NCBI GenBank assembly: GCA_947650285.1
Contig: CANTFL010000089.1
Location: 124,001-188,000, forward strand
Source of the DNA: Hyaloperonospora brassicae
Lineage: Eukaryota > Oomycota > Peronosporomycetes > Peronosporales > Peronosporaceae
DNA: 64,000 nt
Direction of reading: 5' to 3'
In this document: positions 1 to 64,000 of the stretch, piece after piece
Position numbering within the stretch: the first letter of the stretch is position 1
Layout of the letters: the number at the start of each line of letters is the position of its first letter
Notes under the pieces: model-generated
Seen by the model: only the letters and a program-made list of their open reading frames with translations
Told to the model about the DNA's origin: nothing
Databases searched by the model: none
Position numbers and translations under genes: made by a program

Positions 1-215
1 TAAATCTAGAGTGACTTCCTAGTAATTTGGGGATGTGCGGATGGATTGATGATCCATTATCGAAAAAGGATGTATGCGTGGTAGAGGCATGCACGGGTTT
101 ATTGATGGCCAATCAATCCACCAGCTATACATCATTTCAACTCGTAAACGCATAGGAGTATCATCTATAGATCTACTCAAGGACAAGGTTGCGCGTTCCG
201 TCTGACCATCCCTTT

Positions 216-620
216 TCAGGTAGTCAGAGGTCGATATCTTCGACCGCGTGGTCGATGAATTGACACAATCCGATGTAAAATAAAGGCTCCACCGACTTCA
301 TGGGTTAAACCATGAAGTCGAAAGACCTTGTCGAGAAAGACACGAGCACATCTCTCGAATGCTATCGACTCCGGGACAGCACCAAGATGAAGCTTCTTGC
401 TGAACGGACCGATGAACACAAGAAGACCATTATTCACGCTATAATTGTCGGGAAAGTCGAAGACAAAGTTCATGGAAACGGACTCGAAGCGGTGTGATGA
501 ATCGGAGAGGCTGCAATGATGCATGTTATGACAATTAGGCTTCGCCCATTTAACCATACTTGCAAGCACGAATGCACTTGCAAACAAACTGGTGGTGGCG
601 TGGACCGCAACATATGACAT
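216..620 (-). pseudogene. Integrase core fragment, Gypsy relic
   Basis: The 134-residue open fragment matches the start of the E1 integrase core: FVF, PESIA, CARVFLDKVFRLHGL and the following phase of the domain are recognisable. The first catalytic aspartate, which E1 has in SMDFVF, reads SMNFVF here, so the active site is lost. After HGL the sequence leaves the family. It is a non-functional remnant of DDE integrase. Confidence 0.8.
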
Positions 621-2059
621 GGCCGTGCGAAAGGTTTTGGACGCATAAGGCCTTGACCTTTTATATACGCATATCTCGCGTCGTAAGGTATACCTGATGT
701 CGGAACACTGCTGATCAATGTTGCAATCGTGGGAACATCCTCGCTGTCGTACTTCTCAGCCAGATGATGATATGACCGGCGTTTGAAAGCGCATCATTAC
801 AACATCCAGTCTTCCGAGTTTATAATCCACAGAGAAGTTCACCCCTGCGAAGCCAGACAACACATCGCCATTCAATGCTAAAGTCGAAGGATGTTGGTGT
901 ATTTATGGTAGTAGTGCATCGTCTATTAGGACGACAAACGGTCTATCTCCGAGGAGGTAGACACAAAATTTATCCAGTTCATGCGTCATGTTAACGCTTT
1001 CTTTATTGAATGTAATGCGTAACATAACTCAAAGTGTTGGTAGCTGAAGCGATCAACAACATACGACGCGCTCTGCACCTGCCGAGTCGTATTGCATCCG
1101 CGCAAATCAGATTGCCAAATCTCTGGCGCCAAATACTACCTGAAATGGTCTGTCTAGATCTCGTAATGGAGTGGGGTTCACAGAATTGCTGATGTGATTC
1201 AGCCTCTCTACTGGCGCCGAGACGACCAACTATTGCAGGGGGTACTCCGTTTCCGTGTTTGATTATTTCCTCACCTTGTGTACCTGTCGTTAGGGCGGGC
1301 TGATAGCTTCTCGGTGGACTCGTGTCTATTCTAAACTTGACCGTGTTTGGGACGGGGGAACTCGCGTGGAAATAGTCACACAATCACAAGTCTCTTGTAG
1401 GTACTCGATATAAGCTACCTAAATCTCAACAAGATCGCCTTGTCCAATATGTAAATTTTGATCTACTGGACCTTCTAACCAATTTAGACGTCTAGCGAAC
1501 TTAATCGTCATTGCTTTCGTTAATCATCCGATCGCAGTTGTTGTGATGTTTTTGAGAGTCCTATACGCACCTGGCCTGGCGATCCAGGTGCGACAAGTTT
1601 GTAGAAGATAGGCGAAACGCTTGATGTCTTCGAGAGTAAAAGATCCAGCCCGGAAGAGATGGCGCGCATATTTTGAAGTAATTCGAATTCTATTTAACGT
1701 TAGCCGAACCAATTGCTAAACCATCTGTCCTATCGATGCAACCGGCATTCGCCACGCGTCTTCCGTTCAATCAATCTGTCTCTTGTACATCGTAGGTTCC
1801 TAAATTTATTATCTATCCCTGACTCAGGTAAGGATCGAATCAGAGATCGAATCCAATATTATATCGAAGGTACTTATTTATATAAAAACAGAATGGATCG
1901 AATACCCTCTTGATTGAATCCACTTTCGTATCGTATCCCCTCCCAGGATCGTATCCGATAGTCGTGATCCACCCGTCCAAACCTCATACCTAGCCCAGGT
2001 ACCACATTAGCCTACTATCCTTGAGGTTAGCATACAATGTATGCTTGTGCATATGTGTT

Positions 2060-2620
2060 AGAGCCTTTCGAACGCGGAGTCTGTGAGATTCCGCATCCGT
2101 CTTTCCATCCATGTAATAGCGATGGCCCCCCATCATCAAATTAAATTGGTGCGAAGTTGCGCACCGGTCTCAGCACATTTGCTAGTCATCTATTCAACGT
2201 GGCAGACTTATTACTTCGCCCCTGTGGCAAGCCACCTCCAGAGTATACCACTGAGGGTGCAGCCTGCTGCGTACGGGATGTCTCCTTTACGCATGACGAT
2301 ATGATAGAAGGTTCCCATCAAATACATGAACAAGAACATGAATAGCTTTGATATAGTATCAATGAACATGCCCAATCTAGGAAGCGTCATCTGATCCAGT
2401 AACGCTGCAGTACCAGCGTGTCGATTGCATGAAGTATATGCCATCGTCATTTGACATTTCGCACACAAAAAGCGGTCGGAAAGCTGTACGGGGGGAGTTG
2501 GGACACTCTAGTATGCTCGCTTTGAAGCGATCGGCTAAGTGCTTGTCATTGACAATGAACTGTTCACGAGGCAGGACCACTTACTTGACACAGTTCTTTG
2601 AACCGGAGTTTTAGTTCAAT
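2060..2620 (-). pseudogene. Reverse transcriptase fragment, Gypsy relic
   Basis: An open minus-strand stretch at 2211-2468 reads FYHIVMRKGDIPYAAG and SGILWRWLAT, which line up with FYQILMRERDVPFTAV and SGMLWEWLVM of the E1 reverse transcriptase. The motif A aspartate region (SMDLMDGFY in E1) has become FMYLMGTFY, so the catalytic acid is gone. Adjacent plus-strand sequence at 2440-2620 matches the E1 region coding for CVRKATGGWR and PLPREQ. It is a relic without function. Confidence 0.75.
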
Positions 2621-3995
2621 ATTCTCACGAGTATTTTTTCCTTTAGCAACATGCATAGTACGAATTCAGGCAATACATTATTTAAACTCGATCAATCGTT
2701 ATACATAGTGGTAGTTGCCTGGAGCGATAAGTAGCGTTATAGCGTGTAATGCTCAATCGAAGTCTTTTCATCAAGATAAGTTTAGCCCATCGATGAGCAG
2801 ATGAGAACCGACTTACTTGTCCTCTTATCAGCGTAGACGAGTACGAGTAAGCGGATCTTCTTAACCTAGTCACTACGCGGATCACACAAGAGCCATTTTG
2901 GCTTGAACGTAGATATTTATTTCGAAAAATAACGTCGGAGTCGTTTTTCCATCATGTGCATACTTACCTACACGTACACCGTCACTAACCTAGACATTTG
3001 ATACCTCGGAGTCTGTGCTAAGAACAGATCAATCCGGCATATAAGCCTTTTTTAAGTGCTACGAATTGTATAAATACATATCTCAGGTATGTGAGGACGT
3101 ATTGTCTTATCTTTTTCTAGCTGTGGAAACGTTTCCACGGTCAGATTGTCTACAATCAGCTTTCCAATGGATCTATGATCGTCGTAAAGCCGTTTCGGGG
3201 AAACGTGTCAGATCTTTCTCGATTGCTTCCCCCTAGGCATGCTCCGTGTCCCGATCCACGCGACTTGTTCGAGTAGTGGACCTTTGTCGCCCACTGAGGT
3301 TCAACACAGCCAAGTGGCTTTTTACATGGTGTAGTGGTCAACTACATCCGATCTTGTGCAGTCTTAATAGCACCTGAACCACAAGCGATGTTATCGCACT
3401 CATTTGTAGAGCCTATATAAGCTTGTAAATACTTTGAGACAGACATTAAATGGGCAATCAATGAATAGGTGGATTGCATCTTCACATATTGGTGCTGGCA
3501 GCTAGTCCATGGCTCGTATCTTCTAAGACATGGGAGAACAAGTATATGATATCAATTCTGTCATGCCGGTCCAGTATGATACAAATGTCGTCGTACTGTT
3601 CATCTTATATACGTGTGGTGAAATCCTACTTTATGTACCATAGTTATTACAAATATACCTGTTGCAAGAGGCATCGTCAATCCGCATTGGAGGGGTCAAG
3701 CTAGCATTAAAATTAGGCCTACAATTTTATAGTGACTGGCGTCGAATATAGTTATACGACGTCTCACATTCAACTAGGAAGCGAAGTTACATGCCTTTCG
3801 CCACTTCGATTTGAAGACGATAATCGATACCTTACCACCAGGTGGAGAGACACAAACTAACTAGTTATCTGAAGCAGCTTTCATACAAAGACCAACAAAT
3901 TATCTTGAGGTTTTTTTAATCATTAGGGTGCTCCACCCTGCTGACCTCTACCGTGTTCTAACGTTCCGCCTCGCTGTTGTGATTTCGCAACATCG

Positions 3996-6900
3996 GTAAA
4001 TGAACATCTCAGATTCTGGTTGGACGATGTGACGTTCACTACGTACGGTTGCACGGTACAAATAGTCATGGAGCACGTAATACATTAAATGACGTATTTT
4101 ATACTCTGTCAGTATCGATCATATTTCCGCATTCATTTGTATCCTAAAGTCCGACTTTTTTTGCGACCATGTACAGAGACTAATTAGATTTTACCGCCAC
4201 GCTCATATCGTCTTAAAGACGCTAAACTTCTGATTCAATGTAAGTCCTCATAGAGGTTAGTTTTTTTTGATCCGCGACAGATAGATATATCTTGTTCTAG
4301 CGTAACCATTTCTGTCTAAAAACAATGAGACTCGGCGATAATTTACACAAAGCCCTGCATAAACCCCGTCATCAACTCGTGGTCACAAACTAGTGGGCCG
4401 TGATGCAACTCGTAAGTCAGTGAAAGCGCTGGGCGTAAGCTAGCACGTCAGGCTTATCGCCGAGGTACGGGAGATCTTAATGAGCCTAACTAAGATAATA
4501 TAGGCTCAAAGTCCGTACGAGCTAGTTCAATTAGCCTTCGAAAGACTCAATATAATGAATACCATACAGTATAAGACCAAACGACCAGATTGTGGTATGT
4601 CTAGTCAGTTTCGGCCGCCGAATTGTCTTTGTCGATGATACAACGATTCACAAGGGCTTCATTTACCTAGACAAACCATTTTATTAACATCAAATCCTCG
4701 ACTGCCTTGTACTTTGCGATATCTATTTTCTCTACCTCAGGTCGAAACATGTCGACCCGGAACTGGCACCATATACTTGGTGCGGTAGTAACGGCTCTTT
4801 TTGTTGTAAACCTTGCTGGCTAAGCAATATTACTACTGACCGCATTACATCTAGTTCACGTTTTGTGATTTTGCATATCACTGTATCTAGCTCGTCACCT
4901 TGTATATTTTACATAGCGGCACAAATAACAGTCCGCGAACAGTCGAACTTGCCCATTTTACCACCGCTTATTTGATATCCCTCAAATGAGAGAATTCATT
5001 GCGAGTGGCGTAACAGCTTTACTCATCCTCAAACAAAAGTTACATCCTAGCGGGAATGCCCGTGGTCGTTGGACGCACCACGAGGGGATACCAGGTAACG
5101 CTGGACACCCTCCCCTCGTACAACACAGTACCATCTTCTATTCTGAAACGTTGTAATCAGTCATTTTCGATTCTTTAAGTCCAAAAAATGCGCAAAGGGA
5201 GGATTGATATACTGAATAAACACAGGAAAAAGTCGCAAAAAGTAACGATGTTTTTTATAAAGTTAAGATTCCGAAAATAAATTGCATTTTGTTCTTGATT
5301 AAACTTGATGACACTACATTTTTGAAATGTAGAGACTAGCTGATTGCTCATCGCTTGCATCTGTCAGCGACTAGCTGTGTAGTTTGTCCGTTTACTAGCC
5401 AATTAATTAATAGCGGAATTGTGACAACCGTTACGTTTGAAGGTACTCTACTTCAACTTCACATAGTACGATTAATAATGTTAATCACAATGAAAAATCG
5501 TGCATTGTCAAAATTTTGCATTGTGTGTCAATCAAGTGCAACGAATATACCCCTTACAACCAAAAGCTTTTTAAATAGATATGGTTGATACCTAGGAACA
5601 GGGTAACATAATAATTTTATTTAAATATTGAGACGCTGAACTCTGACTGATCAAGAACTCATTTACGATCTTACAGATCTAATCGATCATAAAACCTGCA
5701 TGAATTATGTTATATACCATTTTTGATTTGATCAATCTTGAAGCCAAACTCTGTATATAAAATATGCGTTGTTGTGGCAAAGTGAGGCAATCTGCGTATG
5801 CATTTAAGGGGATGAATGCATACCGATGTTCGATCGAAAAAAATTATATGTACAAACATGTGGGATCTTATCACCCCATAGGTCGGCGAAAATATTGTCG
5901 TGAATAGCACTTTACTTGAGCGATACGCACATTCATCGTTGTCGTCGCTCTCGGCAGCCCTCCCAAATCTGATACTGTCGAATTAGGAAATGTATTTCTT
6001 CGATCAGTAGCGTGCAGAATCTCTTACAGCACAATCATCTTCCAAACCAAAGACATTTAATGAATGATGTATCCTGCACCAGTGCTCAATGTAGGAGAAT
6101 ATTATGTTTGCGACTGATAACTTATACGCCAATCGCGAAACGAAGCTCACATGATGTAAATAATCTACTGATGTAGCTGTCCCAATTCATCGTGCGTGCC
6201 GCTTCATGACGATAAAAAAACAATCTCATTCAAACCTGAAATCCGCAACGGTATCACCACAGGATCCACTAATGAGTAGGAACGTAATTATTTGAGGATA
6301 GTTAAAGAGTGATATTATCTGCCCGTGTGCCTCGTGTATCAATTCTGGCAGATCCTGATCAGAGAAAGTGGCATCCTTCACAAGTCTGTGGGTACGGCGG
6401 GCCATAGAATCTGTGCTCCATGCATCTCACTCATTAGGTGTGACGATACTCATAGGCTACAAATACACGGTGAAATGCCACATAGAGTTAGCTTTTATAC
6501 TACATGGTCAGTTTTGGCTGTTTTGTCTGTGCTGTTCGTACATGAGTTTACTGTAAATATAAGGGGCAACTACGATCGTTATGGTCAACCAAATCGTTTG
6601 GTCACGATTCCTAATTTGCAACTTGGCCAATGATACAGAAAACCGCTGAGATACACCGGAAGCATTTTTATAGGCATTATGCTTTATTCACGTGGACAAC
6701 CCTGCAAGTGCTCGCCACGAAGATGCGTAACGGTGAAATAACGCAAGCAAATGGTCTGGTGGCCGCAACGTGGACGCTTTGTCTTCAACGATGAAACTCA
6801 TACTTCAATCATTCAGGGCACTGAGTTGGTGCGAGATTTTTATATATACAAACCGAATAGGAAGAGCCGAATGGTAAGTAAAAAGCGTTTTACTTCTACC

Positions 6901-9481
6901 GCCTTGTTACGATGATCGGCCATTCACGATTCCAGCTTGCTAAACTTTTGCAAAGTGGATTAAAGTCGAATAATAAACTTCATTCGAAAATGTGGCCAAT
7001 CACCTTCGACTGTGAGCGCCAGTACGGGTCTCCACAATCTGACAACACTACAATGTAGCTTGATCGATGGTGTATTCGAAGAAACGCAAAGCAAGGAGTG
7101 GAAATCACGTTTCGCTTAGTTGCTGTACAGCTGGAATTGACCAAACAATTCTCCTTACCGACCATTCTCCTTACCAACCATTTCCCGTAGTTAAAAACGA
7201 GCCATCCCACACTTGACCGGCATGTATATAATTTTCCGCATAGCTTTGTGAAGTCGCACAATTCGTAAGACTGAGTATCAACCGTACCTTCAACACGCAA
7301 GATCTAGTGTGATCTCTTGCAATAGCACTAATAAGAGTTAGAGCTCTACAGTGTATGTCTGCTCTTGCGATTTATCTTACTCCAGCGGCTTGTTCTGAAT
7401 TACGCTGATCCTGATATATTTTCACATCATTTTAGGTGGCACTATGAAATTGCGCCGTTTAATCCTTCGTACATTTCAAGATAAAGAGAACGCGACAGCT
7501 ATGCATTGTAACAATGTTATACCATAAGATCTAAATAAACGAAATTGAGCAACGAGATCTTACAATAAAACAAAAATCAGCACTCATAGGATACGCATAA
7601 AGCGTCAACGCAACGTGACCTGTGTGTCCAATAGCTGTCGACGGATGCAGATGAAGTGCCTACATTTACTGAAAGAATAGAATAACGATGGTATGCGTGA
7701 ATATGTGTGAAGAAAAGCAATTCCGCGTATGTTCTTAGATGAGTGGTGCATGTATCCTACCATATGTGTTAGTGACTTTTTTCATTTACCGTAAGCATGA
7801 TCGTCTCGCTATCTATATGTATGTGAAATTTTCTTTGTCTCTTCTCGCAGTGCCTTTTATAAATTTGGACAGAATTTGAATCATTTTTGTACCTTCAAAG
7901 AACTGAGTAACAGACGCTATACATAGCGTCTAGCAAGAAAGGGTAAGATGTTGTTATTGCACTAGTAACCTCAGCGAATATGTCAGTTCACACGGTTGTT
8001 CCTAACTTTTGCTGCACGCGACAGTTTATACGTTGTGTGTAAACTCCATCATATGGGCACGGATCGACCGCCCATTGTCGATTGCGTCGAACTACTGACA
8101 GTGTAGAAAGACCAACGAAGCGTTTCTTTAGCGTTGCTCGGTCTACGAGCATACAGTCTAGCGTCTTCTCAAGTACTATACTCAAGGTTTTCGAATTAAC
8201 GTAAGTAAAATGCAGATATAATAAGTTTAACATCACGTGCGTCACGTAAAGTTGCAGACATTTATAAAAAGCATAAGTCAGCTTTCTTGTTGCGTGTTCT
8301 TGGTGACCGTTTCTATACGCTGCGATCGTAAAACATGCACGTATGTCCCGAAAGTTCTGTGCCGGTGCGTGTTAAGACTACGACGTGTATCATCTTGGTA
8401 CTTAACAAATCTTCGCGGGCTAAGAGGCAAAATCATGCTCCGGGATCTGACATGACAAATGTGGAATCGCTGGTTATTCAGCTGCTACAAAATATGTTAA
8501 GGTGTGCGAGGTGTGAGACCTTCGCTGCTTAAACTCATCAAGCGTTTGCTTCTTTTTTCCGACGCTCTACTCGCTTCGAATTCAACCACGAGTGTGCGTG
8601 CGCGTCATTGAATCTTTGGTTGTCGGAAAAAAGTTACGTGACGAAAGGGTAAAGGATGACGTGCATTTTGATGATGTAATCAATCCGCTTGATCGAACCG
8701 AATAGGACCTGTACGATACACCCGCGAGACTTACCTCCCCGCACATTGGTAGGGACACAGAAACAGGAAGAAGGTGCCGAGAATGTATGGCTATCACCTT
8801 CGCGCACTTCCTGACTGCTTTGCTATTCGGAATTGTAATTATGATGTCGAGAAAGCTCTTTTCAGCATTTTGTCGAGTCAGCTTTATACGCCAATATTTC
8901 TGTCACCTATAGAATATCATGGTGTAATGGTGTCCAAATCGAAATTAGTTACGACAGTGAAGAAATGGGTCAAAGTCTATATGCGCATACAACGTTAAGA
9001 CACCTTGGCCACTAGATTTGTTCTGTTTATGGCAACGCTCCTATTTGTACACGAACCGTCTTCAGTCATTTACAACGACATTAGTTCGTCGAAGCTTGTG
9101 TGGGTATTTTTGTTTTTTGTTCAGTTTTGCGAAACGTTTGTTGTTGACCTGAAGCTGGACGTGAATCGTGTCAAGACAAATACTAGTGCTCGTTTTCGTT
9201 CTGCCACTCATATTCGTTTTTGTCAGCGGTTATCTTCTGACCAACAATGAAAGTGCCGGATCTTGATGCCATTCTCCGTCAATACAAACGGTGCAAAATC
9301 AACGACGATTTAGCCATCACCTTGCCTAATTGGATCAGTATGAAATACAGATTCCCAACCCGTAGACGGTAAGTCGATGTTGTTCAAGTTATCAATGCAC
9401 CACCTAGGAACTCGAAGACGCCTTACTCACTAGCAACATCTACCATTCGAGCGTACGACATCTAATCCGATCGGTAACGTG
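3996..9481. other. AT-rich region, no recognised gene
   Basis: This 5.5-kb stretch is visibly AT-rich, with many A/T runs. It holds only short open frames (at most about 106 codons) with no family resemblance, no low-complexity coding signature and no neighbouring support. I found no LTR ends, tRNA or rRNA. It may contain older transposon remains too decayed to read. Confidence 0.6.
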
Positions 9482-10075
9482 TCAACTCTTGAGTGCCTTT
9501 TGTATTTTAGAGTCGCCGTTTTGACGGGAGTGCAGTACGATGTAGTGCTCCCATGTAAATTTTGCTTTAGCCACGGCATGGTAGTCGCCGGCCGGCACTG
9601 TCCGACGAAAAGCCTGGAGAAGAACAATGGGATCGACATTCTTCTCGAGAAAGCTTGAAAGAGGTTCCTTGTCTATGATCATTCCGATGGCAGCATCAAC
9701 TTCCGGATCGTAAGCATTCGCTGGCTGCGTGTCATGAAGTTGAGCCGAGCTTGTCGCTGTCCGAGGGAGCCAGCTCTCCATGAAAGATAGAAACGACTCA
9801 GATTTAGCCTCAGTGCGTTCTTTGATTGACTCGGAACGGAGTAGTGGTTCCGTCAATTCTTTGAGTCTCTCGGACCAGCTCAGATCCATCTTTTCTTCGT
9901 GGGCGTCTTTATCAGGAAAGACATTCACCGGAGATCCTCCAGATTTAGTCGGATCGGTTGAGTGTAGGTCCGGCCTCGTCATCTCAGTCGACATGTCTGC
10001 AGCTGAGGCGAAAAGATTGCCACTGGTACTAGACACGACGTGCGCGAGAGCGAGTAGAGAGAAGACCTTGACCAT
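9482..10075 (-). CDS. Candidate secreted effector-like protein (197 aa)
   Basis: The frame starts at an ATG at 10075 and encodes 197 residues. The first about 25 residues (MVKVFSLLALAHVVSS then SGNLFASA) look like a secretion signal. The mature part is hydrophilic and mostly helical by eye, rich in E, K and S at residues 50-110. The C-terminal 70 residues contain IIDKEPLSSFLEKNVDP, LLQAF and FTWEHYIVLH, with Trp and Tyr spaced as in the helical WY/LWY modules of oomycete effectors. No canonical RxLR is present; ERLKEL (about residue 70) and a downstream KER are only loosely similar to RxLR-dEER. Size, signal and isolation in repeats fit a host-directed effector, but this is inference. Its upstream region is the tandem repeat at 10140-11281. 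It could also be an ordinary secreted protein. Confidence 0.6.
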   Translation of the reverse strand: MVKVFSLLALAHVVSSTSGNLFASAADMSTEMTRPDLHSTDPTKSGGSPVNVFPDKDAHEEKMDLSWSERLKELTEPLLRSESIKERTEAKSESFLSFMESWLPRTATSSAQLHDTQPANAYDPEVDAAIGMIIDKEPLSSFLEKNVDPIVLLQAFRRTVPAGDYHAVAKAKFTWEHYIVLHSRQNGDSKIQKALKS

Positions 10076-10139
10076 TTGGGCGTATGGTAGTTCTCGTCAG
10101 TAAGATAGAGGCTCAAGGTACTTGGAGACGCTTGCGGCG

Positions 10140-10794
10140 TAAATTCAAAAGTGAGAAATGCCTTGTGATCTCAAAGCTACGGGTGACCAACGAATTGAGC
10201 TACAGCTGCAATGTAGCTCTTGCACGCTGACTGCCTGATTGAAGCGCCTGACTGCTCACTAGTACTGATCTTCTCGTAACGCAACCAACCACACTGCATA
10301 TAAACCTGGTTACACAGGCCAGTGTCCCTTCATAACCGGTACATGCCGATCAGACTCTGGGCGTAGCGGAGTGTTCATTGCCACCACAGTGGGACTTGTC
10401 TTACAGATAAGAGGTCAAGACGCAATCAATCTGGAAAGCTCTGCGATCCGGTGATACTTACACTTTTGTACGAAGGCAGCAGCCGTGAGTGTAGTACAAG
10501 CAGTTGGAGGTAGTAATCTACCAGCATATCGTCAGTATCGTCTTCTTACTCCCTGGCTTTCTGGCGTAAATATCTGACTCAGATCACCAGATTCTGATTC
10601 CACGTCAGGAAACGTAGCTGTAGAGTCCTACCTGCGCATAAATCATGTAAACTCGGTGTACATAGCGTGTACTTTTCGAGACATTATGTCCGAATATCAG
10701 TGTTTGGAGTTTAGCACTGCTGTGTCGTAGGAGGTCGAGACAATGAACGGATATGTTGACACAATCAATTGGTTGAGGAAGGCTCGCTGTCGTA
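10140..10794. repeat. 655-bp tandem repeat, unit A
   Basis: Unit A starts with a TAAATTCAAA-type sequence and ends with a GGCTCGCTGTCG-type sequence. A second diverged unit starts at 10795. Matching landmarks in order are TGATCTCAAAG, GTGACCAACGA, ACTAGTACTG, TGCCGATCAGACTC and GTGAGTGTAGTACAAGC. The unit begins only 65 bp upstream of the effector candidate's ATG, so it probably forms that gene's 5' leader and promoter. No open frame of note is present. I could not assign it to a transposon family. Confidence 0.75.
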
Positions 10795-11281
10795 TAATTC
10801 AAAGTAAGAAAGGCCGTGTGATCTCAAAGCCACGGGACGGGTGACCAACGACCTGAGGTGCAGGGTCATCTACAACGAGGCTTTTGCACGCCGACATGCT
10901 ACCGGAAGCGTCTGACCGCTTACTAGTACTGGTCTTTTCGCACTGCAACCACACTGCAAATGGACTGGTTGCACATCGCTCGTCCCTTCATACCCAGTAC
11001 GTGCCGATCAGACTCAGGATGTATCGGAGTGTTGAGTGCCATCAGAATGGGACCAGTAGCACTGATAAGCGGTTGATAGCACCCATTCTAGAAAGCTTTA
11101 CGTTATGGTGAGTATGTCATTCCTGTATAAAGTAAGCAACCGTGAGTGTAGTACAAGCGGGTGGAGGCAGTACCCAACCATCATATATCAGGTTCAGGTT
11201 CGTACTTTCTGGCTTCTGGCGCAACCATCTGACTAATCACCAAGTTCTGGTTTCTCGTACAATATACAGAGCTGCGGAATC
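10795..11281. repeat. Tandem repeat unit B, left part (split by LINE)
   Basis: This is the second unit of the tandem repeat, stopping at 11281 inside the sequence CAGAGCTGCGGAATC. The remaining 170 bp of the unit are found 9.2 kb away at 20488-20657, beyond the LINE. The two parts sum to 657 bp, almost exactly unit A (655 bp). The tandem duplication therefore predates the LINE insertion. Confidence 0.75.
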
Positions 11282-11344
11282 GAGTTTTGGTCGTGCACAC
11301 GTACGGTCAAGAACCGGTTCGATATTAGCAGCTCGACGGGCTTC

Positions 11345-14300
11345 ATGCCGCCTATCAGCCTCCCCCCCGATGGGGGTGTGTGTGGGAGCGATAGGCCGCC
11401 ACCGTTTGGGGATCTACACACCCTGTCCAATTTCGGGCAGGCGGACGAGACAGTCAGAGGGCAGTCGACCGGGATCACCCATAGTCTGGATCACGACGCG
11501 AGACGGGCGAGGCGTCAAGCCGTGACTCCAAGGGCAGCTACAGCATCCAGCGCTCCACCCCCTCCGACAGCGGGGTTATCAACGGCTCGGCCGTCGGTCG
11601 CCGACAATAGGCATCATTCTCTCCAGCGATCGACTCCTTCTGCCATGTTCGCCGCTTTGGTAGCGTAAATGAAGGGACACCTGGGCACGGACCACCTTGC
11701 CCCTTGGCTTCTGACGATTAGGAAGCTCTTCCAGGTTAAATTTCGCAAGCTGCCGGTTAATGCAGCTGGACTGCCGACTTCGGAGCTCCGGTTCCCTGGT
11801 TTTAAAGCGTCGGAGGCGTCATGCCTTCTGCGTCGATTCGACCAGGTATTTGTCAAGTGCGCTGGCACATATTCCGACAGGAAAAGGCTCAGTCAAACCC
11901 TTGGTAAGGAGGTTATCTCGACCAAATGGGCTTTCGCGGAGGTGGTTCGGCGTCCGTCCAGTCAACACAAGTGGTCCCACGCCCCAGTGTTAAATCAGTG
12001 GGCGCACGTCGTCCGGCGGGGTGCGGCACCGCCGGAAGTGCTAGGGTCACCCGCTCCCCGGCCTCAATACGAGGACTGTATGTTTGACCCCTCCAAATTG
12101 ACCCCGGCTGCGGTAGAAAATCTAAAGGCATTGTGCGAGCGATGCTCCGCCGTTGGGTCGGCGCTGCAGCTCCGTGCAGGGACCGATGTAGAGTAGCAGA
12201 TAACCTAAGGAATCGTTGAAAAGCTTATCGCCTGTATACGCATTCATCCCTTTCTCATGGAGGTGTTTGACAGCAACGAACGACTGAGATTGTACAGCAC
12301 GATACAGCCGCAGGTTGAAGGCCAACTGGTTCTCCACCTTGGGCGCGATCAAAGAATTCCGATTAGTCGCCAGACGACTTGGGCCATCATGAAGAAGATC
12401 CTCGAATCGGTGGAGCTGGCCAAGGATAATCTGGCCGAATTTCACCACTTTTTTGGTCTGACTAAATACAATCGACTATGACCGATCGACGCGATCGATT
12501 CATTTCTTTTCTTTTCGCAGGCGACATCAGTCCGTCTCAAGCACGTCAGTATTCCTTACCGGGGTCGTGTGTATTCGTTGACCAATGCGCATTTTCCGCA
12601 GAGTAGATCTATGTGGCGAACTCAGCAAGGTCCGACCGATAGGTCGTGACAGCAAAGGGCTGAAAACACAATACTTTTGCAAAAATTGACAAGATTCAAT
12701 GAGATAGGTCGAGTTGCGGCATACCTCAAGTCAAAGATCCCGACTCGTTTTAGGTTCAAAGACCTTGACACGTACTGCCCCGTGTCGCGTATTTCGACTA
12801 CATGGAAGGTTACTTTTCAGCTGACCGGGTGCCCAACATTCCTTCAAGGTCTTGTGCGGATCTTGTGGTTCGGGACTCCGATAGTTGTTCGTCACCCTAC
12901 TGTGGGTCGTCGTCTTCAATGCCTGCAATACGGGGATGTGGGCCACACAGCGGCTCGGTGTGGGTACACCGACGTCCAGTTCAGCGGCCCTGGGGTTTTG
13001 GAAGTTACAGAGCTGGACCTACAAAATGTAGAGGATCTCGCTAATCCGTTTAGCAGCGTCGTTGAGACGCGTCGCATGGCGAGCGAGAGGCTTTTAGTAC
13101 AAGAATCGGAGTCCGCGGCAGCCCAAGCCGCTGTTACTCCCCACGGGGTGACCTCATCTTCTCATACCAAGTGTCAAGATTCCGTTCAAGTGGAGCAGGA
13201 GGGGACAGGTTCAATCTGTACCCCTTCCACTCGTTCAACCACGCTTACACAGTAGGCTCCTACACCGATTACAGGTCAGCCATGGATTACGAAGCCCATG
13301 CGAGGGTCAAAAACGCCAGGAACCCCGTCGTCATCTGTTGAGTCACACGTACCCGTCTCTTCCTGTCTTTTCTCGGTACTGGAGACGGATGTCGACCAGA
13401 GCTCTGGAGCAGGTGGGCACCTCGAGCCGTCATTCCCCGCCGCCGCGGTGTAACCCCGGCCTATAGGTCCGGCTCGCTGGACGCCAGCTGTAACGGGGCA
13501 CCGACGACTACGTACTGGTCAACCAGTACGGAGTTTACTATCACTGATAGTAGTGATGGTCAGTGCCCAGCTAGGTGTAGAACTACACAGAGGAAGGTAG
13601 AACGACTAAGGTGAAAGACTCTAGTCGTAGAAAAAGTAAAACTGTTATTAATATGATTAAGTCCTATAACTCTTGTATCTCTGTTTCTCCTGACTTTATT
13701 ATAATAATGTAACTAAATGTATGATGACGTCTACTCACCACCCATTGCGCGCGTCTAGCAGCGATTGGCGGGTTGATATCATCACGATATCAACCAATAA
13801 GTAGACTCTTCGGTCATTCCAACAATATTACCATGCTTGTGATGCTGTTGAAAGAATACTCAACGTAATATTCTCTATTGTCAATTTATTTTTGAAGACA
13901 ATTTTCATGTAACGGGCTACCCCGTTACACCAGCGAAGGCGTCCCGGCGGAAGGAGGCCTTAGCCAGAGGTACAGCGTCCTTGCAGTCTACGCCCGTGTT
14001 GATGACATTAATGGGTCAAGAACGCGCTAAATGATCGACCCTAGCCAGCACCCTCGGAGCTGGAGCAAAATGTCCACTGTCTCTAGAAGTATGTCCATCA
14101 ATAGACCCGACCGATATCTGCTGCCTGGGGCGTATATTAGAATTAAGGGAACCAGCCACGCCGGCTACCGGTAACTGTATGGCTATGGCAGTGTCGCAGG
14201 CTTTGCTGACGCGGATTGGACGGGGAGCAGTACGGATCAGGAACGCATGACGGCTTCTATTAAACGAGGGATCGAGTTGGCGGGCCTTATCCATTGAGAA

Positions 14301-15864
14301 GACAACTATTGTCATGACGTGGGAGTCCAAACTATTCACAATGTCGAGCCTGGCTGGTCGCATTTGACACGAATGGAATCAGCTACCCAAATCCGGTGGT
14401 ATTTGTTTGATTATTCTCACACAAACATCCTCGGATCGCACTTTAGTAATTAGTGTGCCGAACTGGGGCGGGAGCGATACCTTGGGTATGGCGTCCATGT
14501 TTCTACAACGGGCTATTTTTGTTTTTCATGTTGGAGAGACGGGTGAGCATGTTCCCGGATGCCGAAAGTTTAGCGCGGCATTAGTCACGAAAAATAATCG
14601 GACCATCGAGATAGTCCAAAAATATCACCTGACCTTAGCTGAATACATCACCTAGTTACAAGCGGCCAAGGCAGTGGACATGGTCAGTCCTTCACTTGTC
14701 TTTCGGTTTGATGGTCGGAATTACTCATCAATGCTCCGTTCAACGGATGGAATGGCACTTGCAGAATTGTCTGGGGTTTCACTCGCCTCGGCCCCTTTGC
14801 CGGATTATTTCGGGCAACAGGCCTCGGGATGGGGAACCCCGTCCAGCACCTCACCCGGCACAGAGCTTTCACCACGTTCAGAGGAGGCTTCTTGGAGCAC
14901 AGAGCGAGCAATAGTTGTCCGCTAGGACCTTCTTGCTGAGATATCTCCCGCCGCAGGGTCCCTACAAATTGTTGATACCGGGTCTGTTCTTGCGAGCACT
15001 AACCAGCTCTCGACTGTGCAGACGCGAGATCGTGCATATGACTCAAGTTCGGATGATCTAGCGTCAGAGGCGCCTATGGTCCGTCAGAAGCACATCGCCG
15101 ATATCTCGAACGCAACCGACATAGAAGAAGTTGATAAATCGATCCATGATCCGCCCTCCGACAATCGTATCGACAGGGACGACTGGCCTTCGGTCTGGCA
15201 CGCTCTTGATGCATCATGACCGACAGCCGCAGTCACCCCTTTTTATCAGGCTCACGGCTCAACTTTGATTTGGTTTGCCACAGTAGCATACGATTTCCTG
15301 CTTTTACTTAACCACGTGAGACGTTTCTACTTTACGGGTGAGCTCCTGGGTAGCCTTGATGTCCAAATTCGGGTCCATTGGGCCACTGGCTGGCGTCAGG
15401 AGTACCTCCTGGTCGGGCTTCAAATCATATCGCGGACAGGTCCAAGATCATCTGATGTATGTTTGGCTTGATCAATGGATTAGAAGCAGTATGTATCGAG
15501 CTACACTACTTACCTACCCACTTTACTAGACTCGGGGGACGACCGGTCCAGATTACGGTAGCTCAACCACGCTGCAGACGACATTTTAGAACTGTGTGAC
15601 CCGCGCAATAAGATTCGGTCTAGTCAGCATCTTGTTTGTGCTCTTTTATTCGGCGCGGAGATCACAGCTTTAACTGACATCCACAGCGAAGGTGATTCGC
15701 CTTCGGGGTAGCTACGGCGTCAATTGCAGCTTCTCCGAAAAAAATCGCACTATAAATCGGCCGTGTATCCCACCGATGCCAAAGAAGCGAATTGGTGCGA
15801 TGTTGTACGTTTCTTTGCTGACGATCTCACCCCGGCTGGAGCTCAGCAGTTTCATTTGTACTAA
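11345..15864 (+). pseudogene. LINE ORF1: gag-like, CCHC knuckle, OTU-type protease
   Basis: From an ATG at 11345 one reading phase can be followed to a TAA at 15862-15864, once the 446 bp of solo LTR plus duplicated target are ignored (about 1358 codons). It holds about 17 in-frame stops (for example 11666, 12194, 12206, 12479, 12647, 13253, 13451, 14032, 14248, 14368, 14653, 14923, 15217, 15469) but no phase change. A zinc knuckle reads CLQYGDVGHTAARC at about 12920-12960, with the second Cys replaced by Tyr. An OTU-like cysteine protease follows: GNCMAMAVSQALL at 14170 (catalytic Cys 14176-14178), WGGSDTLGMASMF near 14466, and a candidate catalytic His at 14626-14628. LINE ORF1 proteins bind RNA; the OTU domain's role in such elements is not settled. 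Confidence 0.8.
13489..13929 (-). mobile_element. Solo LTR (441 bp) of an E1-related Gypsy family
   Basis: The LTR starts TGTAACGGGGCACC and ends CTACCCCGTTACA, and is flanked by CCAGC on both sides (13484-13488 and 13930-13934). Internal landmarks shared with the E1 LTR, such as TTGCGCGCGTCT, GGTTGATATC/GATATCAACC and TTTCATGTAACGGGCT, give the same orientation as E1. It arose by recombination between the two LTRs of an element that had inserted into the LINE ORF1. Removing it restores the ORF1 reading phase. Confidence 0.93.
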
Positions 15865-15905
15865 GTAAAGGTTTCATTTGGACCTAGCTGGTCATTTATG
15901 AGGGG

Positions 15906-18900
15906 ATGATCTCCAGGCAGTGGACGCGTTTAGGAGGAGTGCTTTACTCTCGAAGTGGTCAAGTCCCAGGGTCGATGAAGCGTCCAGTTATTTCGTCGGG
16001 AACGGCTAGCACCCAATTTGTTACTCAGAACGTGCGTGGATTTACACAGAGTGTGCGCTCTAGCTCGATGTCTGCTTGGCACAGTCGCCCGGTTCGTAAA
16101 CGCTTTGTGGCGTGGTGTATTCAAGAAACCCATGTGTCGGACTTCGAAGAATCTCAAGCGTTAAGGTACCAGTGGGCAACATTGTAAGAAAACACCGATC
16201 TATCGATCACCTACCTCTATCGTACTGGAGTACTGGCTCCGCACGGGCTGGATGGGTGGCGATTTTACTGACACCTGAATCAGCACAAAAGGCAACGGCG
16301 TGGAGCCAGGAACTCGGGAATACGAGGCCAATTTCCGTTTCTATCAATGGCCTGGTTCTTCTCAATATTTATGCTTCTTCGCTTAGGCCTGCCCGCGAAC
16401 AGTTCATTTCTGATCTGTCCCGATAGAATTTACCCAGTGCGAGATTCGTTGGTTGTAGGCGATTTTAACTGTGTGCAAAGCCCTCTGCTCGATCGTATTT
16501 TGCATCCTCGCTCAAGTCGAGTGGAGAGTCCGGCGCTGGAAGCGATACTAGACTAACATAATTGGGCTGACACCAGAATGCTTCGCACCCACGCAGACGA
16601 TTAGGATGCGGACAGTCTTGTTGATCACTTCACGTACTGGCCGGGGAAGTCAGCCAGTCGAATCGATCGCATTCTACGTGCATCAAAGTTGGGCTTCAAA
16701 GGTATGCTGGACTGCAGTCCGTACGCCGCCGCGTGCTTCTGACCATCTAGAAGTCGATCTTCAGCTTCGAGATCAGAGGCGTCCGCTGCACCACACTAGA
16801 AGCCGAACCGTTTCCTACCCCATTCAGGCCGGCCAGCCCAACCGGGTTGTCTTCGAACTCGTAGATGAGATGGTCAATTTGGACGTAGGGCGGACATCAT
16901 CCGTTCTACACTGGGACGCGACTACAGTTACGTGTATAGAGTGCATCCGACGGGTACGCAAACGTGCGCAGCAACATCGGTATCGTTATAAAGCCCAATT
17001 GTTGCAACGCAACCGGCGTCAATTCCTTACTCGACCTATATGGATAGCAGCTAACTTTGAGGAACTTCGTCAAGAGCATCTGATCCAGATCGATCAGGAA
17101 TTTGAGCGCACTCCCGCCCGCCTGAGGTGGTCTTTTCGGCGCGGCGCCGACTGGGAACGCGATCAAATCGTGTCTCGAGTTGACGAATTATTCGGCTTCG
17201 CTTTTGACCGCATTATTAGTCTGGCTGCAAAATTTGCCTCGGAGTAATCACCTGTTCTCGGCTGCTTTCATCGAGCAGCGCCACTGCATGATCATCGAAG
17301 TGAGATTCACGCTTTTGCCACGGTACCTAATGAACGCCGGTGTCCTCCTTCCGCCAATCACGACTTAATGGCGGATTTCTCTGAAGGGGACGTCCTCCAA
17401 GCTATATCGGCCCTCGGTCGCCATAAATTGGCTGGTCTTGATGGTCTGAATAACGATTTTACAAAGAAACGTCGGCTTTGTTGGTACCAGCTCTGGTTGT
17501 GGTCAGCAATGAAAATCTTCACGATAAACATATGACACCTTCCTTTCTGGAAGCTCTAGTGATAATATTGCGCAAGAAGGGGGATTCAGCGGATGCGCTA
17601 GATTGCCGCCCCATTTCGTTGCTCCAGACCAGCTACAAAAATTTAGAAAAGGTGTTAGCGACGCGCCTACAGCGGCTTCTATCGCTGTTAATTGGGGACT
17701 CACAACAAGGATTTGTTCGAGGCGGGAAAATGCTTAAGTTGGTAACAATGATGCTTCCCCACCTCGTTCTCCCTTGACGAGGCCGATCTCTCTGCTTGCT
17801 CCAACCGAGTAATTTTGCTTTTGGATTTTTGGAAAGCTTACGACACGGTGGACAGAGAGTTTTTATACGAAGCTCTTCGACAGTTCAACTTTGATGAACA
17901 GTTTGTCCAACTCATTAAGCGTATGTACACAGGGACGACAGCATGGTTTGCGGTTAATGGAGATCAATCCGAACCTATTACTATCGAATCCGTCATTCGT
18001 CAGGGTTGCCTTCTGGCTACCGTTACTAATTTTGATCGTGGTGGAATTGCTAGGATTGGCTATACATCAGCACCCGGGGCTCAGCGGGCTACCCGTGCCT
18101 GGAGCGGTAGGAGAAACGCACACTTTTCGGCTTTTGTCGATGACTCGACTATTTTCCTCGAGACGGACGTTCAACTCAAGCTTGCGCTAAGACTCGTACA
18201 GTGCCTTGGGGAGCTATCCAACCTCCACGTCCAACCAGCAAAAAGCAAACTCATCTTTCTGAACACGTCTATTCGTATTCAGCAATATCAGGATACATCT
18301 GTGGTTCCTGCTCATGATATCCGATACTTGGGGTATGAGGTAGGAACTGGGGAGCTGTTCCAGCCGAATCGGGCACTGCGCCTTCTTCGGGTCCGCCGAC
18401 GGCTTCTTACGACTACCACGGTGGCGACTAGTGTGCAACATCGGGTGGATATCCTCAACGCCATCGTTCTCCCTTCGGTCCTGTTCACGTCGGCTGTCTT
18501 TGACATGCCTGGCTGGGCACACACAGAGCTGGCCCAGCTTTACAAACGCTTTTTATGGCAGGACGCGTCTCAGTCCGAGGTCTGCCGGTACAAAACCAAT
18601 CCGGCACTCCTAGTCACACCGGAGCAAGCGGGCGGGGTCGGTCTTGTCGCTTTCGAGGTGGCCATGAAATCCCAACGGTCAAAGTTGGCGTCGATATGGC
18701 TCTTACAGGGAGACGACATGTACTTTTAAGCTTGGCGCAATCACACGTTTCGTGGGGCGCGGTTTGTGTTCGCCTTGATACCAGCGCTAAACTCTATCCA
18801 GGGAGATACCCGACCGCTGGGGCTGCGGCCTTCACGGCATTACCTACAGCACGATCTTGATAAGCTCCTTGCTCCAACCTCAGACCAAGTTCTTGGTACA

Positions 18901-20454
18901 CGGGCTCGGATTGCGGAGCATTATGATGAGCTTTTGGCTGGGGCAAGCAGTTGGTGGGAAGGATCAGATTGGGTTCTGTCTTACCACTGTGATTTTCCAG
19001 CCGCATCTGTGGCCGACGATCACAGAGAGAAAGCTGCCCCTAGCTTTTGGTGCCAATTTAACTGAATGACAATACTTGGAGTTTGACCACCCGTGGCAAG
19101 CCTCTGAGGAGCTCCCACTTCGCTCGAATACGTCCGTGCCGGATCCGGGATCTCTGTATTCAGCGCACAGGACCGAACGAATTTGCTTTTACCATTCCGT
19201 CTCTCGGTGAAGGTGCTACAAGCCATCTGCACCTTAAATTAAGCCGGTGGGCGACTCTGATTCTGCTCGAATCGTCGCATATTGCTATAGGGGCGGTACT
19301 GACAGAACCGACTATGCTCTTGCGTCATCCGCCACCATTACAACAATAGTATCAGTGGACTCGGGTCTCTGCCACGTCTATAGTTGGTACAGCGCCAGGC
19401 TTCTCATCGTCGCCGGCGCATACCGTTCGTCTTTCAAGGGGGGTAGATGGTCTTCTCTGGGTTTTGCAAGGCGACCCACTCGACTTACGCACCTCTTACG
19501 AGCGGGAGGCAGCTGACTGGCATCACCGGCTTAATCAGGGACTCGTCTTTCTCTCCCATCCGGTCCTTCATCGGCTGCCTTGGAGCGTGCCGGATCGAGT
19601 AAAAAATCCCCGGGTGTCGTCATCATTTTTACGCCAGGCTTTTCACTACCATAAACGTCATCTTCGCCCTGCGCTGCAGCACTGGCTAAACCGCTTCGAA
19701 CACCAGACTCGGTCGGAGAGGTGGCTTGAAGCGGTCGCGGATCAAAGCCTCGCTCAAATGTGGCGGTACGCAGGCAATCTTACGGAGTACCAAGTGTGGA
19801 CGGGTTACCGGATCGTAAGCAATCAGCTCAATTTTATACGCCCGACGCTCCGATGATCCCAGTTGCCCGAAACTCGAGCACTGCAAGGGGCGCAAAGAGA
19901 CTGTCACTCATATATATTGAGATTGTTCAACTGCGATAGCCTGCTGGAGCCTATTGCTCAGTCATTGGTCTGGTGAGGGGGTTCAGGAATCCGTAGTGTC
20001 GGGTCATTTTCGGAATTTCGCCCATCGAAGGGCGCCTCCGCTTCCACCTCGTTTGCTGCAGCTCATAATTGATTGATTTGGGGATGATCACACGGCAGCG
20101 GCAGACGAACATCGTCAGATATGGTTTGTGTAATGCTTCTTGTGATAGGTGCATCTTTGGGTGGAGCGCAATGCGGTAATCTTTCGAGGGAAGACTACTT
20201 CTCCGGCTCAAAGTGCCCTAGCATTCTGGTGGGGCGGTCTGCGGCGGCTAAAGGCAATTGCTATGCGAGAACATCGGTCCGTAGCTACAGCGGTCAGAGC
20301 GGCGCGTCTTCACGCCTGCTTGGACATTCTCAGCCAAGTTCCTACAGGTCGCCAGGCTTTACTGACTATCAGATACGATGAGCTATACCGTTCCGGCGCT
20401 CGTATCCTGGTTCAGGCATTTTCAGACATCTTGCACATCTTAACATGTAAATAG
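15906..20454 (+). pseudogene. LINE ORF2: endonuclease and reverse transcriptase, frameshifted
   Basis: The endonuclease starts near 16015 (FVTQNVRGF), with IQETHVSDFEESQAL at about 16120, VVGDFNCVQSP at about 16450 and SDHLEVDLQLRD at about 16740. The reverse transcriptase includes DCRPISLLQTSYK and GDSQQGFVRGGKM (17600-17740), LLDFWKAYDTVDREF (motif A, from 17815), RQGC (about 18000) and FVDDST (motif C, about 18137). Sequence between RQGC and FVDDST is shortened and abnormal, suggesting a deletion. The tail (19464-20454) has WTGYRI and LWVERNAVIFRGK, typical of LINE C-termini. At least ten changes of reading phase break the protein. Its former role was target nicking and target-primed reverse transcription. 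Confidence 0.88.
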
Positions 20455-20487
20455 ACGACCATGAAACTCCTCCAGAGCTGCGGAGTC

Positions 20488-20657
20488 ATACGTGCGCAGA
20501 ATCGTGTAAACCCGGTATACATAGCGTGTGCTTTTCGAGACATTATGTCCGAATATCAGTGTTTGGAGTCTAGCACTGCTGTGTCGTAGGAGGTCGAGAC
20601 AATGAACGGATATGTTTACACAATCAATTGGTTGAGGAAGGCTCGCTGTCGTGCTGA
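20488..20657. repeat. Tandem repeat unit B, right part
   Basis: From about GTGCGCAGAATCGTGTAAAC to GGCTCGCTGTCG this matches the last 170 bp of unit A (10625-10794) closely, including CGAGACATTATGTCCGAATA and AGGAGGTCGAGACAATGAAC. It is the separated end of the repeat unit interrupted at 11281 by the LINE. Confidence 0.8.
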
Positions 20658-23600
20658 TTCTTGCAGTTCTATACTAATCAAACAGCTGTGGATGCAGATA
20701 CAACAAAACCAGTCAGCCTCCGACCAAACTTTTGTCGATGTAGCTTATTCTTACCAGAGTATACTGGGAAATATATATTCGGGATTCAGACCGTCGGTGG
20801 CTACTGGCATGTGTAAGTGGCATACACGCACAACAATCAGGAATAAGTGCTCAAGGTTTTGTCGTGGACCTATTTGTGCGGTTAATGCCTAATGTTGTCA
20901 GCGCAAGCTATTGAATTTACCTGTATGAATGTCCGTAGCGTCTTCGTCGACTTGGGCTGAAGGCGAATGCCAATAGAAGCACGGCTCGCAAACCCGAATA
21001 GTGAAGACATTGGCGAGCATGCCAAGGTGAGTACAAGCTTCTCGGCATATGTATTTTCTATGCGTATGATAGAGGTTTCACGCATTCGTGTGATCCTCCG
21101 AGACACGTGTCATAGAGTGTTCAAAAAGATCGTGTGTGTGCCTCCGAGACACGTGTCATAGAGTGTTCAAAAAGATCGTGTGTGTGCCTCCGAGACGGGC
21201 GCGATATAATCTCCTTCCGTCGCTCTTGTAATCTTTGCAGAGTAAAGACTTGCTGAACACCACACTCGATCGGTGGTAAAGGTAACGCCTTCACTGGCTC
21301 TTGCTTCTTCGTCCACTTTGTATTGTCGGTCGCAATTTGTCGTAGTTTTAGTTGCTTTGCTGGGAAGACGACCATATCGTCTCTTTGCCTCGCCCTCTTC
21401 TCGACAAACCAAAACATCACAACATGTTTGATTCTCAACAATTACGTCCAGACTGTGAGCAGAAAAATTACAACGCAACAAGTATCGTAAAGCCGCAACA
21501 TCCGAATGGGCACGTGCATAAAGATAGGAGCGGGCGCGTCTATTTAGCGTTTCGTAGTTACAGATGACTGATTTATCTTGGGCATGCTTAGCAACGCCGA
21601 TATCTCAGGTATGTCCGGTCGGTGTATGGGGCTTGTCTATCCCTTCGGTGATGGATGCCTGAGTTGTGTGGCAATTTCCTACGGCACTCTAGCAGACGTA
21701 CTCTTTTTTACGTATCGGCCTTCTCCGAAACCAATGCTTTGTTGTAGTAAGGAGTGTCTTATTCTTTCTTCCTAAAGCTGCTTGACGTTGCCACCATAGA
21801 GACGTTCGCATCGAGGAACGTGACTCAATTGCGTTGTACCCACAGGCTTGTAATTCAAACGCAACTCAGTCTATGCCATAGTCGCGCCCATACCTTTGCG
21901 TATTCTTGCTCCGTACAAAATACTTTATCAGTAGATCATCAGGTATCTGCGGCGTTTGTCTACATTCATAAATGTAAGAGACACCGTGCAGGCAAACTAC
22001 ACCTTACCCTGTCGACTTGTCCAGTGGCAAATGATATTTATATCAGACCTGGAAGCAGAAAAATATGTTCTGTTGTCTCCTTTACCCTTTAGGGCTATTG
22101 GGATTAGTAACAACTGGTGCCGTACTCTCTCCCTGTGGGATTTGATCCAGGTGCCGAACTGCTAGAAGCGATAGGAAGTGGGTACGTGATCATAGAACGC
22201 GACCAGTTTGCTGAATCGAATCGGCTAATATTGAAGTACCTGCTACAAGAATTGCTCTCCGTTCAAGCGCATACAAATTGTAAAAGCTTATTCTACAGCT
22301 AGACCAATCGAAGATCGGTTGCCCCTGCTGTTCCGATCCTCACAAATGTCATCCCATTGTACTCGTTTCAAGTGCGCATATCTCCACAAACAATATTTCG
22401 CATACGAAGTTTTTGTCCTAATTCCACCTCGTTCCAACTTCTACGAAGTCAGCAAAAAATTTATTGCCTCGACTTATTTGCACCGTGGGCTCGTATCAGC
22501 CTTATGGAAAACCTCGATTGACATACTGATAGTGCGGTATTTGACTCAGTATCGCAAAGCTTTTCATTTCTGTACAATTTAAGATTTAAAGAAATATTGT
22601 TTGATCGAGACATTACAAGTTCATTAGACAGTGAATGATGAGAACGTAACGTTTTGCCAGAAAAAATGTGTTCTTTGTAGTTTAAAAATACAATACAAGA
22701 TATATCCATAAGTACACGGTACATCAGTAAGAAGGACTGGAATGTCGGGGCAAAACATGTATGTAAGTTTACAATAAGTTTATACGCGCGTTGAGCATTG
22801 ACAATCTACCAAACAGTTTATTTTCAACCATCCTTACATCAAACATAGTATGAAAGCGAAGTCAGGCACAAAATAATAGGACACCTGCAGCGCATGTGAT
22901 GCAATCTTCACCAGATAATAAATCTTATTCAATTGCAATTGTTCGCGGGTTGTATAATAGTGCACCTTTTACAATTATTTCGCCGCCGCATTTATTGATA
23001 CGACGTCGGAGCGAAGAAATTCGCTATTCCGCGTTGTTTTCTTGATAACCAGCACCTTTCATATGCTACTGCGTATTATTCTGTGTGTAGAACACGATCG
23101 TCGTCATGTAGAATGCAACAGTTCAAGTTGCGTACATTTGCGTTGACAAGGAGGTGCAACAGCTTGTTGGCTGTACGAATGAGCTAAACACCTTGACGTT
23201 GCTCGGTACTTGCCTGGATGTATCTATCCATTATGGAAATGAGTTTAGTAATATGCCCCTCGATGACGACAGACGTGTAGAATCACGCAACGACAATTTA
23301 CTCAAATTTGAAATCAGTAACGAATGGCAGATAAGTACCAGATACGCGCGTGTATCCGACTCGAGTGTCCAATCAGCATACATCAATAAAGTTCAGAGAC
23401 AATTGACCTAACAACTGTCCAAAAGCAGGAAGAATAATGCCGAGCACACAAGAGCCCGTCTGGCACCAAAAACCATCACTTACTCTTCAGCGTAAGCGAA
23501 AAATTCTTCCGACCATCTTGCAGTAAACCGATCGATGACGTCAAACCGTCTGCGGTAAACCGATCAATAATGTCATGTATTTTATCAAGTGACAACTGTG

Positions 23601-25183
23601 TTAACGTTCGGATGGACGTCGAAATTGCAGATGCTATCTAGACACGACTTTCCGTAATCGATCTGTACCCAGCAGTAGTAAATTGCGTTCGAACAAGGGT
23701 TTTTTGTGAGCTATTGTCCTCGATCTATATCATTCGCATAACCTTACAGAGCTTAGCGGCTTTTACACCCATACCTATCTTTCGAATCATAAAATGATGC
23801 ACTACATAGGTCTCGCGATATATGAAGAGCTATGACCACTTGCACAAGTTTTTGGTATTGCTCGATTCATTTGTAACGCTGACATGATCCGGTTCTTTCC
23901 ATTGGTCAAGATATTATTCTCACAGTACTACGGCTTACTAAGCGTAACCTATCTTGGAATCGCTTTTAAAACGGCCAATATTTTTGACAGCGTCGCCTTT
24001 TTTTTAAGCAGTCATCTCGCTTCGCTAAACTTCCCCTTATACAAGGCCGGTGAAAACGCGGTGTGATAACTATGCCGAAGCCTACATTATTCAACCAACC
24101 TCTTATAATAATCGTCAGGCTCTTGTTGTGTTTACGTGTTGCGCTTCAAGAGAAAGCGTATTGTATTCAGTGGTACAACATTTATCCGATGACGATCAAT
24201 TACAGCATGTGTGTCATTTAAGATCATCAGGTCTCTGTACAGAAAGAGGTTCGTAATCACGCGCAAAAAGACAACCGATAGCCACCACAGAGCTACAAAG
24301 TATGGCTACTAGTACGTTTCTTCAACTTTAAGCCCATCATGATTTGTAGAATACATGGACAACTTGTGTCATCAAGTGCCAGATGTTTGCTAGAACTGCG
24401 TGTGTAGAGGACTTTCGAAGACATGGTTGAAAGACACAAGGCAACACAAGGTAGATCACGCATTCAGCCCGTGATATGAGCTCGTAAGAATACGCTCATG
24501 CGGCTCTGTGTCGACCTTGCGATCAGCGGTATGTCGATATTCATCCTTTATGCGCATGGACTGTGATCCAGGTACGTCGTGCTGACGAACAACGTCAAAA
24601 GACGATGGTCCCGCCAAGCAAACTATTCGCCGGACTGCGATTTATAATCGAATCTGGGCGCTTGTCGAAGGGAAAGCAACATAACGAATCGTTACAGATC
24701 AACGTATGCAATAGATGCAGCAGCCGATTCAAGCCAGCGGGCAGTTATGTAAATAATCGTCACTACTGATGCGGCGAACAGCAATCAGAGTGAAGTAAAA
24801 TGAGAATGATGGGGTTTTGTAAGCGAGGTACAGACGTTCTAGCTTAGGTCCCTTTAACATCGTATATGCGTGTAGCGGCTTGGTTGACGCTGACAATCAC
24901 ATAGGCTATATTCGAGAAGAATCGTCAACCTCTATGACAAGGAAATCACGCGTATTCCACCGTGGACGCCATTGGTTGACATGATGGAGGAGATTGGAGT
25001 CCTTTTGATCGGAAAGAATTGTTATTTTATGGCTTTAGTGGCCACACGTGATAGCGTAAATCGTGGATCGCATAACGATTGATACAGAGCTCCTTTTGCC
25101 ACGAGCTGCAACATGCGTCTACCACAAGGCATCATTAGAAGGATGTAATGTGCGGTAAGCGGAGGTTTGCGTTGACTGGTAGC
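20658..25183. other. Unassigned region with one small tandem repeat
   Basis: There is no credible gene here: open frames are short (112 codons at most) and unlike known families. The only structure seen is the 46-bp tandem repeat at 21095-21196. The region 22.3-24.1 kb is AT-rich. The right end is the GTAGC target site of E1. Confidence 0.55.
21095..21196. repeat. 46-bp tandem repeat, two copies plus 10 bp
   Basis: The unit starts CCTCCGAGACACGTGTCATA at 21095 and again at 21141. A third start (CCTCCGAGAC) at 21187 breaks off after 10 bp. The two full copies look identical, so the duplication is recent. Each holds a GACACGTGTC palindrome. No neighbouring gene gives it a role. Confidence 0.9.
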
Positions 25184-25575
25184 TGTAACGGGGCACACCC
25201 TTGCGTAACTTAACGCAAGGGATTTGGGTGCCCTGACGGACGTACACGTGGCAAGCGAGGAAGCGTAGGTAGGGTAAAAGTAGAACTGTTATATTAATAA
25301 AATTAAGTCTTTAAACTACTGTCTCTTCGTTTGACTTAATTCAATTATACTAATATAACTGCATGTATGGTGACGTCTCGTCACCACTCATTGCGCGCGT
25401 CTTGCGGCGATTGGTGGGTTGATATCATCACGATATCAACCAATGAACAGACCCTTTGGTCGACCCTTCAATATCACCACTTTGGTGATATTGTTTTAAA
25501 GAATATCCTTCTTTATATTCTTTATTGTCACTTTCCTTAAAGTGACAATTTCATGTAACGGGCTGCCCCGTTACA
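25184..25575 (-). repeat. E1 3' LTR (392 bp)
   Basis: It starts TGTAACGGGG and ends CCCCGTTACA on the plus strand. It differs from the partner LTR at a single C/T site near 25234. The LTR contains several strong inverted repeats: CCCTTGCGT/ACGCAAGGG, GGTTGATATC/GATATCAACC, AATATCACC/TGGTGATATT and ATTGTCACTT/AAGTGACAAT. The antisense gene begins 130 bp beyond its inner edge. Confidence 0.96.
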
Positions 25576-25587
25576 TCACCCCCCCTT
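25576..25587 (-). other. E1 polypurine tract
   Basis: On the minus strand the 12 bases directly before the 3' LTR read AAGGGGGGGTGA. This is the usual plus-strand primer site of an LTR retrotransposon. E2 has GGGAGGGGTGA at the same place. Confidence 0.85.
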
Positions 25588-25705
25588 AACTGATAGTCAC
25601 CGTGTGACTCTCAAAGTATGGAGGCCACCCGTTGGCCACCATTGGGACAGGGAGCACTTGTTTGGTCCGTTCCATTCACTTTCCGCTTGACCTCGCATAG
25701 TTAAC

Positions 25706-27310
25706 ATGTCTATGCGAGGTGACTCAAGACCCACACAGCCTGGTGCTGTGCAAGCCTCTGCGGCAGACGCTTCGTCGTCTGCCGCTCCTTCTTCGCCTGC
25801 AGCAACAGGTGCTGCAGGTGCTCGCGGTATCACGCCGCGTGCGCACGATGACCCCGACATTGAGGTCATCTACTCTAGCGAGTCAGACGTGTCTGACTCG
25901 GGCAATGCTCCAGAGGCGTCTCGCTCACCGGCGACGCCTCAGTATTCGCCAAGACCACTGCCGAACGAACGGACTCGTGATTCGCATCACAGTCTGTTCG
26001 GCAGTGATGACGATGATCAGGGTGGTGAGTTCTATTCTTCACCACCGCCGGCTCGTGCGTCTTCGCACGAGCGTGATGACGATGGCGCGAGCCGTCGTCA
26101 ATCTGGGAGCCGTGGTACCGACAAGGGTACCACTGTGAAGCGTGATGAGTTGAAGCCGTGGCGTTTGCCCGAACAACTCATCAATAGCCTGTCTCACGAG
26201 ACAGGCCAACACCATCGAATACCCTTATTCGATGAAACCAAGCTTCACGGCTTGAGTTCCAGCGCGAAGAACTTTCGCGCTGAAGAAGATTTTTATCTCG
26301 ATGTCTTTCTTAGACATCGATGGTACAACAGCAACCAAAAGCGTGACAAAACATCGCTTTTGGCTGCGTGGAACGCATTCGTCCAAAACGTAAAGAATTT
26401 TGGACGAGAAGGGTGGCTCAAGAAACTTGAGGCGACACGCCTCAGGTTCGAACGGCGAACGCCAACCGGTGCTAGGTACCGGTTGCATTGTTTATCTAGT
26501 GAGGCAGGCATTCCTTGCCTCACATGGGGAGACCCTTGTGCGAGTTGTGTTGACAACTCGCAGCGTGCACATAGGGATGTGTACTCCCTAAATTCGCCCT
26601 GGGGAAGGGCACACATCTCGGCTGAGATGCGTGACGCGATTGCAAACTTGCAATCCGTCTACAAGCGCCTAGGGCGCGTATTTACCGATGGGCCACAGGA
26701 CTCATCGGATGGGTCTCGTCATACTGACGGACGAGACCTTCAACATCCATCAACAGCTGAGAGCGGGGCTCCCAGCTGTTCCAAGAGGGTGGATACCCCC
26801 GCCACTGGAAGAGGTAGCTCGTCCTTGATCCTGAATCGTCACGGTGATTCAAGATACGCTCCACTAGAAAGCGTTGATCACCGTGCGCATCCACCAAAGG
26901 ATGTGGTGGAGGAGGAAAGACCTCCTCCAGATGATTCAGTTCACCATCTCGACCCTTACGAGATGGATCGCGCAATCGATGAATTGCGCGATGACTTGAA
27001 GCACGAGCGCGATCGGCGCTACGCTTTGACCGATACCGTGCGGAAGAACCGCAAGGGTCACGAGGCTGATCGGGCGAGGGATCGCGCCGATTATGCCACG
27101 GCGCAGCTTCAGGTCGAGCGGGATGTCCGCTCCCTTTTCGGCGAGCTGGCGACAGCTCGCGGGGAGATAACTCGGTTGAATACCGAGGTATCATATCTGC
27201 GCGACCAGACGGATCGTCTGGAGCGCGAACGCAAGAACTTGATGGATGTTCTTGAACGTGGGAGCTATCTTCATCGGAAGAAGAAGGCTCGTACTGACAG
27301 TACGACCTAA
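25706..27310 (+). CDS. Antisense accessory ORF of E1 (534 aa, coiled coil)
   Basis: The frame starts with ATG at 25706 and is open for 534 residues on the strand opposite gag-pol. Residues 1-140 are Ala/Ser/Asp-rich and disordered, with an acidic patch ([13 protein letters not shown]). Residues about 155-330 form a compact block with LPLFD, FLRHRWY, AWNAF, TGARY and Cys spacing C-x6-C-x2-C ([12 protein letters not shown]). Residues about 410-520 are a charged coiled coil, followed by a basic KKKAR tail. Residues from about 326 on overlap the pol C-terminus and chromodomain (26682-27310). The central block is about half identical to the E2 antisense ORF and lies outside the overlap. The function is unknown; the basic tail and coiled coil would fit a nucleic-acid-binding or regulatory protein. 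Antisense ORFs are known from some plant Gypsy elements. Confidence 0.8.
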
Positions 27311-30300
27311 GCCTGCCCACGTAAAACGTAGGATGCGTGCGCATCCTACGTGGCAATTCGAGTGTGTATGCATTGCCCTTGCGATGCAACACTCGAAATG
27401 GCCCAATGTATTTCGGCAGTAGTTTACTACTGCCGACACTAGTGACTGCATGTCCAGGTAAGTTTACCGTAGGCAGTAGTACTAGGTCGTTAACCTTAAA
27501 TGAAAGAACATTTGCTCTTCCATTCTTGTCTGCGTTCCGTTTCTGACGGTCCACCGCATTTGCGATGGAGTCCTGAACGAAACGGACTACCGCTTCTCGA
27601 TTCAGCAGGAAGTTCTCTGCTGACTCTTTGTTTTGTCTGGCAGTGCGCTTCGTGCGCACTGCTAAGAGATTGCTCTCTTCTTCAGCGAGGTTGTCTTCTT
27701 CCTCGCTGACATAATCGTTGGCGATGCTGAATATACCAGCATCGTCATCATCATCCGAATCAATAATAGCGTCGTCGCTATTATTGAGATGATCTTCTTC
27801 ATCGATGTCGACTTGATCGACATCGGCATCATACGTGACGACGTTTGCGTCGACACGTGATGAGCAAGAGCCAAAACGGTTTTTGCTCGAGCGAGTCCCT
27901 CCCCCCTTATCCAAGAGTCACACTCTATAAGGGTGGGCACTCGTGTATGGCGTAGGCCATTCACGTAAAACGGTGTGTGCTGTGTTGAAGCATGCACCGA
28001 ATTATTGATGGCGAATTCCACCATGGGTAGGAATTCGCTCCAACTCGGAAACGAGTGGACATATCCTCGAAGGATCTCTTCGAGGACACGGTTCGCACGT
28101 TCCGTCTGACCATCTGTTTCAAGATGGTCAGAAGTGGACATCTTCAATCGTGTTCCGAGAGTACGGAACACGGTTTGCCAAAATTCCGCCGTGAACCGAG
28201 GGTCACGGTCGGATACGAGTTCACGGGGTAACCCGTGGAGTCTAAAGACCGTGTCTAGAAAGACACGAGCACAACCTTGAGCCTTGATTGACTCAGGGAC
28301 AGCAGCAAGATGGACCATCTTGCTGAATCGGTCAACAAACACAAGAATACCATTATCCTTGTGAGCGTCTTCGGGCAACCCGAAGACGAAGTCCATTGAA
28401 ACGGATTGCCAGCACTCTGTCGGAACAGGCAGAGGCTGCAATGGCGCACGGGATGAAGGACTAGGCTTCACCCATTGACAAACTTCGCAAGCACGTATGT
28501 ACTTGCGAACAAACTAATACTGGCGGGGCCAGTAAAAGTCACGACTTACCGTGAGGTAAGTCTTTTCTCTCCCACGATGGCCGCTTGTTGGGGCATCGTG
28601 ACACTCATACATGATGCGTAAACGCAAATCATGATGAGCGGGTACGACGACACGAGGCGTGTCGTCGGCAACATCTGTATAGTACAGCAATCCGTTGCGT
28701 GTACTATACCGATCCGATGAGGATCGGTACAAAGCCGGTAAATCCCTCATGGATTTACTGGATAGATTCACCAGATGATCCATCAATCGCAGAAAATCTT
28801 TATCTTCCGCGTATGCCTTTCGTACGTCGTCAAGTTTACTTGACGACGGGACACTGACTGACAGTGTCGCAACAGTAGGCTTATCCTAACTGTTGATTTG
28901 TGCGTCCGGCTCGAAATCGGGCCGGCACGAGAGCGCATCAGCGACGACGTTTAGTCGTCCTGGTTTATACTCCACGGAGAAGTTATACTCCGCGAAGAAA
29001 GACAGCCACCTCGCCATTCTTTGCGAGAGGTGTGGGCTGTTTACGGCCGTGCGTAATGACGCATGGTCCGTGTAGACAACAAACGGTCTATCTCCCAAGA
29101 GATAGACGCGAAACTTAGCCAGTGCGTATTTCATGGCAAGGAGTTCCTTGTCATGCACTGGGTAATTACGCTCAGCTGCTTGCAGCTGACGCGACTGATA
29201 ACAGATGACGCGCTCCGCGCCATCTGCATCGAACTGCATTAACGCACAGCCGATTGCGAAATCGCTGGCGTCACAGACCACATGAAATGGTCTGTCCTGA
29301 TCTGCAATCGCCAAGATTGGCGATTGCATCAAGCTCCGCTTGATACCTTCAAAGGAACGCTGGCACTCAGCGTTCCATGACCACTTGACATTTTTCTTGA
29401 GCAGACAAGAAAGATGAACAGTCATCTCGGCGTAGTTGCGCGAGTACTTGTGCAAGTACGCCGCTAGACCAAGGAACTTCCTTAGTCCCTTGACATCGAC
29501 TGGCACTGGCCAGTCGGTGATCGCCTTGATCTTTTCGGGATCAGGGCGTACGCCGTGTTTACCCACGATGCACCCAAGAAGTGGTATTTCGCTAGCCGCG
29601 AATATACACTTCTTGAGGTTGGCGTACAACTTATACTTGCGTATAAGTTGAAGAACCTGACGAACGTGAGTTCTGTGAACTTCAACGTCCGTCTTTCCGT
29701 CCATATCCCGGCTATGGACGAACACATCGTCGAAGTAACTCGGTGCGAAGTCTCGCACCGGTCTCAACAGATTTGTTACACATCTGTTGAATGTTGCAGG
29801 GGCATTACTCAGCCCCTGTGGCATAACTAGCCACTCCCACAGCATCCCGCTGGGGGTACTTACTGCCGTGAACGGGACGTCCCGTTCACGCATCAGGATC
29901 TGATAGAATCCATCCATCAGATCCATGGACGAAAAGATGGTACTCTTTGACATACCATCTATGATTACGTCCTTCCTCGGTATCGGCTTCTGAGCCGGTA
30001 CCGTTGCAGCATTCAACTTGTTGAATGCGTGCACTATCCGCCACCCTCCTGTGGCCTTTCGCACACAGAAGGTCGGAGAGCTGTGAGGGGATGTTGATTC
30101 CCTCACATGGCCCGCTGCTAAGCGATCGGCAAAGAACTTGTCGATCGCTATCACTTGTTCACGAGGTAGTGGCCACTGCTTCATGACACAGTACTTCGAG
30201 CCCGGTTTGAGCTCGATCTCGTGTCGAGTGCCTTTGTCCTTAGGCAACTCGCAAGGTACGGATTCAGGGAACACATCCCTGAATTCGATCAAATCCTTAT

Positions 30301-31590
30301 ACAAAGAATTTGCCTGAAGTGACTCCCAGGATTGGGACGCGTATCGCTCAATCCGAGTCTTCTCATCGAGGACACTGTCGTCCATCGATGAGCTGCTGAG
30401 AACCCGTTCGTTCTCAGCAAATACTGTTGCCGACCGAATGTCGGTCACATACTCGTCCTCTGTGACGAGTATGCAGATCTGCTTGACTTTGCCACTACGC
30501 AGATCACGCAAGAACCGTTTCGGTTCTAGCGTTGGCAACTGAGTTATCTCCCAAGTCAACTTCGGAGGCACAATCAGATCAAGCGTATAAGCGCCTACGC
30601 TTGATCCGTCATTAACCAAGACGTTCAACGTCTCGGTTTCTTCCTGGGAACTTGCTTCCACAGGTTGCTGAAGGCCTGATCCCTCAGCAAGCAACTCTTG
30701 AGGAATTCCTTCCTCAAGTACGTGGGGACTTATTCCCTCGACGTCTTCCGACTGTGGCTGTGCAACCACAGTCAGGCACCGATCCTCTACGGTCGACTCT
30801 CCAGTCGACCTAGGATTTTCATGTTGCCCCTTGGGGGCAACAGACTTCTTTCTTCTAAGATGCTGACCGCTAGGCATGCATCCATGTCCCGGTCCACTCG
30901 ACTTATTCGAGTGGTGGACCTTCGGCGCAGCCTGTACATCTGTACAGCCGCCGGGAGCTTGCTCCACAGTGTAGTGATCAACTACACTGTGATCTTGTGC
31001 AGTCGTGCTAACGACCGTACCGCAAGTGAGGCCATCGCACTCACTCGCAGAACATCCACACGCTTGTGGACGCTCCAAGATGTTCATCAGATGGCCATCT
31101 GATGAAAAAGCGGCAGGCATCTCCACGGATCGATGCTGCCAGCTCACCCTTGGCTCGTACTTTCTGAGCCAAGGTAATCCCAGGATGACATCAAATTTGT
31201 CATCCAGATCTAGTACGATGAAGTCATCATCGTACTGTTCGCCCTCTAACGTGTAGTGGATTCCTACTACACGTTTCTCAACGGTTATCGATGCGCCTGT
31301 TGCAAGGCGCACCGTCATCCTGGTGAGGGGAATGTCGCGCTCAACGAACTTGAGCCTACGACCCTCTAGTGACTGGCGACGAACAAAGTTGTTCGACGCC
31401 CCACAGTCTACTAGGGCACGAAGCGACAAATCATTTGTCGCTTCCAACTTCAAGGTGATGAGCGAAACGTCATCACCAGGTGCAGAGACACACAATGATT
31501 GTGTATCTGGAGCAACTTTCGTCAAGAGATTTGCAAATTCTCTTGAGGTTGCTGGATCAGTAGGGCACTCCGCCCCTACTGACCCCGACC
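26682..31590 (-). pseudogene. E1 pol: PR, RT, RNase H, integrase, chromodomain
   Basis: The frame is entered by -1 frameshift from gag at 31591-31597. Protease has LVDCGASN and ILGLPWL. Reverse transcriptase has SMDLMDGFYQI, VMPQGLSNAPATF and YFDDVFVHS. RNase H has VVCDASDFAIG and VHDKELLAMKYAL. Integrase has its H-H-C-C finger (HRGREKTY, CEVCQ) and the core motifs SMDFVFGLP, SDRDPRF and RVLEEILR. An Asp/Glu-rich insert follows (27690-27855), then the integrase C-terminal part, then a chromodomain (about 26700-26880: VERILNH, FQWRGYP, WNSWEP). TAG codons stand at 28886-28888 (Glu in E2) and 28514-28516 (Gln in E2), and a T5 run at 27880-27884 has lost one base. As read, it cannot make full Pol unless stops are read through. 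Confidence 0.93.
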
Positions 31591-32730
31591 ATTTTTTGAT
31601 GGTCCGTCTCGCTGTTGCGGCTTCGCAACAGCGCTGGACCCACGCCCATTGCCCTTTCTGGCAAAAGGTCGTCCATTTCGCTCAGTACTGTTTGGCACTG
31701 GGCGTGGAGCACTACACTCGTATGCGTAGTGCCCTAACTTCTGACAGCGATTGCAACTTTGCAATCGCTTGTTGTTTGTAGAGCGAGGTCTCTCGCTCTC
31801 AACATAGCAGAGGTCCATTGGTTCTGGACCTCCGATCTCTTGTCGTCTCGGTGGACGGTAAGAGTTTGAGCTAGCATGAGCCTGTCTCATGCTAAAGTCT
31901 TCCTGTTCCGCGGCTGATATCGCTTCTTCAAGCGTATTCAGCTCAAGGCGGAACAGGTGGCTCCTGACGGGCCCTTTTGCGAGCCCTTGCATGAACACCG
32001 TAATCAACGTGTGTTCTTGAACTGGGTTTGCAGTTATACTACTCGCAAGGAGTCGTATATGTTGTGCGTAAGCGTGCACATCACGCTTACCCTGCTTGAG
32101 TTTCAGGAGCTCTGAACGAGCCCTGAACTCAGCACGTGGCGGCTCAAACGTTTGTCTGAGCCGGGACTTGAAGTCATCTAGCGACCTAAACACATTTGGG
32201 TCGCTACTCTCGAGTCCCAGGGACCAAGTTTTGGCACGCCCTGCCAAGTGGGTCTGAGCAAATGTGAGTTTCATTTGCTCATCTTCGACGCGACGAGCCC
32301 TTAGGGCTCTGTCGAGTTCGACAAACCATAGTAACAGGGAGTCCTCCGGGACTCCACTGTACTTGGAGATGTCAACTTTCATGACTTCGGGACGACGCGC
32401 ATTGCCCGTCCCACCCACAGCAGCATGGAATTGCTGCTGTCTCAACAGCTCCGTCTGTTGAGCACCGAGTTCTCTCAACTGCTCGGCCTGTTGAGAGCCT
32501 TGCTGGTGAAGCAAGGCTACTTTCTCCCTCTCGAGAGCAAGTTCATTCTGAATGAACTTGGCAATAGCGGCATGTTGTTGGTCTCTGTCTAGAGACTCCA
32601 ACATGGTGCTGACGACGAGTTCGCCTACGGTAGAACTCATTCGTTCTACCGCACCCCATTCGATGTCACTCAAATGGGTAAACCCTTCACGCGTGGCGTG
32701 AAAGGTGTCTTCTTCATCCAACATGTTCAT
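31576..32730 (-). CDS. E1 gag (384 aa, CCHC knuckle)
   Basis: An intact frame runs from ATG 32730 to TAG 31576-31578. Residues about 20-100 are a helical Gln/Glu-rich stretch. Residues 115-265 are the retrotransposon Gag capsid-like domain (KVDISKYSGVPEDSLLLWF, LTFAQTHLAGRAKTW, VFMQGL). A zinc knuckle CNRCQKLGHYAYEC lies near residue 333. The last codons include the AAAAAAT slippery site. Gag packages the RNA in cytoplasmic particles. The start codon is inside a perfect hairpin (32715-32738). It is the only intact sense ORF of E1, so this copy could still supply Gag. Confidence 0.92.
   Translation of the reverse strand: MNMLDEEDTFHATREGFTHLSDIEWGAVERMSSTVGELVVSTMLESLDRDQQHAAIAKFIQNELALEREKVALLHQQGSQQAEQLRELGAQQTELLRQQQFHAAVGGTGNARRPEVMKVDISKYSGVPEDSLLLWFVELDRALRARRVEDEQMKLTFAQTHLAGRAKTWSLGLESSDPNVFRSLDDFKSRLRQTFEPPRAEFRARSELLKLKQGKRDVHAYAQHIRLLASSITANPVQEHTLITVFMQGLAKGPVRSHLFRLELNTLEEAISAAEQEDFSMRQAHASSNSYRPPRRQEIGGPEPMDLCYVESERPRSTNNKRLQSCNRCQKLGHYAYECSAPRPVPNSTERNGRPFARKGNGRGSSAVAKPQQRDGPSKNGRGQ
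31591..31597 (-). promoter_or_regulatory. E1 -1 ribosomal frameshift site AAAAAAT
   Basis: In the gag phase the codons read TCA AAA AAT, giving the canonical X-XXY-YYZ heptamer A-AAA-AAT. The gag stop is five codons after this site, and the -1 phase is open straight into the protease. E2 keeps the same heptamer at 54728-54734. Several hairpin-forming inverted repeats follow downstream, as such sites usually need. Confidence 0.85.
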
Positions 32731-32761
32731 GTTGGATGATGTGGTCCTTGGAAGGACTACA

Positions 32762-32772
32762 AAGTGCTACCA
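32762..32772 (-). other. E1 primer-binding site
   Basis: Two bases inside the 5' LTR the minus strand reads TGGTAGCACTT. This begins with the TGG that pairs with tRNA CCA ends. The same 11 bases occur at this position in E2 (53548-53558) and E3 (50132-50142). The tRNA should end AAGTGCTACCA; which one it is was not checked. Confidence 0.85.
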
Positions 32773-32774
32773 GG

Positions 32775-33166
32775 TGTAACGGGGCACACCCTTGCGTAAC
32801 TTAACGCAAGGGATTTGGGTGCCCCGACGGACGTACACGTGGCAAGCGAGGAAGCGTAGGTAGGGTAAAAGTAGAACTGTTATATTAATAAAATTAAGTC
32901 TTTAAACTACTGTCTCTTCGTTTGACTTAATTCAATTATACTAATATAACTGCATGTATGGTGACGTCTCGTCACCACTCATTGCGCGCGTCTTGCGGCG
33001 ATTGGTGGGTTGATATCATCACGATATCAACCAATGAACAGACCCTTTGGTCGACCCTTCAATATCACCACTTTGGTGATATTGTTTTAAAGAATATCCT
33101 TCTTTATATTCTTTATTGTCACTTTCCTTAAAGTGACAATTTCATGTAACGGGCTGCCCCGTTACA
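32775..33166 (-). repeat. E1 5' LTR (392 bp)
   Basis: It is identical to 25184-25575 except for one base. In element orientation it opens with a hairpin, TGTAACGGGG then CCCGTTACA three bases later. The LTR should hold the promoter and polyadenylation signal for E1, but no box was assigned. Confidence 0.96.
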
Positions 33167-36100
33167 GTAGCCTTTCTGGTGCCCTAGTATTGTAAGTGAA
33201 CCCACATTCGTTGCTGCCACAGTTAGGTCACGTGAGCACGTAAGTTACGTGAGCCAAGTACAAGATATAATAAATCATCCATAAGCTCGTCCCAGTCACC
33301 ATGAGTCGCCAAACGCGCCACAAGTAGTAGCATCGGCATAATGCGGCACATGTGCCGTTTTAAACAAGATGAGCCTTTGCTTGAGCTGGCGGCTTCATGT
33401 GTTCAAGAACTTGGAGACCGGCAGGTACTATAGGCGATATATACTCGATGAGTAAGCATGCGTCGATGCAGAACAACATAAAACAGACCCTTGCGGAAAG
33501 TCGAAGCATGCGATAACGTTTGGAATCTTCGTACAGCCAGGATGATTTTCGATGATGCAGCACAAGATGGGTAGCATACATTATAGTAGAGACTGTAAAG
33601 GAGGTACGGAAGATATGCCGTTTTGGCTTTCTTGGAGCTGGATGTAATAATTGTGGCGTGTGCGTGCAACGAGCATTTGTAGTTTTGCGGGCGAGCAAAA
33701 CTTTGGTAGTACACATGAGATCACGAAACCACGCGCCAAATCCTGGTACGTCGTTGCTTCATGTTGACCTGACAGCTCTTGACGATGCCTCACGTTTGCA
33801 GCTTCATCCGTCACTGCCTACATCGTTGTCTGGACTAAATGGTACATTGAATTCAGAGGTCAAATCACTTGCACGCGTGCCAGTTTCGTCTTCGCAATGT
33901 TTAGCCCTGATCTCGGTGTTATCAAGATCGATCACCTACGTACTGGACGCGAGCAAAATACCCTACCGCTTGCTTGTTTAATCACTATACTGTCTCATAA
34001 TGGCCTATGACGGTCCCTGCGGAGTATCCATTTGCTCAACTTATAAGGAAGCAGCTGAGCGTGTTGTGGAGTTGCTAACGACATATTCAGCAATCGACTC
34101 CCGCGCGCTACAAATAAACGTGTAGAGAGCTCTTTAGGATCACAACTTTGACGGGATAGTATCCACAGATATTATGCGGTGTGCCCATCCTAGCGAAGGC
34201 AACGTACTCTATGTTCGGTACCGCTGATACGACGAGGTGTAGTAGATCACTTGCTGCGATCTTGATTACAGAAAAGTAGCTGAATGAAGGTAGTCCGGTA
34301 TATTGCTACACTACCACTCACAGCCGGATACGCGGTTCAAACTAACAAAAAGAGTATCATCCATGAGCAGAGTGCCTTGTGTCCTGAGTCATCTTGTTGT
34401 GATGAGCTGAACGTTATGTCGTCAGCTGAGCATGCCTTGTTTGTTGAGGTGCTAGGTAATTTATGTAGGAGACTTGGTTGTTATGATGCAGAACGCAAAG
34501 TGGTTTGTGCAAGTTTCCACATAATGGTTAACACTCTCGTCTGCTTCCCTGTGTTTAATCAATCAATCGTCTCTTCGCTCGTTCCGAACCTTGTGACAGC
34601 CATTCCTGCTTAATCAATCGCTATGATGAAGTAGCTTATCGTCATTCTGTCGTTAAACCAGGCGTCTTGGCAACAACAATTTGTTCGATAACGATTCCAC
34701 CGGACATCACCCCGACAAGCCACTGGTCACCCGGCTTTTTTCGCAGAAACTTCGTTATCACTGAGAGCGAATTACCTTCATAGTCAGCCATTTTGTAGCA
34801 GGGGCGGTTGAGGTAAACCTAGAAACTTAGGTTGGTGGTGTTTTCCAGCTGTAAATCTGGTACATATCGTAATTTCTAGGAAATAGGATAACTCATTTTT
34901 TTGCATAATTTAGTGATAGACGAATATAACTGCATTTACAGCATGCTTTATATCGGTATTCTATTACTGTCGTAATCTAAACGTTGGTAAATGTGCGAAG
35001 TGTAGTCGCGCATCACGCCATGCTCGATCACAGTCTTCGTCTGCTGTCTATCTCTGTCACGGTAACTTCCCCAGCGATGGCTGCACGATCGATGACGACC
35101 AGACGCTTAAAGGCGTACAGGATGCGATGGCATTGCGCTGCCACGGAGCCATAACGCTATGCGCTGAAGAAATAAGCTTAGCATACAGAGGCAATGGTCT
35201 TATTGCAGCACACTGTTGCTGGGTCCCGTCACTTGATATCTGTGAGAAATGATCGTGGAGTCAGAGGTCCACCTACCCGTGTAACGTTAACCCATCTGGA
35301 TGTTCCGAGCATTGCATCTACGGATGCGGTGAGCATGGCGATGGGGTTACTCGAGATTTGTCATTGTTGTCCTCGCCATGCGTTTTCGTCGAAGCAAGCG
35401 CTTCATGCATTAGTCCGATTGAAGCCAACGTAAGATGGCTGAGACGACAGCAGGCTGGCCTATATCCTGTCCTTCTTTCAAGAACAGATCCATTGTCCCA
35501 CGTAAGAGAGCGTCGATGTAAATAAGTAAGACTGTTTATTTCGGCACGCCACTGCATAACCCCGTTACTATAACGTCGTGCTTTGGAGCGTTTCGATCAG
35601 CTTCGTCTGGCTCCTCGCTGTCTTTCAACCCTTGGCCGATTCTATAGTGGCAATCCGAGCGATACCAATCTACACCACCCTTTCTCTCCTACTTCATTAG
35701 TTGACCGGCATTCATGCTGCTCGTGCGTTCACCACCAGTTGCTTCATGCAACGTGCAGCGTGACATGGACGTCTGCTTTGTAGTCACGCCCGGCGTAGAG
35801 CCTCGGATAGATCCATGTAAAAGTAGACGGTCGTCAAGTGATGTCGGTATTTCAAATGCACGCAAGCGCATTGTGCAGACTTACTTGGCTTTCAGCTTAC
35901 CGCTAAGCTGCTTTGCGTCACACTCCTGGCAGTGGCTTCGCCGGTACAGCCGTGTTGCTCATCAATAGTTGGCCGCTTACAGGCGACGTGGGAAATGACG
36001 TGTGCACGGGTGCTCGATACTTAAGCGTAGGTTCTTAACGATCATAATGAATGATTCCGGTCAGCCATAACATGGCTTGATACATCCGACGCGTCTTAAG

Positions 36101-39100
36101 ATCCTATGACGATGGTGGCACGCCACAGGTGACACAGTTGGATACATTGAGTCGGCTTGGTTATGGCCGTTTGCGTTCTGTATCGTAGTCGGATAGGTGT
36201 TCTGCTGTCTTTTCGGCTGTGCATCTTCTAAAGCAACAATGGCTTTGTCTGTATGCGTGTTGCGGTCGCCCCGGAGACTGTTGATGAAGCTCCAACAACA
36301 ATGCGTGCGGACGTGGGGGAACGTCTGAGGATGGCAATAGAACGATGGTCATCGTCTTCTCTGATGCGCCCCGTCAGCTTGATGAAGCGACGCAACACTA
36401 GAGTATTCACGTGCCATGTATGTGTCAGGCGTGTTATTCAAACGTTGTATTCTCCTACTTCGTGGCCGATAGCGCTCGGCAGCAACGATGACACCAATAA
36501 ATAGTCGAGCGAGACTCGTATTAGACGCGACCTGAGGACTCCATAGACGGGTTCTTGCACCAATCGACGCCCAGGAACTCGAACACGTCGAAGTTAGGGT
36601 CGTTCACGTCTACGCCCGTCATGCGGTCGTAGACCTTGCGGTACTTGAGCGCTTTCTTCGCTATGAGAGCGCTGGTACTCGAGCTTGTGGGCGACGATGC
36701 GTCGGCCATGAGACACTTGGCTCGCGCCTCTGAGCGCTGACGGTAAGCCTCGTCCCGGTAGCAGAGTCGAACACGGTGCGCAGCCGCTTTGGGAGCAGCC
36801 AACCCCTGGTAGCGGCGTTCGTGATTGGCAGTAGGGCTCCACACTTTCGTCGCGTTCGTGGCGGTCGAAGAACTGGCCGAAATCTGCATGATCGGAACCA
36901 TTGGAAGAAGCGATGATCGATCCAAGTGAGTCGCGTGTGGCAAGTTCGGAAGTGATCAGACCTCGATGTTCGGAGACAGCATGGAGTGGGCGAACCAAGG
37001 GGATGGGCTGTCGCGTAACGGTGGGATTTCGAAACCTTACTGTAACAGCTTCAGGGAGTGCAGAGACGCTCGTATCAGCCTACGAGCCGCGGTCTCGTGG
37101 CCGTCCGCGATGGGTGCCTCGGATTTGAGCTGACAACACAGGAGCAGCTTCTCAGGGGCGAAAAAGACGGTACCGATGCCTTGACAATTCACCGTGACCT
37201 GACTCGACTCGACGGTCATCCGTCATACAAGGACTCGGATGGCAACGGAAATTGCAGGGTGGCTCACGTTTAAGATTCTGTAAGTTTTGTGCTGACAACG
37301 CAGCCGGCCGTGCTCGGCCAACGCAAGGCTATCGTATCTTTACAACTCAGGTTGAATGAATGCATGACTGATTGTAAAATACTGGCAAAGGAGGGTGCGG
37401 AATGACAGCCAGGTCTGTCTTTTTAGCAATCTCGCGGCAGTGGCCAGCTTCACGTTGATGATCGACACCAATGACGATCAGCTAGACTAGCGTCGCTCAC
37501 ATCGCGCCCAGTTTTGCAACGATTCTATTGTAAAGAACACAGTGCCTCATCGCGCCCGCCAAGTTAGTAAGCGGCGTAGATTGCGAAACATTTGGCGTTG
37601 GCGATCACAGGCCGTCGTGCGTGAGCGTTTGCCGCACACAACTGTGCTCTAGTGCCCTTCTCAGTCAGGCAGTCAGTTACCAGTTCGTCGGGCTGGTGCG
37701 GTCTGGGCTCGTCGAGTATGAGGTTACACTTTCAATTGCTACTGCCTGTCGCACTGCGCTCCTCTCAATCGCCGCCGGACTGTGATCAGCAGCGCAAAGT
37801 GTGCGTGAGATTCGCGTTCTAGCGGATACCCTTCACCACCTTCCCACGCTGTAATGATTCAATGATTCCGTGAGACTGCTAGGCGGAAGTTCCACTTCAA
37901 CATTCCTCGACGCTTCCGCGAAGGTTCCTCCGACCTCGGAACACCATCGAACATACCTTTTTGTTCCGGAGGCCGCCGACCTTTGGGTACCTGCTACGTC
38001 TCGGACTTGAGTCCATTGGTGTGTACTACTTTGTTCTGTGGATATTCTTCCGCAAGAACAAGACACACCGCGACGTCAGAGGTTTGCATTGGCTTCTGAT
38101 TTAAATCCTTCACAGTCGGATCGGTAACCAAGTCTTTGTTGTCTACTTGTCTTTATGGCGCTTGTTTTTGTGCGAGTTTTAGATCTCTCGTCGGGGACGT
38201 TCCGACCTGCCTGAACGGTTTGGCGACATTCCCGCTGGCGGAAATGGCTGCACAACGTGGCGCGCATCGCTCTGTCAGGTTTGAAAGCAACTATACAGGA
38301 GGTAGAGCGAAATCATGGTGTCGATTCTTCATGAGCGCTCGCCTAGACTCCAGGCTGCTCAATGCGTTCAGTCGGTGTACAACGTTTTGCCTATGTGCAC
38401 TGGAGTCTCGCTGACTCCCTCTGCTCTGCACTGCTCTTCCGATCCAGCTTGCGCAATGTCTGCTTCTCTGAACGATATTTCTTCTTAGCGCGGTTTGTTC
38501 ACAAATTCGCCGTCCGCCAAGTCTTGTGCTATTGCATTGCCGTCGCTGCTGACATCTTCTTGCTATGCCGAACGACGACACCGCGATATTCATGCGAGCA
38601 TGTGGCGCCTAGTGGGCTACAAATAAATTTCTTTCGTCGTACTGAAGCAGGTGGTTGGTAATCTAGGGGCCACACGGTGACAACAACACCGCTTGTTTCG
38701 GTTAGCGGATACCGAATCAGGCGATATTGGTTCCAAAGATTGCCCGCTAACTCTTCGATCGACTCGATTGTACAGGCTGCTAACATCAGTGCCGAATGCA
38801 GATCAACGTAGTGTCAACGTCAGCATGCCCTCTTGAGGACGGACGTGGTTGGAATAGGATGATGCATCAGCTGCACATTGCTCATTTTAGTTGTCGCATC
38901 GTCACTTGAACGAAGGAAAGACTTCTACCTGGTACCACATGTGATTGCTAGGGCGCGCTTTGTTTGTGCAACGCAAGCCATCAGAGTCTCGAGGCGACTC
39001 GACACAACAGACTGTGCTGAGTTTGATTGTAGGAACGCCACCACGACGAGCCGATCAAGTACAAGTATTATCAAAGTCATGTCTTCCAGTGTCTGAGCGC

Positions 39101-39624
39101 GGGAAATATGAAGGATCCAATCTGATGTAGCATGTCTGTTTTCGTACAGGCGACGAAGGATGAGCTCATCCTTACAAACGATGAATGGAATAGCTCTTTC
39201 GATATGACAGTGGCATTCTTGCAGCACGACGCCTCCAATTGAGAGACTAACCGGAAGTCAACAAGCGTTGTGTGCCTTCTTCAACAAATGAACATGTCAA
39301 CAAGTAGACGTTGCGAAACCGATATACAGACGCAGTGCGCCAGCGTAGAGCGACAAAAAGCGATTATAGAAAGTATTTGCCACGAAAAAGTGCAGCCAAA
39401 GGGATCGTTGATCCATTCGGGAGCTACATTTCCGCTTACAAAGAGCATGACAAACTCGTAACATGGCTGCAGTAGAGTGACACCAAGCAAATAAATCTGG
39501 CCTCGAATGTCGAGCGCATAAACACACAAGACTGTTGCGACTCGCAAGTGTCCAATGTATGGCACGAAGCCACAAATGCACGCGAGATGACAGTACGGCA
39601 ACCCAAACTCTACTGGACCAAGAA
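33167..39624. other. Unassigned region
   Basis: There is no recognisable gene family or transposon end in these 6.4 kb. GC content rises after about 35 kb and some frames reach 100-145 codons, but they overlap each other in several phases and look like chance. The only stretch with protein-like composition is 36521-36901, listed separately. Confidence 0.5.
36521..36901 (-). CDS. Possible hypothetical protein or 3' gene fragment
   Basis: From an ATG at 36901 this encodes 126 residues. The last 60 (IAKKALKYRKVYDRMTGVDV, then NDPNFDVFEFLGVDWCK) have a charged, non-repetitive composition like a real protein terminus. The N-terminal part is Ser/Ala-rich. No homologue is recognised and no supporting neighbour exists. 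A long overlapping frame at 36594-36998 weakens the case. It may be the surviving end of a dead gene. Confidence 0.25.
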   Translation of the reverse strand: MVPIMQISASSSTATNATKVWSPTANHERRYQGLAAPKAAAHRVRLCYRDEAYRQRSEARAKCLMADASSPTSSSTSALIAKKALKYRKVYDRMTGVDVNDPNFDVFEFLGVDWCKNPSMESSGRV

Positions 39625-40797
39625 TTAACGTGGCACCACACGGAAGCGGAGGTCAATATGGATGCCGTCGTTGTATCGACGCGAATGAGCAATGATCTCT
39701 CGTTCAGTCTGCTTGCGAAGCAGTGGGAGCACAAGTGTAAGAAAACCGTCGCGTACTTCGAGTGGAAGCCGTGGTAGCTCTACAGCCATAGGAAAATCGT
39801 CCGGCAGCGGACCCTTTGTGACGACCACCTGTATAAGCCAGCGGCGCAAGTATCGTATCTTCTTGATGTTTTGTGTCCAAGCTTGAAGAATGTAGGACAC
39901 CTCCGGCGACTGCATTTCAAAGTGTGGCGTCGGGTGGCGCACCAGCTCTTCCTGCCACTTTGAGTTCACTGCATCAGCATCAGCTAGAGCTCGTGCTCGC
40001 CCGAGACTGTCGCCCTTGTGCAAACCGATCGCCTTTGCTTTGTTGTCTTGATTGCGTTCTTCTTCAAATATACGTACATCATCACTCGTCACGCCCTGCT
40101 GCATCATTGTAACCGGTTCATCTAGCTCCAGCAACTCCATGTGTCTCTGTTGCAGCTCCTCATACTGTTTCAATACATGAGCTACCTGCTTCCGCAGCAT
40201 CTCGAGCTCACTTTTCTGGTCTCGAATCACCGCCATGCTTTGTTTCTGGTCACGTGCGTACTTCTCATTCTGCTCTGCCAGCCTCGTCTCTAGTTCCAAC
40301 ACCACATCTCGTTTCTGTATACGATCACCATCCACATACGCCTCTTTCTTCCCCCCATCAGCAGCTGCAACACTGAGTCGCTCCATACTTCGCAGTGCAG
40401 CAAGTTTCTCGGCCTTGAGGTGGCAAATAATCTCTTCCGCGTCCAAAAGCTGTCGCTCCAGCAGCGCAACTCGATCGTTCGTGCTCTTCAGCTCAATTCC
40501 TGCTGCCAGTTTTGCCATGGAGTCAGTCGCCAAGTCCAAACGCGCCTGTCGCCGTGCAAGAGCGCGGTCAAACCCACCATCTACGTCACCGTCTTCTTCC
40601 TCCTCTTCCTCTCCCTTTTCCACTTCTTCTTCGTCTGGCGCTCGTAGCTTCGCATATTCGTTGCCGAGAAAAGAATACGGCGCACTGGCGTCCGACATCT
40701 GCAATTGCTGCAGCACTGTACGCAGATGCGTGTCGTCCTTGCGCGTGTGCTGCAAGTCGTGCTGCGCGAGGGGCCCAGTCCACCGGACTTCGGCCAT
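39625..40797 (-). CDS. Conserved-looking coiled-coil protein (390 aa)
   Basis: The frame runs from ATG at 40797 without interruption. Residues 55-75 are strongly acidic (a Glu run followed by DGDVDGG). Residues about 75-230 form a long coiled coil rich in L, E, K and Q (LERQLLDAEEIICHLKAEK, LETRLAEQNEKYARD). The C-terminal 110 residues look globular, with aromatic and basic residues (SYILQAWTQNIKKIRYLRRW, LPLEVRDGFLTLVLPLLRKQ). No signal peptide or membrane segment is visible. It is divergent from coproporphyrinogen oxidase, with 378 bp between the start codons. I do not recognise the family; a cytoskeletal or scaffold role is only a guess. The codon use and the lack of stops support a real gene. 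Confidence 0.8.
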   Translation of the reverse strand: MAEVRWTGPLAQHDLQHTRKDDTHLRTVLQQLQMSDASAPYSFLGNEYAKLRAPDEEEVEKGEEEEEEDGDVDGGFDRALARRQARLDLATDSMAKLAAGIELKSTNDRVALLERQLLDAEEIICHLKAEKLAALRSMERLSVAAADGGKKEAYVDGDRIQKRDVVLELETRLAEQNEKYARDQKQSMAVIRDQKSELEMLRKQVAHVLKQYEELQQRHMELLELDEPVTMMQQGVTSDDVRIFEEERNQDNKAKAIGLHKGDSLGRARALADADAVNSKWQEELVRHPTPHFEMQSPEVSYILQAWTQNIKKIRYLRRWLIQVVVTKGPLPDDFPMAVELPRLPLEVRDGFLTLVLPLLRKQTEREIIAHSRRYNDGIHIDLRFRVVPR

Positions 40798-41175
40798 CGT
40801 CGACGATTGTTTTGCTGACCATGTGGTGGTGTACTAGCATCTGATTCGCTGAAAAGGTGGACTTCTAAAAAGAATTCTCGATGACAGGCTACCTTTGCAC
40901 TGTATTCAAAGAGCAAACCTCCGTGTTTTGCACCTCGTTTCCCACCGCATACTCTATTATGCAAGACACTCTAACGCCAACCGAGAAAAAAGTGTCGTCT
41001 CTTGGTTTTGTCGGTCAACCCTCCAGTCTGCTTTTTAGCACCGATAAAGCGACCACACCAAACGTGTCTGCGATCTTGTGCGTTTCTATTTCTAACGCAG
41101 TGCTCCAAGCAGCTTCCGCCAGCGAGTATCACTACTCGATCGCTCTTCCCGCCCGCGTGCTCGTCGTCCCTTCAC
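40798..41175. promoter_or_regulatory. Shared divergent promoter region
   Basis: These 378 bp separate the start codons of the coiled-coil gene and coproporphyrinogen oxidase, so both promoters must lie here. The part before 41176 is C/T-rich on the plus strand and contains ATCACTACTC near 41128, loosely like the oomycete initiator (TCAYTYY). No TATA box is obvious. Site assignment is tentative. Confidence 0.4.
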
Positions 41176-42366
41176 ATGAGTCGTGTCCGCACGTTTCTGC
41201 GGCCGTGGATGGCTACGGCTGTGGCTCCCGCTGCATGCGTGGCTTGGACGTACGACCCGAGTCGCAGCGAGGGGTCTGTCCCCACGTCTGCGTTCCTCTA
41301 CCAGCCTCTGTCTGAAGATAAGACGCCCCGGAACAGCATCGAGTTTGACGCCCACGCCCCCTTGCGAACGCGCATGGAGGCGCTGATTCTCCGCGTTCAG
41401 GACGACATTTGTGCCGGCATTGAGGCCGTGGACGGAAAGCAGTTTGTCCAGGACGAGTGGGAGCGAGAAGGACACGGCGGCGGTGGCCGTAGCCGCATCT
41501 TACAGGACGGCAACGTCTTTGAGAAGGCGGGCGTGGGCGTTTCCATCATCCACGGCAAACTGCCGCCTGCTGCGGTGCAGCAGATGAGAGGGAGGGGCAA
41601 AGGCTTGAAAGAAGAACAGGAGCTGCCGTTCTACGCCTGTGGCGTGAGTCTGGTCATGCATCCGCACAATCCCATGGCGCCAACGATTCACCTGAACTTT
41701 CGCTACTTTGAGGTCGAAACGGGGTACCTTGACGCGGATGGCAAAGCTCAGAAGATCGGATGGTTTGGTGGCGGTGCTGATCTAACACCGAGTTATCTCT
41801 TTGAAGACGATGCGCGCCATTTTCACGCTGTGTACAAGACGCAGCTGGATAAGCGCGACCCAGAGCTCTACCCGAAGTGGAAACAGGCGTGCGATGAGTA
41901 TTTCTACATCCCTCATCGTCAGGAAGGGCGTGGTGTTGGCGGTTTCTTCTTTGATGACCTATCAGATACGTCTGAGGAGAACTTTCAGATGCTTCGCAAC
42001 TGTGCCAACTCGATGCTCGATTCGTACGTTCCGATTTTGCAGAAGCGGAAAGACATGCCATTCACCAAGCAACAGAAGGAGTGGCAGCAAATGCGTCGTG
42101 GCCGCTACGTTGAGTATAACATCATGTACGACCGAGGTACAAAGTTTGGCTTGCTTACTCCTGGCTCGCGTGTCGAGTCAATCTTGATGTCGCTTCCGTT
42201 AACGGCTCGATGGGAGTATATGCACCGGCCAGCGGCTGGGTCGTGGGAGGAAAAGACATTAAAGGTGCTGCAGAGCCCCGTGGATTGGCTGAATGTGCCT
42301 GACATGGATTTGGCGACAATATCTACTGGTGAGCTGCTAAAGGAGCTTGCAAGACGGAGCGAGTAG
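41176..42366 (+). CDS. CPOX: Coproporphyrinogen III oxidase (oxygen-dependent)
   Basis: It converts coproporphyrinogen III to protoporphyrinogen IX with O2, the sixth step from ALA in heme synthesis. From ATG 41176 the protein has 396 residues. The first about 25 (MSRVRTFLRPWMATAVAPAA) are basic and hydrophobic, like a mitochondrial presequence. Family blocks follow in order: GVGVSIIHGKLPP, CGVSLVMHPHNPMAP, LNFRYFEVE, WFGGGADLTPSYLF, YFYIPHRQEGRGVGG then FFFDDL, RRGRYVEYNIMYDRGT, SILMSLPLTARWEY and SPVDWL at the end. Length and motifs match intact eukaryotic enzymes. The frame is open to 41002, but without an upstream ATG, and that stretch does not look coding. No intron is seen. This is the clearest housekeeping gene of the window. 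Confidence 0.97.
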   Translation: MSRVRTFLRPWMATAVAPAACVAWTYDPSRSEGSVPTSAFLYQPLSEDKTPRNSIEFDAHAPLRTRMEALILRVQDDICAGIEAVDGKQFVQDEWEREGHGGGGRSRILQDGNVFEKAGVGVSIIHGKLPPAAVQQMRGRGKGLKEEQELPFYACGVSLVMHPHNPMAPTIHLNFRYFEVETGYLDADGKAQKIGWFGGGADLTPSYLFEDDARHFHAVYKTQLDKRDPELYPKWKQACDEYFYIPHRQEGRGVGGFFFDDLSDTSEENFQMLRNCANSMLDSYVPILQKRKDMPFTKQQKEWQQMRRGRYVEYNIMYDRGTKFGLLTPGSRVESILMSLPLTARWEYMHRPAAGSWEEKTLKVLQSPVDWLNVPDMDLATISTGELLKELARRSE

Positions 42367-43035
42367 TGACATGTGTAGGTGTTAAATCATGCTACCATTG
42401 GAGTGCCAACTCGATGCGTGATTTTCTAATCTGTAGAGGCAGAAGGACGCGCCATCACTAAACCAACAGGAATGGCAGTAAAAGTTGCAAGTGTGCAAAA
42501 CATTTGTTTGAGTCGGCTTTTTCAGCTGCTAAACACACCGTGACGTACGTACCGGCAGACCGCTTGCAGTGACAGATATGCCAAATAATCGAGAAATAGA
42601 TTCGCAAAACCAGAAGTCCCATTATGACACCCTTTCGACCGATGCGTCTTACAAAGAGTTGTCGTCTGACGTTCTTCAGCATTGCTGCGCTGACTAATGT
42701 TCTGTCTTGTTGACGAAAATAGTGCAGGAGTAAGCGAATGAGCTAATTACATGCATAGGGGTGGCGCATTCACAGGAGCTGCTGTGAGTTGATACGTCAA
42801 ATGATACAAAGAACCCGATTGGTATCATACACGACTATCGCTCGTAATGTAAAGTTGCGCCCGATGTCAGATCGTGGTTCACTTCTTGATTTGATCGTGA
42901 TCGGTGATTGACAGCCCAGGCACACCGCACAAACCTATTAAACGGTGACGTTCGCGCGCCAACGCCTTTTTGGACATTTGCTAAGTTAATCTTCCTTACG
43001 TCTGCCTTTTGATGAGGCTCAATTGAGAAAGAAAA
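42367..43035. other. Spacer between CPOX and E3
   Basis: These 669 bp hold the CPOX 3' end and the target site of E3. No gene or RNA was recognised. The last five bases, GAAAA, are the left target duplication of E3. Confidence 0.6.
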
Positions 43036-43521
43036 TGTAGCGGAGCTACACAGCTCCTTAAGTCAGAGGAAGACTTAACGCTCTCACGAGCAACTTTGGT
43101 TCACAGAACCCGACTCAGAGAGTCAATAGCTCAGAGAGCTAACGGTCCCCGTTCCAGAGGGACCAAACGATTCAAACGAATCACAGCACAGAGTGCTCGA
43201 GGACAAGCTACCTTTACAGGCGTTGCTTTTGTCCTCCCGATCAAAGACGCCTCGTAAGGCACGTGTCTCTTATTGATCAAAAGGGGAACTGAATTTTATT
43301 TCTTCTTTAAACCTAAAGAACACCATAGAATAACGTACTTAATCTAGTCACTAAGGTTCAAAGTAAAACCTCTCTAAAGATCTTGTAATCAATTGATGAC
43401 AGACATCAGTCTTCAACAATTGATACACTCACTGTGTTCTAAAATTACTTTATAGGGTACCCCCTCTCTTGTGTGCACCACACCTATCGTCGACTACCAG
43501 TCGACGTAAAACCCCGTTACA
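43036..43521 (-). repeat. E3 3' LTR (486 bp)
   Basis: On the plus strand it starts TGTAGCGGAGCTACA (a palindrome) and ends ACCCCGTTACA. Many short inverted repeats are chained along it: GGTTC/GAACC, GACTC/GAGTC, TAGCTC/GAGCTA, GGTCCC/GGGACC, GATTC/GAATC and GTCGAC/GTCGAC. It is nearly identical to 50145-50630. Confidence 0.95.
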
Positions 43522-43533
43522 CCCTCCCCCACC
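43522..43533 (-). other. E3 polypurine tract
   Basis: The minus strand reads GGTGGGGGAGGG directly before the 3' LTR, the expected plus-strand primer. Confidence 0.85.
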
Positions 43534-43627
43534 AGACTGACGTTACCACAAAACGTCAATCGGTTTCTTTCCTCGAAGAGGTCGGTGTGTGTGCGCTTAA
43601 CCTCACGGTGGCAAAACACGAAACACC

Positions 43628-44941
43628 ATGGCATCGCAACCCAACGAGTCTCGGACTCTTTCCTCCTACCTCGGTCTTAATGAGTATGTGGACTATGGTA
43701 GTGATACCAGTGTCCCTGGAGATGATGGGATATCGTCCCACTCCGCTGTATCTGAGGCTCGACCTCTAACAGCACCGAATCCGTTTGTTAGACGTGGTGT
43801 TACCACAGCGCCAGGGGCGCAGCATCATACAACAGATGTCGATGAGAACATCATCACAAACCCGCTCGACGAGCAACAGGATTTAACCTATCAGCGTGAG
43901 AAGCGTGCTCTACGTCGCACTCATACCCAGACGGTTATTCAAAACCGGAGTGGTTACGTGTTTACAACACCTGACGTGGAGCAACGCCTCCGTCAAACGG
44001 AAGGCCGTAGCCTTTCAACATGGGCCATGGGCCCCGAGGCTACGTCGCCAGAAGATATAGCCGTTCGTCAGGCTCTAAATGAGAGATATCTCAAACCATT
44101 CTTTACCACGCAAGTGAAGTACCGCGCGCATCTTGGGAGCTTGTCTCGTGGTGTCTCGGTTCGACCGATTAAGGGCGTGCCCATCTTGTTGTTCGCTGGC
44201 GAACTGCCCGAGGAGGAGGACAATCAGTTCATCCGTTGGGTGTATCGCAAGCGACACCTTAGCAGTGTGCCAGCGCTGCGGGCCAGCGCCGATGTGGCCG
44301 ACGTTCGGCTGGAACGAAAGCTTTGGTTCTAGTATGCCAAACTTTAGGCCAGGGGCCAGTTGCGTACACGTACGCGTTATGCTCCGGCTACAATGGCAAT
44401 CACGGGTCACGACCCTAAGGTGCGGAGCAACACGCTACCTCCCACCACTATTGGTGAGAAGCGTTCTCGTTCGCAAGGCGACCCTGGTCACGATGTTCAA
44501 AAACATCCACGGCGTAAGGGCAGTCCTGCCAAAGGGGTATCTCATACTCCCACGAGTTCTCCGACTCCGGGTACCCTCGCCACTTCACCAGATACTGGTA
44601 TTGGCCACGACGACGACGTCGCTGAAGGATTTTATCCACATGGAACTGGTGGTTCCCTTGCTCATCGAGCAGCGTCGGTGGCGGTCGGGGTACCGAAGGA
44701 GGAGCATGAGAAGGTGCTCCGTGAGCTGAGTGGTCTCCGAGAGACATTGGGTAAGACCCAGAATAAACTCGGCGCGATGCAAGCCCGTGTTCAGGCGTTG
44801 GAGTTGTCCTTAGCCCGTGTGGATGGTCAGCTTGACCTCCTGGTTGGGATGCAACAGTCGACGTCAAGGCCTTATTTCCAGGCGCAAGCGCCTCCGAGTT
44901 CACATGGGACGGACCCGATACGGCTTTGCAAGCCAACGTAG
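43628..44941 (+). pseudogene. Antisense accessory ORF of E3, two stops
   Basis: An ATG at 43628 in strong context (ACACCATGG), 106 bp inside the LTR, opens 234 codons to TAG at 44330-44332. A second TAG follows at 44345. The same phase is then open to 44941 (about 194 codons). The first part has an acidic N-terminus and a mixed block (RYLKPFFTTQVKYRAHLGSL, VPILLFAGELPEEE). The second has basic, Pro-rich sequence and a C-terminal heptad-like coiled coil (ELSGLRETLGKTQNKLGAMQ). The second part overlaps the chromodomain frame (44448-45023) on the other strand. I see no clear sequence similarity to the E1/E2 antisense proteins, but position, strand, acidic start and terminal coiled coil agree. 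The two stops suggest it is broken unless they are read through. Confidence 0.55.
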
Positions 44942-47900
44942 AACACTGGGTGCGTGCGCAGTTTGCGCGGAAGGTTGAGCGTGTACGCCAATCCCTTCTT
45001 AGCGATGACCGTGAACGGCCCAATGAAGCGCGGACGCAACTTTGTCTTAAAGACAGCAGAGACTACATTTGTAGGTAGGTTTTTAGCATTGAATAGAACT
45101 TGGTCTCCGACCTTATAACGTTCAATACATCCTCTGCCTTTAACATCAGCTTGCTCCTTTTGTCTATCTTGGCTATCATCCAGTGCATCACGCACATGTC
45201 GTAACACATTCGAGCGCGTTGCGAAAAACTCACTTACCTGTTTGTGAACAGTAGCAGGGCTGATATCTGCAAGCCGATCGGCCATCTCTCCCCCACCTAG
45301 CCCTGAACCACGCAGTGGTAGCGTTAACGGAACGCGAGGGTGTGTGAGACCGTTCACGTAGAACGGAGTAAAGCCTGTAGAGGCGTGAACAGCGTTATTT
45401 GACGCAACTTCAACAACAGGGAGCATCGAACTCCTACGTTTTGGCGTTTCAGCGCAAACACTGCGTAATATGTCACCGATAACGCGATTGACTCGCTCGG
45501 TTTGACCATCGGTCTGCGGATGATCCGCCGTGGACATGTCCAAACGTGTGCCGAGCACCTTAAAGATGGACTTCCAAAACTTCCCAGTGAAGCGAGGATC
45601 TCTGTCAGAGACTATTGCCGCAGGCAAGCCGTGTTGTCAAAACACTCTATCGATAAACAGCGTAGCTGTACCTTCACCATCAATGGTATCTGGCACAGCC
45701 GCCAAGTGAGCCATCTTGCTCAAACGGTCTTCAAAGACCACAATACCCGTATTGCCTTGCACATTTTTCGGCAGACCGAACATGAAATCCATGCTGATGA
45801 ACTCCCAGCACCCAGAGGGTATAGGGAGACTAGCGAGCGGCGCAGCCGCATGAGCTGAGGGTTTCACCCGTTGACACGTTTCGCACGTACGCACGTATGT
45901 GCTTACCCATTTGTAAAGTTTGGGCCACCAATAGTATTGGCTCACGGAGCTATATGTCTTCTCTCGACCGAGATGACCGCTCACCGCAGTATCATTCGCC
46001 TCATAGAGGATGCGATACTTCAATTCCTCATCATGAGGGACAACGATACGGGGAGTATCCTCCATATCTGTGCTATAGCACAACAGTCCTTGATCGATGG
46101 AGTATCGATGTAGCCTCGCACGCAAACGTGCCGACAATTTAATGTCTGAGTCGTTAAACTCCTCGCTCCCCAGAGCACGTAGCAAAGCTACACAATGTTC
46201 ATCTTTGGCATATGCCGAACGAATGAGGTCTGTGACCGATGATGACAGAGTCGTAACATGATCAAGCTCATAGTCAGGCCTACGTGACAACGCATCAGCC
46301 AAAGCATTCTGCTTGCCCGGCTTGTACTTCACCTCGAAGTTATATTCAGCAAAGAATGAGAGCCAACGGGCCATTCGCTGAGAGAGATGTGGTGACTGGG
46401 TCGCAGTGCGTAATGACGCATGATCTGTATCGATCACAAAAGGCTTAGAGCCAAGCAGATGAACTCTGAATTTGACTAAAGCATACTTCATCGCAAGCAG
46501 ATTTTGTCATGAACTTGATAGTTCTTCTCAGCTGCTTTTATCTGTCGGGACTCAAACGCAATGACGCGTTCCCGTCCATGATCATCTGTTAGTAACAGAG
46601 CACTGCCGATGGCAAAATCAGATGCGTCACAGACGACACTAAAAGGCCGATCAGGATCGGGCAAAGCCAAGATTGGCGCATGAAGAAGACTCTCTTTAAC
46701 CGCCGTAAAGGCTTCATGCTCGGTGTTAGATTAACACCACTCCGTATCCTTTTTAAGGAGATTGGATAATGGCCGAGCCATGTCTGCATAGTTTGTATTA
46801 TACTTTTGTAAGTAATTGGCGAGACCAAGCCACTTACGTAGGTCCTTTTGGTTCTTAGGAACCGGCCAATCGACTATGGCTTTTATCTTGGTAGGATCCG
46901 CTCTAAGACCACGCTTCCCAATCAAGCACCCTAAAAAGGGAATCTCTTGTGCACCAAAGATGCACTTAGAGGCGTTGGCATACAACTTGTTCGTGCGCAT
47001 GCACTCGAGCACTGCTCTTAAATGGTCGATGTGATTATCCACATCAGACCGGCCGTTCATAGCACGACTATGGACAAAAATGTCATCAAAGTAAGACTGT
47101 GCATAACCTCGGTGAGGACGAAACAGTTGTGTCACAAGACGATTGAACGTAGCTGGGGCATTGGACAAGCCCTGTGGCATAACTAGCCACTCCCAGAGCA
47201 TACCGCTCGGATTACTAATCGCTGTCAGCGGAATATCCTTCTCACGCATGATCAATTGGTAATAACCATCGACTAAGTCGAGTGCACTGTACATTGTACA
47301 TCCCACCATATTGTTCTGAATAACATCTTTCCTAGGGATTGGTGTCTGAGCCGGGATCGTTACAGCATTAAGCTTATTGTAAGCATGAACAATGCGCCAC
47401 TTCCCATTGGGCTTTCGGACACAAAATGTGGGCGTGGAATGAGGAGATTTGCTCTCACGAATTATCCCCGCTGCGTGCTTTGCACGAAAGAAGTCGTCTA
47501 TGACGTCACACTGCTCCTTTGGTAAAGGCCACTGCCGTGTTACGCAGTATTTAGTTCCAGGTACTAGGTCAATTTCATGACGCACACCTCTATCCGGAGG
47601 TAAGACAGACGGTGAATCGTGACACAACACGTCTTGAAATTCCTTTACCAAAGGATAAAACGGATCAAGAGGATCCTCAAGGATCGAAGATCCACTACGC
47701 GCATTAAGTGTTGCCTTTGTGTCCTCAAGGACTGACTCGTCCAATAAAGAGGATGAGTTCAACTCAACATGGGGTCGAATGACCACTAAGTCGGATAACT
47801 CTCCGGCCTTTAAGGCTTGGCTGAATTCGCCATCAGACATATCCTCTAGTTCAAAGAGACTATCTAGAGAAGGAATAGTCTCAAGAGTAATGTTGCCAGC

Positions 47901-49084
47901 AACATGGCCGGTCATTCCATTGACAAGTGTATATAGTGTATTATTACTATTATCACACCTTAACATCTCGGACGTTTGGCGCTTGACAGTTGCCACCCGA
48001 CGCCGAGATTGTTTCCTCAAAGAAACCTTACGCCTTCTAGAGGCCTGGACAGTAGGGTCCCTGTATTTGCTATCTGCTATAGCACGCTCTATACGAGAGC
48101 TCATGTCTTGGTAGACATCTGGTGAAGTGTTACGTAACTTGAACACTTCAACCAGTGGATTTACACGTACCACTTCACGACCAGCATCCGGGTCTAGCCC
48201 TGTATGCTCTGGCTTATCGCCAACAATGTCATTACCGACATTCAGTGTGGTGCCAACTAGTCCACCCTCACTCGATGGAATTTCTCGTGCCACCTCACTC
48301 ACATCAGAGGAAGTACATTCTTGATGTCTCGGCCCTTGGCCAATCATGCTAATAGCACTCAGTGACTCATTATCACAACGAGTATCACTCAACGGAGTAT
48401 AACTCTCTTCAAATACGTTAGAAGAGCTCCGCTCAACATTCATGTCATAGATATTCGAGTTAATCAACTCCGACATACCAATGTCCAGCACATTGACATC
48501 TTCCGTCAATGGCTCGCGCCAATAGCGCTTTTGTCGCCTAGAGAAGGTGGGTTCATGACTCTCCAAAACTCCACTAGGAACATTGCGCGTTGCGCCTATG
48601 GTCTTAGACCTCCAATCGATCCATGGTTCATGGCGTTCAAGCCAGGCCATGCCTAGGATGAGATCGTATCTCGAATCCAAGTCAAGGACAAAACAGCGTT
48701 CTGTGATATCAAAGTCCATAAAATTCACGCCCAAGTTCAACGGAACTTTAGGCACAGTAACGCGACTACCTGTCGCGAACCGAACAGTGATGGAATCACC
48801 TTCGTGCGTTTCGCGCGCCTCAGCGTATTGCTGACTCCCCTCAAGAGAACGACGTCTAGCATAATTTCATGACGCCCCAGAATCGATTAAGATCGACCAA
48901 TGCTTCTCAAAGCCTTTAACTATCGCCTCGGCGACTAATAAGCCAGGCTTATATCTACGCTCTGTGCTTCCTGGCACGGAGCTCTGTGGGGCTAAGCCCT
49001 TCTTTGCTCTACCTCGTAGAGAAGTGACATAACTCAGTTCTACCCCAGTAGGGTAACCCGCGCCTACTGGGTGTCGACGTTTCC
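44448..49084 (-). pseudogene. E3 pol: PR, RT, RNase H, integrase, chromodomain
   Basis: pol is in the -1 phase relative to gag. The protease active site ILIDSGAS is followed directly by TGA (48867-48869); then YDLILGMAWL. RT has SALDLVDGYYQL, VMPQGLSNAPATF and YFDDIFVHS. A TAA stands at 46731-46733. RNase H has VVCDASDFAIG, with a one-base loss near 46496 just before the codons for LLAMKYAL. Integrase has SGHLGREKTY, CETCQRVK, SMDFMFGLP and SDRDPRF, with TGA at 45637-45639. A phase change near 44950 precedes a chromodomain (VDKILQ, YLVKWRGYP, NSWEYE; about 44500-44660). The multiple breaks make this Pol non-functional. Confidence 0.92.
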
Positions 49085-50086
49085 CCGTGCCATACCAGGT
49101 TTCTGGTTGCGGCCCATAGGGTTACGTTGTTGCTTACGCAAAGGACAAGTGGGGCGTAGATGTTTGGTGCTTCCACAAGTATAACAACGTCTCACTTCCT
49201 GTCGTTGTTCTGCAACATGAAGCTCCGCTTCACCTTCATCTTCAGCATAGCTGAGATCCATCGGTTCTGGCTTACAGTAAGCCGAGGTGCTTGCAGAGGT
49301 TGCTCTCTCAAAGCTTGGGCTGTACCCATTCCAACCAAGTCTCGCTGACTTAAAGTTATGCTCAGCATGTTGAGCGATGCTCACAGCCTCTTCGAAAGTC
49401 GAGGGATGGACTCGAAACACCTCGGTCCTGGCAGCGCTAGTGCGGAGACCTTCCATAAAGACTGTCACGCAGACAGTCTCAGGGAGAGGGTCAGACTGCA
49501 TGGCAGCCATCAGAGTTCTCAACTCTTGGACATAGTCCGCTAACTCGTTCTTACCCTGGCGGGTGGACAAGAAGCGTGAACGCACGCGATATGCCTGGTT
49601 AGGCGGCGAGAAAACTCGCAACGGGTCTAGCTTGATCGAATCCCATGTGGGAAACGCCAAGTCGACCGACGTGCCGCACGTCAGAGCCCATTCTCTAGCT
49701 CTTCCATCGAGTTTTGAGATCGCCAGCGATACTCGCTGATGCTCGACTGAGATCAAGCCAGATCTCATGGCCATCTCAATCTCACGGATCCAGAGGATGA
49801 GGTTTTCACCCTCCTTTCCGGAGAAATGCTTGACGTCCACCTTAAGGGGACGAGGCTTAGCCTCTTCGTCTGGCATAGCCACAAAGCGTGTGGGCATAGC
49901 CGACGCTACCTGGTTTTAAAAATGCCCTAAAAGGGCCGTTTCATACTGCATAAAGGTCTCGACACGCGCATTGAGCACGTCGTCACCTTGTGCAGCGAGA
50001 AACTTAACATATTCTGGGCCTACGGCCGCGGTTAGCTTATCTAGCGCAACCTTTTGGGCCTCATTGAGGGGTGTGGATTGCTCTAT
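49064..50086 (-). pseudogene. E3 gag (CCHC knuckle), start lost and one stop
   Basis: From ATG 49897 to 49064 an open frame of 277 residues carries the Gag domain (VKHFSGKEGENLILWIREIE, VFMEGL) and a knuckle CYTCGSTKHLRPTC near the end. The same phase extends upstream through a TAA at 49916-49918 into sensible Gag N-terminal sequence (EAQKVALDKLTAAVGPEY, LNARVETF). It reaches an ATA at 50084-50086, where an ATG would be expected. The original start codon has therefore probably mutated, and one stop splits the protein. The shorter ATG form lacks the N-terminal helix. Confidence 0.82.
49079..49085 (-). promoter_or_regulatory. E3 -1 ribosomal frameshift site GGGAAAC
   Basis: In gag phase the codons CGG GGA AAC contain the canonical heptamer G-GGA-AAC four codons before the gag stop. 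The -1 phase is open from there into the protease. This is a different slippery sequence from E1/E2 at the same relative position. Confidence 0.85.
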
Positions 50087-50131
50087 CCTCGCAGAGGGTC
50101 AGTCGTAACGACTCAGGCGTAGATTGACTAC

Positions 50132-50142
50132 AAGTGCTACCA
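50132..50142 (-). other. E3 primer-binding site
   Basis: The minus strand reads TGGTAGCACTT two bases after the 5' LTR, the same 11 bases as in E1 and E2 although the coding parts of E3 are very different. Confidence 0.85.
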
Positions 50143-50144
50143 AG

Positions 50145-50630
50145 TGTAGCGGAGCTACACAGCTCCTTAAGTCAGAGGAAGACTTAACGCTCTCACGAGC
50201 AACTTTGGTTCACAGAACCCGACTCAGAGAGTCAATAGCTCAGAGAGCTAACGGTCCCCGTTCCAGAGGGACCAAACGATTCAAACGAATCACAGCACAG
50301 AGTGCTCGAGGACAAGCTACCTTTACAGGCGTTGCTTTTGTCCTCCCGATCAAAGACGCCTCGTAAGGCACGTGTCTCTTATTGATCAAAAGGGGAACTG
50401 AATTTTATTTCTTCTTTAAACCTAAAGAACACCATAGAATAACGTACTTAATCTAGTCACTAAGGTTCAAAGTAAAACCTCTCTAAAGATCTTGTAATCA
50501 ATTGATGACAGACATCAGTCTTCAACAATTGATACACTCACTGTGTTCTAAAATTACTTTATAGGGTACCCCCTCTCTTGTGTGCACCACACCTATCGTC
50601 GACTACCAGTCGACGTGAAACCCCGTTACA
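50145..50630 (-). repeat. E3 5' LTR (486 bp)
   Basis: It is identical to 43036-43521 except for one base (G at 50617). In element orientation it starts TGTAACGGGG, like the E1 and E2 LTRs, and ends with the palindrome TGTAGCTCCGCTACA. Confidence 0.95.
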
Positions 50631-50635
50631 GAAAA

Positions 50636-51869
50636 AACAAAGGAGACCACACAAACTGTCAATGAAGTTGGTCGGACAGCTCCGTCAAAATCGGTGAAAG
50701 AAGGTCGTAAATGGCTTAAACTGACCTGATATGCTCGAGAAGAAACTGTTTGTGATACATTTGAAACGGCGCCTTATAGGAGGGAAGGCGAAGGAATAAT
50801 CACATGTTGTGGAAATTTGGGCAGTGTTTTTGCTTCCCCTTGTCTCCTCTTCGTACTTCACTTTCCTTCCACGGGTCGATGTATACCACTCGAATTGCAA
50901 ATAAGGCGCAGAATATCCCGACGGTCTCGATTTCACCTGTTATAATCCTTGTACCTGCAACGAAAGAGGCTCGTTACACATAATTCCCCGCCTCACGACC
51001 GATTGAGGTTCTTGTACGAAGCATCGGGTTAGCGCCAAGGCTATGTTTCGTTTGAATTATGCCCTTTCTCGTTTACTTTTTGATGCTCATGATATCTACG
51101 CACAGATCGCGCAGACATAGGAAGACATGCGATACGGATAGCGCAAAGAGTTGGTATTGAAATCCGTACACACATTTGGTCAAAACGCGTTTTTTCGATC
51201 AATTTATATCATTTACTAGTGTAACTGGCGTACTTCCTGGGTACACGTAATAGCGCTCGTGCTCGTCTCTAGTGCGAACACTTTACGAAGACGACATTCC
51301 ACTTGAGCAATAGCCGTCAAAGCAGGTTTCCTCTTACAATCTCAGTCATGTTGTTCACACGCGAAGTGTAACCGGGAACCTTACGCCGAAACGGTTGACA
51401 ATTGGAGATATGCACGCCGACGATATGAACACACGCGCTTGAAACCCCTCGTACACCTTCGTGTAAAGGAAGTACGTGAGCATCGCGCTGAGCACAACAA
51501 CTTTTTTGATGTCGGCTTCAGACATCAACGGTACAGCGGTAGCCGTTAACGGGACGATTCCGCGTTAATTCAGAGAAGAGGTGCTTATATTCACAATGTG
51601 AAATGCATACGCTGTGAAGGATGGATTGGAACCTTACTAATCTTGCAGAAGTTTGGAGAAAAGTGAGTGAGTGAGCTTCATTGAAGTAATTTACAAAATT
51701 CTTGTGGCTAGGATGAGGGTTTACACCGCCAAGCTAAATTAAAGAAGAGGGGTCACACAACGACCATCCAACCCGAAGTAACACACGTATTTGGCGTTGA
51801 GATACTAAGACCTGGATTATGTGATTCTGAACACACCAGTCACTGGTTTACGTCGTTGTGTAGATGTTG
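50636..51869. other. Unassigned spacer
   Basis: This is moderately AT-rich sequence without a credible frame. It may include the 3' UTR of the minus-strand LINE relic that ends near 51870. Nothing else was recognised. Confidence 0.5.
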
Positions 51870-53072
51870 TTAAGGGCCTGCGATTTTGGAACCATTGTCG
51901 GCAGCAAGCGTTTGCTGTAAATTTTGTGAGTTTATCGCAGCATTTGTAGCCAAGTCTGCCATCTTTTTCTGCGCGCGGTAATGATGCGTCCACTCGCCAA
52001 TACCGATGAAGTCCGCCCATCCCCTCGCCCAGAGGTAGAGTTGCTTAAGACGGAGATGGCGTGGCGGCCGGTGCCGACACATTTGCTGGAGAATCCGAGA
52101 GCTGTCGCGTACGACATAAAGTCGTGGTAGACGCTCAGATTTAGCTCGGTGGAGACCATGAATAAGACCCCTATCTCCTCCATATTGTATTTGTGTCGGG
52201 TTGAGCATAAGACATGCTCGCTGCCCAGACAATTTCTGCCGAGCGCGTGTCCATATACCTGCGGACCATAACCAAACCAGACCCGCCTGGTCCCGGGTTG
52301 ACACAAGAGCCTCCATCGAAAAACAGCAAACGAGCACTCCGATTGCGTATCGGTGGCGATATAAACGTATCCTCAGTCGACTCCGTGAGACATGCAGCCA
52401 GCGCACTGATGACAGCCTTCTTTGAAGAATCTGACATCCCTTTTAAAGCTCGAACGTCAAGCATACAAAATCGCGCAATGCGTTGTCGACACTGGCGTTA
52501 ATCACCGCTCGCAAGATCTACTGAAGTGCATCCGGCTCGCAACGGAGACGAAGTCGTGCGCGACAGATGTCGTAGATTGTCGCCACCGCCGGTAGCCTCT
52601 AAAGAGCGCGGAACAACTCGAACAAAACGTCGCTATGCTCATCGCCAGCCGCATCAACATGATCACAGACCGCTAGCGACGCGCGTGCTGGTGTGTCAAC
52701 GAGGGATAGGCTGAAGCACGAATACATGAGATTGTACAGTACACTGTCGCCGAGTCACCGCACAATTCCAAATTCTGACCACGCTGCCGTTGCAATCGGA
52801 AATATCTAGAAGACGAGTTGAAGAATAGCAGGTACGTCACGCGGACACGTTCCGTGTGGACAAGACCGACCGCTGCGCATGTTGCTGCACAAGTTGCGTT
52901 TGTTGGTCTTTAATCGAAAAAGCGTCTGGAATGCGGTGGTCCCTGATCCCGTCACTGCTCGAATCTTACTGAACTCTAATCGGGCGAGCGCACCGTTCAA
53001 GTTTTGGTTGTTAACTGCTCGGACTGAGCTCGCCCAATCGCGCTCTAGTTGTCCCTGCCCCACACGGTGCAT
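51870..53072 (-). pseudogene. LINE 3' relic: zf-RVT-like and RNase H
   Basis: At 52806-53072 the minus strand encodes AFQTLFRLKTNKRNL and CPHGTCPRD, like the Cys/His region after LINE reverse transcriptases. Downstream, 52171-52464 gives LLFFDGGSCVNPGPGGSG, the first strand of type I RNase H with its Asp. In another phase, 51870-52250 gives VVRDSSRIL (second Asp) and WTHHYRAQKKMADLATNAA (C-terminal motif). At least one frameshift lies near 52190. The order zinc-like region then RNase H fits the 3' end of a LINE ORF2. Its RT should lie to the right, where E2 now begins, and it is not found beyond E2. The plus-strand LINE at 11-20 kb shows no such RNase H, so this is another family. Confidence 0.75.
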
Positions 53073-53104
53073 GGCTGCTTCCTCCTTGTACTACATTCGG
53101 TTAG

Positions 53105-53545
53105 TGTAACGGGGTGAGCCCGTTACATAAAATCGCTATCTTTGTATCAATTTTTGAACATTATTTATTTAGATATTGTTCAATTGACATTACTCATAAG
53201 GAGTAAGGTTGAAGGAATATTACCCCCGAGGGTAATCTTTCTTTGATGAGTTGCTCCACCTGATGGTTGATGTTCAAGGTACATCAACCAGATTAACCAC
53301 TAATCGCTGCTGGACGCGCGCAAGGGGTGATGAGCAAGAAACCCACATAGTAGATTGCAGTTTAATATAGTTAGCTCAAGACAAAGATGGTTTATTAAAT
53401 AAACCAACTATATTAATATCGCTTTACTTTTTCCCTTAGAGCTGTCGAGTTCTGCCTACTCCGCTGCGCTTCCTCACGCCACGTGTACGTGACGTCGGGT
53501 GCACACAAACTTTAGTTGAATTGACACAAAGCGTACCCCGTTACA
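53105..53545 (+). repeat. E2 left LTR (441 bp)
   Basis: It starts with the hairpin TGTAACGGGG/CCCGTTACA separated by four bases and ends GTACCCCGTTACA. It is the same length as the solo LTR at 13489 and shares the ATCGCTGCTGGACGCGCGCA-type block in reverse orientation. Confidence 0.88.
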
Positions 53546-53547
53546 CG

Positions 53548-53558
53548 TGGTAGCACTT
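53548..53558 (+). other. E2 primer-binding site
   Basis: TGGTAGCACTT lies two bases after the left LTR, identical to E1 and E3. Confidence 0.85.
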
Positions 53559-53596
53559 GGTAGTCCGTCCAGCGATCACAACCACCTTATCCGACA

Positions 53597-54748
53597 TGTT
53601 CATGTCGGATGAGGAGGAAATAATTCACGCTACGCGTGAAGGCTTCAACCATTTGAGTGACACCGAGTGGAGGGCGGTAGAACGAATGAGTTCTACCGTC
53701 GGTCGAAACCGCCATTATCGCCATGTCGTAGCCCCTTGACAGGGACCAACAACACGCCGCGATAGCCAGGTTCATTCTAAATGAACATGTCGTCGAAAGA
53801 TAAAAGGTAGACTTGCTTCACCTGCAAGGCTCTCAACAGACCGAGCAGTTGAGAGAACTTGGTGCTCAATAGACAGAGCTGTTGAGATAACAGCAATTTA
53901 ATGCTGATGTGGGCGGGACGACACACACGCGTCGTCCCAAAATATTGAAGATTGATATCTCCAAGTACAGAGGAGCCGAGGAAGACTCCCTGTTATCATG
54001 GTTCGTCGAACTAGACAGAGCTATAAAGGCACGTCTTTTCGACGATGAGCAAATGAAACTCACCTTTGCTCAATCCCACGTTACAGGACGTGCCAAGGCT
54101 TGGGCCTTAGGGCTAGGGATGAGCGACCCATACGCTTTTGAGTCGCTCGAATCCTTTGAGACCCGGCTTAAACATTCGTTTGAGCCGCCAAGGGTTGGGT
54201 TCAGGGCTCGACCTGAGCTCCTAAAACTCAAGCAGGGTAAGCGTGATGTGCACGCTTACGCTTAGCATATACGACTCCTTGCGAGTAGTATAACTGCAAA
54301 TCCGGTAAATGAACAAACGTTGATTGCTGTGTTCATGCAAGGGCTCTCAAAGAAACCCGTCAGGAATCATCAGTTCCGCTTGGATCCGGATACGCTGGAA
54401 CAAGCAGTCTAAGGTGTGGAACAGGTAGACTTAAGCATTAGACAAACAATGCTAGCTCGAACTCTTATCGTTAACCGAGACGACAAGATACTGGAGGTCC
54501 AGAACCAATGGAACTCTATTATATTGAGAGCGAGGGACCTCGCTCTTCATACAACATGTGCTGTGGAGGTTTAATCTATTTCAGAAATTGGATACTACGC
54601 TTATAAGTGTAGTGCTTCACGCGTAGTACTTGGCAGTACTAAGCGAAATGGACGACCGTTTGCCAAAAAGGGGCAATGGGCGTAGGTTCAGCGCTGTTGC
54701 GAATCCGCAACAGCGAGACGGACCATCAAAAAATGGTCGGGGTCAGTA
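53597..54748 (+). pseudogene. E2 gag relic
   Basis: It starts at ATG 53597 inside the hairpin 53590-53611. The opening (EGFNHLSDTEWRAVERMSS) and the capsid-like part at 53909-54265 (KIDISKYRGAEEDSLLSWF, LTFAQSHVTGRAKAW) match E1 Gag. Several stops and shifts separate the parts, and the zinc knuckle region (about 54540-54620) is degraded. The AAAAAAT frameshift site survives at 54728-54734. It is non-functional. Confidence 0.85.
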
Positions 54749-57700
54749 AGGGCGGAACGCCCTACTGATCCAGCAACCTCAAGAGAATTTGCAAACCTCT
54801 TGACGAAAGTTGCTCCAGATACACAATCATTGTGTGTCTCTGCACCTGGTGATGACGTTTCGCTCATCACCTTGAAGTTGGAAGCGATAAATGATTTGTC
54901 GCTTCGTGCCCTAGTAGACTGTGGGGCGTCGAACAACTTTGTTCGACGCCAGTCACTAGAGGGTCGTAGGCTCAAGTTCGTTGAGCGCGACATTCCCCTC
55001 ACAAGATTGACGGTGCGCCTTGCAACAGGCGCATCGATTACCGTTGAGAATTGAGTACTAGGAATCTACTACACGTTAGAGGGCGAACAGTACGATGAAG
55101 ACTTCATCGTACTGGATCTGGATGACAAATTTGACGTCATCCTGGGATTACCTTGGCTTAGAAGGTACGAACCAAGGGTTAGCTGGCATTATCGATCCGT
55201 ATAGATACCTGCCGCTTGTTCATCAGATGGCCATATGATGAGCGTCATGGAGCGTTCACATGCGTGTGGATGTTCTGCGAGTGAGTGCGATGGTCTCACT
55301 TTCGGTACGGGAGCTAGCACGACTGCACAAGACCTCAGTGTAGATTATCACTACACTGTGGAGCAATCTCCCGGCGGCTGTACGGCAGTACAGGCAGCGC
55401 CAAGGGTCCGCCACTCGAATAAGTCGAGTGTATCGGGACATGGATATATGCCTAGCGGGAAACATCCTAGGAAGTATGAAACTGTTGTCTCCATGAGGCA
55501 ACACGTTCATCCTAGGTCGACTGGAGAGTCGACCGTAGAGGATCCGTCCCTGACTGAGGTTGCATAGCCACAGTTAGAAGACGTCGATGGATTAAGTCCC
55601 CACGTACTTGAGGAAGGAATTCCTCAAGAGTCCCATGCTGAGGAATTGGGCCCTCAGCAACCTGTGAGAACAAGTTCTCAGGAAGCAACCGAGATGTTAA
55701 ACGTCTTGGTCAATGACGGATCAAGCGTAGGCGCTTATACACTTGATCTGATTGTGCCTCCGAAGTTAACTTAAGAGATAACTCAATTACCAACGCTGGT
55801 ATCCAAACGATTCTTGTGTGATCTACGTAGTGGCAAGGTCAAGCAGATCTGCATACTCGTCACAGAGGATATGTATGTGGCTGATATTCGGTCGGCAACA
55901 GTATATGCTGAGAACGAACGAGTTCTCAACAGCTCATCGATGGACGAATGTGTCCTCGATGAGAAGACTCGGATTGAGCTAACACGTCTCAATCCTGGAA
56001 GTCGCTCAGGCAAATCCTTTGTATAAGGATTTGATCGAATTTAAGGATGTATATCCTGAATCCGTGCCATGCGAGTTGCCTAAGGACAAAGGCAATTGAC
56101 ACGAGATCGATCTCAAGCCGGGCTCGAAGTACTGTGTCATAAAGCCGTGTCCACTGCCTCATGAACAAGTACAGCGATCGACAAGTTCTTTGCCGATCGC
56201 TTTGCAGCAGCCATGTGAGGGAATCAACTTTTCCTCACAGCTCTCCGACCTTCTGTGTGCGAAAGGCTACAGGAGGATGGCGGATAGTGCACGCATTCAA
56301 CAAGTTGAATGCTGCAACGGTACCGGATCAGAATCTGACACCGAGGAAGGACGTGATCATAGATGGTATGTCCAACAGTACCATCTTCTCAACCATGGAT
56401 CTGATGGATGAATTCTATCAGATCCTCATGCGTGAACGGGACATCCCGTACACAGCAGTGAGAGCCCCCAGCGGTGTGCTGCAAGAGTGGCTAGTGATGT
56501 CACAGGGGCTGAGTAACGCCCCTGCAACGTTCACCAGATGTGTTACAAATCTGTTGAGGCCGGTGCAGGATTTTGCACCGAGTTACTTCGACGATGTGTT
56601 CGTCCATAGCCGGACTATAGACGGGAATACAGACGTTGAATCGCACGGAACTCATGTTCGTCGGGTTCTTTTACTTATGCGCAAGCATAAGTTGTATACC
56701 AACCTCAAGAAGTGTATATTCACGGCTAGCAAAATACCACTACTTGGGTGCATCGTGGGTAAACACGGCGTGCGCCCTGATCCCGAAAAGATCAAGTCAT
56801 TAAACCGACTGGCCTGTGCCAGTAGACGTAAAAGGACTTCTTAAGCTCCTTGGCCTAGCGGCGTACTTGCACACGTATTTGCGCAACTACGCCGAGATGT
56901 CTGTGCATCTTTTTGTTTACTCAAGAAAAATGTGAAGTGTACATAGAACTCTGACTGTCAGCGTTCCTTAAATAGCATCAAGAAAAGCTTGATGCGATCA
57001 CCCATACTAGCGATTGCAGATCAGGACAGACCATTTCATGTGGTATATGACGCCAGCGATTTTGCGATCGGCTGCGCGTTGATGCAATTTAATACATATG
57101 TCGTAGAACGCGTCACCTGTTTGTAATCGTGTCATCTGCAAGCTACCGAACGAAATTATCCAGTGCATGACAAGGAACTACTTGCCATCAAATATGCACT
57201 GGCTAAGTTCCGGGTCTATCGCTTGATAGATAGACCGTTAATCTTCTATACGGACCATGCGTCACTACGCACGGCCGTAAACAGTCCACACCTCTCGCAA
57301 CGAGTGGCGAGGTGGCTGTCTTTATTTGCGGAGAACAACTTTTCCGTCGAAAATAAACCAGGACGACTGAATGTCGTCGCTGACGCCCTATCGCGCCGAC
57401 CCGGTTTCGAGTCGAGCGCGCAATCCAACAGTGAAGATAAGTCCACTGTTGCAAAACTTACATCCAGTGTTCCGTCGCCAAGTTTACTTGCCGACGTGCG
57501 AAAGGATTACGCAGAGGACAAGGAGCTTCTGCGCTTGATGGATAATATGGTGATTCTATCTCTTATATCTTTGAAGATTTACCGGCTTTTTACCGATCCT
57601 CGTCGGATAGGTACACAACACGCAACGGATTGCTGTACTATACGGTACGGCCGTTGCCGGCGACACGCCTCGTGTCGTCGTTTCCACTAATAACAATTTA

Positions 57701-59548
57701 CGCTTGCGCATCTTGTATAAGTGTCACGATGCCACAACATGCGAGCATCGTGGAAGGGAAAAGACTTACCTTACGGTAAGTCGTGATTTTTACTAACCCG
57801 CTAGTATCAGTTTTTCCGCAAGTACATTTGTGCTTGTGAGGTTTGTCAACAGGTGAATCCCAGTCCTTATCCCGTGCACCCTTACAGCCTCTGCCTGTCC
57901 CGGCAGGGTGCTGGCAGTCCGTTTTAATGGACTTTGTCTTCGTTTGTACCGAAGAGGCTCACAAGAATAATGGAAATTTTTTGTTCGTTGACCGGTTCTG
58001 CAAGATGGTGCATCTTGCCGCTGTCCCCGAGTCAATCACGGCACAAGTCTGTGCTCGTGTCGTTATCGACACGATATTTCGACTTGACGGGTTACCCCGT
58101 GAACTCGTATCAGATCGTGACCCTCCGTTCACGGCGGACTTTTGGCATCCGTGTTCCGTTCACTCGGAACACGGCTGAAGATGTAGACATCTGGCCATCT
58201 TGAAATAGATGGTCAGACGGATCGTGCCAATCGTGTTCTCGACGAGACCCTTCGGGAATACGTCCACTAGTTTTCGAATCGGAGCGAATTTCTACCGAGT
58301 GTGGAATTCGCCATCAATAATTCGGCGCATGCTTCAACACGGCACACCGTTCTTCGTCCTGGCTTACGCCATCCACGTCTGCCCACCCTGTTATCGTGTG
58401 ACTCTAGAATAAGAGGGGGACTTGCTCGAGCTAAAAACGGTTCTGGCTTCTGCTCATCACGTGCCGACGCAAACGTCGTCAGGTATGATTCCGATGTCGA
58501 TCAATTCGACATCGATGAAGAAGACCACCTCAATAATATCGATGATGCTATTATTGATATAGATGAGAGTGACGATGCTGGTATTTTCAGCATCGCCAAC
58601 GACTATTCCAGCGAGGATGACGACATCCTCTCCGATGAACAGACAGCGGAAAGAACTCTTTGTTCAGTTCGCACAAGGCGAACTGAACAAAACAAGGACG
58701 AGTCAGCAGAAAGATCTCTGCTGGATTGTGAAGCAGTGGTCCGTTTCGTACAGGATTCCATCGCCTACGCGATGGAACGTCCGAAACAATACGCTGACAA
58801 TAATGGAAGATCAAATATTAATTCATTTGTCGAAGGCGACTTTATCCTACTATCTACGGTAAACCTACCTAGACACGTAGTGACCAATGTGGGCAGCGGT
58901 AAACTACTTCCCAAGTACATCGGTTCCATTCGTGTGCTGACCTGATATGGCAACGCATACACGATCGAATTGCCACGTAGTATGCGTACACATCCTACAT
59001 TTTGCGTTGGACGTCTCCGCCCGTACAGTCAGTACGAGCCCTCTTCCGACGATGAAGACAACCCCCACGTTCAAGAACCTCCATCAAGCTCTTGCGTTCG
59101 CGCTGCATACGAACAGTCTGGATGCGTAATGAAGAGACCATGCGTGCCGTCCCGAGCTCCTCAACGAGGTAGCGGATATCGAGCTCGACCTGCAGTTGCG
59201 CGAACGCGTACTAAGAACGCTCCCTCGCACGCTTGGCTTCGCGATCCTTGCGGTGATGCCGCATAGTGTCGGTCAGAGCGAAACGCCTGTCCCTCTCGTG
59301 CTTTGAAATCTCGCGCAATTTAACAAGTGCGCGATCCATCTCGTTCAGGTCGAGATGGTGAGCAGAACGTTTTGGAGGAGGGGTTACCTCCTCCTCCACA
59401 TCCTTTGATTGACTCCCACGGCGGTCAACGATTCCTGGTGGAGCGTATCTTGAACCACCGTGGCGATTCAGGATCAAGGACGAGTTACCTCGTCCAGTGG
59501 CGAGGGTACAACCCTCTTGAAACAGCTGGGAGCCCCTCTCCCATCTAA
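54735..59548 (+). pseudogene. E2 pol relic with chromodomain
   Basis: Fragments follow E1 Pol: protease LVDCGASN (about 54915), RT (56161-56844, with SQGLSNAPATF and YFDDVFVHS), RNase H (57163-57450, VADALSRRPG), integrase core (57843-58200), acidic insert (58470-58680), integrase C-terminal part (to 59266) and chromodomain (59400-59520: VERILNH, VQWRGY). They are separated by stops and frameshifts. The first integrase core motif reads LMDFVF and the second SDRDPPF. E2 shows what E1 had at its two amber codons: Glu and Gln. Confidence 0.88.
59211..59477 (-). pseudogene. E2 antisense ORF, detached coiled-coil part
   Basis: These 88 codons match E1 antisense residues about 370-460 ([36 protein letters not shown]). 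They lie exactly opposite the E2 chromodomain, as in E1. The piece is out of phase with the 404-codon part, so the gene was once longer. Confidence 0.7.
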
Positions 59549-60759
59549 TGGTGGATGTGCCCGGTTTCTCCGAGAACTACGACGAGACACACCCGAAGAT
59601 GGAAGGTTATAGTCGTACGAAAGCCCGTCGCGAGGCAAAGGGATTTTAGGTTCTCAATCCATTGACGCATCTCGGACGAGATGCGCGCCCTCCAGTAGGG
59701 TTGATTAGGGAGGTACGCCTCCCTAGGGGCGCAAACTGAGTTGTCAACACAACTCAGACAATTCTCTACCCACGTAAGGCAAGTTAAACCTGCCTTTCGA
59801 GACAATCGGTGCGATTTGTACCGAGCACCGGTATGAAATTGTAGACCAAACCTGTTGCGAGCAACATCGAGTTTGTCCAGCCAAACCTTGCGGCCAACAT
59901 TCCTAATTTTGCTGATGACCGAATTCCACGCCTGCACGAAAGAGAGCTCGTCTCTCTTGCGGTTTCCGCGATACCACCGATGTCTAAAGAAGGTATCGAT
60001 GTATAATTCATTCTCAGTACGATAATTTATCGCACTAAGGTCAAGACCATGGATCCTTGATAGGTCAAAGAGTGGGAGTTGACAACTCCCAGTGCTATAC
60101 CCATACAACTCTCTCAGCTTGCTCACGGAAGGCATCCATGGCTTGTTTTTAGGAGCAGAACTCAACGAGTTACGATCCTGCTCCCTTTGCGTGGTGTCAC
60201 CATAATCACTGGTACCACGATCGCCGTAATACCTCGTATTGCTGCGGTTATGGCTACGGTGACCTTGCGAAGAGTCATCGACATCGTCATGAGGACGTAC
60301 GTACTCATGTTGCACACTTTCCTCGTATGGATACGAGCGTGATCTGTTAGATCTCGGTGACAAGTTCCCGGAATCGTGGGTGAATTGGAACATATCATAC
60401 CCCAATTTAGGATCAAGACTACCGCGAGGCGCAGCAGTCTTCGTTTCCGCAACCGCACAGTCGGGCTTTGCGGACGACTTGAAGCCGAACGGAGGATCCG
60501 ACTCACCCAAATAGATCACCTCTAAATAGGGGTCGACGTCCATGGGACTATTACCCGCGGCCGAAGCTGCGGGTGAAGAAGCTGCACGTGTATGACCACG
60601 TGCACCTGCAACTATGGGTGTTGCAGGCTGCTTATTAGCAGCAGCAGGCGCATTATTGCCTGCTGCAGAGTCTTGAGTGTCTTGCCTTCCGGCTGTACGT
60701 ATCCTTGCAGCCGCTTCGGACGCATCCTTGCTCGCGGAGCGCATATACCAACTCGTCAT
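59545..60759 (-). CDS. Antisense accessory ORF of E2, N-terminal 404 aa
   Basis: The frame opens upstream, but the first ATG is at 60759, 132 bp from the LTR (E1: 130 bp). It encodes 404 residues on the strand opposite pol. The N-terminal part is Ala/Ser/Asp-rich (SPMDVDPYLEVIYLGESD). The conserved block has LPLFD, FFRHRWY, KRDELS, AWNSV, TGARY, CLTWVENCLSC and SEMR, about half identical to E1. Near 59560 the frame shifts away. The homologous continuation with the coiled coil is open in another phase at 59211-59477 (ILNRHGGSRYAP, HLDLNEMDRALVKL). The C-terminus is therefore detached by a frameshift. Survival of 404 codons in an element whose pol is in more than ten pieces is notable. Confidence 0.65.
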   Translation of the reverse strand: MTSWYMRSASKDASEAAARIRTAGRQDTQDSAAGNNAPAAANKQPATPIVAGARGHTRAASSPAASAAGNSPMDVDPYLEVIYLGESDPPFGFKSSAKPDCAVAETKTAAPRGSLDPKLGYDMFQFTHDSGNLSPRSNRSRSYPYEESVQHEYVRPHDDVDDSSQGHRSHNRSNTRYYGDRGTSDYGDTTQREQDRNSLSSAPKNKPWMPSVSKLRELYGYSTGSCQLPLFDLSRIHGLDLSAINYRTENELYIDTFFRHRWYRGNRKRDELSFVQAWNSVISKIRNVGRKVWLDKLDVARNRFGLQFHTGARYKSHRLSRKAGLTCLTWVENCLSCVDNSVCAPREAYLPNQPYWRARISSEMRQWIENLKSLCLATGFRTTITFHLRVCLVVVLGETGHIHH

Positions 60760-60879
60760 GCGCTTTAAAGTCGAAATGAGAAGGGAAAGACCAGCAAGTG
60801 CTTCCCGTCCCCAGAGCGACACGACGGTGGACTCTCTGTCACCAGCGAATCAATCACTTACGATAGTGATTGATGATTC

Positions 60880-60891
60880 AGGGAGGGGTGA
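60880..60891 (+). other. E2 polypurine tract
   Basis: AGGGAGGGGTGA stands directly before the right LTR and closely matches the E1 tract. Confidence 0.8.
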
Positions 60892-61354
60892 TGTGACGGG
60901 GTGAGCCACTTACATAAAAATTTGTACGAAAGTACCAATTTTTAAATGTTATCTATTTTGATAATATTCAATCAACACTACTTGATAAAATTGATGTCGT
61001 CGGAATATTACCTCTAGGGGTAATATCCGTAGAGGGGTCCACTTCTTGGTTATTGTACCGTGTACATTAACCAATTTAATCACCAATCGCTGCTGGACGC
61101 GCGCAATGGGTGGTGGACAGAAGACCCACATAGGATACAGTAATATAATATAGTTAGATTAAGACGAAAGATAATTTAGCAAGAAAACAACTATATTTAA
61201 TTACAGTTCTACTTTCGCTCAGCTTTCGGGTTCTGTATTGTCTTGGTCGCGCCTCCTCACGCCACGCGTACGTGACGTCGGGCGTACGCGACCTTGTATT
61301 ATAGCGAATACAAGGCTTTGCATAGTTATCTGTGCAATATCGTGCTCCGTAACA
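60892..61354 (+). repeat. E2 right LTR (463 bp)
   Basis: It starts TGTGACGGGG (one change from TGTAACGGGG) and ends CTCCGTAACA. It follows the left LTR up to the GTACGTGACGTCGGG block near 61275 and then has a different end sequence. This suggests it comes from another copy or subfamily. Confidence 0.82.
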
Positions 61355-61859
61355 CCTTTCGCTGCCGAGCTTACCTGCGGTACCGTGGTCGAAACTGGCA
61401 GCAATGACGGCGGTGGGTCACCTGCCATCGAAGTCGTATCAAGTACAACAGGCCGCGGTTCAGAACACGGTCCTCCAGCTTCGTAAACTGCCGCGGCGCA
61501 CGTAGCCGCAGCTTTCTTGATTGACGCTATAATCTTACGATAGCATCCTTAGTCTTCGACTGACGAAACGCATTCAATCCATATTGTACCGCTGCTTTCG
61601 CCTCCACTCGAGAGGCGAAATCACGCTTGTGGTCCTCGTTTACAAGTCGCGGTGATGGTTCTTCAATCACTGCCGCTCGTTGAAGTATAGTGCAAGATCA
61701 GGCGCCACCTTCTTTCGCAAGATGTCAGCTGTCTTAATACAGTCATCCGCGTGAGGCGTCAAGGACACAAGAGGCGCGTTATGGGCCATCACGGAGAGAG
61801 TGAAGTTCACAGTTGTACTATCAGGGTGCACGGCTGCACAGTCCTTCCTAAGGTGACTA

Positions 61860-62598
61860 ATGGTGAGGCAACGTGACAAGGCTCACGATTCAGCGCGTGC
61901 ATCATCACCGCCCTGACCCGCTTAGCTCCTTTCGTGACATGTCGATGCTTCCTTTCCAGCTCTTTAGGGTACTCCATGGTTTCAGATGTGACTAGTCCGC
62001 GATGCGCACCGAAGAAGTGTACACCGTCGGCTTCGCGGGACTCTACTGGGAGACAGTTGTTGATGTCGGTGCCGCGACCGAAACCCGTATCTCGCTCGCC
62101 AAGACCGAGCTCTTGCCGAGCAAATGCACTTAATGGAACATAGAGGTCGTAGCTTGAGTAAATCCAAGCATATCATCCACCTTAGACGGGTCACCGGCAC
62201 TTAGCAGTTCGAGGCGGAATTTGCCCACCCTAAGGTTAGTAGCCGCCCATGCATCGCGCGTGGCGCGATCGTTGGAGAAGAAAGTCGTGATCGGAGATAT
62301 TCTATAAGCCCCCGAATTGATAGAGTGCCATGATAACTGAGCTAACTCTCTTTTTTTCTGTAGCAGACGTAGCAGCTGCTAGCATCAGGCTAAACATTTT
62401 TCCCATCGCTCCGAGCTCAAGTAGAAATAGACCGAACGGCAGGCGCGCATAAAGCTTGTGCAGGAGGCGAGTGGGCTGGTGTACTGCATAAGCCTCCCGC
62501 TCAGAACCACGTGAAATCTCGGAAGGAAAACAGGCCCCAACGATCTGAAACTGACCTCCGATCCATGCCCCATAAGTCTTTACCTCGATCGGCGTCAT
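61860..62598 (-). pseudogene. Broken coding relic of unknown family
   Basis: From 62598 the minus strand is open for 98 codons (IEVKTYGAWIGGQFQIVGAC, LHKLYARLPFGLFLLELGAM). It continues after phase changes with protein-like sequence: FFSNDRATRDAWAATNLRVG, ARQELGLGERDTGFGRGTDI, EADGVHFFGAHRGLVTSETM and EYPKELERKHRHVTKG. The composition is that of one decayed protein of at least 240 residues. I do not recognise the family; a gag-like or other transposon protein is possible. It ends close to the E2 right LTR. Confidence 0.35.
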
Positions 62599-64000
62599 TC
62601 TACGTCAAAACTCTTTATTCCGAAGGCAGCACCTTCGGTGCGCGCACTCGTATAGTCGAAGTCTAGCAGCGTCTGCAGACGACGAGAATGTATATCCCTT
62701 CGCTTTTGTTAACTCATTGATCGTGTTCCCCATTCAAGCTGTTGGGCTTGTGATTGACGCACGCGCGATTAAAGGGCGTACCGGCGGGTGATCTGGGGCA
62801 GATGGACACTCATTATCGCCACCGGTTAGCGCATTATATCAAGTACCACATCCTCCCCTCGTCTTGCTGCACGGGAGGACCGCCGAAAAGCGATGTCTGT
62901 AGGCTGTCGCATGAGGCAGGCGCGATCTCAACGTCTTCCTGTGTAGCCGCATTTGTTAGAAAGTGAATATTGAGTAAATGAAATGATCTGAATGAAAACG
63001 CGCGCCAGACGCGTTTCGGCCCCCCGCCAGGGGTCTCGGGAGGGGCTTGTCAAAATACAAGTGAGAACTACCAAACCTATATGTTTATGCTGCTTTATAC
63101 AACACATAGAACCCTGTAGAACATTTCATATATTCCCTAGTGTAGGTTGAATCTATGGAGTCGACCTAGGTTCAACTTGCACTTCCAACAGCATTGACAA
63201 CGACCTTGACGACATTCGAGTCCATCTGTGGGACAGGTTGGTCGTCTGGCCCGCTTCCGGCTCGCTCATCATCGTGCGCATCGCTCAATTGCGTAGGCGG
63301 GCGGCGATCATGCTCACCCATGTCGCGTCCAGTCGCCATGAAGGATACGCCGACTTGATTGGTGGAATAAAAACACGATTTTTTCACGTGTACCAATCAC
63401 GTCCTCGAGGTTTACTTGTGCGCGTGAGACGGCAAATTTGAGAGTTCTGAGAAACGTACTACAGTCGGTTCTCTGTACTGACTGCATTCGTTTCCTAATT
63501 AGGTAGACATGCCTTGTCTCTCTGGACGCGAATCGCGTCAGAGTTGTCGTTATAGTCGCAATTGCTCCGCTAAGAAGGTCTTCCTACTTAACCAGCCCTG
63601 TCGAGGCCGCGCACCTTATTTAAGATGTGCGGATTGGTTACGAAATTTAAGCCTTTCCGAGTACCTTGAAAGCCTGCTTCCGCATGGTACTTTCTAATTA
63701 GTGGGTGGACTCTTCGTACCGCATGAAGAGGAAAGACTCCAATCAGTCGTTGTAAACGAGGCTCATATCGATCCCATCAGTTCGAAAACCCACGCCACTT
63801 AACGAGGTAACTCGTGTTCCACATCCCGATATGTCACGGATATTCCATATCTAAACCACTAAAGCGTTGACTATTGCGCGAATTCACCGACGTATGTGGT
63901 GGTGGCGAGGGAACCTTGGCCGTCTCAGCAATCGAACTAGATTGATGTCGACGAGCAGCATCGCTTTAATCAGCGTATATAGACGATATCGATCCAGGGC
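62599..64000. other. Unassigned right end
   Basis: No gene was recognised. Around 63005-63045 there is a C/G-rich block with opposed GGCCCCCC and GGGAGGGGC. At 63145-63178 GTTGAA/TTCAAC forms a loose inverted repeat. The minus-strand frame at 63172-63396 is acidic and short and could be a gag-like fragment, but this cannot be supported. Confidence 0.45.

Follow-up and report, generated by a model that had tools for sequence, protein, structure and literature searches.

Short perfect hairpins along both strands of a clade of Ty3/Gypsy retrotransposons in Hyaloperonospora brassicae

E1, an element of the oomycete Hyaloperonospora brassicae, belongs to a Ty3/Gypsy clade whose synonymous codon positions, noncoding stretches and LTRs are arranged for local folding, with numerous short perfect hairpins on either strand. 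E1 lies in the window, the 64,000-nt stretch of contig CANTFL010000089.1 analysed here, and contains 101 perfect stems of at least 8 bp (loops of 3-11 nt), against a mean of 1.2 in dinucleotide shuffles (n=20). The structure is very probably under selection. The account as a whole, in which a hairpin-bearing clade, selection and concealment from RNA silencing together form a stronger, strand-symmetric retrotransposon counterpart of viral GORS, is somewhat favoured.

Anatomy and hairpin density of E1

The features of E1 are as follows, with domains assigned by Pfam and positions counted within the window.

25179..25183, no strand: target-site duplication GTAGC, left copy, in flanking sequence
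25184..33166, minus strand: E1, a Ty3/Gypsy LTR retrotransposon with minus-strand gag-pol, hairpin-dense all along
25184..25575, minus strand: 3' LTR (gag-pol sense), 392 bp, with 20 stems of at least 7 bp per kb
25576..25587, minus strand: probable polypurine tract AAGGGGGGGTGA, adjoining the 3' LTR, called from sequence
25706..27310, plus strand: antisense ORF, 534 aa, conserved as protein
26682..27914, minus strand: ORF with the SH3-like (integrase) and chromodomain end of pol (SH3_Tf2-1; Chromo, 1.3e-11)
27662..28471, minus strand: integrase core ORF (rve, 2.2e-9)
28886..31525, minus strand: protease-RT-RNase H ORF, 879 aa (RVP_2, RVT_1, RT_RNaseH)
29867..29890, no strand: perfect 24-bp palindrome inside RT, assembled in three single-base steps, as traced by its states in 50 copies
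31576..32730, minus strand: gag ORF, 384 aa (Retrotrans_gag, 6.5e-16; Ty3_capsid, 2e-9)
32766..32772, minus strand: probable primer-binding site TGGTAGC, adjoining the 5' LTR, recognised by its letters
32775..33166, minus strand: 5' LTR (gag-pol sense), 392 bp
33167..33171, no strand: target-site duplication GTAGC, right copy, in flanking sequence

On the minus strand the Pfam domains follow the Ty3/Gypsy order of gag, protease, RT, RNase H and integrase, and the chromodomain located after the integrase is that of chromodomain-bearing Gypsy elements. The LTRs, which are identical at 391/392 positions, the target-site duplication, the putative primer site and the putative polypurine tract give E1 the structure of a Ty3/Gypsy element; TGGTAGC is taken to resemble the primer site of Ty3-type elements. 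Homologues of the antisense protein number 11, and two carry the name Peronospora matthiolae. The protein has no match in a Pfam scan, and its AlphaFold model (mean pLDDT 60.8), a helical domain followed by a long C-terminal helix, gave no match with E <0.001 in a fold search against the PDB. The window has zero matches to Rfam at the gathering score.

With loops of 0-11 nt, E1 holds 104 stems of at least 8 bp (13 per kb), and the window minus E1 and two further elements described below, E2 and Gypsy3, holds 19 in 40,259 nt (0.47 per kb). Codon shuffles that preserve the encoded protein and hold dinucleotide counts within a small tolerance (30 per ORF, stems of at least 8 bp), give a mean of 0.47 stems (maximum 3) for the pol ORF at 28886..31525, which has 31. 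The corresponding counts are 13 versus 0.47 for gag, 20 versus 0.67 for the antisense ORF, 6 versus 0.40 for part of the integrase and 0 versus 0.10 for each of two host ORFs. Composition or codon usage as the cause of the E1 hairpins is ruled out by the dinucleotide and codon shuffles. At 14-20 per kb, stems of at least 7 bp are about equally dense in the LTR, antisense ORF, integrase, pol and gag, and 64/78 hairpins, versus 52 by chance, fall in the two codon registers with the most synonymous freedom. Predicted folding, computed in 200-nt windows, exceeds that of protein-preserving shuffles by 40-47% for pol, gag and the antisense ORF on both strands. In 150-nt windows (n=50) the mean z is -5.44 for the sense and -5.43 for the antisense strand, with 98% of windows below -2 on each. 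Hairpin span is narrow, mostly 20-29 nt, and stem length is negatively correlated with loop length (r=-0.46), neither of which is predicted by selection on free energy alone.

The hairpin richness of E1 had been claimed in an earlier note, and the shuffle excess and the host-ORF contrast confirm it. Two outcomes had been set beforehand as possible refutations: the E1 ORFs proved to lie far above protein-preserving shuffles, and the two unrelated host ORFs checked for equal density have 0 stems each. All 10 of the individual hairpins looked up are present in the window, those with a given position within ~10 nt of it, and the eleven strong stems reported in 26187-26745 are counted as 11 (at least 8 bp, loops of 0-11 nt). 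The 'about twenty' inverted repeats of the same interval come to 15 (stems of at least 6 bp, loops of 3-11 nt), and a palindrome called near-perfect, near 29875, exists and is in fact perfect. The description of E1 as inverted repeats 'end to end' is overstated, as strict hairpins including their loops occupy 43% of its length and leave 9 gaps of at least 90 nt. A repeat 'about every 28 bp' matches the short end of the most frequent distance between hairpin centres, 28-44 nt for stems of at least 7 bp.

Hairpins in related and unrelated elements

The window contains four further relevant features.

54..3995, plus strand: E3, an old relative of E1 and E2, with 65-69% nucleotide identity in matched parts
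13489..13932, no strand: hairpin-bearing LTR, 93.5% identical to the B-subfamily LTR
43033..50630, minus strand: Gypsy3, a young element of a sister family, with end repeats 99.6% identical over 489 bp
53255..61168, plus strand: E2, a decayed E1-family copy in opposite orientation, with repeat pairs, used as outgroup

E2 retains 48 stems of at least 8 bp in 53240-61300, about half the number in E1, and the region of the B-like LTR (13500-14000) has 4 versus 0.3 expected. The excess is weak in E3 (4 versus 0.9). A hairpin excess is present at 53 loci of the E1 family (30+2+16+5), spread over many contigs, and every copy of the family that was examined shows it. A sister Gypsy family has a milder excess. 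Gypsy3, the other young Gypsy element of the window, is built of shorter hairpins, with stems of 5-6 bp and a span peak of ~13 nt; its 5-bp stems with a 3-nt loop number 40 versus 4.2 expected. The hairpin trait therefore belongs to a clade of families, with family-specific sizes. That several families, the window's second young Gypsy element among them, share the property at hairpin sizes of their own goes beyond the earlier note.

The E1, L069 and Gypsy3/L070 families have hairpin positions in common no more often than expected by chance, which fits foldedness alone counting and not which bases pair. Within the Gypsy3/L070 family, 11/12 hairpin centres are common. A stem-length cap as the mark of a measuring enzyme is unneeded in Gypsy3, where the three- to fourfold fall per bp beyond 5 bp is close to chance extension; the drop is steeper in L070, with 36 stems of six bp and 4 of seven.

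A retroelement-wide trait is rejected, as ten RT loci (L041-L050) total only 4 stems of at least 8 bp; of four of these scanned with Pfam, three carry a LINE-type endonuclease domain. Two distant Gypsy loci have 0 (L071) and 1 (L079) stems, and one Copia locus (L080) has 1. Three other Copia loci (L081, L082 and L083) have 7 each, of which 5/7 in both L081 and L083 come from a tandem array of TGACGTCA. Two scans of viral contigs for relatives yielded none.

Selection on stems and its rivals

The stem/loop rate test takes hairpins defined in the outgroup copy (stems of at least 7 bp) and compares two E1 subfamilies at third codon positions; tests that define hairpins within one of the compared copies are biased to conserved stems. 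Third-position differences amount to 17/182 in stems (9%), 21/65 in loops (32%) and 249/1070 elsewhere (23%), with p=3.6e-5 for stems versus loops. Together with the protein-preserving shuffles, this slower evolution of stems bears out the earlier description of coding sequence as 'shaped to fold'. Pairs changed on both sides keep Watson-Crick pairing in 9/9 cases for stems of at least 7 bp, 8/8 for at least 8 bp and 12/14 for at least 6 bp. Against this, 130 pairs are broken on one side between subfamilies and 26 are compensated. A synonymous drift of 6% would reduce 32 pol hairpins to ~16; subfamily B, diverged from E1 by ~8-26% depending on region, has 76 hairpins versus 89 over the compared pieces. 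The stem-loop contrast recurs with the shorter hairpins of the Gypsy3 family, where differences number 41/270 and 29/230 in stems versus 32/105 and 25/93 among loop sites; against all non-stem sites, p is 2.8e-4 and 1.6e-5. The contrast weakens or vanishes when L070 supplies the hairpin definitions (p 0.048, 0.10, 0.47), and compensatory changes, looked for in this family, were not seen.

Singletons, which are mostly post-insertion mutations, occur per site at 0.345 in stems, 0.315 in loops and 0.425 elsewhere, so that stems are not spared relative to loops. McDonald-Kreitman-type tests in a 1.5-kb region point in the expected direction at third positions, none significantly (p 0.15-0.40), and when every codon position is used, stems compared with the remaining sites give p 1.0. 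Fixed changes include 4 pair-making and 1 pair-breaking, versus 17 and 164 among singletons (p 6e-4; third positions alone p 0.14, not significant), and this pair-making excess probably rests largely on one palindrome. It is well supported that natural selection on replicating lineages keeps the hairpins, with stems conserved while loops drift, and equally well supported that a lost pair is at times compensated and that new ones are gained base by base.

One rival is that selection acts on the structure of sense genomic RNA only, for Gag packaging, stability, translation control or reverse-transcription pausing and with no silencing link. It would account for conserved and compensated stems and for the extreme predicted folding of the E1 sense RNA. 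LTR elements of this kind also package their own RNA. Such selection predicts that G.U is tolerated far above A.C, whereas damaged pairs, read on the gag-pol strand, are 36 G.U and 41 A.C (41 G.T and 36 A.C on the plus strand), and one-mismatch stems include 24 sense G.U and 23 A.C. With no excess of G.U over A.C where stems are damaged, the constraint looks strand-symmetric. The hairpin density of the antisense gene and LTR equals that of gag, and base and trinucleotide counts reveal no loop motif except A-rich loops, which further speaks against this explanation and leaves it unlikely. Among gained pairs on the plus strand, 18 arose from G.T and 10 from A.C. The apparent strand symmetry, a point additional to the earlier note, is unusual for selection on one RNA strand.

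Strand symmetry, with G.T not favoured over A.C, also agrees with DNA pairing rules, and hairpins might shield or compact single-stranded minus-strand cDNA while the element is being reverse-transcribed, or work in some other way at the DNA level. No DNA-specific feature was found, however, and the 5-bp hairpins with 3-nt loops of the Gypsy3 family would be weak as DNA, which makes this reading improbable.

Arm-templated (quasipalindrome) correction, or fold-back copying by reverse transcriptase, would make perfect hairpins without selection. It had been offered in the earlier note beside selection for structure, and only the latter has found support. The stems are indeed perfect, double changes retain pairing, and all three steps of the 24-bp palindrome were taken in its left arm; yet gained pairs are unbiased by arm (20 left, 19 right), one-arm clusters are absent (of hairpins with multiple changes, 13 are same-arm and 11 mixed) and this longest palindrome arose through single-base intermediates that persist in old copies. 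Lost pairs lean right (38 right versus 23 left). The process also leads one to expect a neutral-like stem rate, whereas stems evolve at 0.3-0.5 of the loop rate with mostly one-sided changes, and singletons, by contrast, show no sparing of stems relative to loops. Arm-templated correction is accordingly very improbable, and template switching as the main cause is rejected on arm balance, mixed-arm changes and the stepwise palindrome. Chance, base composition, codon usage or assembly artefact has practically no standing, being refuted by the shuffle controls and by the excess across the E1-family loci.

Possible function and known counterparts

The gain from the hairpins may be concealment from RNA silencing, which is put forward tentatively as their putative function and is the best fit among functions considered. 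Sense and antisense RNA locked in local hairpins would anneal poorly, both to one another and to small guide RNAs. Stems of up to ~12 bp would also be too short to make good Dicer substrates. With both RNAs folded and stems short, a multicopy element with an antisense ORF could thus remain expressed under silencing. A more specific version is doubtful: strand-symmetric hairpin armour in which both transcripts are folded throughout by Watson-Crick pairs only, at a hairpin size of the family's own, would block sense-antisense and guide-target pairing and let the element multiply under silencing. At guide size, self-folding at -3 kcal/mol or below is seen in 36% of 21-nt E1 windows (sense), versus 23% in one Markov control and 32% in a host gene, a modest difference that lends this guide-sized version weak support. 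Passages on Phytophthora LTR elements describe small RNAs that match them in both orientations, sense and antisense, with 21 and 25/26 nt as the main sizes (PMC3522703, PMC3804510). In view of a passage on infestans (PMC3804510), hairpins could also betray an element.

The closest known phenomenon is the GORS of RNA viruses, for which the cited passages give a folding energy difference of >3% across the genome (PMC3950689) as well as whole-genome folding including coding sequence, consecutive stem-loops, less variable paired sites and pairings unshared among relatives (PMC7642675, PMC3950689). E1 exceeds that energy difference in pol, gag and the antisense ORF on both strands, its folding is spread along the whole element and not confined to discrete places, and pairing positions are poorly conserved between families. 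GORS is a property of positive-strand RNA virus genomes and E1 is an integrated LTR retrotransposon of an oomycete, so that E1 would work like GORS by analogy and is not classed as a member. It differs further in its perfect local hairpins of family-specific size and in being strand-symmetric as far as tested. The 40-47% of the E1 ORFs compares, approximately since windows and shuffles differ, with 23.4% for the highest vertebrate RNA virus genome in these passages, where single 800-nt regions reach 35.8%.

A passage on viroids likewise argues that compact RNA structure protects against silencing (PMC3185485). Viroids are small non-coding circular RNAs, whereas E1 is 8 kb long, has coding capacity and divides its folding among many small hairpins. 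Chronos and other oomycete Ty3/Gypsy elements share the host group, the Gypsy pol and the chromodomain with E1 (PMC5348765). Chronos has, according to the same source, a second, plant-like RNase H, whereas Pfam finds only the Gypsy RNase H in L069, L070 and the scanned E1 ORFs, which lie on either side of 28472-28885. A term search of the main text of PMC5348765 finds no mention of hairpin, inverted repeat or antisense. Among plant Gypsy elements with antisense ORFs, the paper on Retand names such ORFs; the opening of its abstract leaves hairpin architecture unmentioned, and the E1 antisense protein is set apart by its lack of Pfam or fold matches. Among the entries listed by literature searches, none concerned hairpin-built retrotransposons, and GORS together with retrotransposons and RNA structure gave 0 papers.

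If the account is true, a mobile element has traded free choice at many synonymous positions for overall folding, at a strength of approximately twice the highest vertebrate RNA virus genome value in the cited passages, and old insertions would be a fossil record of the intermediate steps. The synonymous sites of such transposons would not be safely neutral for dating. Hairpin-rich, hairpin-short and hairpin-free Gypsy families coexist in one genome under the same silencing system, so that the purpose of genome-wide RNA structure becomes testable within a single genome.

Hairpin density and coding content of E1

The element E1 is recognized by its LTRs, target duplication and Pfam domains, and an open reading frame overlaps its pol in antisense:

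25184-33166, gag-pol on the minus strand: E1, Ty3/Gypsy LTR retrotransposon
25706-27310, plus strand: antisense ORF of 534 aa, overlapping the chromodomain end of E1 pol

The two LTRs are 392 bp each with one differing site (391/392). The target duplication is GTAGC, the probable primer site reads TGGTAGC, and E1 also has a G-rich tract. Its host is an oomycete, whose coproporphyrinogen oxidase shares 86% identity with the Hyaloperonospora arabidopsidis enzyme, the top value among the matches listed. Its Pfam domains follow the order gag, protease, RT, RNase H, integrase and chromodomain. The pol of this copy is broken between RNase H and integrase, and open frames of 1339 aa are present in other E1-family copies among the RT-search matches listed. 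The antisense protein has 11 homologues (two named Peronospora matthiolae) and is conserved at the protein level in other sources; comparison of its predicted fold matched no known fold. Gypsy3, the window's second young Gypsy element, also has a plus-strand ORF facing the end of pol (43628-44941). About 290 nt of the E1 protease-RT linker (30664-30955) are missing from four loci (L053, L058, L062 and L066) whose flanks align at 88-94% and 82-85%. Because the RT tree places the linker-lacking L066 among copies of subfamily A, to which E1 belongs, the linker may have moved by recombination.

In E1, perfect stems 8-12 bp long that enclose loops of 3-11 nt number 101, versus 1.2 in dinucleotide shuffles (n=20). 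Protein-keeping codon shuffles leave 0.4-0.7 such stems, compared with 31 in pol, 13 in gag, 20 in the antisense ORF and 6 in part of the integrase, and the same comparison finds zero in two host ORFs. This supports the proposal of the earlier note that coding sequence appears shaped to fold. Hairpin density is similar across the LTR, antisense gene, integrase, pol and gag, and E1 is hairpin-dense throughout; the description of it as built nearly ‘end to end’ of inverted repeats is too strong because strict hairpins cover 43% and leave nine gaps of at least 90 nt. Folding energy on each strand is 40-47% better than in protein-preserving shuffles, with mean z in 150-nt windows of -5.44 (sense) and -5.43 (antisense) versus -0.76 and -0.03 for the two host ORFs. 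The pairs of 64 of 78 hairpins fall in the two codon registers with the greatest synonymous freedom, compared with 52 by chance.

Spread across copies and families

The 100.56-Mb assembly (898 contigs) was searched for further copies. All 30 close copies, drawn from the best 40 of 2116 candidates and including E1 itself, carry 29-49 such stems per 3.6 kb, and 16 further family copies (16 of 40 rows of another search) carry 9-27 per 2 kb. Ten stretches of 4 kb taken at fixed coordinates comprise two family copies (52 and 37 stems), one stretch with a family LTR (9 stems) and seven with 0-2 stems; this sample is no gauge of the family's genome share, since the contigs were picked from known carriers.

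L069, a sister family with a 1795-aa frame and 65% nucleotide identity, has 19 stems in 3.6 kb versus 0.7, and its relatives L072 and L075 have five and three, each in 2.4 kb, versus 0.2. In Gypsy3 and its 87% relative L070, 8-bp stems are scarce and short stems abundant: 5-bp stems with 3-nt loops number 40 versus 4.2 in Gypsy3, and 6-bp stems 42 versus 12 in Gypsy3 and 36 versus 5.2 in L070. Hairpins span about 13 nt in these two elements and about 23-26 nt in E1. The short-hairpin build of Gypsy3 (43033-50630; 5-6 bp stems, about 13-nt span) is not easily spotted by eye. Since no excess is found in L071 and L079 (24-30% identical to E1 in amino-acid sequence), L041-L050 or the Copia locus L080, the trait is a property of families with pol 43-52% identical to that of E1, with hairpin size family-specific. 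Hairpin centres are not shared between E1 and Gypsy3, L069 or L070 (1, 1 and 2, versus 0.8, 1.1 and 2.4 by shifting); within a family, Gypsy3 shares 11 of 12 with L070.

Three further features were observed at other loci. On the reverse strand of L070 (585-740), between protease and RT, two hairpins are repeated at a 120-nt distance, a sign of tandem duplication. The Copia copies L081 (537-610) and L083 (111-186) hold a tandem series of TGACGTCA palindromes at intervals of 13-14 nt, which may be a regulatory array. The RT piece (2020-2809) of E3, an old relative of E1, has an inverted copy 29 kb off on the same contig (G000:C41:97072-97861; identity 100%, rounded), and several other matches of that search are inverted same-contig pairs with equal scores (e.g. 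C801, C150 and C55), representing either large inverted duplications or assembly artefacts.

Probable selection on stems, strand and origin

Young copies represent both subfamilies: E1 for A (LTRs 391/392), and L067, L058 and L068 for B (L058 terminal branch 0.004). For hairpins of either subfamily, third codon positions differ at 73/545 stem, 52/128 loop and 209/854 other sites. Choosing stems from either compared subfamily is biased, and two controls were therefore run. The observed stem-to-other ratio is 0.55 versus 0.78 (sd 0.11) in neutral simulations of pol, and the stem-to-loop ratio 0.33 versus 0.82 (sd 0.32). When the decayed outgroup copy E2 alone supplies the hairpins, the counts are 17/182, 21/65 and 249/1070, and 9/9 double-changed pairs remain paired (12/14 once 6-bp stems are admitted). 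A synonymous drift of 6% would halve the pol hairpins; subfamily B still has 76 versus 89 in the compared pieces.

In the Gypsy3 family the stem-loop contrast recurs for hairpins defined in L084 or L085, which have part of their history in common with Gypsy3, and no compensation is seen. Hairpins defined in L070 give a weak contrast for Gypsy3 versus L084 or L085 (p 0.048 and 0.10) and none for L084 versus L085 (p 0.47). Singletons, mostly post-insertion mutations, are no rarer in stems (0.345 per site) than in loops (0.315); a formal test of singletons versus fixed changes on the same 1.5-kb region is not significant. Between A and B, 41% of loop third positions differ versus 25% of other sites, and singletons are not commoner in loops; the loops may be unconstrained or diversifying.

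Selection aimed at a single RNA strand would be expected to tolerate G.U, but not A.C, on that strand. Of the pairs damaged between A and B, 41 are G.T and 36 A.C (plus strand), and one-mismatch stems in seven sequences comprise 24 sense G.U and 23 A.C. The constraint thus appears strand-symmetric, a pattern that fits both transcripts, or DNA, as the target. In small samples, 18 plus-strand pairs were gained from G.T and 10 from A.C, and pairs were lost through 38 right-arm and 23 left-arm changes.

Arm-templated correction, one cause offered earlier, is not supported: gains are equal on both arms (20 left, 19 right), multiple differences keep to one arm in 13 hairpins and span both in 11, and the 24-bp palindrome at 29867 has a stepwise history. 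This palindrome has three mismatches, all left-arm, in E2, L058 and L059; two of these are lost in L057, L063 and L038, and one in L056, which has its own right-arm change. It is perfect in 32 of 50 copies, and one mismatch is back in four young copies. The hairpins thus appear to have arisen by point mutations on which selection acted, rather than by one arm serving as template for its partner.

Possible concealment from silencing

Two points count against concealment from silencing as the function: folding in guide-sized windows of E1 is only modestly above controls, and inverted repeats can be strong sources of small RNAs (PMC3804510). Selection on free energy alone does not predict the narrow hairpin span of E1 or its negative correlation of stem and loop length. 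In its favor, published studies report sense and antisense small RNAs matching Phytophthora LTR elements (PMC3522703, PMC3804510), argue for viroid folding as a defence against silencing (PMC3185485) and correlate genome-wide RNA structure of RNA viruses (GORS) with escape from sensing (PMC3950689, PMC7642675). The energy difference of E1 is about twice 23.4%, the top value recorded there for a vertebrate RNA virus genome, although window and shuffle methods differ (PMC3950689, PMC7642675). By analogy with these systems, we infer that the E1 hairpins may serve in concealment: folding would hide the element from RNA silencing.
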